Origin: Faecalibacillus intestinalis | GTDB taxonomy: Bacteria > Bacillota_I > Bacilli_A > Erysipelotrichales > Coprobacillaceae | Direction: 5' to 3' | Length of the DNA stretch: 46,091 nt | Assembly: GCF_003024685.1 (NCBI RefSeq) | Contig: NZ_PYLQ01000021.1 | Span: 1-46,091 of the forward strand | Shown here: in pieces, positions 1 through 46,091 of the stretch | Layout: every line of letters begins with the position of its first letter | How positions within the stretch are numbered: the first letter of the stretch is position 1 | Made by a program: the position numbers and the translations under genes | The notes under the pieces: model-generated | Database searches by the model: none | The model's input: the letters and a program-made list of their open reading frames with translations, nothing else | Told to the model about the DNA's origin: nothing

Positions 1-299
1 ATTCTTTTCATTGTTCCATCATCTTGTGGCAGATTGATACAGCAGAAATAATCGAATTCCACTCTTCCATGATGAGCAATATCGATGACATTATTTAGCT
101 GTTGGAAATAAGAATTCCCTTCCTGATCCTTCTTTTCTTTAATAAGTTCAATGATTTCTTCTAAAGATACATCCTTAGCTTCTTTAATAAATCCTTTAAT
201 GATTCTTCCTAAGATTTCAGGATGTCCTAATATTCTTTTACAGAGTTTATCAATCATAATAATATGATCATTTGATGTGATTTCTAGTACTTTGTCCAT
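1..299 (-). CDS. Rpn-like PD-(D/E)XK nuclease/transposase, N-terminal part (cut by window edge)
   Basis: An open frame runs from an ATG at 299 to the left edge with no stop (about 99 residues), so the C-terminal part lies outside the window. A strong AGGAGG ribosome binding site lies just upstream. The start MDKVLEITSNDHI and the block GRVEFDYFCCINLPQ resemble the N-terminal region of Rpn/PD-(D/E)XK nuclease-type 'transposases' common in gut Bacillota. The catalytic motif would lie downstream and cannot be seen. The upstream segment TTGTCTATATAA followed by TAAT and GGAGG is shared with the Rpn pseudogene at 14494-15441, which supports a common family and a common promoter. The family assignment is by similarity of pattern only. 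Confidence 0.55.
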   Translation of the reverse strand, partial: MDKVLEITSNDHIIMIDKLCKRILGHPEILGRIIKGFIKEAKDVSLEEIIELIKEKKDQEGNSYFQQLNNVIDIAHHGRVEFDYFCCINLPQDDGTMKR

Positions 300-370
300 A
301 TAATTTTTCCTCCTATTATTATATAGACAATTTTTGGATGTTTTTCTTTTTATTTTTTAAAAAAGTAAAA

Positions 371-404
371 AAATAACAATAAATAATTGTTTTTATTGTT
401 ATTT
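371..404 (-). terminator. Intrinsic terminator of the AraC-type gene
   Basis: A 13-bp inverted repeat (AAATAACAATAAA against TTTATTGTTATTT) overlaps the stop codon of the AraC-type gene and is followed on the minus strand by a T-run. It is AT-rich, so the hairpin is weak, but position and T-tract fit a terminator. Confidence 0.55.
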
Positions 405-1445
405 CTTTGGTTTAATAGTTAAAATGTTATTTTCTTGTAATAAAGAGAGTTGATCTATATTTTTAAATAAATATATGCTTTGTTGATTTTCTTTATCTAT
501 ATCAAGATATTCATCTTGATATAGATGATGATCATTTATTAAATGTTGAATCAAGGCAATTTGTTTTTGATCCAAATGCATTCTTTGTTCCTTATTTTCC
601 TTATTATATTTCAAGTTTTTTTGAAATTGTTTACGATAAACACTTGGTGTAATCCCATATAAGTCTTTAAATGCTTGACTATAAGCCTTTGCAGACATTC
701 CACAAGAAAATGCAATCTCATCAATCGAGTCTTTCCCTGCTAGTAACTTTTCTAATGAATGTCGTATTCTTACCATTGATAAATATTTTACAAAACTAAC
801 ACCTGTATATTTTTTAAATAAACGTGAAGCATAGGAGATACTAAAAGAAAGATTTTGAGCAACATCTTCTAAATGAATATCTTCTTGGTAATGTTGATCA
901 ATGAATAAAATAGCTTTCATATAATTTTCATGATTTTTAGAAGAAAGTGGTAAATTTTCTAAAGAGAATTCTTGATTCTGACTAATCATGTAAATTAATT
1001 TTGATATTACTAAATTTAATAAATAGATGTTATCTTTGTTTTCAATAAAATGTAAAAGTAAGATGCCTAATTGTTGTTTTATTTGAAATAATAGAGATTT
1101 ATTTTGATTTTCTCTACAAATAAGAGATTGAAAACTATGATCTATATCTCCTACCATATAATGAGGTAAATAAGAAAAATCAATATGTAATGTTAAAATA
1201 ATACTTTCTTTTTCATTCATCTTTAACATATGAATATCATTAGGAGCAATAATAGCTAATTCATGTTCATAAATAACAGTCGACATTTTTTCTGTAATAA
1301 CTTCATAACTTCCTTTTAAAACATAAGAAATTTCTAAAGAAGATTGTCTTGAAAAAACTTGTCGATCAAATTGATTAATACTTAGACTTAATGGATATTC
1401 AAATTTTTGACCAGAAAAGTCATAATAATAATTCATATTTTGCAT
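399..1445 (-). CDS. AraC/XylS-family transcriptional regulator
   Basis: About 348 residues. The N-terminal half is a cupin-like sensory region (the block ending APNDIHMLKMNEKES is typical of AraC_binding domains). A double helix-turn-helix follows, roughly residues 170-275, with the family signatures LSFSISYASRLFKKYTGVSF and the second helix region ending in the classical YGITPSVYRKQF. An unassigned tail of about 65 residues follows the DNA-binding domain. The frame is open to 1469, but a TATAAT-like -10 lies around that first ATG, so the ATG at 1445 (MQNMNYYYDF), preceded by AAAAGAGATGAG, is the more likely start. The effector is unknown. Diguanylate cyclase lies immediately upstream on the same strand, 46 bases away, and may be cotranscribed. 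Confidence 0.85.
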   Translation of the reverse strand: MQNMNYYYDFSGQKFEYPLSLSINQFDRQVFSRQSSLEISYVLKGSYEVITEKMSTVIYEHELAIIAPNDIHMLKMNEKESIILTLHIDFSYLPHYMVGDIDHSFQSLICRENQNKSLLFQIKQQLGILLLHFIENKDNIYLLNLVISKLIYMISQNQEFSLENLPLSSKNHENYMKAILFIDQHYQEDIHLEDVAQNLSFSISYASRLFKKYTGVSFVKYLSMVRIRHSLEKLLAGKDSIDEIAFSCGMSAKAYSQAFKDLYGITPSVYRKQFQKNLKYNKENKEQRMHLDQKQIALIQHLINDHHLYQDEYLDIDKENQQSIYLFKNIDQLSLLQENNILTIKPKK

Positions 1446-1490
1446 AGTCTCATCTCTTTTCATTAACATTATTATATCATAAAAAAATGG

Positions 1491-2594
1491 TTAGCTTTCA
1501 ATACCAACCATTTCATTTTCATAAAAATTTGCTTTATTTTCATACATTTTAGTATCTGCTTCTTTAATGAGTTTATCAACATCGTTTATATTATAGCACC
1601 AAGAAACACCTACAGAACACGAAATACCATTTTGTTCTAAATACTTCTTTGATTGTTCAACTTGTTTTATAAAATTACTTTCTTTAATTCCTATTGAAAG
1701 AACAACAAATTCATCTCCACCAAAACGATAAGCTTTTCTAGGAAAACACTCATTGATCAAATAAGCTGTTTTCTTTAAAACAGCATCCCCTTCCAAATGT
1801 CCTTGTAAATCATTGATCTTTTTTAATCCATTTAAATCAAAATAAGCAATACCAATATCCTTATTTTGACTTTTTTTAATCTTATCAATTCGTTCTATCA
1901 AAGCATTACGATTAAAAATATGTGTCATTGAATCTAAATAACTCATTGCTTTTAATTTTTGTTCCTGTTGTTTTCTATTCATACTCTCAGAAACAAAGAA
2001 AACAACCGAAGATAATAAACTACTATTATCATATCTTCTTCGTGGATTATCAACACCCAAAAATCCAGTAATAATTTCATTTTCTATCAAAGGCGCTGCA
2101 ATAAGACTCGTTATATTTTGTAATTTTAAAAGACGATAGGTTTCAGAATTTTTATCAACCTCATCTTCTAAACTTTTTAAATAAAATGTTCCATCAACCT
2201 TAAAACGATCTAACCAATATTGAATAGTTTCTAAAGAAACATTTTGCAAATTATTTATTTCCGGAGTTGCCCCTTCTTCTGTATACTCAAAAAGATTAGA
2301 TGTCGTATTTTGTTCATAGTCTATTTGAAAAATATAAGCACGATCACCTTGAAAAAACTCAGTAATAAGACATAACAAATCATTAATAGCATCATCGATT
2401 TCACTATGATAAGTTAAAGCATGAATACATCTATTTAATGTCGTTGCTGCAAGTAAAGATTCTTTTAATTCTATTTGACTTTTTTCATACTTTTTTGACA
2501 TTCGATAATAAACAATTGCAAAAATCATCACAAGTAATAAAACAAGCATAAAAATAACAAGTAATGGATACCTTTTTATTGTTTCAACTACCAT
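1491..2594 (-). CDS. Membrane-anchored GAF-GGDEF diguanylate cyclase
   Basis: About 367 residues. A single transmembrane helix (about residues 8-30, PLLVIFMLVLLLVMIFAIVY) is followed by a GAF-like sensor domain (about 50-205) and a GGDEF domain (about 215-360). The active-site loop YRFGGDEFVVLS is canonical, so synthesis of c-di-GMP from two GTP is predicted. The RxxD product-inhibition site expected five residues before GGDEF is absent, which suggests no classical feedback inhibition. The frame opens at 2612, but AAAGGGG sits correctly for the ATG at 2594 (MVVETIKRYP). No c-di-GMP effector or EAL phosphodiesterase is seen in the window. A second protein with a degenerate GGDEF loop is at 15504-16358. 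Confidence 0.88.
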   Translation of the reverse strand: MVVETIKRYPLLVIFMLVLLLVMIFAIVYYRMSKKYEKSQIELKESLLAATTLNRCIHALTYHSEIDDAINDLLCLITEFFQGDRAYIFQIDYEQNTTSNLFEYTEEGATPEINNLQNVSLETIQYWLDRFKVDGTFYLKSLEDEVDKNSETYRLLKLQNITSLIAAPLIENEIITGFLGVDNPRRRYDNSSLLSSVVFFVSESMNRKQQEQKLKAMSYLDSMTHIFNRNALIERIDKIKKSQNKDIGIAYFDLNGLKKINDLQGHLEGDAVLKKTAYLINECFPRKAYRFGGDEFVVLSIGIKESNFIKQVEQSKKYLEQNGISCSVGVSWCYNINDVDKLIKEADTKMYENKANFYENEMVGIES

Positions 2595-3059
2595 ACTAGC
2601 AACCCCTTTCATTAAAAATTTTATTTTAGATTATTATATTCACATGTCAATTAAAAAAATGTCGGTTTTAGACTAAATAATTTTATAGGTTTTCCTACAT
2701 TTTTATTTTATTCTTTACAGCAACCATCAATATTTATTACAAATATAAGTGTCTGCTGCAAATACATTAGCAGGCACTTGTGTAAAGATTATCATAACGT
2801 AAGTATACTTGCCATTATTTTACTTATCCTTACATTCATTTTTTCTTTTTTTGCTCTGGTATTTAAAATAGATTATAGTAAATAATTCCATGTATATCTT
2901 TATTTTACTATTTATGGCACCTTATTTTTAAATTAGGTGCGAAACGTCGTTTTTGAGGTGTGAAATGCAAAAAATAAATATCATATTTTTATGATAAAAA
3001 AGGGATAAATTTTGTCCACATGGTAATAATCTTTGAAGATTATTACCTTTTTCTTTAAA
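2595..3059. other. Intergenic region between cyclase gene and IS91 relic
   Basis: No convincing ORF. It contains an 11-bp imperfect inverted repeat at 2747-2779 (AAGTGTCTGCT against AGCAGGCACTT, one G-U type mismatch) without a clear T-run, and then AT-rich sequence that probably includes the left flank of the IS91 relic. Function not assigned. Confidence 0.5.
3022..3052 (+). terminator. Hairpin with T-run just before the IS91 relic
   Basis: A perfect 10-bp stem GGTAATAATC / GATTATTACC (3022-3031 and 3038-3047) is followed by TTTTTC. It reads as an intrinsic terminator on the plus strand. It could shield the transposase from outside transcription or form part of the element's subterminal end; both are inference. 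Confidence 0.55.
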
Positions 3060-4296
3060 ATGTTAGTTGGTGATTTTATGATTGATGATACTAACTATGC
3101 TGACTGCCTTGCTTTATACAATTTTAGTCATGTCGATAAGATCAAAGGCAAGGAATCTTTTTCCTATATCTTTAATGACAATATCAACTATATCCGCTCT
3201 CTTTATAATAGAGGTAAGATCAGAAATGTTACCTATGATACCATCCAGAAAACTATTCTTTGTGGTTTCATCTATCTTGGCTATGATCTTTTTGTCTGCC
3301 CTCATTGCGGCAACGAATCTATCGTTCCTCACAAATGTCACTCCAAGCTCTGTACTTCTTGTGGCTCTAAAGAGGCTAAATTGCGTGCTGTTCATATTTT
3401 CTCTATCGCTCTCGATGCCAAGCACCGTCATATCGTCTTTACCATTCCAAAACATCTAAGAAGTTATTTTATTAAAGAAAGATCCCTTTTGAATCTTCTT
3501 TTTATTGGTGCCAGAAACACCCTTGCCTGTGTTTTTAATGATGCAAAGTACAGAAAAATCAAAAAGAAAAAGCTCTTTATTAAAAAAGCAAATGCCCCTA
3601 CTCTTATAAAAATAACAGAAACAAAATCGTTTTCGGTTCTGTTTTGACTTTACATACTTTTGGCAGAGATTTGAAATGGAATCCCCATATCCACTGCCTT
3701 GTTTGTGAAGAAGCTTTGGATACAAAAAAAAATAAAATGAAGAACTTTTATTTCCTGTGAAAAACTCAGAAAGACTTGAATGTATCAAATCCTTGATCTT
3801 CTCTCAAAACAAGAACTTGAGAGTTTCAATTATCTCAAACAACGTTTCTATAAAGAACTTGTAAACGGCTTTTATGTCTACGCCAAAAAGAAAGAAAAAG
3901 ACAATGATGACAATAACGTTGATGATTGCGTCAACTACATTACCAGATACACTTCCAGACCTCCCATGGCTGAAAACTGCATCAAATATGAAGATGACAA
4001 AAAGATGATCAGATGGTGGTACAACCGTCATGAGGGTGAAAAATATATCGAAGTATATGAAAGTGTTGAAAACTTTTAAATGGTCAGATACTATGGCTTC
4101 TATTCAAACAGGAATAAAAAGTATATGAACTTTATGGTATAAAAAAGAAAAGACGTATCAAAAATTTGAAAGAAAGAAATAAGATTTAAAAAACAAACTT
4201 GACCATCTAAAATACCGCACACATGTGATAGAATCATTTCAAAAAAATACTCTTTTATGTTCATGTGGCAATCTTATGAAATGTGAATATACATAG
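3060..4296 (+). pseudogene. IS91-family (Y2/HUH) transposase, frameshifted
   Basis: Three reading frames together reconstruct an IS91-type transposase. The first (to 3647) has the N-terminal zinc-binding domain with CPHCG and HSKLCTSCGSKEA followed by HIVFTIPKHLR. The second (about 3610-3760) carries the HUH histidines in LKWNPHIHCLVCEEAL. The third (3780-4079) has the catalytic-tyrosine region YITRYTSRPPMAENCIKY, after which a stop separates FKMVRYYGFYSNRNKKY and a C-terminal Cys pair LLCSCGNLMKC near 4253-4290. At least two frameshifts and several stops make the gene non-functional. The likely original start is the ATG at 3060 or 3078. Family recognition rests on motif order. Confidence 0.85.
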
Positions 4297-4305
4297 GTAC
4301 CCCTA

Positions 4306-4509
4306 ATGACAGACTCTACAGTGAAAAATGCATCAATGATTTCAGAAAATACACTTATCAAAATGAAACATACTGCTTGTGGCCATATTGCCAATATTCC
4401 TAACTGGATCATTGGTGAATTGGCAGAAGAAGACAGAATATCCAGTAAACATGGTGAAGTTGAAATAGAATGTCCTGTATGCAATGGTCCTAGGAGAAGA
4501 ATCAAATAA
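4306..4509 (+). CDS. Small protein with Cys motifs, hypothetical or element remnant
   Basis: 67 codons starting just after the IS91 relic, ending RRRIK. It has HTACGH and IECPVCNG, which could bind a metal as a small zinc ribbon. There is no clear ribosome binding site. An overlapping frame (about 4296-4400) also encodes a protein-like stretch (NDRLYSEKCINDFRKYTY), so the segment may itself be a frameshifted fragment. I do not recognise the family. Confidence 0.3.
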   Translation: MTDSTVKNASMISENTLIKMKHTACGHIANIPNWIIGELAEEDRISSKHGEVEIECPVCNGPRRRIK

Positions 4510-4622
4510 CCACTGTATGATTACAGGACAAAAAAATTTATACCAGATCACACAAATATGTCATGGTATTTTGGTATGAATTTTTATATGCTATTTCCCA
4601 CGCATTCAAATTCTTAATAAAC

Positions 4623-4646
4623 AAAAAAAGAGTCATGAATGACTCT
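4623..4646 (-). terminator. Terminator of the tRNA operon
   Basis: On the minus strand the stem AGAGTCA / TGACTCT with a four-base loop is followed by a run of seven T residues, 16 bases after the last tRNA (Asp). It is a textbook intrinsic terminator. Confidence 0.85.
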
Positions 4647-4661
4647 CTTAATTACAATTAC

Positions 4662-4738
4662 TGGCGGTCTGGACGGGACTCGAACCCGCGACCTCCGCCG
4701 TGACAGGGCGGCATTCTAACCAGCTGAACTACCAGACC
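4662..4738 (-). tRNA. tRNA-Asp (GTC)
   Basis: 77 nt with encoded CCA. Acceptor GGTCTGG pairs with CCAGACC; the anticodon stem-loop reads CCTGTCACGG with anticodon GTC, and the T-arm has GGTTCGAGTCC. Last gene of the operon; nearly identical to the second Asp gene at 4836-4912. Confidence 0.96.
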
Positions 4739-4753
4739 AGTAATCTATTTAAA

Positions 4754-4829
<76 letters not shown>

Positions 4830-4835
4830 ATTAAT

Positions 4836-4912
4836 TGGCGGTCTGGACGGGACTCGAACCCGCGACCTCCGCCGTGACAGGGCGGCATTCTAACCAACTG
4901 AACTACCAGACC
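4836..4912 (-). tRNA. tRNA-Asp (GTC), second copy
   Basis: 77 nt with CCA. It differs from the copy at 4662-4738 at one D-loop/stem position (AGTTGG in place of AGCTGG). Anticodon GTC. Confidence 0.96.
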
Positions 4913-4924
4913 AAAAGATAAAAA

Positions 4925-5017
4925 TGGCGGAGATTGAGGGATTCGAACCCCCGCAGGACGTTAATCCTCTGCTGGTTTTCAAGACCAGTCCCTTCAGCCA
5001 GACTTGGGTAAATCTCC
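4925..5017 (-). tRNA. tRNA-Ser (TGA)
   Basis: 93 nt with a long variable arm and encoded CCA. Acceptor GGAGATT pairs with AATCTCC; the anticodon loop CTTGAAA gives TGA, which reads UCA/UCG serine codons. Confidence 0.95.
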
Positions 5018-5030
5018 GTAATAAATAAAT

Positions 5031-5106
5031 TGGTGGAGCCAAGCGGGATCGAACCGCTGACCCCCTGCGTGCAAGGCAGGTGCTCTCCCAGCTGAGCTAT
5101 GGCCCC
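5031..5106 (-). tRNA. tRNA-Ala (TGC)
   Basis: 76 nt with CCA. D-arm TAGCTCAGCTGGGAGAGC; anticodon loop CTTGCAC gives TGC. Confidence 0.96.
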
Positions 5107-5118
5107 AATTTTTATAAA

Positions 5119-5195
5119 TGGTCGGGAAGACAGGATTTGAACCTGCGACCCCCTGGTCCCAAACCAGGTGCACTACCAAGCTGTGCTACTTCCCG
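5119..5195 (-). tRNA. tRNA-Pro (TGG)
   Basis: 77 nt with CCA. Acceptor CGGGAAG pairs with CTTCCCG; anticodon loop TTTGGGA gives TGG. Confidence 0.96.
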
Positions 5196-5202
5196 AAAAA
5201 AA

Positions 5203-5279
5203 TGGCGCGCTAGGCAGGAATCGAACCCACAACCTCTTGATCCGTAGTCAAGCACTCTATCCAGTTGAGCTACTAGCGC
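5203..5279 (-). tRNA. tRNA-Arg (ACG)
   Basis: 77 nt with CCA. Acceptor GCGCTAG pairs with CTAGCGC; anticodon loop CTACGGA gives ACG, whose A34 would be deaminated to inosine by TadA. Confidence 0.95.
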
Positions 5280-5290
5280 ATTTTCACAAA

Positions 5291-5365
5291 TGGAGGTTCC
5301 TACCGGACTCGAACCGATGATGACAGAGTTGCAGTCTGTTGCCTTACCAACTTGGCCAAGGAACC
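5291..5365 (-). tRNA. tRNA-Cys (GCA)
   Basis: 75 nt with CCA. Acceptor GGTTCCT pairs with AGGAACC; anticodon loop CTGCAAC gives GCA. First gene of the operon, about 27 bases from the predicted transcription start. Confidence 0.95.
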
Positions 5366-5398
5366 ATCCCTTGCTTTTTATTAACTTAAAGCTTGTTC

Positions 5399-5427
5399 AT
5401 TATACTAATATATCAGCATAAAGTCAA
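5399..5427 (-). promoter_or_regulatory. Sigma-A promoter of the tRNA operon
   Basis: On the minus strand TTGACT (5427-5422) is separated by exactly 17 bases from a perfect TATAAT (5404-5399). Start of transcription is expected near 5392, just before tRNA-Cys. All eight tRNA genes are closely spaced and share one terminator, so one primary transcript is likely. Confidence 0.88.
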
Positions 5428-5440
5428 TACACATTTACTG

Positions 5441-5500
5441 TTTTTATAGCTTTTTATAGCTTTTTATAGCTTTTTATAGCTTTTTATAATTTTTTATAAT
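5441..5500 (-). repeat. Six-unit 10-bp tandem repeat of phased A-tracts upstream of the tRNA promoter
   Basis: Four perfect copies of the 10-mer TTTTTATAGC (5441-5480) plus two TTTTTATAAT variants (5481-5500). Read on the promoter strand, five-base A-tracts recur every 10 bp, that is once per helical turn, ending 13 bp upstream of the -35 box. Such phasing is expected to give intrinsically curved DNA and to act as an extended UP-like element. The last repeat reaches the stop codon of the neighbouring hydrolase gene. Confidence 0.85.
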
Positions 5501-6207
5501 TATTTTTTGCAATTATCCACAAAATCTTTAAATAGTTTTAAATGATCATCACTTTTTTTATAAATCATTTCTGAATGCCATTGATATCCTATCACATACT
5601 TTTTATCTGGTAGATAAACAGCTTCTACTAATCCATCATCAGAATAAGCCATTGGCTTTAATGCTGGAGCAAGTTGACAAATAGCTTGATGATGACAACT
5701 ATTCACCATTAAAGTTTCTTGATTTAAGATGTCTTTTAAAGGTGTATTTTCAACAATTTTTACTTGGTGACTTGGATGATCATAAGGAGCAGGTTGTCGA
5801 TGAATACATGTAGGATGAAATTGTTGATCTAAATCTTGATAGAGTGTTCCACCTAAACATGCATTTAATAACTGAATACCTCTACATATTCCTAAAACAG
5901 GCTTATCGGCCTCTAAAACATATTTTAATAGCTTTGGTTCCATTTCATCTCTTTTTTGATTTAATTTTCCGCAATATTCTGCTTTTGCTTGATGATAAAG
6001 TTCAGGATTTAAATCATCCCCTCCCGCAAAAATAAATCCATCAAAATAATGAGCCGTTTCTTTTAAAGAAACATCATCATTAACTAAAGAAAGCATAACA
6101 GGAATACCACCTGCTTCAATAACCCCATCCATATACCCTGGAAGCATCCATAAACTATCTCTTTCTTCATCATATAAAGGAACTATCGCAATTACTGGTT
6201 TATTCAT
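5500..6207 (-). CDS. Gamma-glutamyl-GABA hydrolase family protein (peptidase C26, class-I amidotransferase fold)
   Basis: 235 residues, the usual length for PuuD-type enzymes. The nucleophile elbow LGICRGIQLLNACLGGTLYQ carries the catalytic Cys (about residue 105), and the His-Glu pair is in YQWHSEMI near the C-terminus (the family more often has QWHPE). An early FAGGDDLNPELY motif shapes the glutamyl site. It is expected to hydrolyse gamma-glutamyl amide bonds in the cytoplasm; the substrate is not evident because no polyamine pathway genes are adjacent. The start has GAGGT about 7 bases upstream. It is a single gene transcribed toward the tRNA operon promoter region. Confidence 0.88.
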   Translation of the reverse strand: MNKPVIAIVPLYDEERDSLWMLPGYMDGVIEAGGIPVMLSLVNDDVSLKETAHYFDGFIFAGGDDLNPELYHQAKAEYCGKLNQKRDEMEPKLLKYVLEADKPVLGICRGIQLLNACLGGTLYQDLDQQFHPTCIHRQPAPYDHPSHQVKIVENTPLKDILNQETLMVNSCHHQAICQLAPALKPMAYSDDGLVEAVYLPDKKYVIGYQWHSEMIYKKSDDHLKLFKDFVDNCKK

Positions 6208-6287
6208 AAAAGTACCTCTTTTTCGTCTTTTTTAACATTATAGCATAACTTATGTTTTGTGCTATAATAAAAAACGAGGTGAAAAAA

Positions 6288-6596
6288 ATGATTGATCAAG
6301 AACAAGCTGCTAGAACATTGATCAATTTGATTGATGTTGTTCATCAAGAAAATTGGGTCTTATTAAATAAGGAAGATATGGCAAGTAAAACCGAAGAGTA
6401 TTACATCAACTTCTTTAAAGAACATCATTTAGAAGAAGCAATCGATGAAATTAAAGCTGTGACAGAAAAAAACAAATCTTTTTTTCAAAGATTTGTTAAT
6501 CATGAAGAAGTTGACGCTAAAGAAATGCGTGATTTTATGGAACCTTATCGTTTTATCAAAAGTAAATATATATTAAAGAAAAGCTCAAAGTCCTAA
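6288..6596 (+). CDS. Small cytoplasmic helical protein, unknown function
   Basis: 102 residues from the ATG at 6288, which has GAGGTG at proper spacing; an upstream in-frame start at 6252 would overlap a TATAAT-like promoter at about 6263. The protein is acidic and probably all-helical, with no signal peptide or membrane segment, and it ends in a basic tail (KYILKKSSKS). I do not recognise a family. It is convergent with glgP and shares a terminator with it. Confidence 0.7.
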   Translation: MIDQEQAARTLINLIDVVHQENWVLLNKEDMASKTEEYYINFFKEHHLEEAIDEIKAVTEKNKSFFQRFVNHEEVDAKEMRDFMEPYRFIKSKYILKKSSKS

Positions 6597-6611
6597 GACC
6601 TTGAGCTTTTA
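6580..6611. terminator. Bidirectional terminator between the small ORF and glgP
   Basis: AAAGCTCAA and TTGAGCTTT form a 9-bp stem extended by a further partial stem, with A-rich sequence on the left and T-rich on the right. It overlaps the end of the small ORF and lies 3 bp from the glgP stop codon. Confidence 0.7.
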
Positions 6612-6614
6612 TAA

Positions 6615-9011
6615 TTAAAATTTACATTTTTCTAAATGCCAAATATCTTCTACATATTGTTCAATTGTACGATCAGATGAGAAGAATCCACTCTTAGCAA
6701 TATTTACTAAGCAAATTCTAGCCCATTTAGCACGATCTTGATATAATTCTACAACATGTCTTTGTGCATTAGCATATGATTCGAAATCAGCTAATAAGAA
6801 GTATTCATCATTTTTATTCATTAATTCATCATGAATAATTTTAAATTCTTCTGGATTACTTGAGAAAGTACCATTAGTTAATGAATCGATAGCACGACGG
6901 ATTTTTAAATCATTATTATAATAATCCCATGCACGATATTGATTGTTTGCTTTTAAGTTTTTAACTTCTTCATCTTTTAAACCAAAGATTTCACAATTAT
7001 CTAATCCTACTAATTCAGAAATTTCTACATTAGCTCCATCTAAAGTACCTAAAGTAATAGCTCCATTCATCATGAATTTCATATTACCAGTACCACTTGC
7101 TTCTTTACCAGCTGTAGAGATTTGTTCTGAAACATCAGCTGCAGGCATGATTTTTTCTGCCAAAGTAACACCATAGTTTTCTAAGAAAACAACTTTTAAG
7201 TATTTATTTGTTTCAGGATCATTATTAACTACATCTCCAACTGCATTAATTAATTTAATAACTTTTTTAGCGAAGTAATAAGCACTTGCTGCTTTTGCTC
7301 CAAAGATGAAAGTATGTGGATAAATACGGAAATCGGGATTAGATTTCATTTCTTGATATAAATAAATAACATGTAAAATATTTAATAATTGTCTTTTATA
7401 TGCATGTAATCTCTTAACTTGAACATCAAAAATACTATCAACATCTACTTCAATACCATTATGTTTTTTAATATAATCAGCTAAGATTTGTTTTCTTTCT
7501 TTTTTAACTGCTAAGAAACGATTTTGTAAAATTGGATCATCAACATGTTCCATTAAGTTTTCTAATTGAGCTGGTTTTTTGATCCATCCTTTACCAATTG
7601 TTTCATTAATTAATTCACTTAATTGTGGATTACAATAAGCTAACCAACGACGATGAGTAACCCCATTTGTTTTATTATTAAATTTATTTGGATAAAGTAC
7701 ATTGAAATCATGTAATTCTCTTTCTTTTAAGATATCTGTATGAAGTCTTGCTACCCCATTGACACTAAAGCTTCCAGCAATTGCAAGTCTTGCCATATAA
7801 ACAGTACCATCTCTTAAAATCATTGTACGATCAACTAAATTTTGATCATGATTACTTACTTCTTTAGCAAAACCTACAAAACGACGATGAATTTCTTCAA
7901 TGATTTGATATACACGTGGTAATAATGTTTGCATTGTACTAATTGGCCAAGTTTCTAAAGCTTCAGCTAAGATCGTATGGTTTGTATATGCAAATGTTTG
8001 TGTACAAATATCCCAGGCATCTTGCCATTCATAACCATGATCATCAATTAATAAACGCATGAATTCAGGAATACATAATACTGGATGTGTATCATTTAAT
8101 TGAATAACATGTTTTTCATGGAAATTATCTAATGATGGATAATTTCTTAAGTGTGCTTTGATGATTGCTTGGATACCTGCAGAACAGAAGAAATATTCTT
8201 GTTTTAAACGTAACATTTTTCCTGCTGGTGTTGAATCATCAGGATATAAGTTTTGACAGATACTTCTTACATCTTCAATATATCTTTGGAAATCATGATT
8301 ACTTGGGAAATCTTCACTTGGTTCAGCTGACCATAGACGTAAAGTATTTGTATTTACTGTATCATTTCCAATGACTGGTACGTCATAAGGTACTGCATAA
8401 ATTGTTTCAGCATCTACATGTTTCCATTTACCTTCATTTTCATCCCAAATTACTTTACCGAAGAATTTGACCGGAACTCTATGTTTAGGTTTACGTACTT
8501 CCCACATAAATCCAGTTTTCATCCATTGATCAGGTAATTCTACTTGATAACCATTTTCAATTTTTTGTTTAAATAAACCATATTCATAACGAATTGTATT
8601 TCCATGTCCTGGATAATCTAATGAAGCAAGTGAATCCATAAAGCATGCAGCTAAACGTCCAAGTCCCCCATTACCTAAACCAGCATCACTTTCTAATTCT
8701 TCTAAATCATGAATGTTGATTCCATAATCTTCTAAACCTTCTTTAGCGATTTCATAGATTCCTAGATTCATCATATTATTAACTAATAATCTTCCCATTA
8801 AAAATTCCATTGAGAAATAATGCATTTGTTTTTGTTCATTATTTTGAACAACAGCTTTACTTGCTGCCCAGTTAACTGATGCATAATCTCTAACCATTGT
8901 TTCAAGAACCATGAATTTTTCAGTAATATGGGCTTCTTCTACAGTACGTCCATAAGATTCAATAATTCTTCTTGAAAATTCAAATTTAAATTCTTCTTTG
9001 TTTTTAAACAT
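6615..9011 (-). CDS. glgP: Glycogen/maltodextrin phosphorylase
   Basis: 798 residues, the typical length of GT35 phosphorylases. It releases glucose-1-phosphate from alpha-1,4-glucan ends using pyridoxal phosphate. The PLP-binding lysine is in ASGTGNMKFMMNG (about residue 643). Other family blocks are EFLMGRLLVNN, GNGGLGRLAACFMDS, QLNDTHPVL and VKRLHAYKRQLLNILH. No signal peptide, so it acts in the cytoplasm. AGGAGA precedes the ATG. It lies downstream of glgB with a terminator and its own promoter in between, so the two are adjacent but separately controllable. No glgC, glgA or glgD is present in the window. Confidence 0.96.
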   Translation of the reverse strand: MFKNKEEFKFEFSRRIIESYGRTVEEAHITEKFMVLETMVRDYASVNWAASKAVVQNNEQKQMHYFSMEFLMGRLLVNNMMNLGIYEIAKEGLEDYGINIHDLEELESDAGLGNGGLGRLAACFMDSLASLDYPGHGNTIRYEYGLFKQKIENGYQVELPDQWMKTGFMWEVRKPKHRVPVKFFGKVIWDENEGKWKHVDAETIYAVPYDVPVIGNDTVNTNTLRLWSAEPSEDFPSNHDFQRYIEDVRSICQNLYPDDSTPAGKMLRLKQEYFFCSAGIQAIIKAHLRNYPSLDNFHEKHVIQLNDTHPVLCIPEFMRLLIDDHGYEWQDAWDICTQTFAYTNHTILAEALETWPISTMQTLLPRVYQIIEEIHRRFVGFAKEVSNHDQNLVDRTMILRDGTVYMARLAIAGSFSVNGVARLHTDILKERELHDFNVLYPNKFNNKTNGVTHRRWLAYCNPQLSELINETIGKGWIKKPAQLENLMEHVDDPILQNRFLAVKKERKQILADYIKKHNGIEVDVDSIFDVQVKRLHAYKRQLLNILHVIYLYQEMKSNPDFRIYPHTFIFGAKAASAYYFAKKVIKLINAVGDVVNNDPETNKYLKVVFLENYGVTLAEKIMPAADVSEQISTAGKEASGTGNMKFMMNGAITLGTLDGANVEISELVGLDNCEIFGLKDEEVKNLKANNQYRAWDYYNNDLKIRRAIDSLTNGTFSSNPEEFKIIHDELMNKNDEYFLLADFESYANAQRHVVELYQDRAKWARICLVNIAKSGFFSSDRTIEQYVEDIWHLEKCKF

Positions 9012-9045
9012 TTTCCCGTCTCCTCAATATTACTCTTACGTGACC

Positions 9046-9074
9046 ATCATACTTTATTTTTAGTAGATTGTCAC
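9046..9074 (-). promoter_or_regulatory. Promoter of glgP
   Basis: Minus strand GTGACA (9074-9069), 17-base spacer, TATGAT (9051-9046), located about 35 bases before the start codon. Match is 5/6 in both boxes. Confidence 0.6.
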
Positions 9075-9117
9075 TCATAAAAATATTTTTACATTGATAA
9101 AATCTTACTTTTTCCAA

Positions 9118-9155
9118 ATAAAATAGAGTATCTAAACTACGGATGCTCTATTTTA
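9118..9155 (-). terminator. Hairpin between glgB and glgP
   Basis: AAAATAGAG (with a bulge) pairs with CTCTATTTT across a loop of about 14 bases just after the glgB stop codon; minus-strand T residues follow. It may be a partial terminator that isolates glgP expression from glgB. Confidence 0.55.
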
Positions 9156-9163
9156 TGAACAAC

Positions 9164-11101
9164 TTATTTTGTTTTCTTAATTACTCTTTTTGTTTTCTTT
9201 GGTGTTTTCTTTGGTGTTCCTTTTTTAGGTTTCACTTCAAAGATACATGCACTAAATGGTGCTAATTTTACTTCAATATAATGATCTTTATTTAACAATT
9301 TTGTTTTTTCATTTGGTTTTGTTTTCTTAGAGCGAATTGCTCTTGGATTAACGATATTCTTTCCAGAATATACAGCTTGATCTGTATTTAAAATTTCTTT
9401 ATAACTTCCTTCAATATTAACTGGTACTTTGTATTTTTCATGCGTATTACCAACAAAATTCATCACTGCGATAATCGCATTTCCTGCTTTATCTTTTCTT
9501 TCAATTGCGAAAACACATTGATCATGATCATCAACAACAAGCCATTCAAAGCCTTTTAAATCATAATCCATTTCATATAAAGCTGGATATTTCAAATAAA
9601 TTTCATTGAGTTTTTGAGCGAAATGATGGAATGCATCATGATCAGGATATTTTAAAATATCCCATCCTAAAGATTTAGATTCATCCCATTCTTTATATTC
9701 AGCAAGTTCATTTCCCATAAAGTTCAATTTCTTACCAGGATGTAACATCATATAAACATACAATGCTTTTACTTGTGCCAATTTATCTCCATGTAATCCC
9801 CACATTTTATTAATAATCGTCGCTTTACCATGAACAACTTCATCATGCGAAAACTCAAGTAAGAATCTTTCAGAATAGAAATAAGCCATTGAGAATGTAA
9901 TAAAACGACTATCATATTGACGATAAACAGGATCTTCTTGGAAATATTTCAATGTATCATTCATCCAACCTAAATCCCATTTATAATCAAATCCTAAACC
10001 ATGTTCACCCACTGGTTTAGTAACACCTGGATAATCTGTTGAATCTTCTGCAATCATCATCACAGTTGGATGGTACCCAGACATATGTCCATTTAAACGT
10101 TTCATCCATTCCATAGCACCAATATTTTCACCTAAGTTTTTATTACCTTCATAATAAATAAGATTACTTACAGCATCAAATCTAAAACCATCAATATGAT
10201 AATATGTTGCAAAGAATTCTACAGAAGATAATAAGAAACTTCTTACTTCATTTTTACCTAAATCAAAATAAACACTATCCCATGGACTATAACGACGATT
10301 ATAATCATTATAATCATAAACAAATCCACCATCATACATATGTAATCCATGTGAATCTTTAACGAAATGTGCTGGCACAAAGTCCATAATAACACCAATG
10401 CCTTCTTGGTGGCAGGCATCAATAAATTTCATTAATTGTTTAGGTTGACCATATCTCGATGTTGCACTATAAAAACCAGTTGCTTGATATCCCCAAGAAC
10501 CATCAAATGGGAATTCAGTAAGTGGCATAACTTCTAAATGTGTATAGCCCATCTTTTTTACATAGGGAATAATTTCATCTATTAATTCTTCATAAGAATA
10601 ATATTCACCATCGTCCCCTTCACCTTCACTTTCTCGCTTCATTTTCCATGAACCAAGAGAAGCTTCATATATATTAAGTGGGCAATCATAATTTTTAGTT
10701 CTATTTTTTATCCATTTGCTATCATGCCAACGATAACCTTCCATGTTATAAACTTTTGAAGCAGTTCCTGGTCTTAACTCACTAAAATAAGCATATGGAT
10801 CTGCTTTATCAATAATATCTCCTTGAGGAGTTTCAAATCTAAACTTGTACATGTCAAATTCTTTGACACCTTCAACAAATATTGTATAAATACCACCATT
10901 ATTATATCTTTCCATATAACAAGGTGTTTCACCCCATTGGTTAAATTCTCCTACAACTTGTGCACTTCTAGCATTCGGCGCATATGTTGTAAAACGTACA
11001 CCTTTTTTACCTTCATGAGTCTCAAAATGTGCACCAAATATTTTATAAGCTTGTAAACAATTTCCATCATGGAAAGTGTGAATTAAAAAATTATCAAACA
11101 T
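9164..11101 (-). CDS. glgB: 1,4-alpha-glucan branching enzyme
   Basis: 645 residues. An N-terminal CBM48-type domain (about 25-110, with VRFTTYAPNARSAQVVGEFN) is followed by the GH13 catalytic barrel. Catalytic residues are visible: the nucleophile Asp in DGFRFDAVSNL (about 308), acid/base Glu in IAEDSTDYPG (about 350) and the third Asp in EFSHDEVVHGK (about 420). It introduces alpha-1,6 branches into glycogen. The last 25 residues are an unusual low-complexity basic tail rich in Lys, Thr and Pro (KGTPKKTPKKTKRVIKK). AAGGGGAG precedes the ATG. A cre-like site lies 60 bp upstream, suggesting CcpA control. Confidence 0.95.
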   Translation of the reverse strand: MFDNFLIHTFHDGNCLQAYKIFGAHFETHEGKKGVRFTTYAPNARSAQVVGEFNQWGETPCYMERYNNGGIYTIFVEGVKEFDMYKFRFETPQGDIIDKADPYAYFSELRPGTASKVYNMEGYRWHDSKWIKNRTKNYDCPLNIYEASLGSWKMKRESEGEGDDGEYYSYEELIDEIIPYVKKMGYTHLEVMPLTEFPFDGSWGYQATGFYSATSRYGQPKQLMKFIDACHQEGIGVIMDFVPAHFVKDSHGLHMYDGGFVYDYNDYNRRYSPWDSVYFDLGKNEVRSFLLSSVEFFATYYHIDGFRFDAVSNLIYYEGNKNLGENIGAMEWMKRLNGHMSGYHPTVMMIAEDSTDYPGVTKPVGEHGLGFDYKWDLGWMNDTLKYFQEDPVYRQYDSRFITFSMAYFYSERFLLEFSHDEVVHGKATIINKMWGLHGDKLAQVKALYVYMMLHPGKKLNFMGNELAEYKEWDESKSLGWDILKYPDHDAFHHFAQKLNEIYLKYPALYEMDYDLKGFEWLVVDDHDQCVFAIERKDKAGNAIIAVMNFVGNTHEKYKVPVNIEGSYKEILNTDQAVYSGKNIVNPRAIRSKKTKPNEKTKLLNKDHYIEVKLAPFSACIFEVKPKKGTPKKTPKKTKRVIKKTK

Positions 11102-11127
11102 ATATTTATCTCCCCTTTATGTCATTT

Positions 11128-11175
11128 ATTATAACATATAAATGACCAACATTCACTAAAAAGTTAGCGCTTTCA
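11128..11175 (-). promoter_or_regulatory. glgB promoter with cre-like (CcpA) site
   Basis: The sequence at 11162-11175, read on the minus strand, is TGAAAGCGCTAACT, matching the cre consensus TGWAANCGNTNWCA at every position but the last. A TATAAT -10 box is at 11133-11128; the -35 region is weak. The cre-like site sits just upstream of the expected -35, compatible with activation or repression. Confidence 0.65.
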
Positions 11176-11228
11176 TTTTTATTTGCTAAACTTTTTATCA
11201 AATAAAAAAAGAAGCTAACAGCTTTCCG

Positions 11229-12395
11229 CTATTTCTTCTTTTTTTCTACAATTTCTTTAATATAAAAAGCTAACATATACGGCATTTTTTCTTCAAATGA
11301 ATCCAATTGACATTCTGTCAGTTCTTTTATCTTATTAAGTCGATAATTGATAGTATTACGATGCATGTATAAGCTTTCAGCCATAGCTTTTTGATTACTA
11401 TCGAATTTTAAATATTGATAAAGAGTCTCTTCTAATTGAGTATTATGCTTTTGATCATAATCTATCAAAACACCTAACATACTACGATACATTTGTCTTA
11501 AAATACCTTGATCTTCAATAATAAATAATAATTGATAAACACCCATATCATCAAAATAAATTTGTGGATAATTAAATTGTTTAGCCATCTTACAAGCTGC
11601 AATAGCCCTTTTATAACTTAAAATCATATTTCTAAAATCCACCATCTTTGAGCCAATTCCTAAATGTAATGTATAATGCAAACGTTTTTTAGCTCTTTTA
11701 TACATTTCATTAATAACTTCTACAAGAGCACTATCTTCTAAGTTATTAAAAATCATAATATAATAACCATCAAACCAGAAAAAACTATAATTTCCTTCAA
11801 CTTTTTCAAAACATAATTCTAGCTGAAACTTAATACTTCTTCTTTCCATCATGCCTAATTCTTCATCGGTTTCTACAGAAATAGCCATTACTTGAAAATC
11901 ATTTTCCACATCAAAATCACCTGCTAATTTATTTCTAGACTCTTCAATAATTGCTGGATTAATCAGTGTGTCCATAACAGTTTGATTAATATACTTATCA
12001 TCTCTTTCTGCACGTAAACAATGATATGAAAAATCTTTGATCATATCAGCAATATGCACTTCCCAAGGAACCACTAACAAAGGAAAACTTAATTCATTAC
12101 AATAATCAATAATTTCTTGATCGATATCAAAAATATATTTTCCCGTATTGATAACAAGTCCCACACTATGATATTTAACAAGTTGTTCAATGAATTCTTT
12201 TAATTTCTTTTGGCTTTGAAATCCTAGACCTGTTGTTACAACTAGTTCTTTACCCCAAAGTTGTTGTAAAATCGTTTTATCTTCGACCATTTGTACCCAG
12301 GTCATGGCATTAGAACATCCATCCTCACCTGCAAGTAATGTCATTTTATAATTCTTTTTAAATTCTCTTAAAGCATCATCTATTGTAAATCCCAT
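11229..12395 (-). CDS. PucR-family transcriptional regulator
   Basis: 388 residues. The N-terminal PucR-type domain (about 1-125) shows ELVVTTGLGFQSQKKLKEFI and PLLVVPWEVHIADM; the middle contains a degenerate GGDEF-like fold; the C-terminal HTH_30 domain (about 325-385) has the signature MHRNTINYRLNKIKELT. Relatives control purine catabolism, sugar diacid or amino acid use. It lies between glycogen genes and pckA, divergent from pckA, so control of one of these or of itself is plausible but unproven. The start has GGTGGTGAT upstream. A perfect palindrome overlaps its own promoter. Confidence 0.88.
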   Translation of the reverse strand: MGFTIDDALREFKKNYKMTLLAGEDGCSNAMTWVQMVEDKTILQQLWGKELVVTTGLGFQSQKKLKEFIEQLVKYHSVGLVINTGKYIFDIDQEIIDYCNELSFPLLVVPWEVHIADMIKDFSYHCLRAERDDKYINQTVMDTLINPAIIEESRNKLAGDFDVENDFQVMAISVETDEELGMMERRSIKFQLELCFEKVEGNYSFFWFDGYYIMIFNNLEDSALVEVINEMYKRAKKRLHYTLHLGIGSKMVDFRNMILSYKRAIAACKMAKQFNYPQIYFDDMGVYQLLFIIEDQGILRQMYRSMLGVLIDYDQKHNTQLEETLYQYLKFDSNQKAMAESLYMHRNTINYRLNKIKELTECQLDSFEEKMPYMLAFYIKEIVEKKKK

Positions 12396-12411
12396 ATCAT
12401 CACCACCATCT

Positions 12412-12442
12412 ATTTTACACTATTTGTGCACATTGCACAAAT
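12412..12442 (-). promoter_or_regulatory. Palindromic operator overlapping the pucR-type promoter
   Basis: ATTTGTGCA-CAT-TGCACAAAT (12422-12442) is a perfect 9-bp inverted repeat with a 3-bp centre. It covers the -35 region (TTGTGC, about 12440-12435) and spacer of a promoter whose -10 is TAAAAT (12417-12412). This geometry suggests autoregulation by the adjacent PucR-family protein; the binding protein is inferred. Confidence 0.6.
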
Positions 12443-12506
12443 ACTTACAATCCTTTTTAGGATATTTGTCTCTACTCAATTCGTCATATTTCGCTATAAT
12501 AAATGT

Positions 12507-12667
12507 GTAATAAAAAATGAAATGTAAATAAAAGAGATATCCCATAATATTTATATCTCTCATATATTTTACGATTTTCAGTAATAGTTTCCCAATATAT
12601 TAATTTTTTATTACTCGATTCCCTATATATAAATAAAGAAGATCATTCCCCTAAATGATCTTTTTTA
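12507..12667 (+). ncRNA. Candidate small RNA with terminator, between pucR-type gene and pckA
   Basis: The 484-bp gap (12396-12879) holds no ORF of note. A TATAAT at 12495-12500 could start a plus-strand transcript. It would contain the hairpin AGAGATAT / ATATCTCT (12533-12560) and end at a perfect terminator, AAGATCATT / AATGATCTT followed by T6 (12639-12666), more than 200 bp before pckA. No good -35 box is visible, so this is a low-confidence call; it could also be an attenuated leader of pckA. Confidence 0.3.
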
Positions 12668-12805
12668 TTTGTTTATGATTATTATCCTAAAAATACATTA
12701 GTTATGTTTCTAATGTGTTTTTTTATTAAAAAATACTCTAAAAGCCTTATAAACTGTACATTTTCAACAAACTCATTTTGACATTAGCGTCATTTATTTA
12801 AAAAA

Positions 12806-12819
12806 AGTAAGCGCTTTCT
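12806..12819 (+). promoter_or_regulatory. cre-like (CcpA) site upstream of pckA
   Basis: AGTAAGCGCTTTCT with palindromic core AAGCGCTT matches the cre consensus at 12 of 14 positions (only the end bases differ). A TTGACA is present at 12778-12783. Repression of a gluconeogenic gene by glucose through CcpA is expected biology, and supports the call. Confidence 0.6.
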
Positions 12820-12879
12820 ATGGATTTTATAACATTTTTTTTGTATCATTATATGTAGGGAATCCAAAGGAGGTATATT

Positions 12880-14457
12880 ATGGATACATTGAATATCGAA
12901 AAATATGGTTTTAATCATACAGGAAACATTTTTAGAAACAATCCGCCTGGTGCGCTTGTAGAAAAAGCTTTACTTCATAAAGAAGGAAGACTTTCACGTG
13001 CTGGTGCTTTATGTATAGAAACTGGAGAAAGAACTGGTCGTTCTCCAGATGATAAATATATTGTTGATACACCTGCTGTTCATGATTTAATTGCTTGGGG
13101 AAATGTTAATCGTCCTGTTTCAGCAGAAGTTTTTGACCAAGTTTATGATCAAATGATTCAATATTTAAATGATAAAGATTTATATATTTTTGATGGCTTT
13201 GCAGGAGCTAATCGTAAATATCAATATGGTTTTAGAGTTATCAATGAAAAAGCAAGTCAAAATTTATTTATTAGAAACTTACTTATTCGACCTAAAAAGG
13301 AACAATTAAAAGATTTTAAAGAAGACTTTTTGATTTTAGTTGCTCCTGGATGTAAAGTAGATTATAAAAAATTAGGATTAAATAGTGAAGCCGCTATTAT
13401 GATCAATTTTGAAAAACAAATTATTTTAATTGCGGGCACAGGGTATTCTGGAGAAATCAAAAAATCTGTCTTCTGTGTTATGAACTATTTACTTCCACAA
13501 AAGAAGATTTTTACAATGCATTGTTCTGCCAATATGGGAATCGACGGTGATACAGCTTTATTCTTTGGATTATCAGGAACTGGAAAAACAACACTTTCAG
13601 CCGATCCAAACAGACGATTAATTGGTGATGATGAACATGGTTGGTCTAGAAATACAATCTTCAACTTTGAAGGTGGATGCTACGCTAAATGTATCAACCT
13701 TTCAAAAGAACATGAACCTGAAATTTGGAATGCCATCCGTTTTGGTGCTGTAACAGAAAATGTTAAATTATTTGAAGATACACGTATTATTAATTTTGAT
13801 GATGGTTCTATCACAGAAAATACACGTGTTGGTTATCCAATTGATTATATTCCAAATACTGTTTCATCAGGAGTTGGACCTATTCCACGTACTATTTTCT
13901 TTTTAGCAGCAGATGCTTTTGGAGTTTTACCACCTATTTCTAAACTTGACCGTAACGCTGCTATCTATCACTTTGTTTCAGGTTATACAAGCAAACTTGC
14001 TGGAACTGAAAATGGTGTTACTGAACCAGAAGCAACATTTTCAACATGTTTTGGAGAACCATTTTTCCCATTAGATACAGCTTTATATGCTCAACAATTT
14101 GGACGTCGTGTAGAAAAATCAGGAGCTAATGTTTTCTTGATCAACACTGGATGGACTGGTGGCTCTTATGGTAAAGGGCATCGTATTCCATTAAAATATA
14201 CACGTGCAATGATCAATGCTGCTTTAAATGGTGACTTAGATTTTGTGGAATATGTCAAAGAACCATTCTTTAATCTAAAAATTCCAAGAAGTTGTCCAGG
14301 TGTTCCAGCAGAAATGTTGAACCCTAAAAATACTTGGTCAAACAAACGCGAATATGATAAAACAGCTAAAAAACTTACAAAAATGTTCCAAGAAAATTTT
14401 AAAAAATATGATTTACCTAGTACTGTTGTTAAAGCCGGACCTGGTACTCATAAATAA
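12880..14457 (+). CDS. pckA: Phosphoenolpyruvate carboxykinase (ATP)
   Basis: 525 residues, normal for the ATP-dependent family. The kinase-1a P-loop is GLSGTGKTTLSADPN (about residues 229-243) and the kinase-2 metal site IGDDEHGW follows; EATFSTCFGEPFFPL and NTGWTGGSYGKGHRI are further family signatures. It interconverts oxaloacetate plus ATP with PEP, CO2 and ADP; in fermentative gut bacteria it often runs toward oxaloacetate. AAAGGAGG lies 6 bases before the ATG. Single-gene unit with cre-like site upstream and its own terminator. Confidence 0.97.
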   Translation: MDTLNIEKYGFNHTGNIFRNNPPGALVEKALLHKEGRLSRAGALCIETGERTGRSPDDKYIVDTPAVHDLIAWGNVNRPVSAEVFDQVYDQMIQYLNDKDLYIFDGFAGANRKYQYGFRVINEKASQNLFIRNLLIRPKKEQLKDFKEDFLILVAPGCKVDYKKLGLNSEAAIMINFEKQIILIAGTGYSGEIKKSVFCVMNYLLPQKKIFTMHCSANMGIDGDTALFFGLSGTGKTTLSADPNRRLIGDDEHGWSRNTIFNFEGGCYAKCINLSKEHEPEIWNAIRFGAVTENVKLFEDTRIINFDDGSITENTRVGYPIDYIPNTVSSGVGPIPRTIFFLAADAFGVLPPISKLDRNAAIYHFVSGYTSKLAGTENGVTEPEATFSTCFGEPFFPLDTALYAQQFGRRVEKSGANVFLINTGWTGGSYGKGHRIPLKYTRAMINAALNGDLDFVEYVKEPFFNLKIPRSCPGVPAEMLNPKNTWSNKREYDKTAKKLTKMFQENFKKYDLPSTVVKAGPGTHK

Positions 14458-14463
14458 AAATAG

Positions 14464-14490
14464 CGGATATCTCATGAGATATCCGTTTTT
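14464..14490 (+). terminator. Terminator of pckA
   Basis: A perfect palindrome CGGATATCTCATGAGATATCCG (shown in full as its two arms CGGATATCT / AGATATCCG) is followed by TTTTT, 7 bases after the pckA stop codon. It lies 4 bp from the end of the convergent Rpn pseudogene. Confidence 0.85.
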
Positions 14491-14493
14491 GTA

Positions 14494-15441
14494 TCATTTA
14501 ATCATTTCTTTAATTATTTGTAAATCTTTGTTTTCTATTAATGCTTTAAAAATCTCATTATACTGTGACAATGTTAAATTTTCTAACATTAAAATATCTT
14601 CTTGAGGATATTTACTTTTAAAAAGCATCAATGTATTTTCTTTAGCTTTCAAAAGTTCTCCTTCTTTTAAGCCTTCTTCTTTCCCTTCTTGTCGTATTCT
14701 TACTTTCTCTTGATGATGTTGTATCTTGACAAGCTGTCTTTTACTCGCTGCTAATACAAGTTCTTCATCTTCATTGAACTGATCCATCTTTTCTTTCATC
14801 ATGATAACCACCTCACTGTTTAATGCCATTATATCATCTGTTATCCCATGATATAAAGTATAAATAGCTAATTCTATCTTGCTTAGATTCTTAAGCCCTT
14901 TTTCTCTTACAACAGCATCAATAAATGGAAGATAGACATTATGATGGGTAAGCAGATTATACTTTCTGACATGGTTTAGTTGATTACGTGGCATGTAGGT
15001 ATCGATCAAGAGAAGATTGTCTCTGTCAATATCATTGACAAAGAGAATGGTATAGACTTCATGGACATTTTCACTGTATAAGAGATCTCCTCGATTGACT
15101 TGATGATCTATCATTCTTGCTCCATAGATTTGAAAACGATAATGAACTTCTTTAGTAAGAGCACTGTTTTGCATTTCAATGTCGATTAATTTTCCTTCAT
15201 CAGTTTTCACTCAGACATCTAAAACCATATCTTTATCACTTAGATGTTCAGGATTGACTTCACTATTTAAGACAAAAAGTTCCTGACATTTAATACCAGT
15301 GATTCCTTCAATAATGACTTTAAGTAAATAATAACAGCGAGAATCATTGAGATCACTCAACATAAATTTAAAGACAAGATCATTTTTAAAATCGGTAATT
15401 CTTTTAGATTTGATTTTTGTTTCCATAGTTTCTCCCTCCAT
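14494..15441 (-). pseudogene. Rpn-family nuclease/transposase interrupted by one in-frame TGA
   Basis: Two ORFs in the same frame, 15441-15211 and 15210-14494, are separated only by a TGA at 15213-15211. Together they give about 315 codons, the normal length for Rpn/PD-(D/E)XK proteins. The N-part has ITDFKNDLVFKFML; the stop falls between the active-site Asp (LDV) and the E-x-Q of LIDIEMQNS, inside the nuclease core. The C-part has RQEGKEEGLKEGELLKAKEN, a typical coiled Rpn tail. The final stop is also TGA. Only this one lesion is visible, so the mutation may be recent, or the codon may be read through. AGGGAG precedes the start, with TTGTCTATATAA upstream as in the gene at 1-299. Confidence 0.85.
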
Positions 15442-15503
15442 TATTTATATAGACAACAAAAATCATTTTTTCTTTTAAAAAATAAAAAAACGAAATAATT
15501 TTC

Positions 15504-16358
15504 TTATTTCGTTAACATCTTTTTAGCTGCTTGATACATTTTTTCATAATTTACAGTTTCACAAGTTCTACAATATCCTATTTGTAAATCCATATTTTCA
15601 GAAATATCAGATAATTTCTTTTGTGAAAACATTCTTAGAAGTTCTTCTTTTCTTACATATGCAAGTTCCTTAGACATCATATGATTAACAAAACATACAA
15701 ATTCATCTTGATCAACACGCCCTAATATATCTATATTTTTAAAATTCATCGAAATGAAATCACTCATTTCTTTTACTAATTCATCTCCTCGATGACTTCC
15801 TTCTTGTTTGTACACTTCTTCTAAACCATTTAGCTTAAATACAAACAAAATTTTTTGACCTGTTTTATTTTCATCTAATTTTTCATCAATAAGCCATTTA
15901 GCAGTATCAAATTTATATATCTTTGTTAAATCATCAATTTGTTGATTATTCATTAAAGATTCTCGTAATTTCTTTAATTCTTTCAATCTTAAATAATTAC
16001 TTGCTGCATTTTTTACTCTTTGTAAAACTACTTCTTCATAAATAGGCTTTTGAATATAATCATAGATACCATAATCAAAAGCTTGTATTAAATCTTTAGG
16101 ATTATCACTTGCTGTTAAAGCAACAATAGGAACTTGTGACAATCTTTTATTCTTTTTTATTTGTCTAATCAAATCCATTGTCCCTGGCATAATTAAATCA
16201 ATTAACATAACATCAAATTGATAATCTTCATCTTCAATTATTTTTTTAGCGTCAGCTATATTTTTTGATAATGTGATTTGAAAGTCATTTTCTAATAATT
16301 TTTGTAATAAAATCATATAAATCGTAGCATCTTCTACTAAGAATAATTTCATAAACAT
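15504..16358 (-). CDS. Response regulator with degenerate GGDEF output domain
   Basis: About 284 residues from the ATG at 16358, which has GAGAGG at the right distance (the frame opens at 16388). The receiver domain (1-120) has the phosphorylation site in MLIDLIMPG, conserved Thr in VALTAS and Lys in IQKPIY. A GGDEF-like domain (about 135-280) follows, with recognisable IDDLTKIYKFDTAKWLID, but the active loop is VDQDEFVCFV in place of GGDEF. Both Gly are lost, so cyclase activity is unlikely; GTP binding or a structural role is possible. No sensor kinase is adjacent. It is divergent from the SEDS gene. Confidence 0.87.
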   Translation of the reverse strand: MFMKLFLVEDATIYMILLQKLLENDFQITLSKNIADAKKIIEDEDYQFDVMLIDLIMPGTMDLIRQIKKNKRLSQVPIVALTASDNPKDLIQAFDYGIYDYIQKPIYEEVVLQRVKNAASNYLRLKELKKLRESLMNNQQIDDLTKIYKFDTAKWLIDEKLDENKTGQKILFVFKLNGLEEVYKQEGSHRGDELVKEMSDFISMNFKNIDILGRVDQDEFVCFVNHMMSKELAYVRKEELLRMFSQKKLSDISENMDLQIGYCRTCETVNYEKMYQAAKKMLTK

Positions 16359-16447
16359 CACATTCCTCTCGCCTTTATTATATATCAAAAATATACTTTT
16401 TATAAAATAATTTTAATTAGTTTACATATAATAAAACGGTGGTAACT

Positions 16448-17521
16448 ATGAAAAAAAGAAAAATACTTCTTATTGTATTTATTATTCTATCTATTGGTTT
16501 ATTAATGGTCTATAGTTCTTCACATATTTGGGCGCAATATAAAGAAAATGACAGCTTCTATTATTTTAAAAGACAAGCTATTTTTGTAATAGTCGGTCTT
16601 CTTTTACTTTTTTTCTTTTCTAAAATAGATTATCACCTCTATCAAAAACATAGTCTTAAAATTATTATTCTTGCTACAATTCTTTTAGTTCTAGTACTCA
16701 TTCCTGGAGTAGGTATTGTCAGAGGTGGTTCAAGAAGTTGGTTTAATTTGGGACTTTTTGCCTTACAGCCTTCTGAAATCTATAAAATAGCGCTTATTAT
16801 TTATGTCAGTGACTATATCAGCCATCATTATCACCAAATGAAAAAACTACGTTATTGTTTAAAACCACTTATTGTTATGGGAATCGGCTTTTTTCTTATT
16901 ATGTTACAACCTGATTTTGGAAGTGGCTTTGTCATGTGTTGCAGTATTCTTTTAATGATTATTATTACCCCTTTCCCGTTTCGATATATTGTTTTTTTAG
17001 GACTATCTGGAATTTTAATGATTATTTTAATGATTATTTCTGCCCCTTATCGAATGAAAAGAATTTTTGCTTTTTTAGATCCTTTTCAAGATCCATTAGG
17101 ATCAGGATTTCAAATGATTCAATCACTCTATGCTATTGGTCCTGGAGGAATTTTAGGAAGTGGTTTTGATCAAAGCATCCAAAAACATTTTTATTTACCA
17201 GAACCACAAACAGACTTTATTTTTGCTATTTATTTAGAAGAATTTGGTTTTATAGGAGGGATTTTATTAATTCTTTTATATGCTTACTTATTTATTACTT
17301 GTTTCAATTATGCAAAAAAAGTAGACGATCTCTTTGGAAGTTTTTTAATGATCGGTATGACTTCCATGATTGGAATACAAACTATCATTAACTTAGGAGT
17401 CGTTGTTGGATTATTTCCTGTTACAGGTGTAACTTTACCTTTAATGTCTTATGGAGGGACTTCTTTACTTGTTACTTTGATTGAAATCGGTATTATGTAT
17501 AATATTATCAAATCTATTTAA
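16448..17521 (+). CDS. SEDS-family peptidoglycan glycosyltransferase (FtsW/RodA/SpoVE type)
   Basis: 357 residues from the ATG at 16448, with about ten hydrophobic segments. The signatures GGSRSWFNLGLFALQPSE, MLQPDFGS and LPEPQTDFIFAIYLEEFG are typical; the last is closer to FtsW/SpoVE than to RodA, but the subgroup cannot be fixed without a tree. It polymerises lipid II glycan chains in the membrane, with a class B PBP partner not present here. It is followed 34 bp later by the AlaX-type gene and may be cotranscribed. Confidence 0.9.
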   Translation: MKKRKILLIVFIILSIGLLMVYSSSHIWAQYKENDSFYYFKRQAIFVIVGLLLLFFFSKIDYHLYQKHSLKIIILATILLVLVLIPGVGIVRGGSRSWFNLGLFALQPSEIYKIALIIYVSDYISHHYHQMKKLRYCLKPLIVMGIGFFLIMLQPDFGSGFVMCCSILLMIIITPFPFRYIVFLGLSGILMIILMIISAPYRMKRIFAFLDPFQDPLGSGFQMIQSLYAIGPGGILGSGFDQSIQKHFYLPEPQTDFIFAIYLEEFGFIGGILLILLYAYLFITCFNYAKKVDDLFGSFLMIGMTSMIGIQTIINLGVVVGLFPVTGVTLPLMSYGGTSLLVTLIEIGIMYNIIKSI

Positions 17522-17555
17522 ATATGGTATGATTTGAAAGAATGGATGTGATAAT

Positions 17556-18686
17556 ATGACAATTAAACTTTATGACAAAGATGCTTATCAGACAATTTTT
17601 GAAGCTCAAGTCATAACATGTACAAAAAGAGAAAATGATTATGATATTGTATTAGACCAAACTTTATTTTTTCCTGAAGAAGGTGGTCAAACTTGTGATC
17701 ATGGTACTTTAAATGATGTTGAAGTCATTGATGTACAAATCATCAATCAAGAAATTCATCATTATACCAACGCTCCTCTTTCAGGAAGTGTTAAAGGAAA
17801 GATTGATTTCAATTATCGTTATAATAATATGCAAAATCATAGTGGTGAACATGTTTTATCAGGACTTGTAAAAAGTATGTTTGGTTTTGATAATAGTGGT
17901 TTTCATTTAAGTGACCATGAAATTACAACGGATTATAATGGCTTTTTAAATGAACAACAGTTACAGATATTAGAAGCTAAGGCCAATGAAGTGATTTTAA
18001 ATAACAAAGTCATTCATAGTTTCTATCCAGAGGATGCTGATCTTTATGATTATCGAAGCAAAAAAGAAATCAATGAAGCAATTCGTTTGGTAGAAATCGA
18101 AGGTGTAGATTGTTGCGCTTGTTGTGCCCCTCATGTACGTTCAACAAGTGAAATTGGCATGATTAAAATATTAAAAGCTATGAAACATAAAAATGGAATT
18201 CGTCTCTATTTTGTATGTGGCCATCGTGCTTTTGTAGATTATCAAGCTAAGCACATACAAGCAATAAATATTTCTCAAAAGCTTTCATTACCACCTGATG
18301 ACCTTGTAAAAGGTATTGATCAACTTTTAAACGAAAACAATCAATTAAAACAAGAACTTTCAAACTTAAAAAAACAAATAATTGATCAACAAGTACAATC
18401 ATTGCCTCAGCAAGATCATTATTTAATTTTTACTAATGATCTAGATCGTTCTTTACAACAATATTATTTAAATCAATTATTTCCATTGTGTTCTAATTAT
18501 GTAGCTATTTTTGTAGGAAAAGATGAAAATTATCGTTTTATGATTGCAAGTAACAATGACTCTAGAGAGCTTTTAAATAAGTTAAAAAGTCACTTTGAAA
18601 TCAAAGGCGGCGGTAAAGCAAATATGGTTCAAGGACAAATCAAAGGAAATCAAAAAACAATACAAGATATTTTAGAGAATAACTAA
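17556..18686 (+). CDS. AlaX-type alanyl-tRNA editing hydrolase with DHHA1 domain
   Basis: 376 residues. The editing domain has the zinc-binding motifs HSGEH (about residues 95-99) and CCACCAPHV (about 185-193, the C-x3-H pair). A coiled linker (KQELSNLKKQIIDQQ) leads to a C-terminal DHHA1 domain with the Gly-rich FEIKGGGKANMVQGQ. It resembles AlaX-L proteins, which deacylate Ser- or Gly-mischarged tRNA-Ala in trans; there is no synthetase catalytic domain. The N-terminal FFPEEGGQTCDHG is also typical. Length is normal and there is no sign of damage. Confidence 0.9.
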   Translation: MTIKLYDKDAYQTIFEAQVITCTKRENDYDIVLDQTLFFPEEGGQTCDHGTLNDVEVIDVQIINQEIHHYTNAPLSGSVKGKIDFNYRYNNMQNHSGEHVLSGLVKSMFGFDNSGFHLSDHEITTDYNGFLNEQQLQILEAKANEVILNNKVIHSFYPEDADLYDYRSKKEINEAIRLVEIEGVDCCACCAPHVRSTSEIGMIKILKAMKHKNGIRLYFVCGHRAFVDYQAKHIQAINISQKLSLPPDDLVKGIDQLLNENNQLKQELSNLKKQIIDQQVQSLPQQDHYLIFTNDLDRSLQQYYLNQLFPLCSNYVAIFVGKDENYRFMIASNNDSRELLNKLKSHFEIKGGGKANMVQGQIKGNQKTIQDILENN

Positions 18687-18702
18687 GGTTATTCTTTTTT
18701 GT

Positions 18703-18740
18703 TGTAACCGCTTTCTTATATAAAGAAATCATTGTATAAT
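18703..18740 (+). promoter_or_regulatory. Promoter of the EF-G paralogue overlapped by a cre-like site
   Basis: TGTAACCGCTTTCT at 18703-18716 matches the cre consensus at 13 of 14 positions. A perfect TATAAT is at 18735-18740; the expected -35 position (about 18712-18717) falls inside the cre-like site. That arrangement would allow direct CcpA repression. Confidence 0.6.
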
Positions 18741-18771
18741 ATAAATAGTTATATAAGAAAGGGGAATGTCT

Positions 18772-20823
18772 ATGAATTTATATCACTCAAATAATATTGG
18801 AAATGTAGCTGTTTTAGGACATCTTGGTTCAGGAAAAACAAGCGTTATTGAAGCCATGGCAAAACGTGCAGGAATTTCTCAACAAATAGGAACTATTAGT
18901 CAAGGAACAACTATTTCTGACTATGACGTTGAAGAAATTAAACGTCAATCTTCAATTAATTTATCACTTATTCCCTTAGAATGGGATCATTGTAAAATTA
19001 ATTTATTAGATACTCCTGGTAATTTTGATTATGTAGGAGAAGTAGAAGCTGCTTTACACGTTGCAGAATCAGCTGTCATTGTTGTTCCTTCTTATAGGGA
19101 TATCAGTATTGGTACAAAGCAAGCCATGTTTAGAGCAAAAGATAAAGCTAAAATTATTTATATTAATGGCTTAGATAATCCAGATGCCAATTATAAAGAA
19201 AAATTAAATCAATTAAAAAAAGCCTATGGTAAAGGAATTGCACCAATTCAAGTTCCTATCATGGATCATGATAAAATGATAGGTTATATTAACGTAGCTA
19301 AAATGGAAGGTCGTATTTTTAAAGGAGAACATACAGAACCTTTCCCTATTCCTGAAGATATGATGGATGAAGTTATGCCTGTCAAAGAAATGATTGATGA
19401 AGCTGTCGCTAATACAAATGATGATTTATTAGAAAAATTTCTAAATGAAGAACCTTTTACTAAAGAAGAAATTTCTTGGGCTTTACGTCAAGGAGTTATG
19501 AATCAAACATTGATTCCTGTTTTATGTGGAACAAGTAATATTGGTATTCAAATTTTATTAAATTCAATGGTTGCTTTCTTCCCTGCTGCAGGTGATACAT
19601 GTAATTCTATCATTGTAGAAAATATTGATACACATGAAGAAGATATCATCGGTTTTAACGAAAGTCTACCACCTTCTTTATTCATTTTTAAAACAATTGT
19701 TGATCCTTTTGTAGGAAGAGAATCACTTTTTAAAGTTTGTACAGGTCATATTCAAACAGGAATGTCTTTATTAAATGTCAATAAAAATGAAGTTGAAAAA
19801 GTGAATAAACTTTACATAAAAAGAGGAAAAGAACTTATTGAAGTTGATGAATTATGTGCTGGTGATATTGGATGTATGACAAAGCTTTCTCATTCTTCAA
19901 CAAATGATACTTTATGTACATTAGATTATCGTATGAAATACCAATCTATTCATTTTTCTAAACCATATTATGGTAAAGCTATTCAACCTATTGGTAAAGC
20001 AAATGAAGAAAAGATTGCTAGTGGTATTACAAGATTATTAGAAGAAGACCAAACTCTAAAATTTGAAAATAATCATGAAACAAAACAACAATGTATTTAT
20101 GGTATTGGAGATATTCATTTAGAAAGTGTTGTTGCTAAATTAAAATCTAAATTTAAAATTGATGTTAAATTAAGTGATATGAAAGTTTCTTATCGTGAAA
20201 CAATTCGTAAAAGTTATACTCAACGTACAAAGTTTAAAAAACAATCAGGTGGTCATGGTCAATATGGTGAAGTAGAAATTCTTTTTGAACCAACAAAAGA
20301 TTATAGTCAATCTTATATATTTAAAGAAAAAGTATTTGGTGGGGCTGTCCCAAAAGCTTATTTCCCTGCTGTTGAAAAAGGATTGATTGAAAGTGTTAAA
20401 GAAGGAGTTATTGGTCATTATCCTGTTTTAGGTATACAAGCTACTTTATTAGATGGTTCTTATCATAGTGTAGATTCAAGTGAACAAGCTTTTAAAACAG
20501 CAACTATGATGTGTTTTAAAGAAGCGATGAAACATCTTGATCCATGTTTATTAGAACCTTATGTCATTTTAAATATTTATATTGATGAAGAATATTTAGG
20601 TGATTTGATGTCACATGTTAATAAAAAACGTGGTAAAGTCCTTGAAACTGATAGTTTAGACGATGGTTTAATCAAACTTGTTTGTCGTATTCCTCAAGTA
20701 GAAATATTAGAATTTGCGATTGATTTACGTTCTATTACTCAAGGTCAAGGGTTATATGATTATCATTTTGATGGTTATGAAATTGTTAATGATGATTTAG
20801 TAGAAAGATTATTGAAAAAATAA
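18772..20823 (+). CDS. Elongation factor G paralogue (EF-G-like GTPase)
   Basis: About 683 residues. The frame has an ATG at 18766, but AAAGGGG is correctly spaced only for the ATG at 18772. G1 is GHLGSGKTS, G3 is DTPGNFDY, but G4 is NGLD instead of NKxD (about residue 130). EF-G domains II-V follow, with TQRTKFKKQSGGHGQYGEVE and FGGAVPKAYFPAVEKGL in domain IV. It is one of the EF-G-like paralogues found beside the true fusA in many Bacillota; with the altered G4 motif, guanine specificity or GTP turnover may differ. It lies apart from rpsL/rpsG, unlike fusA. Its role could be ribosome recycling, a nutrient-limited translation mode, or ribosome protection; none is shown. Confidence 0.88.
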   Translation: MNLYHSNNIGNVAVLGHLGSGKTSVIEAMAKRAGISQQIGTISQGTTISDYDVEEIKRQSSINLSLIPLEWDHCKINLLDTPGNFDYVGEVEAALHVAESAVIVVPSYRDISIGTKQAMFRAKDKAKIIYINGLDNPDANYKEKLNQLKKAYGKGIAPIQVPIMDHDKMIGYINVAKMEGRIFKGEHTEPFPIPEDMMDEVMPVKEMIDEAVANTNDDLLEKFLNEEPFTKEEISWALRQGVMNQTLIPVLCGTSNIGIQILLNSMVAFFPAAGDTCNSIIVENIDTHEEDIIGFNESLPPSLFIFKTIVDPFVGRESLFKVCTGHIQTGMSLLNVNKNEVEKVNKLYIKRGKELIEVDELCAGDIGCMTKLSHSSTNDTLCTLDYRMKYQSIHFSKPYYGKAIQPIGKANEEKIASGITRLLEEDQTLKFENNHETKQQCIYGIGDIHLESVVAKLKSKFKIDVKLSDMKVSYRETIRKSYTQRTKFKKQSGGHGQYGEVEILFEPTKDYSQSYIFKEKVFGGAVPKAYFPAVEKGLIESVKEGVIGHYPVLGIQATLLDGSYHSVDSSEQAFKTATMMCFKEAMKHLDPCLLEPYVILNIYIDEEYLGDLMSHVNKKRGKVLETDSLDDGLIKLVCRIPQVEILEFAIDLRSITQGQGLYDYHFDGYEIVNDDLVERLLKK

Positions 20824-20839
20824 AACTTGATAAAGGTAT

Positions 20840-20922
20840 TTAAGAAGTCCTGAGGGACTTCTTTTTTTGGACTATTTGTCCATTGAAAGGAGGAAAATAG
20901 AAAGATAAAATAATAAAAAAGA
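20840..20922 (+). repeat. About 82-bp dispersed repeat, copy 1
   Basis: From the terminator hairpin through GGACTATTTGTCC and GAAAGGAGGAAAATAG to about AATAAAAAAGAA, this stretch matches the reverse complement of about 34599-34680 with one visible mismatch. It represents the leader end of an Rpn-type element. Confidence 0.85.
20842..20868 (+). terminator. Terminator after the EF-G paralogue, part of an Rpn-element end
   Basis: AAGAAGTCC / GGACTTCTT with a four-base loop and seven T residues. The same hairpin with one base change is found inverted at 34653-34680 after sipW, at the corresponding end of a related element. Confidence 0.85.
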
Positions 20923-21469
20923 AGTCTATCCAGTAGGAAGTTTTGTGTTCTATACGGGAGATGAAGAATGGAACTTGCCAGAAACATTGAAAAGTATACC
21001 ATCAGAGATGGAACCTTATATCAATGATTGGAGACTACCTGTTATCGACCTTAAAACAATGGATGCAAGAAAGCTTATGAATCGAAGATTAAGAGATGTC
21101 GTAGAAATTAATCAAAGTATGTTTGCAGGAAGTTATGAAGGATTAAGAGAAAATCGTAAAATTGAAACAGAAAGCTTCGTGATGGCAGCTACATTTACAC
21201 GTACAAATATTAGAAGAGAAGATTTACCAGAAGGAGATGAAATCAATATGTGTAAGGCAATGGATCAATTATTTCAAAAATTTGAAAATCAAGGAATTGA
21301 AAAAGGAAAACTCAATACTTTAAAAGAACAACTTAAAGTGAAACTAGGAACTTTATCAAGTCCTTTAGAAAAACAACTCACAAATACATCGCTAGAAAAA
21401 TTAAATGTTCTTACATTAAATATCTTTAACATCAATAGTGAAGAAGATGTTTTAAAAATTATTCATTAA
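20909..21469 (+). pseudogene. Rpn/PD-(D/E)XK-type protein, N-terminally truncated
   Basis: A frame open from 20909 begins without an ATG in EVYPVGSFVFYTGDEEW and runs to a TAA at 21469; the first possible start is a GTG at 20945. The sequence (TESFVMAATFTRTNIRREDL, later ENQGIEKGKLNTLKEQ) matches the C-terminal half of the Rpn-like family. The nuclease N-terminus is missing: the leader repeat with its ribosome binding site is joined almost directly to the middle of the protein. A shorter relative with the same C-terminal end lies at 34145-34680. Confidence 0.75.
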
Positions 21470-21470
21470 A

Positions 21471-21497
21471 AAAGAGAGTATGCTTTGTACTCTCTTA
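21471..21497. terminator. Bidirectional terminator between Rpn fragment and murD
   Basis: AAGAGAGTA / TACTCTCTT with a seven-base loop, flanked by A-run on the left and T-rich sequence on the right. It serves the convergent murD gene and the Rpn fragment. Confidence 0.75.
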
Positions 21498-22838
21498 TTT
21501 TTCATTTACATATTGTTTGAAAATTCTTCCTCTTTCTTCATAACCCTTGAATTCATCAAATGAACTTGTTGATGGAGAAAGTAAGATGATATCTCCTGGT
21601 TCACTTATTTCAAATGCTTTATTAACAGCATCTTTTAAAGTTTTTTCATAATAAGCATCTTGATGATGCATATCTTCTTTAAAACGTTTACCTGCTGCTC
21701 CAAAAGTCACGAGCTTTTTAATACATGAATTATAAGTAGACATTTCTTGTAAGTCTAATCCTTTATCAAAACCACCCATTAATAGAATAACTGGTTGTTT
21801 AAAAGCTTTTAAAGCAATAATACTTGCATCTGTATTTGTTGCTTTAGAATCATTATAAACTCTAACACCATTATATTCTCTAACGAATTCAATACGATGT
21901 TCAACCCCTTTAAAATGACTCACAACATCTTTAATCACTCGAGGACTTACTCCAGCAACTAAACAAATAGTAGTCGCAATCATAATATTTTGGACATTAT
22001 GATCTCCTACAATCTTAATATCCTTTAAATCAATAATATGTTCCCCTCTAAAATAAATCGCTTGATCAATAATGCTACAATCAGCTGGTTTATTTAAAGA
22101 TTGTGTTAAAACACAACAATAAACATGATATCTTTGTAAATATTCTTGTAAAGTTTCATCATCAATATTATTAACAAAAACTTCATCATCACTTTCACAA
22201 TTTTCATAAATACGCATCTTAGAAGCATAATATTCATCTAATGAAGCCATATAATCTAAATGATCTGGTGTTAAATTAATAACAGTTGAAATTTCTGGTC
22301 TAAATTTATCAATATCTAGTAATTGGAAATTAGACATTTCAATAACAATATAATGATTTTCTTCTTCTAATAAATTATTTTCTAAAACAACATCACATAA
22401 AGGTTTACCAATATTACCCGCAAAATGAACATGTTCATATTGTGCTTTTAATATTTCATAAATCAAAGTAACAGTTGTTGTTTTACCATTTGTACCTGTA
22501 ACAGCAATATAATGTTGTTTCTTAGCTACTTGATATGCTAACTCAATTTCTGTATAAACAGGAATACCTCTTTCTTTTAATCTTAAAATAAAAGGTTTAT
22601 GATAATTAATTCCTGGATTTTTAACAACAAAATCAAAGTCTCTTTCAAAAAGCTCATCAGGATGTCCCCCTGCTACAATTTCAATTCCTGCATCTAAATA
22701 TGCTTGATATCCTTCAATCTTTTCTAATTCTTTTCCTTCATTGATTGTAATTGTTGCATTTAACTTTTGTAATAACTTAACTGCTGCCTTACCACTTCTA
22801 GCAAGACCAATCACTAAAACCTTTTTCCCTGTTAACAT
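21495..22838 (-). CDS. murD: UDP-N-acetylmuramoylalanine--D-glutamate ligase
   Basis: 447 residues, standard length. The ATP-binding loop AVTGTNGKTTTV, the NAD-like N-terminal fold VLVIGLARSGKAA, and the Mur-ligase blocks ITPDHLDYM-like (here LTPDHLDYMASLDEYYASK) and GVEHRIEFV with VYNDSKATNTDA are all present. It adds D-Glu to UDP-MurNAc-L-Ala in the cytoplasm. The start is separated by one base from the mraY stop codon, so translation is probably coupled. Confidence 0.97.
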   Translation of the reverse strand: MLTGKKVLVIGLARSGKAAVKLLQKLNATITINEGKELEKIEGYQAYLDAGIEIVAGGHPDELFERDFDFVVKNPGINYHKPFILRLKERGIPVYTEIELAYQVAKKQHYIAVTGTNGKTTTVTLIYEILKAQYEHVHFAGNIGKPLCDVVLENNLLEEENHYIVIEMSNFQLLDIDKFRPEISTVINLTPDHLDYMASLDEYYASKMRIYENCESDDEVFVNNIDDETLQEYLQRYHVYCCVLTQSLNKPADCSIIDQAIYFRGEHIIDLKDIKIVGDHNVQNIMIATTICLVAGVSPRVIKDVVSHFKGVEHRIEFVREYNGVRVYNDSKATNTDASIIALKAFKQPVILLMGGFDKGLDLQEMSTYNSCIKKLVTFGAAGKRFKEDMHHQDAYYEKTLKDAVNKAFEISEPGDIILLSPSTSSFDEFKGYEERGRIFKQYVNEK

Positions 22839-22839
22839 T

Positions 22840-23817
22840 TTACATAACTCCTATCACAATAGCGATAATACCACAAATAAATCCAATAAACCAAAATGAA
22901 ATCGTTACTTGTTGTTCAGACCAACCTAACATTTCAAAATGATGATGAATTGGTGCCATTTTAAAGACACGTTTTCCTCTTGTTTTAAAAGAAACAACTT
23001 GAATAATTACTGATAAAGTTTCCATTAAGAAGACACCACCAACAACAATTAACAATAATTCTTGTTTTGTTAGGATTGCTAAAATAGCTAAAAATCCACC
23101 AAGTCCAAGAGAACCTACATCTCCCATAAAAATACGTGCAGGATGATAGTTAAAATACATAAATCCAAGTAATGCTCCAACCATTGCTGTAGCATAACTT
23201 GCAATCGTATAATCTTTAATCATAATAGCATAGATGATAAATGGTGCAATTGCAACCATTGAAAGACCTGTCGCAAGACCATCCAAACCATCAGATAAAT
23301 TAACACCATTACTTTCACCGGTAAACATAATAAATACTAAAACAGCATAGAACCAACCAAAATCAATATTTACTTTCACAATTGGAATAGTCACTTCTGT
23401 TGTAAAACCAGGTACAAAATTTTCTAGATACAAATAACATCCTACTGCCAAAATAGCTTGCATCAAGAATTTTTGCCATGCTTTCAATCCTTCATTTTGA
23501 TGTTTTAAAATAATTAAAGCATCATCAATAAATCCAATTAAACTATAACCTACTAAAACAATTGTAATTAAAATCAAATTAGGATTTGTTATATTTTTAT
23601 AATTTACAACAAACGCTGCAATCACTGCCGCTAAAACAAAAACAACACCACCCATTGTAGGTGTTCCACCTTTTTTCTTATGTGATTCTAATCCCTCTTC
23701 TCTTTCTACTTGTCCAAATTTCATTTTATGTAGAAATGGGATGACTTTAGGCATTGCAAGTAAAACTAATAAAAGTCCAATACCAAATGCCAACATTAAC
23801 TTTATAAAGTTTTCCAT
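22840..23817 (-). CDS. mraY: Phospho-N-acetylmuramoyl-pentapeptide transferase
   Basis: About 325 residues, polytopic membrane protein. It transfers phospho-MurNAc-pentapeptide to undecaprenyl phosphate to form lipid I. Signatures GGVVFVLAAV after KKGGTPTMGG, GFIDDALIILK, NLSDGLDGLATG and APIHHHFEMLGW are complete. The frame has an ATG at 23826, but AAGGGG is too close to it; the ATG at 23817 (MENFIKLM) is better spaced. mraY and murD form a two-gene unit; the rest of the usual dcw cluster is not next to them. Confidence 0.96.
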   Translation of the reverse strand: MENFIKLMLAFGIGLLLVLLAMPKVIPFLHKMKFGQVEREEGLESHKKKGGTPTMGGVVFVLAAVIAAFVVNYKNITNPNLILITIVLVGYSLIGFIDDALIILKHQNEGLKAWQKFLMQAILAVGCYLYLENFVPGFTTEVTIPIVKVNIDFGWFYAVLVFIMFTGESNGVNLSDGLDGLATGLSMVAIAPFIIYAIMIKDYTIASYATAMVGALLGFMYFNYHPARIFMGDVGSLGLGGFLAILAILTKQELLLIVVGGVFLMETLSVIIQVVSFKTRGKRVFKMAPIHHHFEMLGWSEQQVTISFWFIGFICGIIAIVIGVM

Positions 23818-24003
23818 AAACTTCATTCCCCTTCACTCTTTATTTCTTTTACACTATACCACACTTTTTTATCTCCTTCAAATTTCTAAAAAAAACGTTC
23901 TCTTTTTTTGAAAATTATCGTTTTTCTTATAAAAACACGTTAGAATTCACTTATTTTTATTTTTATTAATAAGGGGAAAATTATAAGAGAAAACAACACA
24001 AGT

Positions 24004-25311
24004 ATGGAAAATCTTTACAAATTAGATGGTAAAGTTCCAATTTTAAAAGCAATTCTTTTTGGATTGAAGCATATCTTAGCAATGTTTGTTGCTAACCTTT
24101 CACCAATTACTTTAATTGGTCTTGCATCTAGTTTAAAACAAACAGAAATTGCATTTTTATTACAAAATGCAATGTTTATTGCAGGAATTGTAACTTTAAT
24201 TCAATTATATCCTATTTGGAAAATCGGTTCACGTTTACCTATTGTTATGAGTGTCAACTTTAATTTTGTAGCTATCTTAACCTATGTAGGTGCTACTTAT
24301 GGTTATGCAAGTGCCATGGATGCAGTTTTAATAGGTGGACTAATTGAAGGGTGTTTAGGACTACTTGCACGTTATTGAAAAAAAATTATTACACCAATCG
24401 TTGCTGCATCTGTTGTTACGTCCATTGATTTTTCACTTTTTTCTGTTGGAACACGTTCTTTTGGTGGAGGTTACAGTGAAAGTTTTGGCTCTGCTAAAAA
24501 TTTACTTTTAGGGATTATCACTTTAGCAGCTTGTTTATTATTTAATATTTTTGCAAAATCATATAGCCAACAATTATCTGTTTTATTTTGTTTAATTGTT
24601 GGCAATATTCTTGCTATTTTTATGGGAAAAGTAGATTTATCTGTTATTTTTAATGGTGGATTGATTGCTTTATCTCATCTACTTCCTTTTAAAATGAAGT
24701 TTGATCTTGGCGCGATTATCGCTGTCGTCGTTATTTTCTTAGTTTCAGCTACTGAAACGATTGGTGATACCTCAGCCCTTGTAAACTCAGGATTAAATCG
24801 TGAAGTTACAGAAGAAGAAATTTCTGATTCTTTAGCTTGTGATGGGTTTTGTAGTTCTATTTCATCATTATTTGGTTGTCCACCGATTACTTCTTTTAGT
24901 CAAAATGTTGGTTTAATCAATATAACAAAAGTCGTCAATCGTTTTACGATTGCTACAGGAGCTATTTGTATGATCTTAGTTGGTTTACTTCCACCTATTG
25001 GTAATTTCTTTTCATCATTGCCTGAATCTGTTTTAGGTGGTGGTACAATTATGATGTTTGGTACTATTCTTACAAGTGGAATTGAAATGATTGCTAAAGC
25101 TGGATTTAATCAAAGAAATGTAACAATTGTTGCTTTATCATTAGCTGTTGGAATTGGATTTACTTCAGGAACAGAAGCTGATATTTGGCATATTTTTCCA
25201 AAAATCATTCAAGATGTTTTTGCTGGAAATTGCGTTGCTGTTGTTTTTGTTGTTTCAATTATTCTAAGTCTTGTTTTACCTAAAGATATGAATATTAAAA
25301 AGATAAAATAA
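24004..25311 (+). pseudogene. NCS2 xanthine/uracil permease interrupted by one in-frame TGA
   Basis: Reading through a TGA at 24376-24378 gives a single 435-codon frame with no other lesion, the normal size of a nucleobase:cation symporter-2. The N-part has ILAMFVANLSPITLIGLA; the C-part has the substrate-site motif SATETIGDTSAL and the NCS2 motif FGCPPITSFSQNVGLI. The TGA lies between LLARY and KKIITPIVAASVV, where relatives commonly have Trp (from recall), so TGG to TGA is the simplest change. Standard decoding truncates the protein at 124 residues, before the substrate site. No clear ribosome binding site or purine riboswitch is seen upstream. Confidence 0.85.
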
Positions 25312-25333
25312 AAATACGCTTTTGCGTATTTTT
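25311..25333. terminator. Bidirectional terminator between permease and HPr-like gene
   Basis: AAAATACGC / GCGTATTTT with a TTTT loop, overlapping the permease stop codon and 2 bp from the HPr-like stop codon. A- and T-runs flank it on both sides. Confidence 0.8.
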
Positions 25334-25334
25334 A

Positions 25335-25610
25335 TTATTGAATCGTTCCAATTTCAAGTGATTTGATTTTTTCAACAATCATATCCATTGCTGTACCTTC
25401 ATCTTCACCTTCTACAACAATTTCAATTTTTGCCTTATGAGGAATTCCAAGAGACAAAACACCCATTAAAGACTTCATATTTACTGATTTTTCATTATAA
25501 TTGAGCGTCACATGACTTTTATAAAGTTTGACCGCATCCACTAATTCAGTAGCTGGAGAAGCATAAAGACCTACAGGATTTGTAATTTCAATATTCACTT
25601 TTTTTGCCAT
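25335..25610 (-). CDS. HPr-like protein lacking the phosphorylated His (Crh-like)
   Basis: 91 residues, full HPr length. The active-site segment reads NPVGLYASPATELV where HPr has G-[IL]-H-A-R-P-A-T: the His phosphorylated by Enzyme I is Tyr16 (codon TAT) and the neighbouring Arg is Ser18 (TCT). The regulatory site is intact: NMKSLMGVLSLGI, with Ser47 equal to HPr Ser46, the HPrK/P target. It therefore cannot pass phosphate in the PTS but could be Ser-phosphorylated and act as CcpA co-repressor, as Bacillus Crh (Gln at the His position) does. The start has AGGGGAG upstream. A true HPr must exist elsewhere if the organism uses the PTS. The functional reading is inference. Confidence 0.88.
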   Translation of the reverse strand: MAKKVNIEITNPVGLYASPATELVDAVKLYKSHVTLNYNEKSVNMKSLMGVLSLGIPHKAKIEIVVEGEDEGTAMDMIVEKIKSLEIGTIQ

Positions 25611-25663
25611 AATAATCTCCCCTTTTCTATATATTTATTATAGCACGTTTTTACTGATTTGAT

Positions 25664-26185
25664 TTACCTTTTTTCAATAATAACAACATATGGCGAATTG
25701 TTTTTATTCATCATCTCAAACTTTGCTACATTATATAGTTTATGATCTAAAGAACGAAAATATGCATCCAAATTTGTACTTTCTTTCCCTTGATCATGTC
25801 CAATATAAACAACCACATGCAAACATCCACCTTTGACTAAATGTTCCAAAGCTTTTTCTATTGTTTTTAAGGTTGTTTCATACTGTGTTACACATTCATG
25901 ATTGCCACCTGGTAAATAACCTAGATTAAAAATTCCAACCTCAAAATCTTGAACATCTTCATCAAAGTATTCATGACTTTTTAAAAATAAAGTAATATTC
26001 TTTTTTCTCTTTACTAATTCTTTTGTATTATTTAACGCTAATGATTGAATATCATAACTATAAACATGATGACAATAATCACTTAAAAACAGTGTATCAT
26101 GACCATTTCCCATCGTAAAATCAATCCCGTTTTGATATTTATGTTTTTTTATCCTTTGATGTACAAACTCAATCATAGATTCCAT
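25664..26185 (-). CDS. mnmM: tRNA U34 methyltransferase of the MnmM (YtqB) family
   Basis: 173 residues from the ATG at 26185, which has AGAGGTGA at correct spacing; the frame also opens at a GTG at 26194. It is a class I SAM methyltransferase: motif I is IDFTMGNGHDTLFLS, and the signature FNLGYLPGGNHE is characteristic of YtqB/MnmM, which makes the final methylation of 5-aminomethyl-2-thiouridine at tRNA position 34. It ends in VVIIEKR. It overlaps closely with the pseudouridine synthase gene upstream (12 bp apart), so both RNA-modification genes are probably one unit. Confidence 0.85.
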   Translation of the reverse strand: MESMIEFVHQRIKKHKYQNGIDFTMGNGHDTLFLSDYCHHVYSYDIQSLALNNTKELVKRKKNITLFLKSHEYFDEDVQDFEVGIFNLGYLPGGNHECVTQYETTLKTIEKALEHLVKGGCLHVVVYIGHDQGKESTNLDAYFRSLDHKLYNVAKFEMMNKNNSPYVVIIEKR

Positions 26186-26197
26186 TTTCTTCACCTC

Positions 26198-27016
26198 TTA
26201 TTTTTTACCATAAAATTCTTTTGGACAATCCACCTTAAATTCATATTTCTTTTTAGTAACAGGATGAATAAAACCAAATGCATGTGCATGTAATCCAAGC
26301 CTTCTCAGTGGATTCGTTGTTGCTCCATATTTCTTATCGCCAACAATTGGATGATGAATATTTGATAATTGAACTCTGATTTGATTTTTTCTACCTGTAT
26401 CTAATTGTATTTCTAAAAGGGTTTGGTTTTTTATTTCTTTAATAGCTTTATAATGCGTAATCGCAAGTTTCCCTTTTTCTTTACTTGTAACATAAACTTG
26501 TTGACTTCTACTTTCTGCCAAATAGTTTTTTAATGTTCCATTTTTTAAGCCTTTACCTTCTACTAAAGCCATATAGCCTCTTAAATAAACAATTTTATTC
26601 CAATCTTTTTGTAATAAATCTCTTATTTTTTCATTTTTACAAAACATTAAAACACCAGATGTTTCTCGATCTAAACGATGAACAATAAATACTTTTTGTT
26701 TTCTGTCTTGTTTTTTTAAATATTCACTTACATAATGATAAGCTGTTTTTTCTTTTTCTTTACCATCTGACATGCTTAATAAACCAGAAGGTTTATTGAT
26801 TACAACAAATTCTTGATCTTCATATAAAATCTCTAATGAAGATGTATTTTCTTTTTTGATTTCTACTTGGTCATTTTCATGTAATAAATAATCAAACTGA
26901 CTAATTTGTTGGTTATTTACATAAACTTGTTTATATTTTAATAAGTTTTTAGCATTTTTGCGATTATAAGATAATAACAGATAATCCATTAATAACATTT
27001 CTTTTTTTACTTTCAT
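26198..27016 (-). CDS. RluA-family RNA pseudouridine synthase
   Basis: 272 residues. An N-terminal S4-like RNA-binding region (LLLSYNRKNAKNLLKYKQVY) precedes the catalytic domain with IVHRLDRETSGVLMF, whose Asp is the nucleophile, and later LEIQLDTGRKNQIRVQL. This matches the RluA/RluD class. Which rRNA or tRNA uridine is modified cannot be told. AGGAGA precedes the ATG. Confidence 0.92.
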   Translation of the reverse strand: MKVKKEMLLMDYLLLSYNRKNAKNLLKYKQVYVNNQQISQFDYLLHENDQVEIKKENTSSLEILYEDQEFVVINKPSGLLSMSDGKEKEKTAYHYVSEYLKKQDRKQKVFIVHRLDRETSGVLMFCKNEKIRDLLQKDWNKIVYLRGYMALVEGKGLKNGTLKNYLAESRSQQVYVTSKEKGKLAITHYKAIKEIKNQTLLEIQLDTGRKNQIRVQLSNIHHPIVGDKKYGATTNPLRRLGLHAHAFGFIHPVTKKKYEFKVDCPKEFYGKK

Positions 27017-27026
27017 TTTTTTCTCC

Positions 27027-27056
27027 TAAAAAAATGCAAAGAAATCTTTGCATTTT
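27027..27056 (-). terminator. Terminator of the ATPase-like gene
   Basis: Minus strand AAAATGCAAAG / CTTTGCATTTT with a four-base loop followed by T-run, directly after the stop codon of the ATPase-like gene. Confidence 0.85.
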
Positions 27057-28992
27057 ACATTCTTACAATATTTTGTGAATTCAATAAAACAAGTATTGAT
27101 TCTAAAATATAAATTAAACAAGCTACCCACCAAGAAATAAATGAAATAACTGCTAATAATACAACAAGCAAGCTAATCACAATCCCAATAAAAGTATTTC
27201 CAATATTAATACTCTTTTGTTTTCTAGCTATTTTTAATAAATCAATAATTGTATCAAAATTAGAATCCGTCAACATAATATCACTATTACGTTGTACTTT
27301 TTCATTATGCACACCACCACGAGAAATGGCAACAGAAGCCTTTTGAAGTAAAGCAATATCTTTATCACAATCTCCAATATAAGCAACAGGTCCAGCAACA
27401 AGTGTTTTATCCATAACTTTTAATTTTTGTTCAACACTATAATTGTTATAAATTGTATATTCATCATTTTCTAAATCAACCGGTCCGTCATTAAAAATAA
27501 TCAATGATTTATGTAATCCTTTGATTTTTTCAAAAAGATCCATTTCTTCTTCTGTTGTTTCAATACCATCAAAACGATCATAGATAATTGTTGTACATGT
27601 ATTTAAATCATCCAACCCGCTATTTTCTTTAATCGCAATTTTTTTAGAGAATGCTTTAGCTATTCCCGCAAGTAAAGTAAAGGATGCTCCTTGAACATAG
27701 GCAAAACTTCCAGAAACAGTCAACATAATAATTCCTAAATACATATATTTTAAATTATCTGTTAAATTTATTAATGGTAAAACAACACAGCATACTAAAC
27801 CAACAATAATTAAAGCTTTAGAATAAACATCAGAAACTTTAAAAATAATTTTTTCTGTATGTGATGAAGACATTGGTGCATTCATCGCAATATCTAAAAC
27901 TTTAGACATTGCTGAATCTTCATATAAAGCTGTTGTTTTTACATGTAAATATCCTTCTGTAACAACAGTTCCACTATAAACTTCATTTCCAATTTTAGAT
28001 TTAATACATACATCACTACCATCAATGGCATAAACATCCAATTTAGCATTTCCCTTAATAATTTTACCACCTAAAGGAATGGTTTCACCCTCATTGATAA
28101 CGATAACATCTCCAATATCAAAGTTACCTAAAGGAATCATTTCTTCTTTTCCTTTACGTAACCTTCTTCCTAAGTTTTGATGCGCTACTAAATCATCGAT
28201 CTTTTCCATAGACCATTGTGTTACTTGCATAATCAATTGTTTACCAGCTTGATACATGATAGAAACGACCAACGCTTCAATAAATGCTCCATAGATCCAT
28301 CCCATAAAACAAGCTAATAAAAAGATATTATTTTCTGATAAATAATTTTTTAACTGTAAATCTCTTTTAGCTTCAACAAGTACTTTTTCATTACAAATAA
28401 GTAAAGCTATCATCCATCCTACATAAGTTAAAAATGAAGTATCTCCAAAAGTAACCAATCCAAGTGCAATACCTACACATAATAAAGCAATTCTTGCATA
28501 CTTTTGTACATATTTTTCATTAAATAAATCTTGTGATTTAAAAGGCTTTTTCCATTGTTCTACTTGTATTTCAGGATTAACATTTTCAACAATACGTGAA
28601 ATACGAGGTAATGCTTTTGCTGAAGTTGTTAATGTTAAAAGTTTGTTTTGAAAATCTAATTGAACATTTTCATAAACACTATATTTAGAAAGAATGTTTT
28701 GTATTTCGTGTGCATCTTTTTCACTTTCCAAATTCGTAAACATGAAGATTTTTTCTACTTTTGCTTGATTAGAAACATACTCTCTTTTCTTTCGATTGAC
28801 CATTTCTTGAAGTACATAATCCATCTTTGATTCATCTAAATAGTTTTGTATATTATCTGGTCGTGCACAATTAAACGAAATAGAATCCTTATTTATTTTA
28901 ATATGTGACACTTCTTGCATACTATTTAACTTTAAAGATAAAGCATTAATATCATCATTACTTACATGATCAATATAATATACACGTTCCAT
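27055..28992 (-). CDS. P1B-type ATPase-like membrane protein with lost catalytic motifs and no N domain
   Basis: 645 residues, intact frame, AAGGAG before the ATG. Two HMA-like ferredoxin-fold repeats without CxxC (about 1-60 and 80-145) precede four membrane helices, an A domain, a helix pair, a P-like domain and two C-terminal helices. The architecture follows a heavy-metal P-type ATPase, but the A-domain TGES loop is DGSD (about 322), the metal-site CPC is GSF (about 428), DKTGT is DRFDG (Asp about 471 retained) and GDGxND is GDCDKD (about 540). The gap between the phosphorylation and hinge motifs is only about 70 residues where P1B pumps have over 200, so the nucleotide-binding domain is missing. 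It is unlikely to pump with ATP; a metal-binding, scaffold or channel role is possible. Confidence 0.82.
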   Translation of the reverse strand: MERVYYIDHVSNDDINALSLKLNSMQEVSHIKINKDSISFNCARPDNIQNYLDESKMDYVLQEMVNRKKREYVSNQAKVEKIFMFTNLESEKDAHEIQNILSKYSVYENVQLDFQNKLLTLTTSAKALPRISRIVENVNPEIQVEQWKKPFKSQDLFNEKYVQKYARIALLCVGIALGLVTFGDTSFLTYVGWMIALLICNEKVLVEAKRDLQLKNYLSENNIFLLACFMGWIYGAFIEALVVSIMYQAGKQLIMQVTQWSMEKIDDLVAHQNLGRRLRKGKEEMIPLGNFDIGDVIVINEGETIPLGGKIIKGNAKLDVYAIDGSDVCIKSKIGNEVYSGTVVTEGYLHVKTTALYEDSAMSKVLDIAMNAPMSSSHTEKIIFKVSDVYSKALIIVGLVCCVVLPLINLTDNLKYMYLGIIMLTVSGSFAYVQGASFTLLAGIAKAFSKKIAIKENSGLDDLNTCTTIIYDRFDGIETTEEEMDLFEKIKGLHKSLIIFNDGPVDLENDEYTIYNNYSVEQKLKVMDKTLVAGPVAYIGDCDKDIALLQKASVAISRGGVHNEKVQRNSDIMLTDSNFDTIIDLLKIARKQKSINIGNTFIGIVISLLVVLLAVISFISWWVACLIYILESILVLLNSQNIVRM

Positions 28993-29051
28993 ATTCTTTA
29001 CTCCTTTTTATGCAACTTATTTTATCATACTTCTTATAAAATTCAAAATTC

Positions 29052-29303
29052 CTACTTTCCTTCATTCGTCTTTTTATGTTTGATAATCAAAAAATTTTGA
29101 TGGAATTCTTTTTCTGTACAAGATAAAGTGAACTCATCACCATATACTTTATAATAAAGTTGTTCATTTATTTCTCCTTTAATAACACAATCATAGATTG
29201 CTCCTTTTTCAAATAAAGTATTTTCTTCTTTTCCAATAATGATGTTCATTGACTTTATACATCTACATAAACATCTTTTCCCTGAATTTGCGATGATAAT
29301 CAC
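29052..29303 (-). CDS. Small protein upstream of the ATPase-like gene, unknown function
   Basis: 83 residues if begun at the GTG at 29303, or 65 from the ATG at 29249 (MNIIIGKEEN). Neither has a good ribosome binding site; a GAGGTG overlaps the GTG itself, so the true start may be a non-ATG codon a few bases in. The longer form has a Cys cluster, CLCRC, near its N-terminus and another Cys (LSC) later. It lies 59 bp upstream of the ATPase-like gene on the same strand and is probably cotranscribed, so a shared, possibly metal-related role is a guess. Confidence 0.5.
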   Translation of the reverse strand: MIIIANSGKRCLCRCIKSMNIIIGKEENTLFEKGAIYDCVIKGEINEQLYYKVYGDEFTLSCTEKEFHQNFLIIKHKKTNEGK

Positions 29304-29398
29304 CTCATTTCTTTATTATTGTACATCAGCTTTCTATTTATGACAAACTTCCTTTGAATATGATATAATAAATGATGAATAAGCAAAGGGGGCATTTT

Positions 29399-30325
29399 AT
29401 GAAAATAAAAAAATTATTTATTTTTTTTATTTCTACAATTACATGTCTTTTTTGTATTACCGGCTGTTCAAACAATGATTCAAAAAAGGAATCAAAAAAA
29501 TTACGTGATTCATCTCCACAATTATATTTACCTTCTACCGACTATCAAGTTACTTATCAAGAAAATAACGTAAGTGTTGATGCATCACATACATCTTCAG
29601 GATATATTATGGTTAATTATAGTGGACATAATGAAAAAGTTAAAATACAAGTAACCTCTCCTGATCAAAATAATTATACATATCCTGTTACGTATTTAAA
29701 TCAATTTGTTACATATCCTTTACCAAGAGGAAATGGTACTTATAAAATAACTGTTTTAGAATCCGTTGATCCGACTAAAAATCTCTATGCAACTTGTTTT
29801 ACACAACAAATAGATGTCTCTTTAGAAAACGAGTATCTACCATTTCTTTATTCTAATTATTATATTTCATTTAATAAAGATTCTCTTTGTGTCAAAAAAG
29901 CACGACAACTCGCTAAAAAATGCTACTCATCTTTAGATGTTGTTTCAAATGTTTATAATTACATTATCAAAAATATAAAATATAATAAAGAAAAAGCAAA
30001 TAATGTACAGTATGGTTATGTTCCTGATCCTGATCAAACATTAAATGATAAAACAGGTATTTGTTTCGACTATGCCTCTTTAACTTGTGCGATGCTTAGG
30101 TCTCAAGGAATTCCTACAAAACTCGAAGTAGGTTATGTTGGTGAAGTTTATCATGCCTGGATCAGTTGTTATGTAGACGAAACTGGTTGGATAGACAATA
30201 TTATTGAATTTGATGGCAAAGACTGGTCTTTATTAGACCCAACTTTAGGAGCGAATAATAAAAGTAAAGATGTAAAAAAATATATCGGTGATGGCAGTAA
30301 ATATATAGTAAAATATACATATTAG
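29399..30325 (+). CDS. Lipoprotein with transglutaminase-like domain
   Basis: 308 residues from the ATG at 29399 with AAAGGGGG upstream. A type II signal peptide ends in the lipobox CITGC, so it is anchored outside the membrane. The C-terminal transglutaminase core shows the triad: Cys in GICFDYASLTCAMLRSQGIP (about 221), His in YHAWISCYV (about 250) and Asp in WSLLDPTLGA (about 280). Such domains act as proteases, cross-linkers or peptide-binding modules. It is the first gene of the pilus-like operon (15 bp before pilC), which suggests processing or cross-linking of the pilin-like proteins; that is inference. A TATAAT lies at 29364-29369. Confidence 0.88.
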   Translation: MKIKKLFIFFISTITCLFCITGCSNNDSKKESKKLRDSSPQLYLPSTDYQVTYQENNVSVDASHTSSGYIMVNYSGHNEKVKIQVTSPDQNNYTYPVTYLNQFVTYPLPRGNGTYKITVLESVDPTKNLYATCFTQQIDVSLENEYLPFLYSNYYISFNKDSLCVKKARQLAKKCYSSLDVVSNVYNYIIKNIKYNKEKANNVQYGYVPDPDQTLNDKTGICFDYASLTCAMLRSQGIPTKLEVGYVGEVYHAWISCYVDETGWIDNIIEFDGKDWSLLDPTLGANNKSKDVKKYIGDGSKYIVKYTY

Positions 30326-30339
30326 AGGGGATGATATTT

Positions 30340-31386
30340 ATGAATAAAAAGAATGAAGTACTTACAAATTTAGAATTATCTAGCTTTTGTAAACAAATGT
30401 CTATGATTTTAAAAGCTGGTATTTCACCAATAGAAGGTATTTCTATGATGATAGAAGATAGTCAAAATAAAAATGAAAAACAGCTTTTAGAAAAAATCTA
30501 TGAAGATTTAACAATGACATCTTCACTTGCTATATCTTTAAAGAAAACATCTGTTTTTCCTAATTATATGATCCAGATGCTAGAAATCGGTGAAGAAACA
30601 GGAAGAAATGATGAAGTTATGGATGCATTGTCTCATCATTATCAAAGAGAAGAAATGATTTTACAAAGTATAAAGAATGCTATTACTTATCCAATGATCA
30701 TGATTTTGATGATGGTTGTCATTATTGTTATTTTAATGACAAAAGTAATGCCTATTTTTAATCAAGTTTTTCAACAATTAGGTCATGAGATGACTGGATT
30801 ATCTAAAGGAGTTCTTTTACTTGGAAATACTTTATCTAAGTATGCTGCTGTTTTTATTATTATTTTATTAATTGTAATTGGTTTTATCTTTTATTTATTA
30901 CACAATAAAAATGGAAAAGAAAAATTTAAAACTATTTTCTATCATTTTAAAGGTATAAAAAATTTATTTCATAAAATATATGCTTGTCGTTTAGCTGGAG
31001 GAATGTCTCTTTCTTTAAAAAGTGGGCTCCCTTTTGATCGTTGTATCGAATTATCTAAAGAACTTGTTTATGACAAACATTTTCAAAAAGAAATCAATGA
31101 TTGCCAAAATCTTTTAGATAAAGGATCGAGTCTAGCAAAATCTTTTCATGATAGTCATATTTTTACTGGTGTTCAATCTAGAATGTTGAATATTGCTGAA
31201 AAAGCCGGTCAAGTAGATTCTATTATGGATGATATTGCTGATCAATTAGAAGATGAAATTGATGAAAAAATAAGCTCGTATATTAATATTTTAGAACCAA
31301 CACTTGTTATTATCCTTTCTATTATTGTTGGAGTTATCTTATTATCTGTCATGTTGCCACTTTTAGGAATTATGTCAAATATATAG
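30340..31386 (+). CDS. PilC/GspF-type inner-membrane platform protein
   Basis: 348 residues from the ATG at 30340 (AGAGGGG at proper spacing). Two repeated GspF cytoplasmic domains and three membrane helices (about 105-130, 170-190, 320-345) are visible. The family blocks FPNYMIQMLEIGEETGRNDEVM and LPPLDRC-like LPFDRCIELSK are present, the former ending the first domain. It anchors the ATPase to the membrane and transfers motion to the growing or shrinking fibre. Confidence 0.92.
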   Translation: MNKKNEVLTNLELSSFCKQMSMILKAGISPIEGISMMIEDSQNKNEKQLLEKIYEDLTMTSSLAISLKKTSVFPNYMIQMLEIGEETGRNDEVMDALSHHYQREEMILQSIKNAITYPMIMILMMVVIIVILMTKVMPIFNQVFQQLGHEMTGLSKGVLLLGNTLSKYAAVFIIILLIVIGFIFYLLHNKNGKEKFKTIFYHFKGIKNLFHKIYACRLAGGMSLSLKSGLPFDRCIELSKELVYDKHFQKEINDCQNLLDKGSSLAKSFHDSHIFTGVQSRMLNIAEKAGQVDSIMDDIADQLEDEIDEKISSYINILEPTLVIILSIIVGVILLSVMLPLLGIMSNI

Positions 31387-31399
31387 GGAGGTACTTTTT

Positions 31400-31735
31400 A
31401 TGAGATTCACAAATCAAAAAAGAAATCATCCTTTTAAAAATATTGTTATTTCTGTCATTATTTTTTTAAGTGTTGCTGGTCTATTTAATTATGGTGTTCA
31501 ATCCATGTCTAAACAATCTATAGATGAACAACAAACCAATTTAGAAACAGCAATTGAAAGATGCGTTAGTCAGTATTATGTTCTTGTTGGTCACTATCCA
31601 GAAAGTTTAAATATTTTAGAAAAAGAATACGGTTTAACTTATAATAAGAAAATCTTTTTTGTAGATTATCAAGTGCTCGGTGAAAATATTGCTCCTGATA
31701 TCGTTGTCATCAGGAAGGAGGGTGCATATGAATAA
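31400..31735 (+). CDS. Pilin-like protein with N-terminal anchor
   Basis: 111 residues, AGGGAGG before the ATG. A single N-terminal membrane helix (IVISVIIFLSVAGLFNYG) is followed by a soluble region with CVSQYYVLVGHYPESLNIL, the pattern seen after the helix in GspG-like pseudopilins. There is no G-FxxxE prepilin cleavage motif. Its 3' end overlaps the next gene by 8 bp. Confidence 0.65.
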   Translation: MRFTNQKRNHPFKNIVISVIIFLSVAGLFNYGVQSMSKQSIDEQQTNLETAIERCVSQYYVLVGHYPESLNILEKEYGLTYNKKIFFVDYQVLGENIAPDIVVIRKEGAYE

Positions 31736-32198
31736 AAATAAACATGTAATTGATATGATTTTTCCAATTGCTTTATTCTTTGTTTTTATCAGTAGTTGTT
31801 TTATTGTTTTAATTCTTTCTTTTCATACGTATAGAAAGACCGTTCAATTAGAACAAAGTAATTATCAAACACGCACTGCTCTATCCTATATTACTCAAAA
31901 AATACATCAAAATGATTTGATAGACAGTGTTTCATTACAACAAATTGATCAAAAAGATGTTTTGGTATTAAAGTCATCTTATAGTCAAGGCAAATATACA
32001 ACTTATCTTTATGAAGATAAGGGGTATTTAAAAGAGTTATTTATTTCTAATCAACTTGAATTTGATAAAGATGATGGTAAAAAAATAATTCCTGTATCAC
32101 ATTTAAAAATGCAACAAATCAATCCTTATTTATACCATTTTTCATGTATTGTAGATCATAAAGAAATTAATACAAATGTTGCAATCCAATCAAAATAA
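31728..32198 (+). CDS. Pilin-like protein (DUF4860-like), N-terminal anchor
   Basis: 156 residues from the ATG at 31728, which has AGGAGGG; the frame itself opens at 31680. N-terminal helix FPIALFFVFISSCFIVLILS, then a soluble C-terminal domain (beta-rich by pattern). It resembles the minor pseudopilins encoded in Bacillota type IV pilus-like operons. No canonical cleavage motif. Confidence 0.65.
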   Translation: MNKNKHVIDMIFPIALFFVFISSCFIVLILSFHTYRKTVQLEQSNYQTRTALSYITQKIHQNDLIDSVSLQQIDQKDVLVLKSSYSQGKYTTYLYEDKGYLKELFISNQLEFDKDDGKKIIPVSHLKMQQINPYLYHFSCIVDHKEINTNVAIQSK

Positions 32199-32210
32199 AG
32201 GAGGTCTAAA

Positions 32211-32612
32211 ATGAAAAATATTAATAGACAAACACATATTTTTATTTTCGAATTAGTAATTGCCATTGCTTTTTTTGCTTTAGCATCAAGTATATGTGTT
32301 CAATTTTTCGTTAAAGCCCATTCTTTATCTAAAGAAACAAATGATATCAATATTTCTATGAATTTAGCAACAGGCTATGTAGAAGAATTTTTAAATGATC
32401 CTACAATTTATCAAGTTAATCAAGAATATATTCATTATTATGATGAAAACTGGAAAAATTGTCATAAAAAGAATTCAACTTATTTTATTAAAATTTATTG
32501 TAGTGATAAAGACTCAATAGAAACAATTCATGTAAGAGTCTATCATTACCACAAAAAGATTTATTCTATTACAAGTGATCAATATATAAAGGAGGATAAC
32601 CATGAATCATAA
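32211..32612 (+). CDS. Type IV prepilin-like protein
   Basis: 133 residues, AAGGAGG before the ATG. The N-terminus FIFELVIAIAFFALASSI is the best prepilin-like helix in the operon, with the Glu at the +5-like position, but the Gly before the cleavage site is missing (His-Ile in its place). It has Cys residues in the soluble part (WKNCHKK, IYCSDK). It overlaps the next gene by 11 bp. Confidence 0.65.
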   Translation: MKNINRQTHIFIFELVIAIAFFALASSICVQFFVKAHSLSKETNDINISMNLATGYVEEFLNDPTIYQVNQEYIHYYDENWKNCHKKNSTYFIKIYCSDKDSIETIHVRVYHYHKKIYSITSDQYIKEDNHES

Positions 32613-33039
32613 AAAATCTTTTCCAATTATTAATATGGGAACTTCTTTATTACTTGTTGTTTTTATTGTTATTTGTTTAATTGTTTTTGCAACACTTTCT
32701 CTGTCTAGTTCTCTAAGAGATCAAAAATATACAGATAAAGCTGTTTTAAAAACTGAAAATTATTATTTAGCTTATTCTCATGCACAAAAACAATTAAAAG
32801 AAATTGATCAAGCAATCATTAGCCATAAAGATTTATCTTCTCTTAAAAATATAGAAATTTCTTTAAAAGATAATAATACTTACATTTCATTTAAAGAAAA
32901 CATTGATCAATATCAAGATTTAGATGTTGAAATTCAATTAACTCAAAATCAAGACAGATATAAAATTATTAAATGGCAAGCAGTAACTTCCAAAGAATGG
33001 AAAAATGAAAGTACACTTCCTCTTTTAGGAAGTGAATAG
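32602..33039 (+). CDS. Pilin-like protein, N-terminal anchor
   Basis: 145 residues, AAAGGAGG before the ATG. A short positively charged N-terminus leads to the helix MGTSLLLVVFIVICLIVFAT and then a soluble helical region (ENYYLAYSHAQKQLKEIDQ). Such proteins accompany PilC and PilT in related operons; function in the fibre or as assembly factor is unknown. Confidence 0.62.
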   Translation: MNHKKSFPIINMGTSLLLVVFIVICLIVFATLSLSSSLRDQKYTDKAVLKTENYYLAYSHAQKQLKEIDQAIISHKDLSSLKNIEISLKDNNTYISFKENIDQYQDLDVEIQLTQNQDRYKIIKWQAVTSKEWKNESTLPLLGSE

Positions 33040-33048
33040 GAGAGTATT

Positions 33049-34104
33049 ATGAATATTGTAAATTTATTAAAAAAAGCTGTCGAAGCACATGCTTCAGATA
33101 TATTTATTGTCGCTGGTTTGCCTATCTCTTATCGTGCAAATGGTTCTATTCATCATGAAAATGAAGAAAAACTTATGCCACCTCAAACAAAAAAATATCT
33201 AGAAGAAATATATGAACTTGCTGGCAATAGAGATATTAATATTCTAGAAGAAAAAGGTGATGATGATTTTTCCTTTGCATTACCAGGAATTTCACGTTTT
33301 CGTGTAAGTTCCTATAAGCAAAGAGGTGCCTTATCTGCTGTTGTAAGAATCATCACTTTCGATTTACCACAACCTGAACTTATAGGTATTCCTCAACAAA
33401 TTATTGATTTTTCTAAATTGTCTAAAGGTCTTGTGTTAATTACTGGACCTGCAGGAAGTGGTAAATCAACAACACTTGCTTGTATTATTAATGAAATTAA
33501 CAAAACACAAGAAAAACATATTATTACACTAGAAGATCCTATTGAATTTTTACATAGACATCAAAAAAGCATTGTAAGTCAAAGAGAAGTAAAAGTTGAT
33601 ACTAAAAGCTATGTAGTCGCATTACGTGCTTCACTACGACAAAGTCCTGACGTTATTTTACTAGGAGAAATGCGAGATTATGAAACAATAGATGTAACTA
33701 TGACAGCAGCAGAAACCGGTCATCTTGTTTTTTCTACCTTACATACAATTGGTGCAGCTAACACAATAGATCGTATTATTGATGTTTTTCCAGCAAGCCA
33801 ACAAAGACAAATTGCTGTACAACTCTCAATGGTATTACAGGCCATTGTTACTCAACAACTCGTTCCTGATATTAATGGAGAACTGATTCCTGTCTTTGAA
33901 ATTATGACAGTCACACCTGCAATTCGTAATATGATTAGAGATCATAAAATACCTCAAATTGATGGTATCCTTTATGCATCTAATAAACCTGATATGATTT
34001 CAACTGATATGAGTTTACTCAATCTCTATAAAGAAGGAAAAATCACAAAAGAAACTGCATTGAACTACGCTACAAATGAAGAAATGTTAAAAAAGAAATT
34101 GTAA
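33049..34104 (+). CDS. PilT-family secretion/retraction ATPase
   Basis: 351 residues. An N-terminal PAS-like domain begins AVEAHASDIFIVAGLPISYR; the Walker A loop is GPAGSGKSTT (about 132-141); the Asp and His boxes follow; Walker B is VILLGEMRDYETID (about 203-216). AIRNMIRDHKIPQ near residue 290 is the AIRNLIRE-type motif that marks PilT retraction motors as opposed to PilB. It is the last gene of the operon and the only motor in it. Confidence 0.92.
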   Translation: MNIVNLLKKAVEAHASDIFIVAGLPISYRANGSIHHENEEKLMPPQTKKYLEEIYELAGNRDINILEEKGDDDFSFALPGISRFRVSSYKQRGALSAVVRIITFDLPQPELIGIPQQIIDFSKLSKGLVLITGPAGSGKSTTLACIINEINKTQEKHIITLEDPIEFLHRHQKSIVSQREVKVDTKSYVVALRASLRQSPDVILLGEMRDYETIDVTMTAAETGHLVFSTLHTIGAANTIDRIIDVFPASQQRQIAVQLSMVLQAIVTQQLVPDINGELIPVFEIMTVTPAIRNMIRDHKIPQIDGILYASNKPDMISTDMSLLNLYKEGKITKETALNYATNEEMLKKKL

Positions 34105-34110
34105 AATTAG

Positions 34111-34142
34111 AGCCTATTTTCTAAGATGAAAATGGGCTTTTA
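34111..34142 (+). terminator. Terminator of the pilus-like operon
   Basis: AGCCTATTTTC / GAAAATGGGCT (one G-U type pair) followed by TTTT, 7 bases after the pilT-type stop codon. Confidence 0.8.
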
Positions 34143-34336
34143 TTAACAAATAATTTTTAAAACATCTTCTTCACTATTGATGTTAAAGATATTTAATGTA
34201 AGAACATTTAATTTTTCTAGCGATATATTTGTGAGTTATTTTTCTAAAGGTCTTGATAAAGTTCCTAATTTTACTTTAAGTTGTTCTTTGTTAAACCGCA
34301 AACTCTATACATAATAAAATAAAATACAACCGCAAA

Positions 34337-34444
34337 TTAAAATAATAAACAGGTGGAAAGTGTGTGCCCTGCAACGGCAAAACATTCCTCGTCTCTTAAT
34401 AACTGTTTACAGGTTGTATCACTTGCATTTCTTATTTGCCTCAT
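34337..34444 (-). CDS. 35-residue ORF inside the Rpn relic
   Basis: It starts at an ATG with a perfect GTAAGGAGG eight bases upstream and reads MRQIRNASDTTCKQLL... to a TAA. It has three Cys and no hydrophobic helix. The strong ribosome binding site suggests a genuine or formerly genuine gene, perhaps truncated. No family recognised. Confidence 0.35.
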   Translation of the reverse strand: MRQIRNASDTTCKQLLRDEECFAVAGHTLSTCLLF

Positions 34445-34652
34445 TTTTTTACCTCCTTACATGAGTGTTTTATAGTTAGCCATCATCGCTTTTTATCTCT
34501 TTTTTTAATATTGATGTAAGGAGCTTTCTTAATTTAATTGTATCATAGGTTTAAAGATAATTCGTCTCAAATTTGTCTCAAACTTTATTCACAAATATTT
34601 CTTTTTTATTATTTTATCTTTCTATTTTCCTCCTTTCAATGGACAAATAGTC

Positions 34653-34680
34653 CAAAAAAAGAAGTCCCTTAGGACTTCTT
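34653..34680 (-). terminator. Terminator at the end of the surface locus
   Basis: Minus strand AAGAAGTCC / GGACTTCTT with T7, 5 bases after the sipW stop codon. It is the Rpn-element hairpin, seen also at 20842-20868. Confidence 0.85.
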
Positions 34681-34684
34681 AAGA

Positions 34685-35203
34685 CTATTTTTTAAATTCT
34701 ACTTTGTGTAACAAACTTCCTAAAATTTCTAATAATAGAATAAATGCTATTAAACAAAATAAAGCAATTTTACCACTAGCTGTTGTCAAAGATTGTGCAA
34801 TACCACCAATGATAGGAATTGATAAAACGACTTTACCCATATAATTATTATAATTTACAGAGTTCATATCTTTTGTTTGATTTGCATCTCCTTTTGTAAT
34901 AAATTCACCAGAAAGTTTTTTATTCGTAACAACTCTATGTGTCACTATAGAAGAGGCATCTTTAGCACCATAAAATGCAATAACATCTTTTTTTTGAATT
35001 GTTTCAGGTTCTTGATACTTTACATAAACAAGACTACCTACAGGAATTGCAGGTTCCATACTACCACTAATGACAGTATAAATATTATATCCAAATGCTT
35101 TAGGAACAGTTAATGGTATACACCCTAATATTAAAACAATTAATAAAATAGTACCCAGCAAGCTACATACTGTAGCTACTGGGTTCTTTTTCTTTTGTGA
35201 CAT
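34685..35203 (-). CDS. sipW: SipW-type signal peptidase I
   Basis: 172 residues with an N-terminal helix and a C-terminal helix. The catalytic Ser is in VISGSMEPAIPVGSLVYV (about 48), and the general base is His in SIVTHRV, not Lys, as in the ER/archaeal-type peptidases to which SipW belongs. FITKGDANQTKD is the third conserved box. It would cleave the special signal peptides of TasA/CalY-like proteins; two candidate substrates are encoded upstream in the same operon. Its ATG overlaps the preceding stop codon by one base. Confidence 0.92.
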   Translation of the reverse strand: MSQKKKNPVATVCSLLGTILLIVLILGCIPLTVPKAFGYNIYTVISGSMEPAIPVGSLVYVKYQEPETIQKKDVIAFYGAKDASSIVTHRVVTNKKLSGEFITKGDANQTKDMNSVNYNNYMGKVVLSIPIIGGIAQSLTTASGKIALFCLIAFILLLEILGSLLHKVEFKK

Positions 35204-36066
35204 TAAACTCTTTTCTTTCTAATTGTCATAAATGCTACAATAATTCCTACAATTGCTGCAAGCGAGATTGCTATACCTGCATAAATTGGTGTTGAACTAT
35301 TTTTTTCATTATTAACTGAAATATTAGATTTTGGTGTATCTTCATCATCTAAATCAACTAAACCTTGTGGAACATCTTCATCTTCAGCTGTTGTCGTATC
35401 CCCATCATTATTTTGTGTTCCGCCTGTTGCATTTCCTGTTCCATTATTACCTTGATTTGCATTTGTTGAAGGTGTTGTTGAAATAACTGTTGTAACAATA
35501 TTTGTATTTTCTATTATTTCACCCGTTTCACCTGGTTTATAAGTAAATGTGAAGACATTTTCTTTCTCATTTTCAACAAGTGTTTTTGTAAGAGCATAGG
35601 CTTGAGGTATATAACTATCAATATATTTATAAGCTACAACCGGTTTATCTCCTACATTTCCATATAAAACGGTATCTTCAGATAATTGCTTACCATTTTC
35701 ATCTACATAACGTATCGTATAAGCAACCTGATTACCTTTTACTCCATAAACAACAACATAATCTAAATCACCATTAACTACAAAAGTTGCAGGATCCAAA
35801 TTATCAACACTATCATGCCCACTCAAACGAATACCTTTAACATAATATTTACTATCTTGAGGTAATTCTATTTGTGATAGATCTAAAGAAACCATTTGTC
35901 CTTTAGAAACATTTATACTCATTTCATTTTGACTATTAATTGTTCCTCGATTACCAGTATATAAAGTAACTTTATATCCATATGCACAGACTTGTGTATA
36001 AGCAAGAGAAAGGAAAACTGTCAAAGACATCATCATGATAAATAATTTTTTTAAACGCTTCATCAT
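35203..36066 (-). CDS. Membrane-anchored surface protein with MucBP-like domain
   Basis: 287 residues. Signal peptide at the N-terminus, a beta-rich region, a MucBP-like module (about 115-175, with YTIRYVDENGKQLSEDTV), a Thr/Asn/Gly-rich linker (about 190-235) and a C-terminal helix ending RKKRV. It lacks LPxTG, so it is probably held by the membrane helix itself. Two consecutive ATG codons (36066, 36063) are possible starts. It lies between the SipW substrates and sipW and may bind mucin glycans or help anchor the fibre; this is inference. Confidence 0.72.
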   Translation of the reverse strand: MMKRLKKLFIMMMSLTVFLSLAYTQVCAYGYKVTLYTGNRGTINSQNEMSINVSKGQMVSLDLSQIELPQDSKYYVKGIRLSGHDSVDNLDPATFVVNGDLDYVVVYGVKGNQVAYTIRYVDENGKQLSEDTVLYGNVGDKPVVAYKYIDSYIPQAYALTKTLVENEKENVFTFTYKPGETGEIIENTNIVTTVISTTPSTNANQGNNGTGNATGGTQNNDGDTTTAEDEDVPQGLVDLDDEDTPKSNISVNNEKNSSTPIYAGIAISLAAIVGIIVAFMTIRKKRV

Positions 36067-36804
36067 TTATTCTCCTTTCTTTTCATATTTTGATTTTTTC
36101 TTAAAGAAAATTGCAAGGATAATGAGTAACAAACCACTTACTAAACCTAACGCACAATACCATAAAATATTTGTACTATCTCCCGTTTTAACAGTAGAAT
36201 AAACATTTTTATGTTCTATTTTATTAACAGTTACTGCTGGATTAGAGACGTTTTCTACAGCGAAATTCATTTCCAATTGTGCCATTGTCGCTTGATAACT
36301 ATTCCCTTGTGTTTCTCCATCAACACTTAGTGTAAGTGTGACATACCCAACATCATTTTTAGCCAATCTTCCTAAATAGAAATAATCATCAAGACCTTTA
36401 ATTTCTTTTAACCCTTGTGATCTATCTCCTCCAACAGTAGAACTGTCATAAATTAAAGTTTCATTATTTTGACTATCTACATAAGCTAGACGATATTCAT
36501 AAGCACCATTAGTTGCCTTTGATCCATCTTCCAATGTTTTAATAATTTCATTTGTCATATACCAATCAGTATATTGACTATTTTTATTTTCGATTTTAAC
36601 TTTTAAAGTCGTTGAATCTCCAGGCTGAATATTACTTAATTCATCATTCATTTGATCTTTACCAAAATTAGTTGTCATTTGGCTACCATCAAATGAAACC
36701 TTCCAATGATCTTTTCCTACTAATTCTTTAGCTTGAACTGTTGAAAAAGTACCAACCATCATCATAAGTGCCATAGCAAGGCACAAAATTCTTTTTTTCA
36801 TCAT
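36067..36804 (-). CDS. Surface protein with signal peptide and C-terminal anchor
   Basis: 245 residues. N-terminal signal ILCLAMALMMMVGTFSTVQA, a beta-rich body (PGDSTTLKVKIENKNSQYTDWY is a typical Ig-like/TasA-partner strand pattern), and a C-terminal VKTGDSTNILWY motif followed by helix and KKKSKYEKKGE. The KTGD motif is a sorting-like signal variant; whether it is a sortase substrate is unknown. Cotranscribed with the SipW substrates. Confidence 0.7.
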   Translation of the reverse strand: MMKKRILCLAMALMMMVGTFSTVQAKELVGKDHWKVSFDGSQMTTNFGKDQMNDELSNIQPGDSTTLKVKIENKNSQYTDWYMTNEIIKTLEDGSKATNGAYEYRLAYVDSQNNETLIYDSSTVGGDRSQGLKEIKGLDDYFYLGRLAKNDVGYVTLTLSVDGETQGNSYQATMAQLEMNFAVENVSNPAVTVNKIEHKNVYSTVKTGDSTNILWYCALGLVSGLLLIILAIFFKKKSKYEKKGE

Positions 36805-36814
36805 CTGTACCCTC

Positions 36815-37555
36815 CTATCCTAAACTCAATTTAGTTTCATCGTCATTAACATTCACATCAATTCCCCAAGCACTCTTAATAGCATCTTTCGCATTATGAG
36901 TTTGTACTGCATCAACTTCTGCATCTAATGTAAATGTATATCCATTATAAGTATACTGATATTTAATTGTTTTTTTATCCTCTACTTTCGTATACATTGT
37001 TGACAATTGATTACTAATACGAATAGTTTTCATAAAATCCGGTGTTGTTTTCTTACTTTCAACTACCTTTGTATAATATAAAACAACACGTTCATCTGTT
37101 GATTGAGCCTCATTAATGACCCATCCATCTTGATTAAATCCTAATTCAATCAATGCTGGTGATAAATCAACATTTTTCCCTTCTTTATCTTGCCAACTCT
37201 TTGTTAAAACAACTCTTACAAAAGTATCAATATTACCACTGTTTTCTACAGCTAACTTTTCATCATAAGTTTTTCCTAAAGCAAACTTTTCATCATCTTT
37301 TAATAAATTTTGAAGAAGTTTACCTTCACCATTAGTTGTTGCATCTCCTTGATCATCATACGTCTTTGAACTAACAACCTTTCCATTTTCCTTTAAAGAA
37401 ACTCCAATTGTAGACATATCCATAGAAGCCGAATATTGATCACTATAATATGTGAGTGCTGCACGTGCACTTCCTACACCACTTCCAAGTAATAAAACAG
37501 CAGCTATACCAAGAAGGATTGTAGGTTTCATAAAAATTGATTTCACTTTTTTCAT
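36815..37555 (-). CDS. SipW-dependent TasA/CalY-like surface protein, 246 aa
   Basis: The ATG at 37555 has AGGAGG at the right distance; the frame also has an ATG at 37561 that is too close. The signal region KPTILLGIAAVLLLGSGVGSARAALTYYSD matches the SipW-dependent type (given here by its core LGIAAVLLLGSGVGSARAAL). The mature part is beta-rich, with GNIDTFVRVVLTKSW resembling the strand seen in CalY-like proteins. It would form or decorate an extracellular fibre. Confidence 0.75.
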   Translation of the reverse strand: MKKVKSIFMKPTILLGIAAVLLLGSGVGSARAALTYYSDQYSASMDMSTIGVSLKENGKVVSSKTYDDQGDATTNGEGKLLQNLLKDDEKFALGKTYDEKLAVENSGNIDTFVRVVLTKSWQDKEGKNVDLSPALIELGFNQDGWVINEAQSTDERVVLYYTKVVESKKTTPDFMKTIRISNQLSTMYTKVEDKKTIKYQYTYNGYTFTLDAEVDAVQTHNAKDAIKSAWGIDVNVNDDETKLSLG

Positions 37556-37567
37556 TACCATAACCTC

Positions 37568-38065
37568 CTACTCTGTTTCATAAACTTGTTGCCAATTAGC
37601 AATTAAGTTTCCTTGATCATCATAAACAACCGGTGTAAATTCTTGAATAACAACGATATTATAATCTTTATCCTTATTATCATCATTTACTTCAGGTAGT
37701 GTATATTTAATATTTAATTCACTTGTTTTATCTTTAGAAGAAAGCACTTTATTATAATAAATATACCCATCACCACTTTCTTGCCAATCTTCACCTAAAT
37801 TATATCTAATTTTAAGGTTATCCGCTGCAAAAACTTTAACTCTCACAAAACAATCATAATCACCAACATTAGTAATCACAACATGTTTTCCATCTTTATC
37901 AACATCTTCCTTAATCTTCGTATCTGTAAAACCTAAATCCATTTTATATCCACCAGTTGCATTCGTATGAGTCGTAAAATATCCCAAAGCCTTACCAATA
38001 CCTAAAGTAGAAATCATCACAAGAGCAACAATAGATAATACTAATTTTTTGTTAAATTTTCTCAT
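37568..38065 (-). CDS. SipW-dependent TasA/CalY-like protein, 165 aa
   Basis: The signal peptide LVLSIVALVMISTLGIGKAL leads to GYFTTHTNATGGY, a SipW-type cleavage context with the aromatic-Phe-Thr pattern. The mature part contains ITNVGDYDCFVRVKVFA, the strand typical of camelysin/TasA-like proteins. No C-terminal anchor. AGGAGG before the ATG. Its closest functional relative would be the biofilm fibre subunit TasA, cleaved by SipW. Confidence 0.78.
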   Translation of the reverse strand: MRKFNKKLVLSIVALVMISTLGIGKALGYFTTHTNATGGYKMDLGFTDTKIKEDVDKDGKHVVITNVGDYDCFVRVKVFAADNLKIRYNLGEDWQESGDGYIYYNKVLSSKDKTSELNIKYTLPEVNDDNKDKDYNIVVIQEFTPVVYDDQGNLIANWQQVYETE

Positions 38066-38077
38066 ATCTCTATCCTC

Positions 38078-39085
38078 CTACTCTTGAACTGTCTTATTTT
38101 CTTTACTTTGTTTAACTGTATAATCTTGATCTTCTTTTGAATATTTATAATTATTAACAATTCCATAACCACCATGAATTTCACTAGAAGCCTTATTTTC
38201 AAAAGTTGCACTAGCAATTCCTTGACTATCTTCATCTGCCACTAATGATTCCAAAACTTTTTTAGAATCACCAACAATTTCATAACCAGCTCCTGTATAA
38301 ACTTCCGTAACAGTTACTTTTGAACCTGCTGGAATATCAGCAATTCTAATTGTTTTCTCTTTTACTTCATCAAAATTTAAAGTAATAAATCTTGTTTCTT
38401 TTTGATTTTCAATTGTTTCAATATCAACTTGATAAACAAATGTTGCATTTGTTGTTAAAGTTGTATTTTGACTTGTTAATTTTTTAGTAATTTGAATAGA
38501 ACTCATTCTTAATTCTCGATCAGCTTTAATACCAATAGCTTTCGAACCAACTAAATCATAATACCATGTATCATCCTTTTTAGTTGTATAATAATAATTA
38601 TTTGGAAGAGAAACTAAATAAGGTGTAAACTTATAAGAATAATATTGACTATTCATATCATTAACAACAACTAAATAAAGTCCTGTTTGTAAATTTGTTA
38701 GCTTAACATATCCGCCTTTTAAAGTTGCTGTATAAGCTGGAGTAGCATCTTTAATAACTTTAGAAGCTTCACTTGCTCTTTGTTTCCAAGTCTTCGCTGA
38801 TTGAGTTGCATCATATTTAACAGTTGACCAATCAATGTCTTTAAATACATCTAAACCTGTATAATTGCCACCTTGGCTAATAGAAGCAACCTTATAAAGA
38901 TCCACCTGAACATCATTTTTCGATAAATCCTTAGCATAACTATGAGAGCTAATTGAAATTTCTAAACTACATTTTTTATTAACATCTACAGGTAATGCTG
39001 CTTCAACATTTGGTAAAACAACAACCGTAAACATCATTATCAACCCTATAAAGATAGCCGATAACTTACAAAATTTCTTTTTCAT
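38078..39085 (-). CDS. Pilin-like surface protein without sorting signal
   Basis: 335 residues from the ATG at 39085; the frame opens at 39121 inside the sortase gene, and AAGGAGG favours 39085 (or 39091). Signal peptide, then a SpaA-like pilin domain (VQVDLYKVASISQGG, later TNLQTGLYLVVVNDM) and a second beta domain with VTEVYTGAGYEI, an E-box-like strand. It ends TVKQSKENKTVQE with neither LPxTG nor a membrane helix, unlike the basal pilins expected here. It may be truncated or held by other subunits. Confidence 0.72.
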   Translation of the reverse strand: MKKKFCKLSAIFIGLIMMFTVVVLPNVEAALPVDVNKKCSLEISISSHSYAKDLSKNDVQVDLYKVASISQGGNYTGLDVFKDIDWSTVKYDATQSAKTWKQRASEASKVIKDATPAYTATLKGGYVKLTNLQTGLYLVVVNDMNSQYYSYKFTPYLVSLPNNYYYTTKKDDTWYYDLVGSKAIGIKADRELRMSSIQITKKLTSQNTTLTTNATFVYQVDIETIENQKETRFITLNFDEVKEKTIRIADIPAGSKVTVTEVYTGAGYEIVGDSKKVLESLVADEDSQGIASATFENKASSEIHGGYGIVNNYKYSKEDQDYTVKQSKENKTVQE

Positions 39086-39098
39086 CCTCATATCCTCC

Positions 39099-39956
39099 TT
39101 ATTTCTTTTTATTAAAAACATATCTCATTATAATAATAACAAGTATCGTAATTGATAAACCTAAAACTAAAATCAACATATAATAGTTTTTAATAGACTC
39201 TAACATTCTATCTCCAACAGATTGTTTAACATCTTCTTCACCATTATATTCAACACGATGTCCTCTTACAATTAAACGATGACTATTCACTCCATAAGGT
39301 GTACAAGTAAATAATGAAACATAATCTTGACCCTCAGTAATAGACAAAGCATTTTGTAAAGTTTGATGATCATCTTTATCAACCATTGGTAAAATTTGAT
39401 CTACTTCATAAGCTAAAACCTTATCTAAAATATGCAAATAAAATTTATCACCTGTTTGTAGTTGATCAATATCAGTAAACAATTCTGCACTAGGAAGACC
39501 TCTATGCGCTGCTAAAACACAATGTGTACTTTCACCTCCAATAGGAAGTTTAGACCCATTAATATGACCAACACCCGTTTGTAAAACATCATCACTTGTC
39601 CCATGATAAATAGCTAATTTAATATTGATTTCAGGAATAGAAATATATCCCATGATTCCATCATTATTCATATTTAAAACTCGATTATATTCACTATTTT
39701 CACTATCCTTGGACTTTTCACCAAACACATCAGCAAAAACATTATTCCCACTTATTGTTTCATTAAATGCTTGTGCATTTTGCCATTCTTGACTAAAGTC
39801 TTCATCAGACATATCATCAACTATTTTTTCATAATTACTAATCAATTTATTTTGTCGATAAGTATTCCATTGATTAGAAACAGTAGGATAAATCATAATA
39901 CCCAACCCAACTAAGAATAACAATCCAACCAAAATACTCGGTAATCTCTTTTTCAT
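39099..39956 (-). CDS. Class C (pilin-polymerising) sortase, second copy
   Basis: 285 residues with helices at both ends. The catalytic His is in HCVLAAHRGLPSAELF, the Cys in VSLFTCTPYGVNSHR (TLxTC-type, here LFTCTPYG), and the Arg in RLIVRGHR. A lid-like region with DPW-type residues is not obvious. It joins pilin subunits by isopeptide bonds. Its ribosome binding site lies inside the last codons of the preceding sortase gene. Confidence 0.93.
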   Translation of the reverse strand: MKKRLPSILVGLLFLVGLGIMIYPTVSNQWNTYRQNKLISNYEKIVDDMSDEDFSQEWQNAQAFNETISGNNVFADVFGEKSKDSENSEYNRVLNMNNDGIMGYISIPEINIKLAIYHGTSDDVLQTGVGHINGSKLPIGGESTHCVLAAHRGLPSAELFTDIDQLQTGDKFYLHILDKVLAYEVDQILPMVDKDDHQTLQNALSITEGQDYVSLFTCTPYGVNSHRLIVRGHRVEYNGEEDVKQSVGDRMLESIKNYYMLILVLGLSITILVIIIMRYVFNKKK

Positions 39957-39960
39957 ATAA

Positions 39961-40809
39961 CTACTCCTTAGATCTCATCTTTTTATCCTTTTTATATAAA
40001 ATAAAGATAAAACCACCAGTAACAGCTAAACCAACAATAACCCATAACAAATAATTCGTATGAAGACTTGTAAAACCATTTTTCTTTTCCTTATTTACAA
40101 CAGATTTGTTATAAGAAACACGATGACCTGTTACAATCAAACGTTGAGTATTCACACCATAAGGTGTACATGTAAGCAACGAAACTAAATCTTTTCCCTC
40201 TTGCACAGCCAAAGCTGATGTATCATCAGGTTCAGTTTCAACAATACTATCAACTTCATAACATAACGTTTTATTCAAAACATGGACCAAAAAGTGGTCT
40301 CCCTTTTTAACTTGATCCAAATCAGTAAATAATGTTGCACTTGGCAACCCCCTATGTGCAGAGATAACTGCATGCGTATCTTTACCCCCTATAGGTAAAG
40401 AACTTCCTTCCAAATGTCCAGCAGCCTTACTTAATACTTCTTCACTCGTTGTATGATAAATAGGTAACTTCACATCTATTTTAGGAATTTCAACAATACC
40501 CATTATTCCATCACCAGCAAGATTTAAAGCTGAAGTATATGACTTATCTTCTGACTTTTGATTTTCTGCTTTAATAAATGAATCCGGCAAAATATGTGGT
40601 GCTAAAGCATCATTATATGCCTTTGCTTTTTTCATTTCTGCATCATAATCTATTGAATCACTCTTTTGACTTACTATCTTTTCATAGTTACTGATTAAAC
40701 AATCATGTCTATAACTATTCCACTTATTGGCAACAAATGGATATACCAATAAGGACAAACCAGCAACGAATATCAAGATTATAACTATATTGCTTAACTT
40801 CTTTTTCAT
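39961..40809 (-). CDS. Class C (pilin-polymerising) sortase, first copy
   Basis: 282 residues, similar to the next gene throughout, indicating tandem duplication. Catalytic residues: His in HAVISAHRGLPSATLF, Cys in VSLLTCTPYGVNTQR and Arg in RLIVTGHR. N-terminal and C-terminal helices anchor it in the membrane. Two sortases suggest division of labour between polymerisation and incorporation of minor subunits or wall attachment. Confidence 0.94.
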   Translation of the reverse strand: MKKKLSNIVIILIFVAGLSLLVYPFVANKWNSYRHDCLISNYEKIVSQKSDSIDYDAEMKKAKAYNDALAPHILPDSFIKAENQKSEDKSYTSALNLAGDGIMGIVEIPKIDVKLPIYHTTSEEVLSKAAGHLEGSSLPIGGKDTHAVISAHRGLPSATLFTDLDQVKKGDHFLVHVLNKTLCYEVDSIVETEPDDTSALAVQEGKDLVSLLTCTPYGVNTQRLIVTGHRVSYNKSVVNKEKKNGFTSLHTNYLLWVIVGLAVTGGFIFILYKKDKKMRSKE

Positions 40810-40842
40810 CTGGACTCTCCTTATTCTTATATCATTTTAAGA

Positions 40843-40865
40843 ATCAGAGGCTAAAAGCCTCTGAT
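40843..40865 (-). promoter_or_regulatory. Stable hairpin between major pilin and sortase genes
   Basis: ATCAGAGGCT / AGCCTCTGAT form a perfect 10-bp stem with a three-base loop, 7 bases after the pilin stop codon. On the minus strand only a weak T-tract follows (TCTTAAAATG). It could be a partial terminator or an RNA stability element that keeps pilin mRNA more abundant than sortase mRNA. Confidence 0.75.
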
Positions 40866-40872
40866 AATTATT

Positions 40873-42279
40873 TTATTTTTCATGTTTCTTTTTATTCATA
40901 AAGAATAATGCAGCAGCTACAACCATAATTGCACATCCACCTACTGTAAAGATTGTAGTACCAATACCACCAGTTTCAGGTAGTGCACCTACTTCTGTAT
41001 CTCTCATATCTGTATCAGCAGTAAATTCTGCAGTTGCTTTATCACCACTAATTGTTAAAGTCGCGCTTGAATTAGTTTCATTAATAGAATATCCATCAGG
41101 AGCAGTAACTTCTTTAAATTGATATTCACCTTTATCTAAACCTTTAACTACTAATTGACCATTTGCACCAGTTACAACTTCAGTTACGACACCAGTTTGA
41201 TCTTTAGCTAATACATAAGTGTTATTACCTTTATCAACAAATTTAAGAACATTTCCATCTTTATCTAATACATTGAATCCTGCACCAGCTAATAATTTTT
41301 TATCACTTTCTTTTTCATAATCATTTGTTTTTGTTAAAGTAATTGCACCTTCATATAAATCTACAGAATCACTTGAATAATTTTCTGAACCTGTACGACT
41401 TACATTAGCCGTATTTCTTACTTTATCATTTTCAGAAGTTACCAATACATTATAAGTAATTGTAACATCTTTTCCAGCATTACTGTTTGTATCATCAATT
41501 AAAGATGATAAATCTAATTCAAATGAATTAGTTGCATCATCAAATGTAGGAGCAATATTTATTTCATTATCCCCTAATTTAACAACAACTGTATTTTTTT
41601 TGTATTCTGCACCTGTTAATGCATCAGTTACTTTAAATAACTTATTTTTTTTAGTTGGATCAATTGAAGGAACTTTTACATTAATTGTATAAGTCACTGT
41701 TTGACCATTGTGTACAGCACCATCTGCATCATTAACTGTTTTAGTTAATTTAGTTTCCGATCTTTTTACATTTAATTCAGCATTTTTTAATGTTGCTGGA
41801 TTATTAGCATATTCAAAATTAATTGGAGCAGCCATAACATTATAAGTATATTTATTTGAGTTATCTACAACTTTAACAACATATAACCCTGCACCATCTA
41901 CTTCTGTTTTTCTTTCACCGTTATTTGTAAATCCAGTAAATCCACTTAAGTTACCTAATCTAGCTAACGCTTTAGAATGAGCAGCACTATTAGCTAATGA
42001 AGCTAAAATAGCTTGATCAACAGCTTGATCATCAGTTTTTTCATCAGTTTTATTATACTCATCTCTAAAAATTTGAGCGACTGTTTCATCAACAAAAGCC
42101 CATCCTGTTTTTGTAGTTTTATCTTGTTTAACAACTTTTAAATAAGATAATGTTACATTTTCATCTGCAGCAATGTTTTTTACTGTAATTGTTGGATTAG
42201 CAGCAGCTACTGGTACCATCATTGCTAGTGCCATCAATAATGAAACCATCATTGCTGAAACTTTTTTAAATAATTTCAT
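40873..42279 (-). CDS. LPXTG-anchored major pilin (SpaA/SpaH type)
   Basis: 468 residues from the ATG at 42279 with AAGGGAG upstream. Signal peptide (about 1-27, LLMALAMMVPVAAA), an N-terminal pilin domain, a central isopeptide-type domain beginning NAELNVKRSETKLTKTVND and running to VTITYNVLVTSENDKVRNT, and a Cna_B-like domain with the E-box EYQFKEVTAPDGY. The sorting signal is ALPETGG at about 432, then a helix and NKKKHEK. The usual VYPKN pilin motif is not seen; the lysine in LNVKRSE is the likely cross-linking residue by position, which is inference. Confidence 0.9.
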   Translation of the reverse strand: MKLFKKVSAMMVSLLMALAMMVPVAAANPTITVKNIAADENVTLSYLKVVKQDKTTKTGWAFVDETVAQIFRDEYNKTDEKTDDQAVDQAILASLANSAAHSKALARLGNLSGFTGFTNNGERKTEVDGAGLYVVKVVDNSNKYTYNVMAAPINFEYANNPATLKNAELNVKRSETKLTKTVNDADGAVHNGQTVTYTINVKVPSIDPTKKNKLFKVTDALTGAEYKKNTVVVKLGDNEINIAPTFDDATNSFELDLSSLIDDTNSNAGKDVTITYNVLVTSENDKVRNTANVSRTGSENYSSDSVDLYEGAITLTKTNDYEKESDKKLLAGAGFNVLDKDGNVLKFVDKGNNTYVLAKDQTGVVTEVVTGANGQLVVKGLDKGEYQFKEVTAPDGYSINETNSSATLTISGDKATAEFTADTDMRDTEVGALPETGGIGTTIFTVGGCAIMVVAAALFFMNKKKHEK

Positions 42280-42334
42280 ATTCAATCTCCCTTTCTTTTT
42301 TATTTATATATAAGAGCTATGAATAAATAGTCTC

Positions 42335-45300
42335 CTATTTATTCATATACTCATTATACCTTTTTCTATATATAGCAACTGCTGCTACCATCATAAGCAA
42401 CATACCACCTGCCATATACCAATAAATTCCTGTTCCACCTGTTTCAGGTAAAGTATATTTCACATGTATTCTATAAATACCATATTCAGATTTATTCTTT
42501 TTACAATTTTCAAAATCAGTAACACATTCTTTGTCATTACCATTTTTACCATCGTTAATAGCATATCCTATATTAGATTCACTATTACCAACCTTATTTC
42601 CATTGGTATTTGTGTTACTTTCATCAGTAGCACTACCACCATCATATCCTACTTTTAAGAAGAAATCCGTTCTACCATCTGGTTTAACTTTAGAAATCTT
42701 ATCTTTCGTAGTTTCTGATGTACATTGATCATCAGTATACCATTGTATAGTTAAATCGCCTTTTGTAATTTTTTCAAATTCTTTCGTTGATTCAATGTAC
42801 TTATATACAACATTACCTTTACTATTAACAACATTTTCTATATCAAAGACTTTACTATTTCCAATATTAGTATCATCAACTGGAACTGTCTCACCACTAT
42901 TGATCCAAATATCATCATTACTGGTTGCAATATCAACTTTTACATTCACTTTAGGTTGAGGTAAAACAGCTTCACCAAAACCTGTCGTTATTTTTGAATC
43001 TGGACTTACGTTAGTTGGAACGTTATTACCACCTATATATTTGTCACGTGCTTTAACAGTTATTGTTGTGTTCCATTCACCAGTATTAACATTTGGAATC
43101 GTTTGGTCAGTCCATCTAATTGCTTGGGTATTATTAACTTCATCATAATACGCCATACCAACTTTGCCATTAGTTCCTGTAATTTCTATTTCACCTTGCT
43201 TAAGTTCATCATCTGTTATAACATTTCCATCATTACCTACTAGTTGGAAACGTGGATCAATTACATCAACAATATTAGCATTTTTAATATCAATATTTTG
43301 TGATATTGTTTGTTGAATTTTAGCAAAGATTACCTTTAATTCATCAACATTTGCTGCTGTAAAAGCACAATTTGTTGATGCAATATTTTCAGATAACCAA
43401 TTAGATGTTTCATCATTCAACTTTAATCCAACTGTATATACCGTTATACCCGATTCTCTTAATTGTCTTGCTATTTCTTTGGAATCATTTTTATCCGTGT
43501 CTTCAGAAGGTGCCCCATCTGTAAATAAAATAACATATTGAGGAACATCTGTACGTTTAGAATTAGCTAAATTAGTTTGTGCTATACTTAAGCCTTTTTG
43601 AGGAGACGTACCACCAGCTGCATAGATACTTGCAATTGTTTGTTTTAAGCTATTTTTATTATCTCTTGCATTTACTAGATTGCTTAAATTATTTCCATAA
43701 GCATTGAATGTTGCAACACCAATTCTACTATTTTCTGAGGATTCTGCTGTTGCTGAAATAAATGCTGAAGATGCTTCTTTTAATCCAGTTAATCCACTAT
43801 CCAATGTATAAATTGTTGTGTTGTTATCCCTTTTATTTCCATAATAACCTGAAATCTTATCTGGTACATTTACCCAACTACTTCCGTTATAATATTTCCA
43901 TGTATCATTTATATAAATCATTGGATATTTAGCGTTTTTATAAGTATATGAATTACCATTAGTATGCTTATATGAAACATTTGTTAATGTATTATCATAA
44001 TAATACACCTTATTAACATCTAAACTATTTTTTACATCACAGTATTTTCCAACAGCTCTAAATCCTCCCTTATCTGTAGGATTGTTACTATTCCCATTGT
44101 AAAGCATACTACCTGAAATATCTAAAACCATCATAATATCAGCTACTGCTTCTTTTTGAACTACGCTTGAACTTGTAGATAAAGATTTAGCAGTAATGTT
44201 AATATCATATGTTCTTTCATCCCAATCTTTTACTTTTGCAGTCTTGTCATATTGTAAAGAGTTTTCAATAATTTCTTGAACCTTTTTATTTTCAATTTTA
44301 TATTTACCATTTGTTTGTGCTACTTCTTGTTCTTGATCATCTTTAACCAAGTAGAGCTTTGCTACTGCATTATTATTGCTATCAACTGTAACTCTTACTT
44401 TCCATGTATCATCAGAAACTAAATAACCATCTGGAGCACTTACTTCTGTTAAGGTATAGGTACCTTCTTTTAAACCACTAAAAGTAATATTTCCATCACT
44501 AGTTGATTTAACTCTACTTGCTTCTTTTGTTGAATCATTTTCTAACTTAAATACTGCATCACTTAATCCATTTCCGTTTTCATCAACCTTTTGAAGATTC
44601 AAATCAGCTTTTGGCTTTTCTATAACATCAACAACTTTTGCATTTGGAAGAGTAAATTCCATTTGACAATTAGATTCTGCAGCGCCACGTTCCATATAAA
44701 GAATTGTTAATTTATGCGTTTGATTTTTTTGCTCTTCTGTTAAACTTCCAGGAGTTAAGCCTAATTTACTCCACAAATCAACACTATCTGTAGCTGCATC
44801 ATGAATTCCACCTAAATCAATAATGACATTGGTATTATCTAAAACCACCCACATATCATCATCACCGGTAAATTTATAAGTCAAATCACCGACATAATCA
44901 CCTATTGTGAATTCAACATCATATCTCATTCCAAAAAAGTAATTTGGTGTTCCTTCTGTAGAATAATCATTAAGTGGGAAGAAATTTGAACCACTTGTTG
45001 TCACTTCTTTATTATTTTGTGCTGTATCAATAACTGAAGTTAATTTATAAGTATCACCTGTTTTATGAAATTTCAAATTCATACTATCTATATAACGTCT
45101 AAGATAAGTTTCTTTTCCATTGATTGTTACTGTTTCATTACTCTTAACAAAGAATCCTGGTTCAGTATAATTAAATTTTACATTTCCATCACTATCTATA
45201 CCATTCAACAATCCTTTAATTACTTTGCTGCTTCCTGTATAAGCATTAACATCATAGTCATCTTTCATCAATTCATAAGAATATGTTTCATAATTGTTTC

Positions 45301-45892
45301 CTGTACCTAAATCACTTCTACTTTGATATTCAATATTTTGCCATCCATTCCAATAAACACCTTTCCATGAATTTCTAGATGTACCAGATGTCAATCTTTG
45401 ATTAGTATTATCTCCTAACATATTAAAAGAATAATATTTTCCATTTGATTCACCAGCTCTTACTGTGTAATCATAGAAAGAAGTATCTCCTAATACATCT
45501 GTTTCTTTGGCAGTGTAATTCACTACAACCGTTGCACTTCCAGTTCCTGTCAATTCAATATAATTTTTATTTGATACGGCATTTCCATCAACAGTTACAC
45601 TACTTACATCCCAATTTATTGCTTTAGCGTAATCGTTGATTTTTGATCCATAAGATAGAGTTTTCACATCATCTGAATAGATTTTTTTGCTTCCATTATA
45701 ATGTTGAATTGTAACTGTAATATCTTTTTTTTCGCTACTTTTATTTTCTATTACATAACTAGAAGCGGTTGATTGGGTTGTTGCACTTCCGTTTGTACCA
45801 CTTCTTTCATTAGCAGAGGCAATAATCGCACTACTAATAACTACCGCTATTGCTAGAACAAATAAACCAATTCTTCTCATACGTTTCAGCAT
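42335..45892 (-). CDS. LPXTG-anchored tip adhesin with fibro-slime, Cna_B and VWA domains
   Basis: 1185 residues. Signal peptide (about 1-27); a fibro-slime/PA14-like domain (about 150-420, with YKFTGDDDMWVVLDNTNVII); a SpaA/Cna_B module (about 425-535, with FKLENDSTKEAS and TYTLTEVSAPDGYL); a VWA domain (about 575-860) with MIDAS residues in MVLDISGSM, GGTSPQKGL and LFTDGAPSED; further beta modules; and LPETGG at 1148 followed by helix and basic tail. The arrangement equals RrgA-type pilus tip adhesins, which bind host matrix. First gene of the locus, GGGAGG before the ATG. Confidence 0.92.
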   Translation of the reverse strand: MLKRMRRIGLFVLAIAVVISSAIIASANERSGTNGSATTQSTASSYVIENKSSEKKDITVTIQHYNGSKKIYSDDVKTLSYGSKINDYAKAINWDVSSVTVDGNAVSNKNYIELTGTGSATVVVNYTAKETDVLGDTSFYDYTVRAGESNGKYYSFNMLGDNTNQRLTSGTSRNSWKGVYWNGWQNIEYQSRSDLGTGNNYETYSYELMKDDYDVNAYTGSSKVIKGLLNGIDSDGNVKFNYTEPGFFVKSNETVTINGKETYLRRYIDSMNLKFHKTGDTYKLTSVIDTAQNNKEVTTSGSNFFPLNDYSTEGTPNYFFGMRYDVEFTIGDYVGDLTYKFTGDDDMWVVLDNTNVIIDLGGIHDAATDSVDLWSKLGLTPGSLTEEQKNQTHKLTILYMERGAAESNCQMEFTLPNAKVVDVIEKPKADLNLQKVDENGNGLSDAVFKLENDSTKEASRVKSTSDGNITFSGLKEGTYTLTEVSAPDGYLVSDDTWKVRVTVDSNNNAVAKLYLVKDDQEQEVAQTNGKYKIENKKVQEIIENSLQYDKTAKVKDWDERTYDINITAKSLSTSSSVVQKEAVADIMMVLDISGSMLYNGNSNNPTDKGGFRAVGKYCDVKNSLDVNKVYYYDNTLTNVSYKHTNGNSYTYKNAKYPMIYINDTWKYYNGSSWVNVPDKISGYYGNKRDNNTTIYTLDSGLTGLKEASSAFISATAESSENSRIGVATFNAYGNNLSNLVNARDNKNSLKQTIASIYAAGGTSPQKGLSIAQTNLANSKRTDVPQYVILFTDGAPSEDTDKNDSKEIARQLRESGITVYTVGLKLNDETSNWLSENIASTNCAFTAANVDELKVIFAKIQQTISQNIDIKNANIVDVIDPRFQLVGNDGNVITDDELKQGEIEITGTNGKVGMAYYDEVNNTQAIRWTDQTIPNVNTGEWNTTITVKARDKYIGGNNVPTNVSPDSKITTGFGEAVLPQPKVNVKVDIATSNDDIWINSGETVPVDDTNIGNSKVFDIENVVNSKGNVVYKYIESTKEFEKITKGDLTIQWYTDDQCTSETTKDKISKVKPDGRTDFFLKVGYDGGSATDESNTNTNGNKVGNSESNIGYAINDGKNGNDKECVTDFENCKKNKSEYGIYRIHVKYTLPETGGTGIYWYMAGGMLLMMVAAVAIYRKRYNEYMNK

Positions 45893-45956
45893 AATTTTTA
45901 CCTCCCATTTTAATATATATATTCACCATTTTATTAAATATTCCTATAAGACGGTA

Positions 45957-46072
45957 AAAAGCCGCCTATTCTTTTTGGTATATTAAATTATCCGGTGCTT
46001 AGAGGTTCACTCTAAATTATTAGGCGGAGTACCCTCTAAATTCTCGCGGGGATGTGAATCATCCCCTTTTTT
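45957..46072 (+). ncRNA. Structured RNA candidate upstream of the surface locus
   Basis: On the plus strand TTCACC (45922-45927), 17 bases, TATAAG (45945-45950) could drive an RNA that ends at a perfect terminator, GGGGATG / CATCCCC with T6 (46048-46072). Inside, TTAGAGG (45999-46005) can pair with either CTCTAA (46010-46015) or CCTCTAA (46033-46039), and CCGCCTA (45962-45968) is complementary to TAGGCGG (46021-46027). On the minus strand the same pairings would fall in the 5' leader of the surface locus, with TAGGCGG followed by CTTTTT. Strand and class are undecided. Confidence 0.45.
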
Positions 46073-46091
46073 GATACAATTTTACTGTCTG

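Follow-up and report, generated by a model that had tools for sequence, protein, structure and literature searches.

A P1B-type ATPase-like protein without an N domain and with altered pump motifs is maintained in Coprobacillaceae

Characteristic motifs define the P-type ATPases, a textbook family, and in pseudoenzymes in general the catalytic fold stays under selection after catalysis is lost, as is the case for the protein described here (hereafter the pseudo-pump). A description of a P-type ATPase pseudoenzyme was not found in the open-access literature with the terms tried, an absence that is weak evidence. The closest described systems are the P1B-2 Zn/Cd/Pb ATPase ZntA (PDB 4umv/4umw) and the P1B-1 Cu ATPase CopA (PDB 7r0g, 3a1e). 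With ZntA the pseudo-pump shares fold and topology, the Glu at position E202, the nucleophile Asp, the motif III Lys, and both Asp of GDGxND; unlike ZntA, it has no N domain, no CPC, no TGES, none of the Thr/Gly/Thr of DKTGT, and no Cys in its HMA domains, and its clade has lost the equivalents of K693 and D714. CopA provides the best structural match to the pseudo-pump model but differs by its N domain and CPC, and is more distant in sequence than ZntA. Like HAD phosphatases and ATPases, the pseudo-pump has a Rossmann-like P domain with Asp, Lys, and GDxxxD; unlike them, it carries Phe instead of the +2 catalytic residue and has neither cap nor N domain.

The window, i.e., the whole analysed stretch of 46,091 nucleotides, derives from a Faecalibacillus genome, for which Faecalibacillus faecis is the nearest named match (85%), and its features are listed in Table 1. 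The pseudo-pump is encoded by an intact frame of 645 codons, as the first-pass annotation had reported, starting with an ATG at 28992 that is preceded by AAGGAG at a distance of about 8 nt. Pfam E1-E2_ATPase (PF00122) matched the A-domain/M region over the gathering score (E 6e-27), and NCBIfam heavy-metal P-type models matched residues 224–472 (E 3e-48), yet under their curated cut-offs. The AlphaFold model (mean pLDDT 82.6, built from 33 homologues) comprises two HMA-type folds, helices MA, MB, and M1–M6, an A domain, and a Rossmann-like P domain; the two folds and eight membrane helices agree with the two HMA-like domains and six to eight helices proposed from the letters alone. The order is that of a P1B-type ATPase (MA, MB plus a six-helix core, A and P domains). 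In the fold search, the whole model matched CopA (7r0g) with Z 24.5 over 473 residues, and its P domain matched the CopA P/N-domain structure 3a1e with Z 17.4 over 140 residues (rmsd 2.5 Å). When the family profile was searched against solved structures, ZntA was the best sequence match (E 1.8e-42), in two pieces (residues 190–477 and 523–644) that skip the N domain.

Table 1. Features of the pseudo-pump locus, with positions in the window and the basis of each assignment
Feature	Position	Strand	Basis
P1B-like pseudo-pump, 645 aa, N domain absent	27055..28992	-	ORF, profile matches, alignment, model, fold search
HMA-like fold 1, residues 3-65, no CxxC	28798..28986	-	beta-alpha-beta-beta-alpha-beta in model
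HMA-like fold 2, residues 79-147, no CxxC	28552..28758	-	model
Linker, residues 149-158, KPF[KR]SQDxFN, candidate binding motif	28519..28548	-	alignment, model
Helices MA, MB, M1, M2; E239 aligned to ZntA E202	28183..28518	-	alignment, model
A domain, residues 274-372	27877..28173	-	model, alignment
DGSD (D324-G-S-D327) in place of TGES	28012-28023	-	alignment to real pumps
GSF (G428-S429-F430) in M4, replacing CPC	27703..27711	-	alignment
P domain, residues 452-576, Rossmann-like, without N-domain insertion	27265..27639	-	model; 3a1e match
DRFDG, residues 472-476, nucleophile Asp retained	27565..27579	-	alignment
NDGP, residues 501-504, where the TGD motif sits	27481..27492	-	invariant in 17 orthologues
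K523, HAD motif III Lys	27424..27426	-	alignment
GDCDKD, residues 540-545, D541 and D545 retained	27358..27375	-	alignment
Helices M5-M6, residues 580-638; ZntA K693/D714 positions lost in window clade	27079..27255	-	model, alignment
Small protein, 83 aa, four invariant Cys, predicted SH3-like barrel, likely partner	29052..29303	-	alignment, co-occurrence, model
RluA-family pseudouridine synthase, conserved downstream neighbour	26198..27016	-	neighbourhood, profile match

Both N-terminal folds show the beta-alpha-beta-beta-alpha-beta order of ferredoxin-like HMA domains in the model; Pfam HMA recognised fold 1 only at E 0.02, in 2/17 members. Both folds are free of Cys, and the CxxC metal ligands were not found in the HMA-like domains in the homologue alignment. 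The linker that follows is conserved (mean 0.86), though its pLDDT is under 50 at residues 149–156, and looks like a candidate binding motif.

The first-pass annotation had described all four signature motifs as altered, which holds insofar as each of them differs, but the chemically central residues are kept in two. In the alignment to real pumps, DKTGT is replaced by DRFDG with the Asp retained, and GDGxND by GDCDKD with both Asp retained and Asn changed to Lys; TGES is replaced by DGSD (NTST-like in a sister clade), TGD by NDG, and the CPx motif of M4 by GSF, being missing from every homologue. DRFDG and GDCDKD are separated by 63 residues, none of which forms an N domain; the spacing was thus correctly seen as short (about 70 residues had been given), but the value of over 200 quoted for pumps is slightly high, as alignment positions place the same two motifs about 187 residues apart in SsZntA. 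The P1B-2 (ZntA) subgroup motifs are N(x)7K in M5 and DxG(x)7N in M6 (PMC6305203), and the roles of K693 and D714 of ZntA were taken from PMC6305203 and PMC8880997. Lys and Asp of these motifs are both lost in the window clade; a sister clade retains the M5 Lys and has Glu at the M6 Asp. E239, aligned to the release-pathway Glu E202 of ZntA, is near-invariant. The changes reported by the first-pass annotation remove essential pump chemistry, since the Glu for dephosphorylation, the metal-binding cysteines, and KTGT of the phosphorylation motif are gone.

What had been overlooked is the surviving HAD core. D472, K523, D541, and D545 correspond, in the alignment to ZntA, to the nucleophile, the Lys of motif III, and the Asp pair of GDGxND, and are invariant in the 31 orthologues having an intact P domain, so that nucleophile Asp, Lys, and acidic motif IV all stand on a Rossmann-like fold, as in the HAD superfamily. 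The P domain alone was not recognised by Pfam HAD models at a significant E, and no significant match identified it as a relative of another HAD group. The residue at motif I +2, which is Thr in pumps and Asp in most HAD phosphatases, is Phe in the pseudo-pump. This residue and the change from TGD to NDG suggest that phosphoryl chemistry may be dead.

Descent from a ZntA-type (P1B-2) metal pump is well supported by the sequence comparisons. In the tree, the homologues fall outside the true pumps and beside the ZntA-like group, apart from the CopA-containing group (100% split, with limited sampling). The N-less protein was found as a single copy in the genomes of 32/43 species of Coprobacillaceae. 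Outside this family, no homologue was found at E <= 1e-8 in class and phylum samples of 395 and 392 genomes, a search limited to the sampled genomes, so that unsampled ones may hold homologues. Eight genomes of the family are devoid of the gene and of the small Cys4 protein encoded next to it. Six of these could be placed in an RF3 tree, where they make up a single clade whose sister is a gene-bearing clade, and the genomes G006, G007, and G014 sit in another part of this tree; as it was midpoint-rooted, events can be ordered only tentatively. Most simply, the gene was present in the family ancestor, was lost once together with its neighbour, and eroded in one lineage. Inheritance of the pseudo-pump is family-wide and apparently vertical.

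The erosion concerns G006 and G007, whose pseudo-pump relatives with a gutted P domain (L077:1936-3711 and L121:4011-5741, respectively) are open frames of about 577–599 aa that have lost either the P-domain pocket or most of the domain. The G006 homologue adjoins prfC, and that of G007 adjoins the small protein. These frames suggest stepwise erosion of a P-type ATPase within open frames; either the pocket is dispensable for the remaining role there, or the copies are decaying.

Selection was assessed by pairwise dN/dS between close orthologues (Nei-Gojobori), which was 0.03–0.14 for the whole protein and 0–0.10 for the P domain, the ratios being approximate for several pairs with high synonymous divergence. 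Invariant positions amount to 26/125 in the P domain vs 0/69 in M5–M6. Across four genome pairs from different genera, identities of the pseudo-pump and of the ZntA paralogues were 28–45% vs 74–83% in M1–M2, 17–53% vs 66–74% in M5–M6, and 55–74% vs 73–77% in the P domain. For G000/G017 the respective values are 32% vs 83%, 45% vs 66%, and 68% vs 75%; for G000/G018 28% vs 74%, 17% vs 71%, and 55% vs 76%; and in G023/G018 the P domain reaches 74% vs 73%. By these identities, constraint is inverted relative to ZntA: the transport-path helices have drifted most, and the P domain is almost as conserved as in the pump. It speaks for a membrane part that now serves chiefly as an anchor and for the P domain as the working part.

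The small Cys-containing protein upstream had been suggested as a partner, and the genomes speak for it. Its four invariant Cys (CxC, C, C) lie in a protein that is present in 32/32 genomes with the intact pseudo-pump, plus G007 and G014, and adjacency of the two genes holds in the loci examined; it was not found in 105 searched genomes outside Coprobacillaceae, and the G006 homologue occurs without it. In G014 (L122, ~6030-6250, reverse strand), the small protein is encoded without the pump, beside a predicted P-loop protein. Its model is an SH3-like barrel (pLDDT 78.7), the fold search gave weak SH3-like matches alone (Z at most 5.3), and neither a Pfam family nor a significant PDB sequence match was found; hence, no named family is claimed. 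The small protein is a likely partner, physical contact being our reading of co-occurrence, which suggests partnership without proving it, as neighbours may be lost jointly for adjacency alone.

In most genomes the gene order is M29 aminopeptidase, prfC, small Cys4 protein, pseudo-pump, (glycerate kinase), RluA-type synthase, and infC-rpmI-rplT. In genomes without the pair, prfC lies close to glycerate kinase/RluA, and in the window genome prfC sits on another contig, the pair having been moved away from it. Several further observations were made in the window. Between the RluA-type synthase and an HPr-like gene, an MnmM tRNA U34 methyltransferase is encoded at 25664-26194 (reverse strand; over the NCBIfam cut-off). 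The HPr-family protein (25335-25610, reverse strand), downstream of the pseudo-pump in the same apparent operon, has its phosphorylated His changed to Tyr (GLYASPA vs GLHARPA) with the Ser46 region retained; it is possibly a Crh-like regulatory paralogue, and a canonical HPr is present elsewhere in the genome (L153). A membrane permease-like frame (24004-25311, forward strand) is open except for one in-frame TAA near 24376, which marks a recent pseudogene or a sequencing error. Eight tRNA genes are clustered at 4665-5365 (reverse strand), and an Rfam scan of the window detected tRNAs and no other element.

As firmly as sequence evidence allows, the pseudo-pump has lost ATP-driven pumping of metal by the P-type mechanism: without the N domain there is no known ATP-binding site, without TGES the dephosphorylating Glu is gone, and without CPC and the M5/M6 ligands the site of the transported ion is gone. 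In our best reading, to which we assign a probability of roughly 0.5, the protein no longer pumps and acts as a P-domain module tethered to the membrane, binding Mg2+ or phosphate and docking partners, perhaps as a switch or a scaffold. The P domain retains the aspartyl-phosphate/Mg2+ pocket and is the most constrained domain; we propose that it binds Mg2+, possibly together with a small phosphoryl ligand, and offers a surface for docking. Protein contacts at the membrane would be made by the HMA-like domains, the SQD linker, and the small Cys4 protein. The sensor or organiser envisaged by the first-pass annotation comes close to this reading, although the lack of Cys ligands makes a sensor of metal unlikely. 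Against an essential pocket stands, above all, the erosion of the P domain in G006 and G007, and because these two deep-branching relatives lost the pocket, the scaffold role may be the core one.

A pure structural scaffold, in which the pocket is kept for stability or as a protein interface and has no role in binding Mg2+ or phosphate, is a possibility to be kept in mind, if a tentative one; the dispensable pocket of G006 and G007 favours it, and the conserved linker and HMA folds hint at protein contacts, but the four residues that none of the 31 sequences has replaced are those of HAD chemistry, while neighbouring motif residues changed. We consider it unlikely that the protein acts as a receiver-like module, in which D472 would take phosphate from a small donor, or Mg2+/phosphate would be sensed, and long-lived states would signal through the A/P interface, the HMA folds, and the Cys4 SH3-like protein; the phosphorylated state would be long-lived because the TGES Glu is gone. 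An enzyme or pump not driven by ATP, with D472 phosphorylated by a small donor (e.g., acetyl phosphate) or an N domain supplied in trans, appears distinctly improbable. The retained nucleophile, Lys, and both acidic residues as well as E239 would fit it, but the window clade has lost CPC, the M5 Lys, and the M6 Asp, the membrane helices are poorly constrained, and no stand-alone N domain was found in the same genome with one ZntA N-domain query, which a diverged domain could escape.

A passive metal conduit, also raised by the first-pass annotation, or a metal sensor is very improbable. The descent from a Zn/Cd/Pb pump group and the M5 Lys and acidic M6 residue of some homologues point that way; against it stand the loss of CPC in all homologues, the absence of CxxC, the lost Lys and Asp of the window clade, and the inverted constraint, by which a conduit is disfavoured. 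A decaying gene or an assembly error can hardly be the explanation and is already contradicted for the window clade: eight genomes lack gene and neighbour and two relatives have eroded P domains, but the same architecture without internal stops recurs in 32 species at low dN/dS. Absent homologues, relaxed selection, and an assembly deletion had been named as findings that would speak against a maintained pseudo-pump; each was checked, and the proposal stands. Deletion of the N domain during assembly was rejected given the N-less form common to those species, and relaxed selection given the dN/dS.

The pseudo-pump represents a case in which the Coprobacillaceae lineage replaced the family-defining P-type motifs while the protein stayed under selection. 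Since heavy-metal P-type ATPase models match it strongly, metal resistance could be wrongly inferred from its annotation. With the P domain as the most constrained part, it offers a natural test of what a P domain does without nucleotide and transport; cultured hosts exist (Faecalibacillus faecis, Thomasclavelia cocleata, and T. saccharogumia).

Follow-up and report, generated by a model that had tools for sequence, protein, structure and literature searches.

Ten consecutive open reading frames (ORFs) on the minus strand of a Faecalibacillus intestinalis contig (positions 45892-34685 of the 46,091-nucleotide stretch analyzed here, referred to as the window) place the genes of a sortase-assembled pilus directly beside genes for a SipW-type signal peptidase and its likely clients. 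Sortase pili are normally described as covalently linked from tip to wall. The locus raises the question of whether the two gene sets serve one surface structure and, if so, how a pilus with a base candidate that lacks a wall-sorting signal is held on the cell. A base without a wall signal combined with a SipW module would change the usual picture of these pili and, if true, would give SipW-dependent proteins a role outside biofilm fibers. No description of a sortase pilus with a SipW module was found in searches of the open-licence PMC literature. Common gut commensals carry the locus, among them genomes with the labels Coprococcus comes, Eubacterium ramulus, Blautia, and Adlercreutzia.

Layout and conservation of the locus

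The ORFs, called with a simple longest-frame script, are separated from the tip gene to sipW by 49, 63, 4, -23, 12, 6, 10, 0, and -1 nt, and the eight genes from the first sortase gene to sipW are spaced by 12 nt or less (Table 1). The -23 nt overlap between the second sortase gene and P6 becomes smaller if P6 starts near 39085-39091, where the ribosome site is better. The preliminary description of ten same-strand genes with short gaps or overlaps is thus confirmed (-23 to 63 nt), and family matches agree with its assignment of a tip protein, a pilin, two class C sortases, a pilin-like protein without a sorting signal (P6), and sipW. Of the two proteins that it described as anchored, P3 carries a VKTGD signal, whereas P2 has a membrane span and no sorting motif. 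The SpaA and VWA domain matches exceed their cut-offs, and the shaft pilin and the tip protein alike carry LPETGG; the shaft pilin matches the SpaH/EbpB model at 74 bits, under the curated cut-off of 95. A D/E-rich [TV]P[LQK] motif is conserved in P2.

Table 1. Features of the locus in window coordinates, in order of transcription.
Feature	Position	Strand	Remarks
Tip adhesin candidate, 1185 aa	42335..45892	-	fibro-slime, SpaA-type, VWA domains
Tip adhesin LPETGG sorting signal	42437-42451	-	motif
Major (shaft) pilin, SpaH/EbpB-like	40873..42285	-	likely start ATG 42277-42279
Shaft pilin, candidate pilin lysine in LNVKRSE	41755-41775	-	picked by eye
Shaft pilin, E-box-like EVTAPDGY	41089-41112	-	
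Shaft pilin LPETGG sorting signal	40969-40983	-	
Symmetric stem-loop, pilin/sortase gene interval	40843..40865	.	reported on +; tail weaker on -
Class C sortase 1	39961..40809	-	276 bits, cut-off 160
Class C sortase 2	39099..39956	-	270 bits, cut-off 160
P6, base pilin candidate without sorting signal	38078..39121	-	SpaA/SpaD-type N domain, DUF5979 C-domain
P6 Lys199 codon	38525..38527	-	aligned on SpaD/SpaA pilin-motif lysine
P6 C-terminal putative docking domain, CnaB type	38189..38503	-	predicted isopeptide
P6 C-terminal tail	38081..38188	-	GGYGIVNNY at 38147-38173
P5, SipW-type signal peptide, BsaA-like	37568..38065	-	directly downstream of P6
P4, SipW-type signal peptide, BsaA-like	36815..37561	-	TIGR04090 30.3 bits (cut-off 60)
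P3, beta-sandwich protein, candidate wall anchor	36067..36804	-	signal peptide, C-terminal membrane span
P3 VKTGD sorting signal	36178-36192	-	srtB_target 19.2 bits over 18.15
P2, weak MucBP-like, C-terminal membrane span	35203..36066	-	sorting signal absent
SipW-type signal peptidase I	34685..35203	-	TIGR02228 91.7 bits over 51.85
Terminator-like stem-loop 3' of sipW	34659..34680	-	

The SipW-type peptidase is the sole TIGR02228 match over cut-off in the whole genome. Against the Bacillus SipW equivalog NF046067 it reaches 85.6 of 190 bits, below the cut-off. The sequence contains SGSMEP and THRVV, which we take to be the peptidase Ser/His motifs and which look intact. The search for RNA elements returned tRNAs only, located elsewhere in the window, and none upstream of the tip gene. 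The stem-loop that lies 3' of the pilin gene may, judged from its sequence, act as a partial terminator on the minus strand.

The conservation of this gene order was assessed with a P4 alignment (A8, 11 sequences) in a profile search of bacterial and archaeal contigs representing one genome per species. The search returned 231 P4 relatives, and none were found in viral contigs. The best 80 of the 231 were examined; these were chosen by P4 similarity and are consequently biased to window-like loci. All 80 keep the order P5-P4-P3, 75 have a class C sortase within six genes upstream, 78 have P2, and 71 have SipW in range, where the counts retain redundant loci (L122 and L123 with identical P4, L097 and L099 with near-identical gene lengths, and L117, which is the L060 contig) and some of the loci labelled with the in-house profiles also went into building them, which inflates E-values. 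Three of the five loci without an upstream class C sortase lie at a contig edge, and the other two carry a giant protein of about 1,610 residues (L144, L149). Contig ends also account for five of the nine loci without SipW in range; L105, L126, L130, and L142 are the others. By a loose pattern, SipW-type N-terminal letters follow the hydrophobic stretch in P5 at 79 and in P4 at 78 of the 80 loci.

The hosts among the best 80 of 231 are Lachnospiraceae, Erysipelotrichales, and Adlercreutzia, with record titles that name Coprococcus comes, Eubacterium ramulus, several Blautia, Dorea, Roseburia, and three Adlercreutzia; the last genus we take to belong to the Actinomycetota. An origin of the gene order by chance is ruled out, because P5-P4-P3 recurs in every locus and the sortase accompanies it in 75. 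The linkage, which would span two phyla, strongly supports one composite locus at the level of sequence. The conserved gene order that the preliminary description proposed to look for is therefore present, and its idea of one composite structure gains this strong support as far as the locus is concerned.

Two main arrangements are seen in forty further neighborhoods from the order of the window. The first is tip - pilin - sortase - P6 - P5 - P4 - P3 - P2 - SipW, and the second is giant protein - P5 - P4 - P3 - P2 - SipW with no sortase nearby. Of the 293 genomes of this order, 60 yield a match to a P3 profile at E≤1e-6, and some of these matches are confined to the sorting-signal region. Within the family of the window, 15 of 41 genomes encode SipW (TIGR02228 over cut-off), and several of them hold P4-P3-P2 and SipW together, in neighborhoods where an in-house sortase profile finds no class C sortase.

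The base pilin candidate and its C-terminal domain

The function of P6, which is encoded at the junction of pilus and module, was approached with a profile of 46 sequences (alignment A12). Among solved structures this profile matches SpaD (4hss, E 9.8e-6) and SpaA entries (E 5e-4 to 2e-3). The P6 stretch W.YDV.V.LK aligns with WNYNVVAYPK and WLQDVHVYPK of SpaD and SpaA, which presumably constitute the pilin motif with the lysine that accepts sortase-activated pilin. Lys199 of P6 is invariant in both the smaller alignment (11/11) and A12 (46/46), and on this pattern P6 should accept the pilus via Lys199. In the AF2 model of P6 (mean pLDDT 87), a pilin-like N domain is joined by a CnaB-like domain and by a tail modelled at low confidence. 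Its top Foldseek matches are streptococcal and corynebacterial proteins, namely T-antigen pilins, GBS52, and SpaA, with low TM-scores (0.2-0.3) that are probably due to the hinged domains of the model. In the C-domain, Lys213, Glu273, and Asn309 are invariant in A12, and Pfam assigns DUF5979 to 45 and DUF7601 to 35 of the 46 P6 members. Both families are placed among the isopeptide families with this Lys-Glu-Asn set in PMC12617251.

Similar to a canonical base pilin, P6 has a SpaA-type N domain and an acceptor lysine; it lacks a C-terminal sorting signal of its own. No sorting signal is found in the protein upstream of P5 in any of the best 80 loci or in any of the 30 order-set cases. Loose patterns flagged the upstream proteins of L057 and L061, and these candidates were rejected, as the letters belong to the tail motif and no membrane span follows. 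The streptococcal base pilin, by comparison, stops polymerization and is then joined to the wall by the housekeeping sortase via its own signal (PMC7900414).

The two domains of P6 differ in their distribution. The N-domain profile matches 88 of 88 short proteins and none of the 14 giant proteins encoded upstream of P5, whereas the C-domain ("docking") profile matches all 88 short and 11 of the 14 giant proteins. The three giants missed by the docking profile at E<1e-3 (L055, L061, L066) group with the rest in a tail alignment. In the order set, the upstream protein ends between -33 and +17 nt from P5, and the order-set alignment places the same C-terminal region in 30 of 30 such proteins (28 by the strict tail pattern); the 31st locus, L062, has no upstream ORF by the rule used and lies outside this count. 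Among the best 80 of 231, the docking profile is found at the C-terminal end in 79. In the exception (L102), the docking domain is internal and a membrane span comes after it, and docking need not, given this case, be the only retention route. The strict tail pattern occurs in 73 of the 80 proteins upstream of P5 compared with 5 of 1010 other ORFs of more than 150 aa in the same loci.

A search of the 293 order genomes with the docking profile found 39 places in 30 genomes, and 33 of these have a P3 match no more than 3 kb away. Two places lie directly before P5/P4 at contig ends (L168, L169), and two are internal repeats without a tail (G241, G244). Genome G242 has the other two places: one precedes, in tandem, another giant protein at the module, and one (L170) is isolated from the module, which is elsewhere in the genome, and has a SipW-type gene at a distance of about 10 kb. 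The absence of a sortase is clear in five of the 14 giant loci only (L042, L045, L061, L144, L149), as nine show less than 1.6 kb or nothing upstream. The swap between base pilins and giant adhesins is that of a shared domain beside a shared module; binding between the two is a further step of interpretation.

P5, P4, P3 and the cell wall

An hhalign comparison shows P4 and P5 to be relatives of one another (probability 97), and P3 is weakly linked to P4 and P5 (82 and 84). Both P4 and P5 (13.8 bits) fall below the threshold of the BsaA family model TIGR04090, and weak BsaA matches at E≤0.01 occur in 44 of 50 P4 relatives and 40 of 53 P5 relatives. The model of P3 (mean pLDDT 80.7) contains a beta-sandwich, a linker, and a membrane helix, and Foldseek returns no match to it at E≤0.001. 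With alignment A7, TasA is the best match to P3 among solved structures at a chance-level E of 0.09-0.13 (best 0.087), and with the larger alignment A9 it is not among the 11 matches. Four of 50 P3 relatives match PF12389, and the VIA fold comparison of P3 places TasA (Z 5.3-5.7) and two archaeal filament subunits amid unrelated folds with Z≤6.7. P4 has no TasA match in Pfam. TasA homology of P3, P4, and P5 is thus not established by structure-profile, Pfam, or P3 fold comparison, and TasA is a possible relative of P3. The two SipW-dependent proteins of the preliminary description do have SipW-type N-termini; their BsaA/TasA label is sub-threshold, and the TasA-type fiber built on it finds weak support.

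A TGD-type signal is present on P3 in 66 of the best 80 loci and absent, by the pattern used, in 14. This signal is unlike those of the neighboring pilins and tip proteins, which are of the LPxTGG type (LPSTGG in 68 of 96). The genome of the window encodes a class B sortase (TIGR03064, 175.9 bits over 153.75) and has other VKTGD proteins in a stretch without a sortase (L166).

A proposed moored pilus and its alternatives

On balance, it is somewhat probable from these sequence features that the locus encodes a wall-moored sortase pilus, wherein the base P6 is docked to SipW-exported P5/P4 and held at the wall through P3. Polymerization of the LPETG pilin would be the work of the two class C sortases, and the VWA protein, also with LPETG, would occupy the tip. 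Transfer of the last pilin to Lys199 of P6 would stop elongation, as with a base pilin, and the CnaB domain and tail of P6 would dock to BsaA-like P5/P4, probably non-covalently. P3 would then tether P5/P4 to the wall; we infer that the class B sortase of the genome probably serves the VKTGD signal of P3 and that P2 is an accessory membrane protein. Mooring by the P5-P4-P3 module is suggested because giant proteins without sorting signals use the same C-domain beside the same module, and because P6 has the acceptor lysine and no wall signal, while the signal sits on P3. Consequently, of the coating, capping, or basing of the pilus by TasA-like proteins put forward earlier, basing is favored.

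A broader proposal, that the P3-rooted BsaA-like complex is a universal socket for any protein with a DUF5979/DUF7601-type domain and tail (G-x-G-x-x-N-x-aromatic), is tentative and rather less probable than not. Such a socket would cover pilus bases as well as adhesins of 1,000-4,000 residues, and would be a previously undescribed route in Gram-positive gut bacteria. Mooring also yields a prediction of the proteins that would use one socket, and it renders directly testable how giant adhesins without any sorting signal are attached. A guess, by analogy with TasA fibers (PMC9674648), is that the plug may be held by strand complementation.

The main rival is that P4/P5 may form a stalk instead of a simple adaptor. 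P5 and P4 would polymerize into a BsaA/TasA-like fiber rooted on P3 and the pilus would stand on this non-covalent stalk, with the docking protein, whether a base pilin or a giant adhesin, at the fiber end or along it and not in a 1:1 mooring. This reading draws on Clostridium perfringens, where BsaA forms SDS-resistant filaments that need SipW and not the nearby sortase (PMC7395162), such that P4/P5 may do likewise, and on the donor-strand exchange that forms TasA fibers (PMC9674648). The frequent weak BsaA matches of P4 and P5 relatives and the TasA matches that head one P3 profile point in the same direction. However, P4 and P5 score under the BsaA cut-off, the TasA homology is non-significant, and polymerization has no direct sign; a fiber of this kind is considered unlikely, though a serious contender.

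Alternatively, the sortase pilus and a SipW-dependent set of matrix proteins could be independent structures that have nothing but transcription in common, as might be expected from the several genomes of the family that have P4-P3-P2 and SipW with no sortase or pilin nearby. Deletion of the adjacent srtB also left BsaA unaffected in C. perfringens (PMC7395162). Yet the C-domain beside P5 is kept on base pilin and giant adhesin alike and P6 itself carries no wall signal; co-transcription by itself explains neither, and this reading is improbable. Very improbable is the suggestion that P6 is a pilus cap or secreted chaperone and that P4/P5 coat the shaft, in line with the coating or capping of the preliminary description. 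The lack of a sorting signal would indeed restrict P6 to addition at one end, but a protein that has an acceptor lysine and no sorting signal suits a chain-terminating base (a role described for base pilins in PMC7900414) and not a tip, and a coat gives no reason why giant adhesins without a nearby sortase would have the docking domain as well.

The proposed moored pilus has parallels in several known systems. It shares with class C sortase pili (SpaA/SpaB, FctA/FctB, EbpC/EbpB) the class C sortases, an LPXTG shaft pilin, a tip protein, and a base-type protein with a SpaA-like N domain and an acceptor lysine. In contrast to these pili, whose canonical base pilin has a sorting signal for the housekeeping sortase (PMC7900414), the base candidate here has none; what follows it instead is a SipW module, with VKTGD on a different protein. 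Streptococcal pilus islands with SipA/LepA also contain a signal peptidase homologue in the pilus operon, but PMC7900414 describes it as a type I homologue without conserved catalytic residues or exported BsaA-like partners, whereas the peptidase here is SipW-type, with Ser/His motifs that seem intact. The sipW-bsaABCRSD operon of C. perfringens with adjacent srtB likewise combines SipW with BsaA-like exported proteins near a sortase gene, and BsaA export requires SipW (PMC7395162). The account in PMC7395162 finds srtB dispensable for BsaA and describes no pilin or docking protein; the proteins of the present locus differ from C. perfringens BsaA in scoring under the BsaA cut-off. The tapA-sipW-tasA operon of Bacillus subtilis shares the dedicated SipW peptidase and, as a second parallel, has an accessory protein that is the presumed wall anchor of TasA (PMC9674648). 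Unlike the locus, tapA-sipW-tasA as described there has no sortase, and the TasA homology considered above would be needed to extend the likeness to P3/P4/P5.

Another pilus island of the same genome (L164) encodes an LPETGG pilin of its own. There, a class C sortase gene split over two frames is followed by a gene for a 242-aa protein. A SpaH-type N region, together with a DVDVEPK motif and an LKTGD signal, makes this protein a candidate conventional base pilin. Unlike in this island, pilus acceptance and the wall signal would be split between P6 and P3 in the locus studied here.

Type IV filament-like genes beside the SipW locus

The SipW locus, the ten-gene minus-strand block that ends with sipW, is directly adjoined by a type IV filament-like cluster, which is convergent with sipW. 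Similar T2SSE-ATPase clusters adjoin SipW modules at two loci (L023 and L029) in two other genomes of the same family, but these modules are organised otherwise than that of the window. It is possible that the filament-like cluster and the SipW locus share common regulation, or that the region is a hot spot for surface structures.

Coordinates of features in the window and at related loci
Feature	Location	Strand	Content
Type IV filament-like cluster	window 29372-34104	+	T2SSF, T2SSE/PilT-like ATPase, DUF4860; transglutaminase-like protein in front
T2SSE-ATPase cluster resembling it	L023 3156-7823		adjoins SipW module
T2SSE-ATPase cluster resembling it	L029 12488-17017		adjoins SipW module
P2 motif, window example	35323-35349		[TV]P[LQKMRE]
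Second pilus island, same genome as window	L164 (G000 C13) 17270-18119		
tRNA genes	window 4665-5365	-	eight in one run

Tails near SipW and the P2 motif

At four loci from family genomes (L021, L023, L027, L028), the P4-P3 genes are present and canonical P5 is absent. Here, VWA or other large proteins close to SipW terminate in a related tail (e.g., SDxDIxxNxF, SDAAIAINKY), and such tails are perhaps a second kind of plug, the C-terminal end proposed to dock to the SipW-exported module. Immediately ahead of the C-terminal membrane span, 73 of the 76 P2 proteins possess a [TV]P[LQKMRE] motif, frequently in an acidic repeated context (D-x-x-T-P-L-A). This motif resembles a degenerate sorting signal, but without the TG.

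Additional signal-peptidase-like proteins, the second pilus island and variant loci

A second signal-peptidase-like protein of 193-218 aa, matched by the in-house SipW profile, is encoded upstream of either the tip gene or the pilin gene at L047, L048, L049, L097, L099, L101, L129, L130, and L132, and may be a SipA/LepA-like chaperone. The L164 pilus island also encodes a bacterial-type signal peptidase I, together with a 2579-aa protein, a base-pilin candidate bearing LKTGD, and a class C sortase that is broken across two frames. An apparent P3-P2 fusion, a single protein of 533-558 aa, is found at L069, L071, and L072. Finally, the gene lengths of L097, from a record labelled Muribaculaceae, correspond to those of L099, from a Blautia-labelled record; the L097 contig is probably mis-binned.
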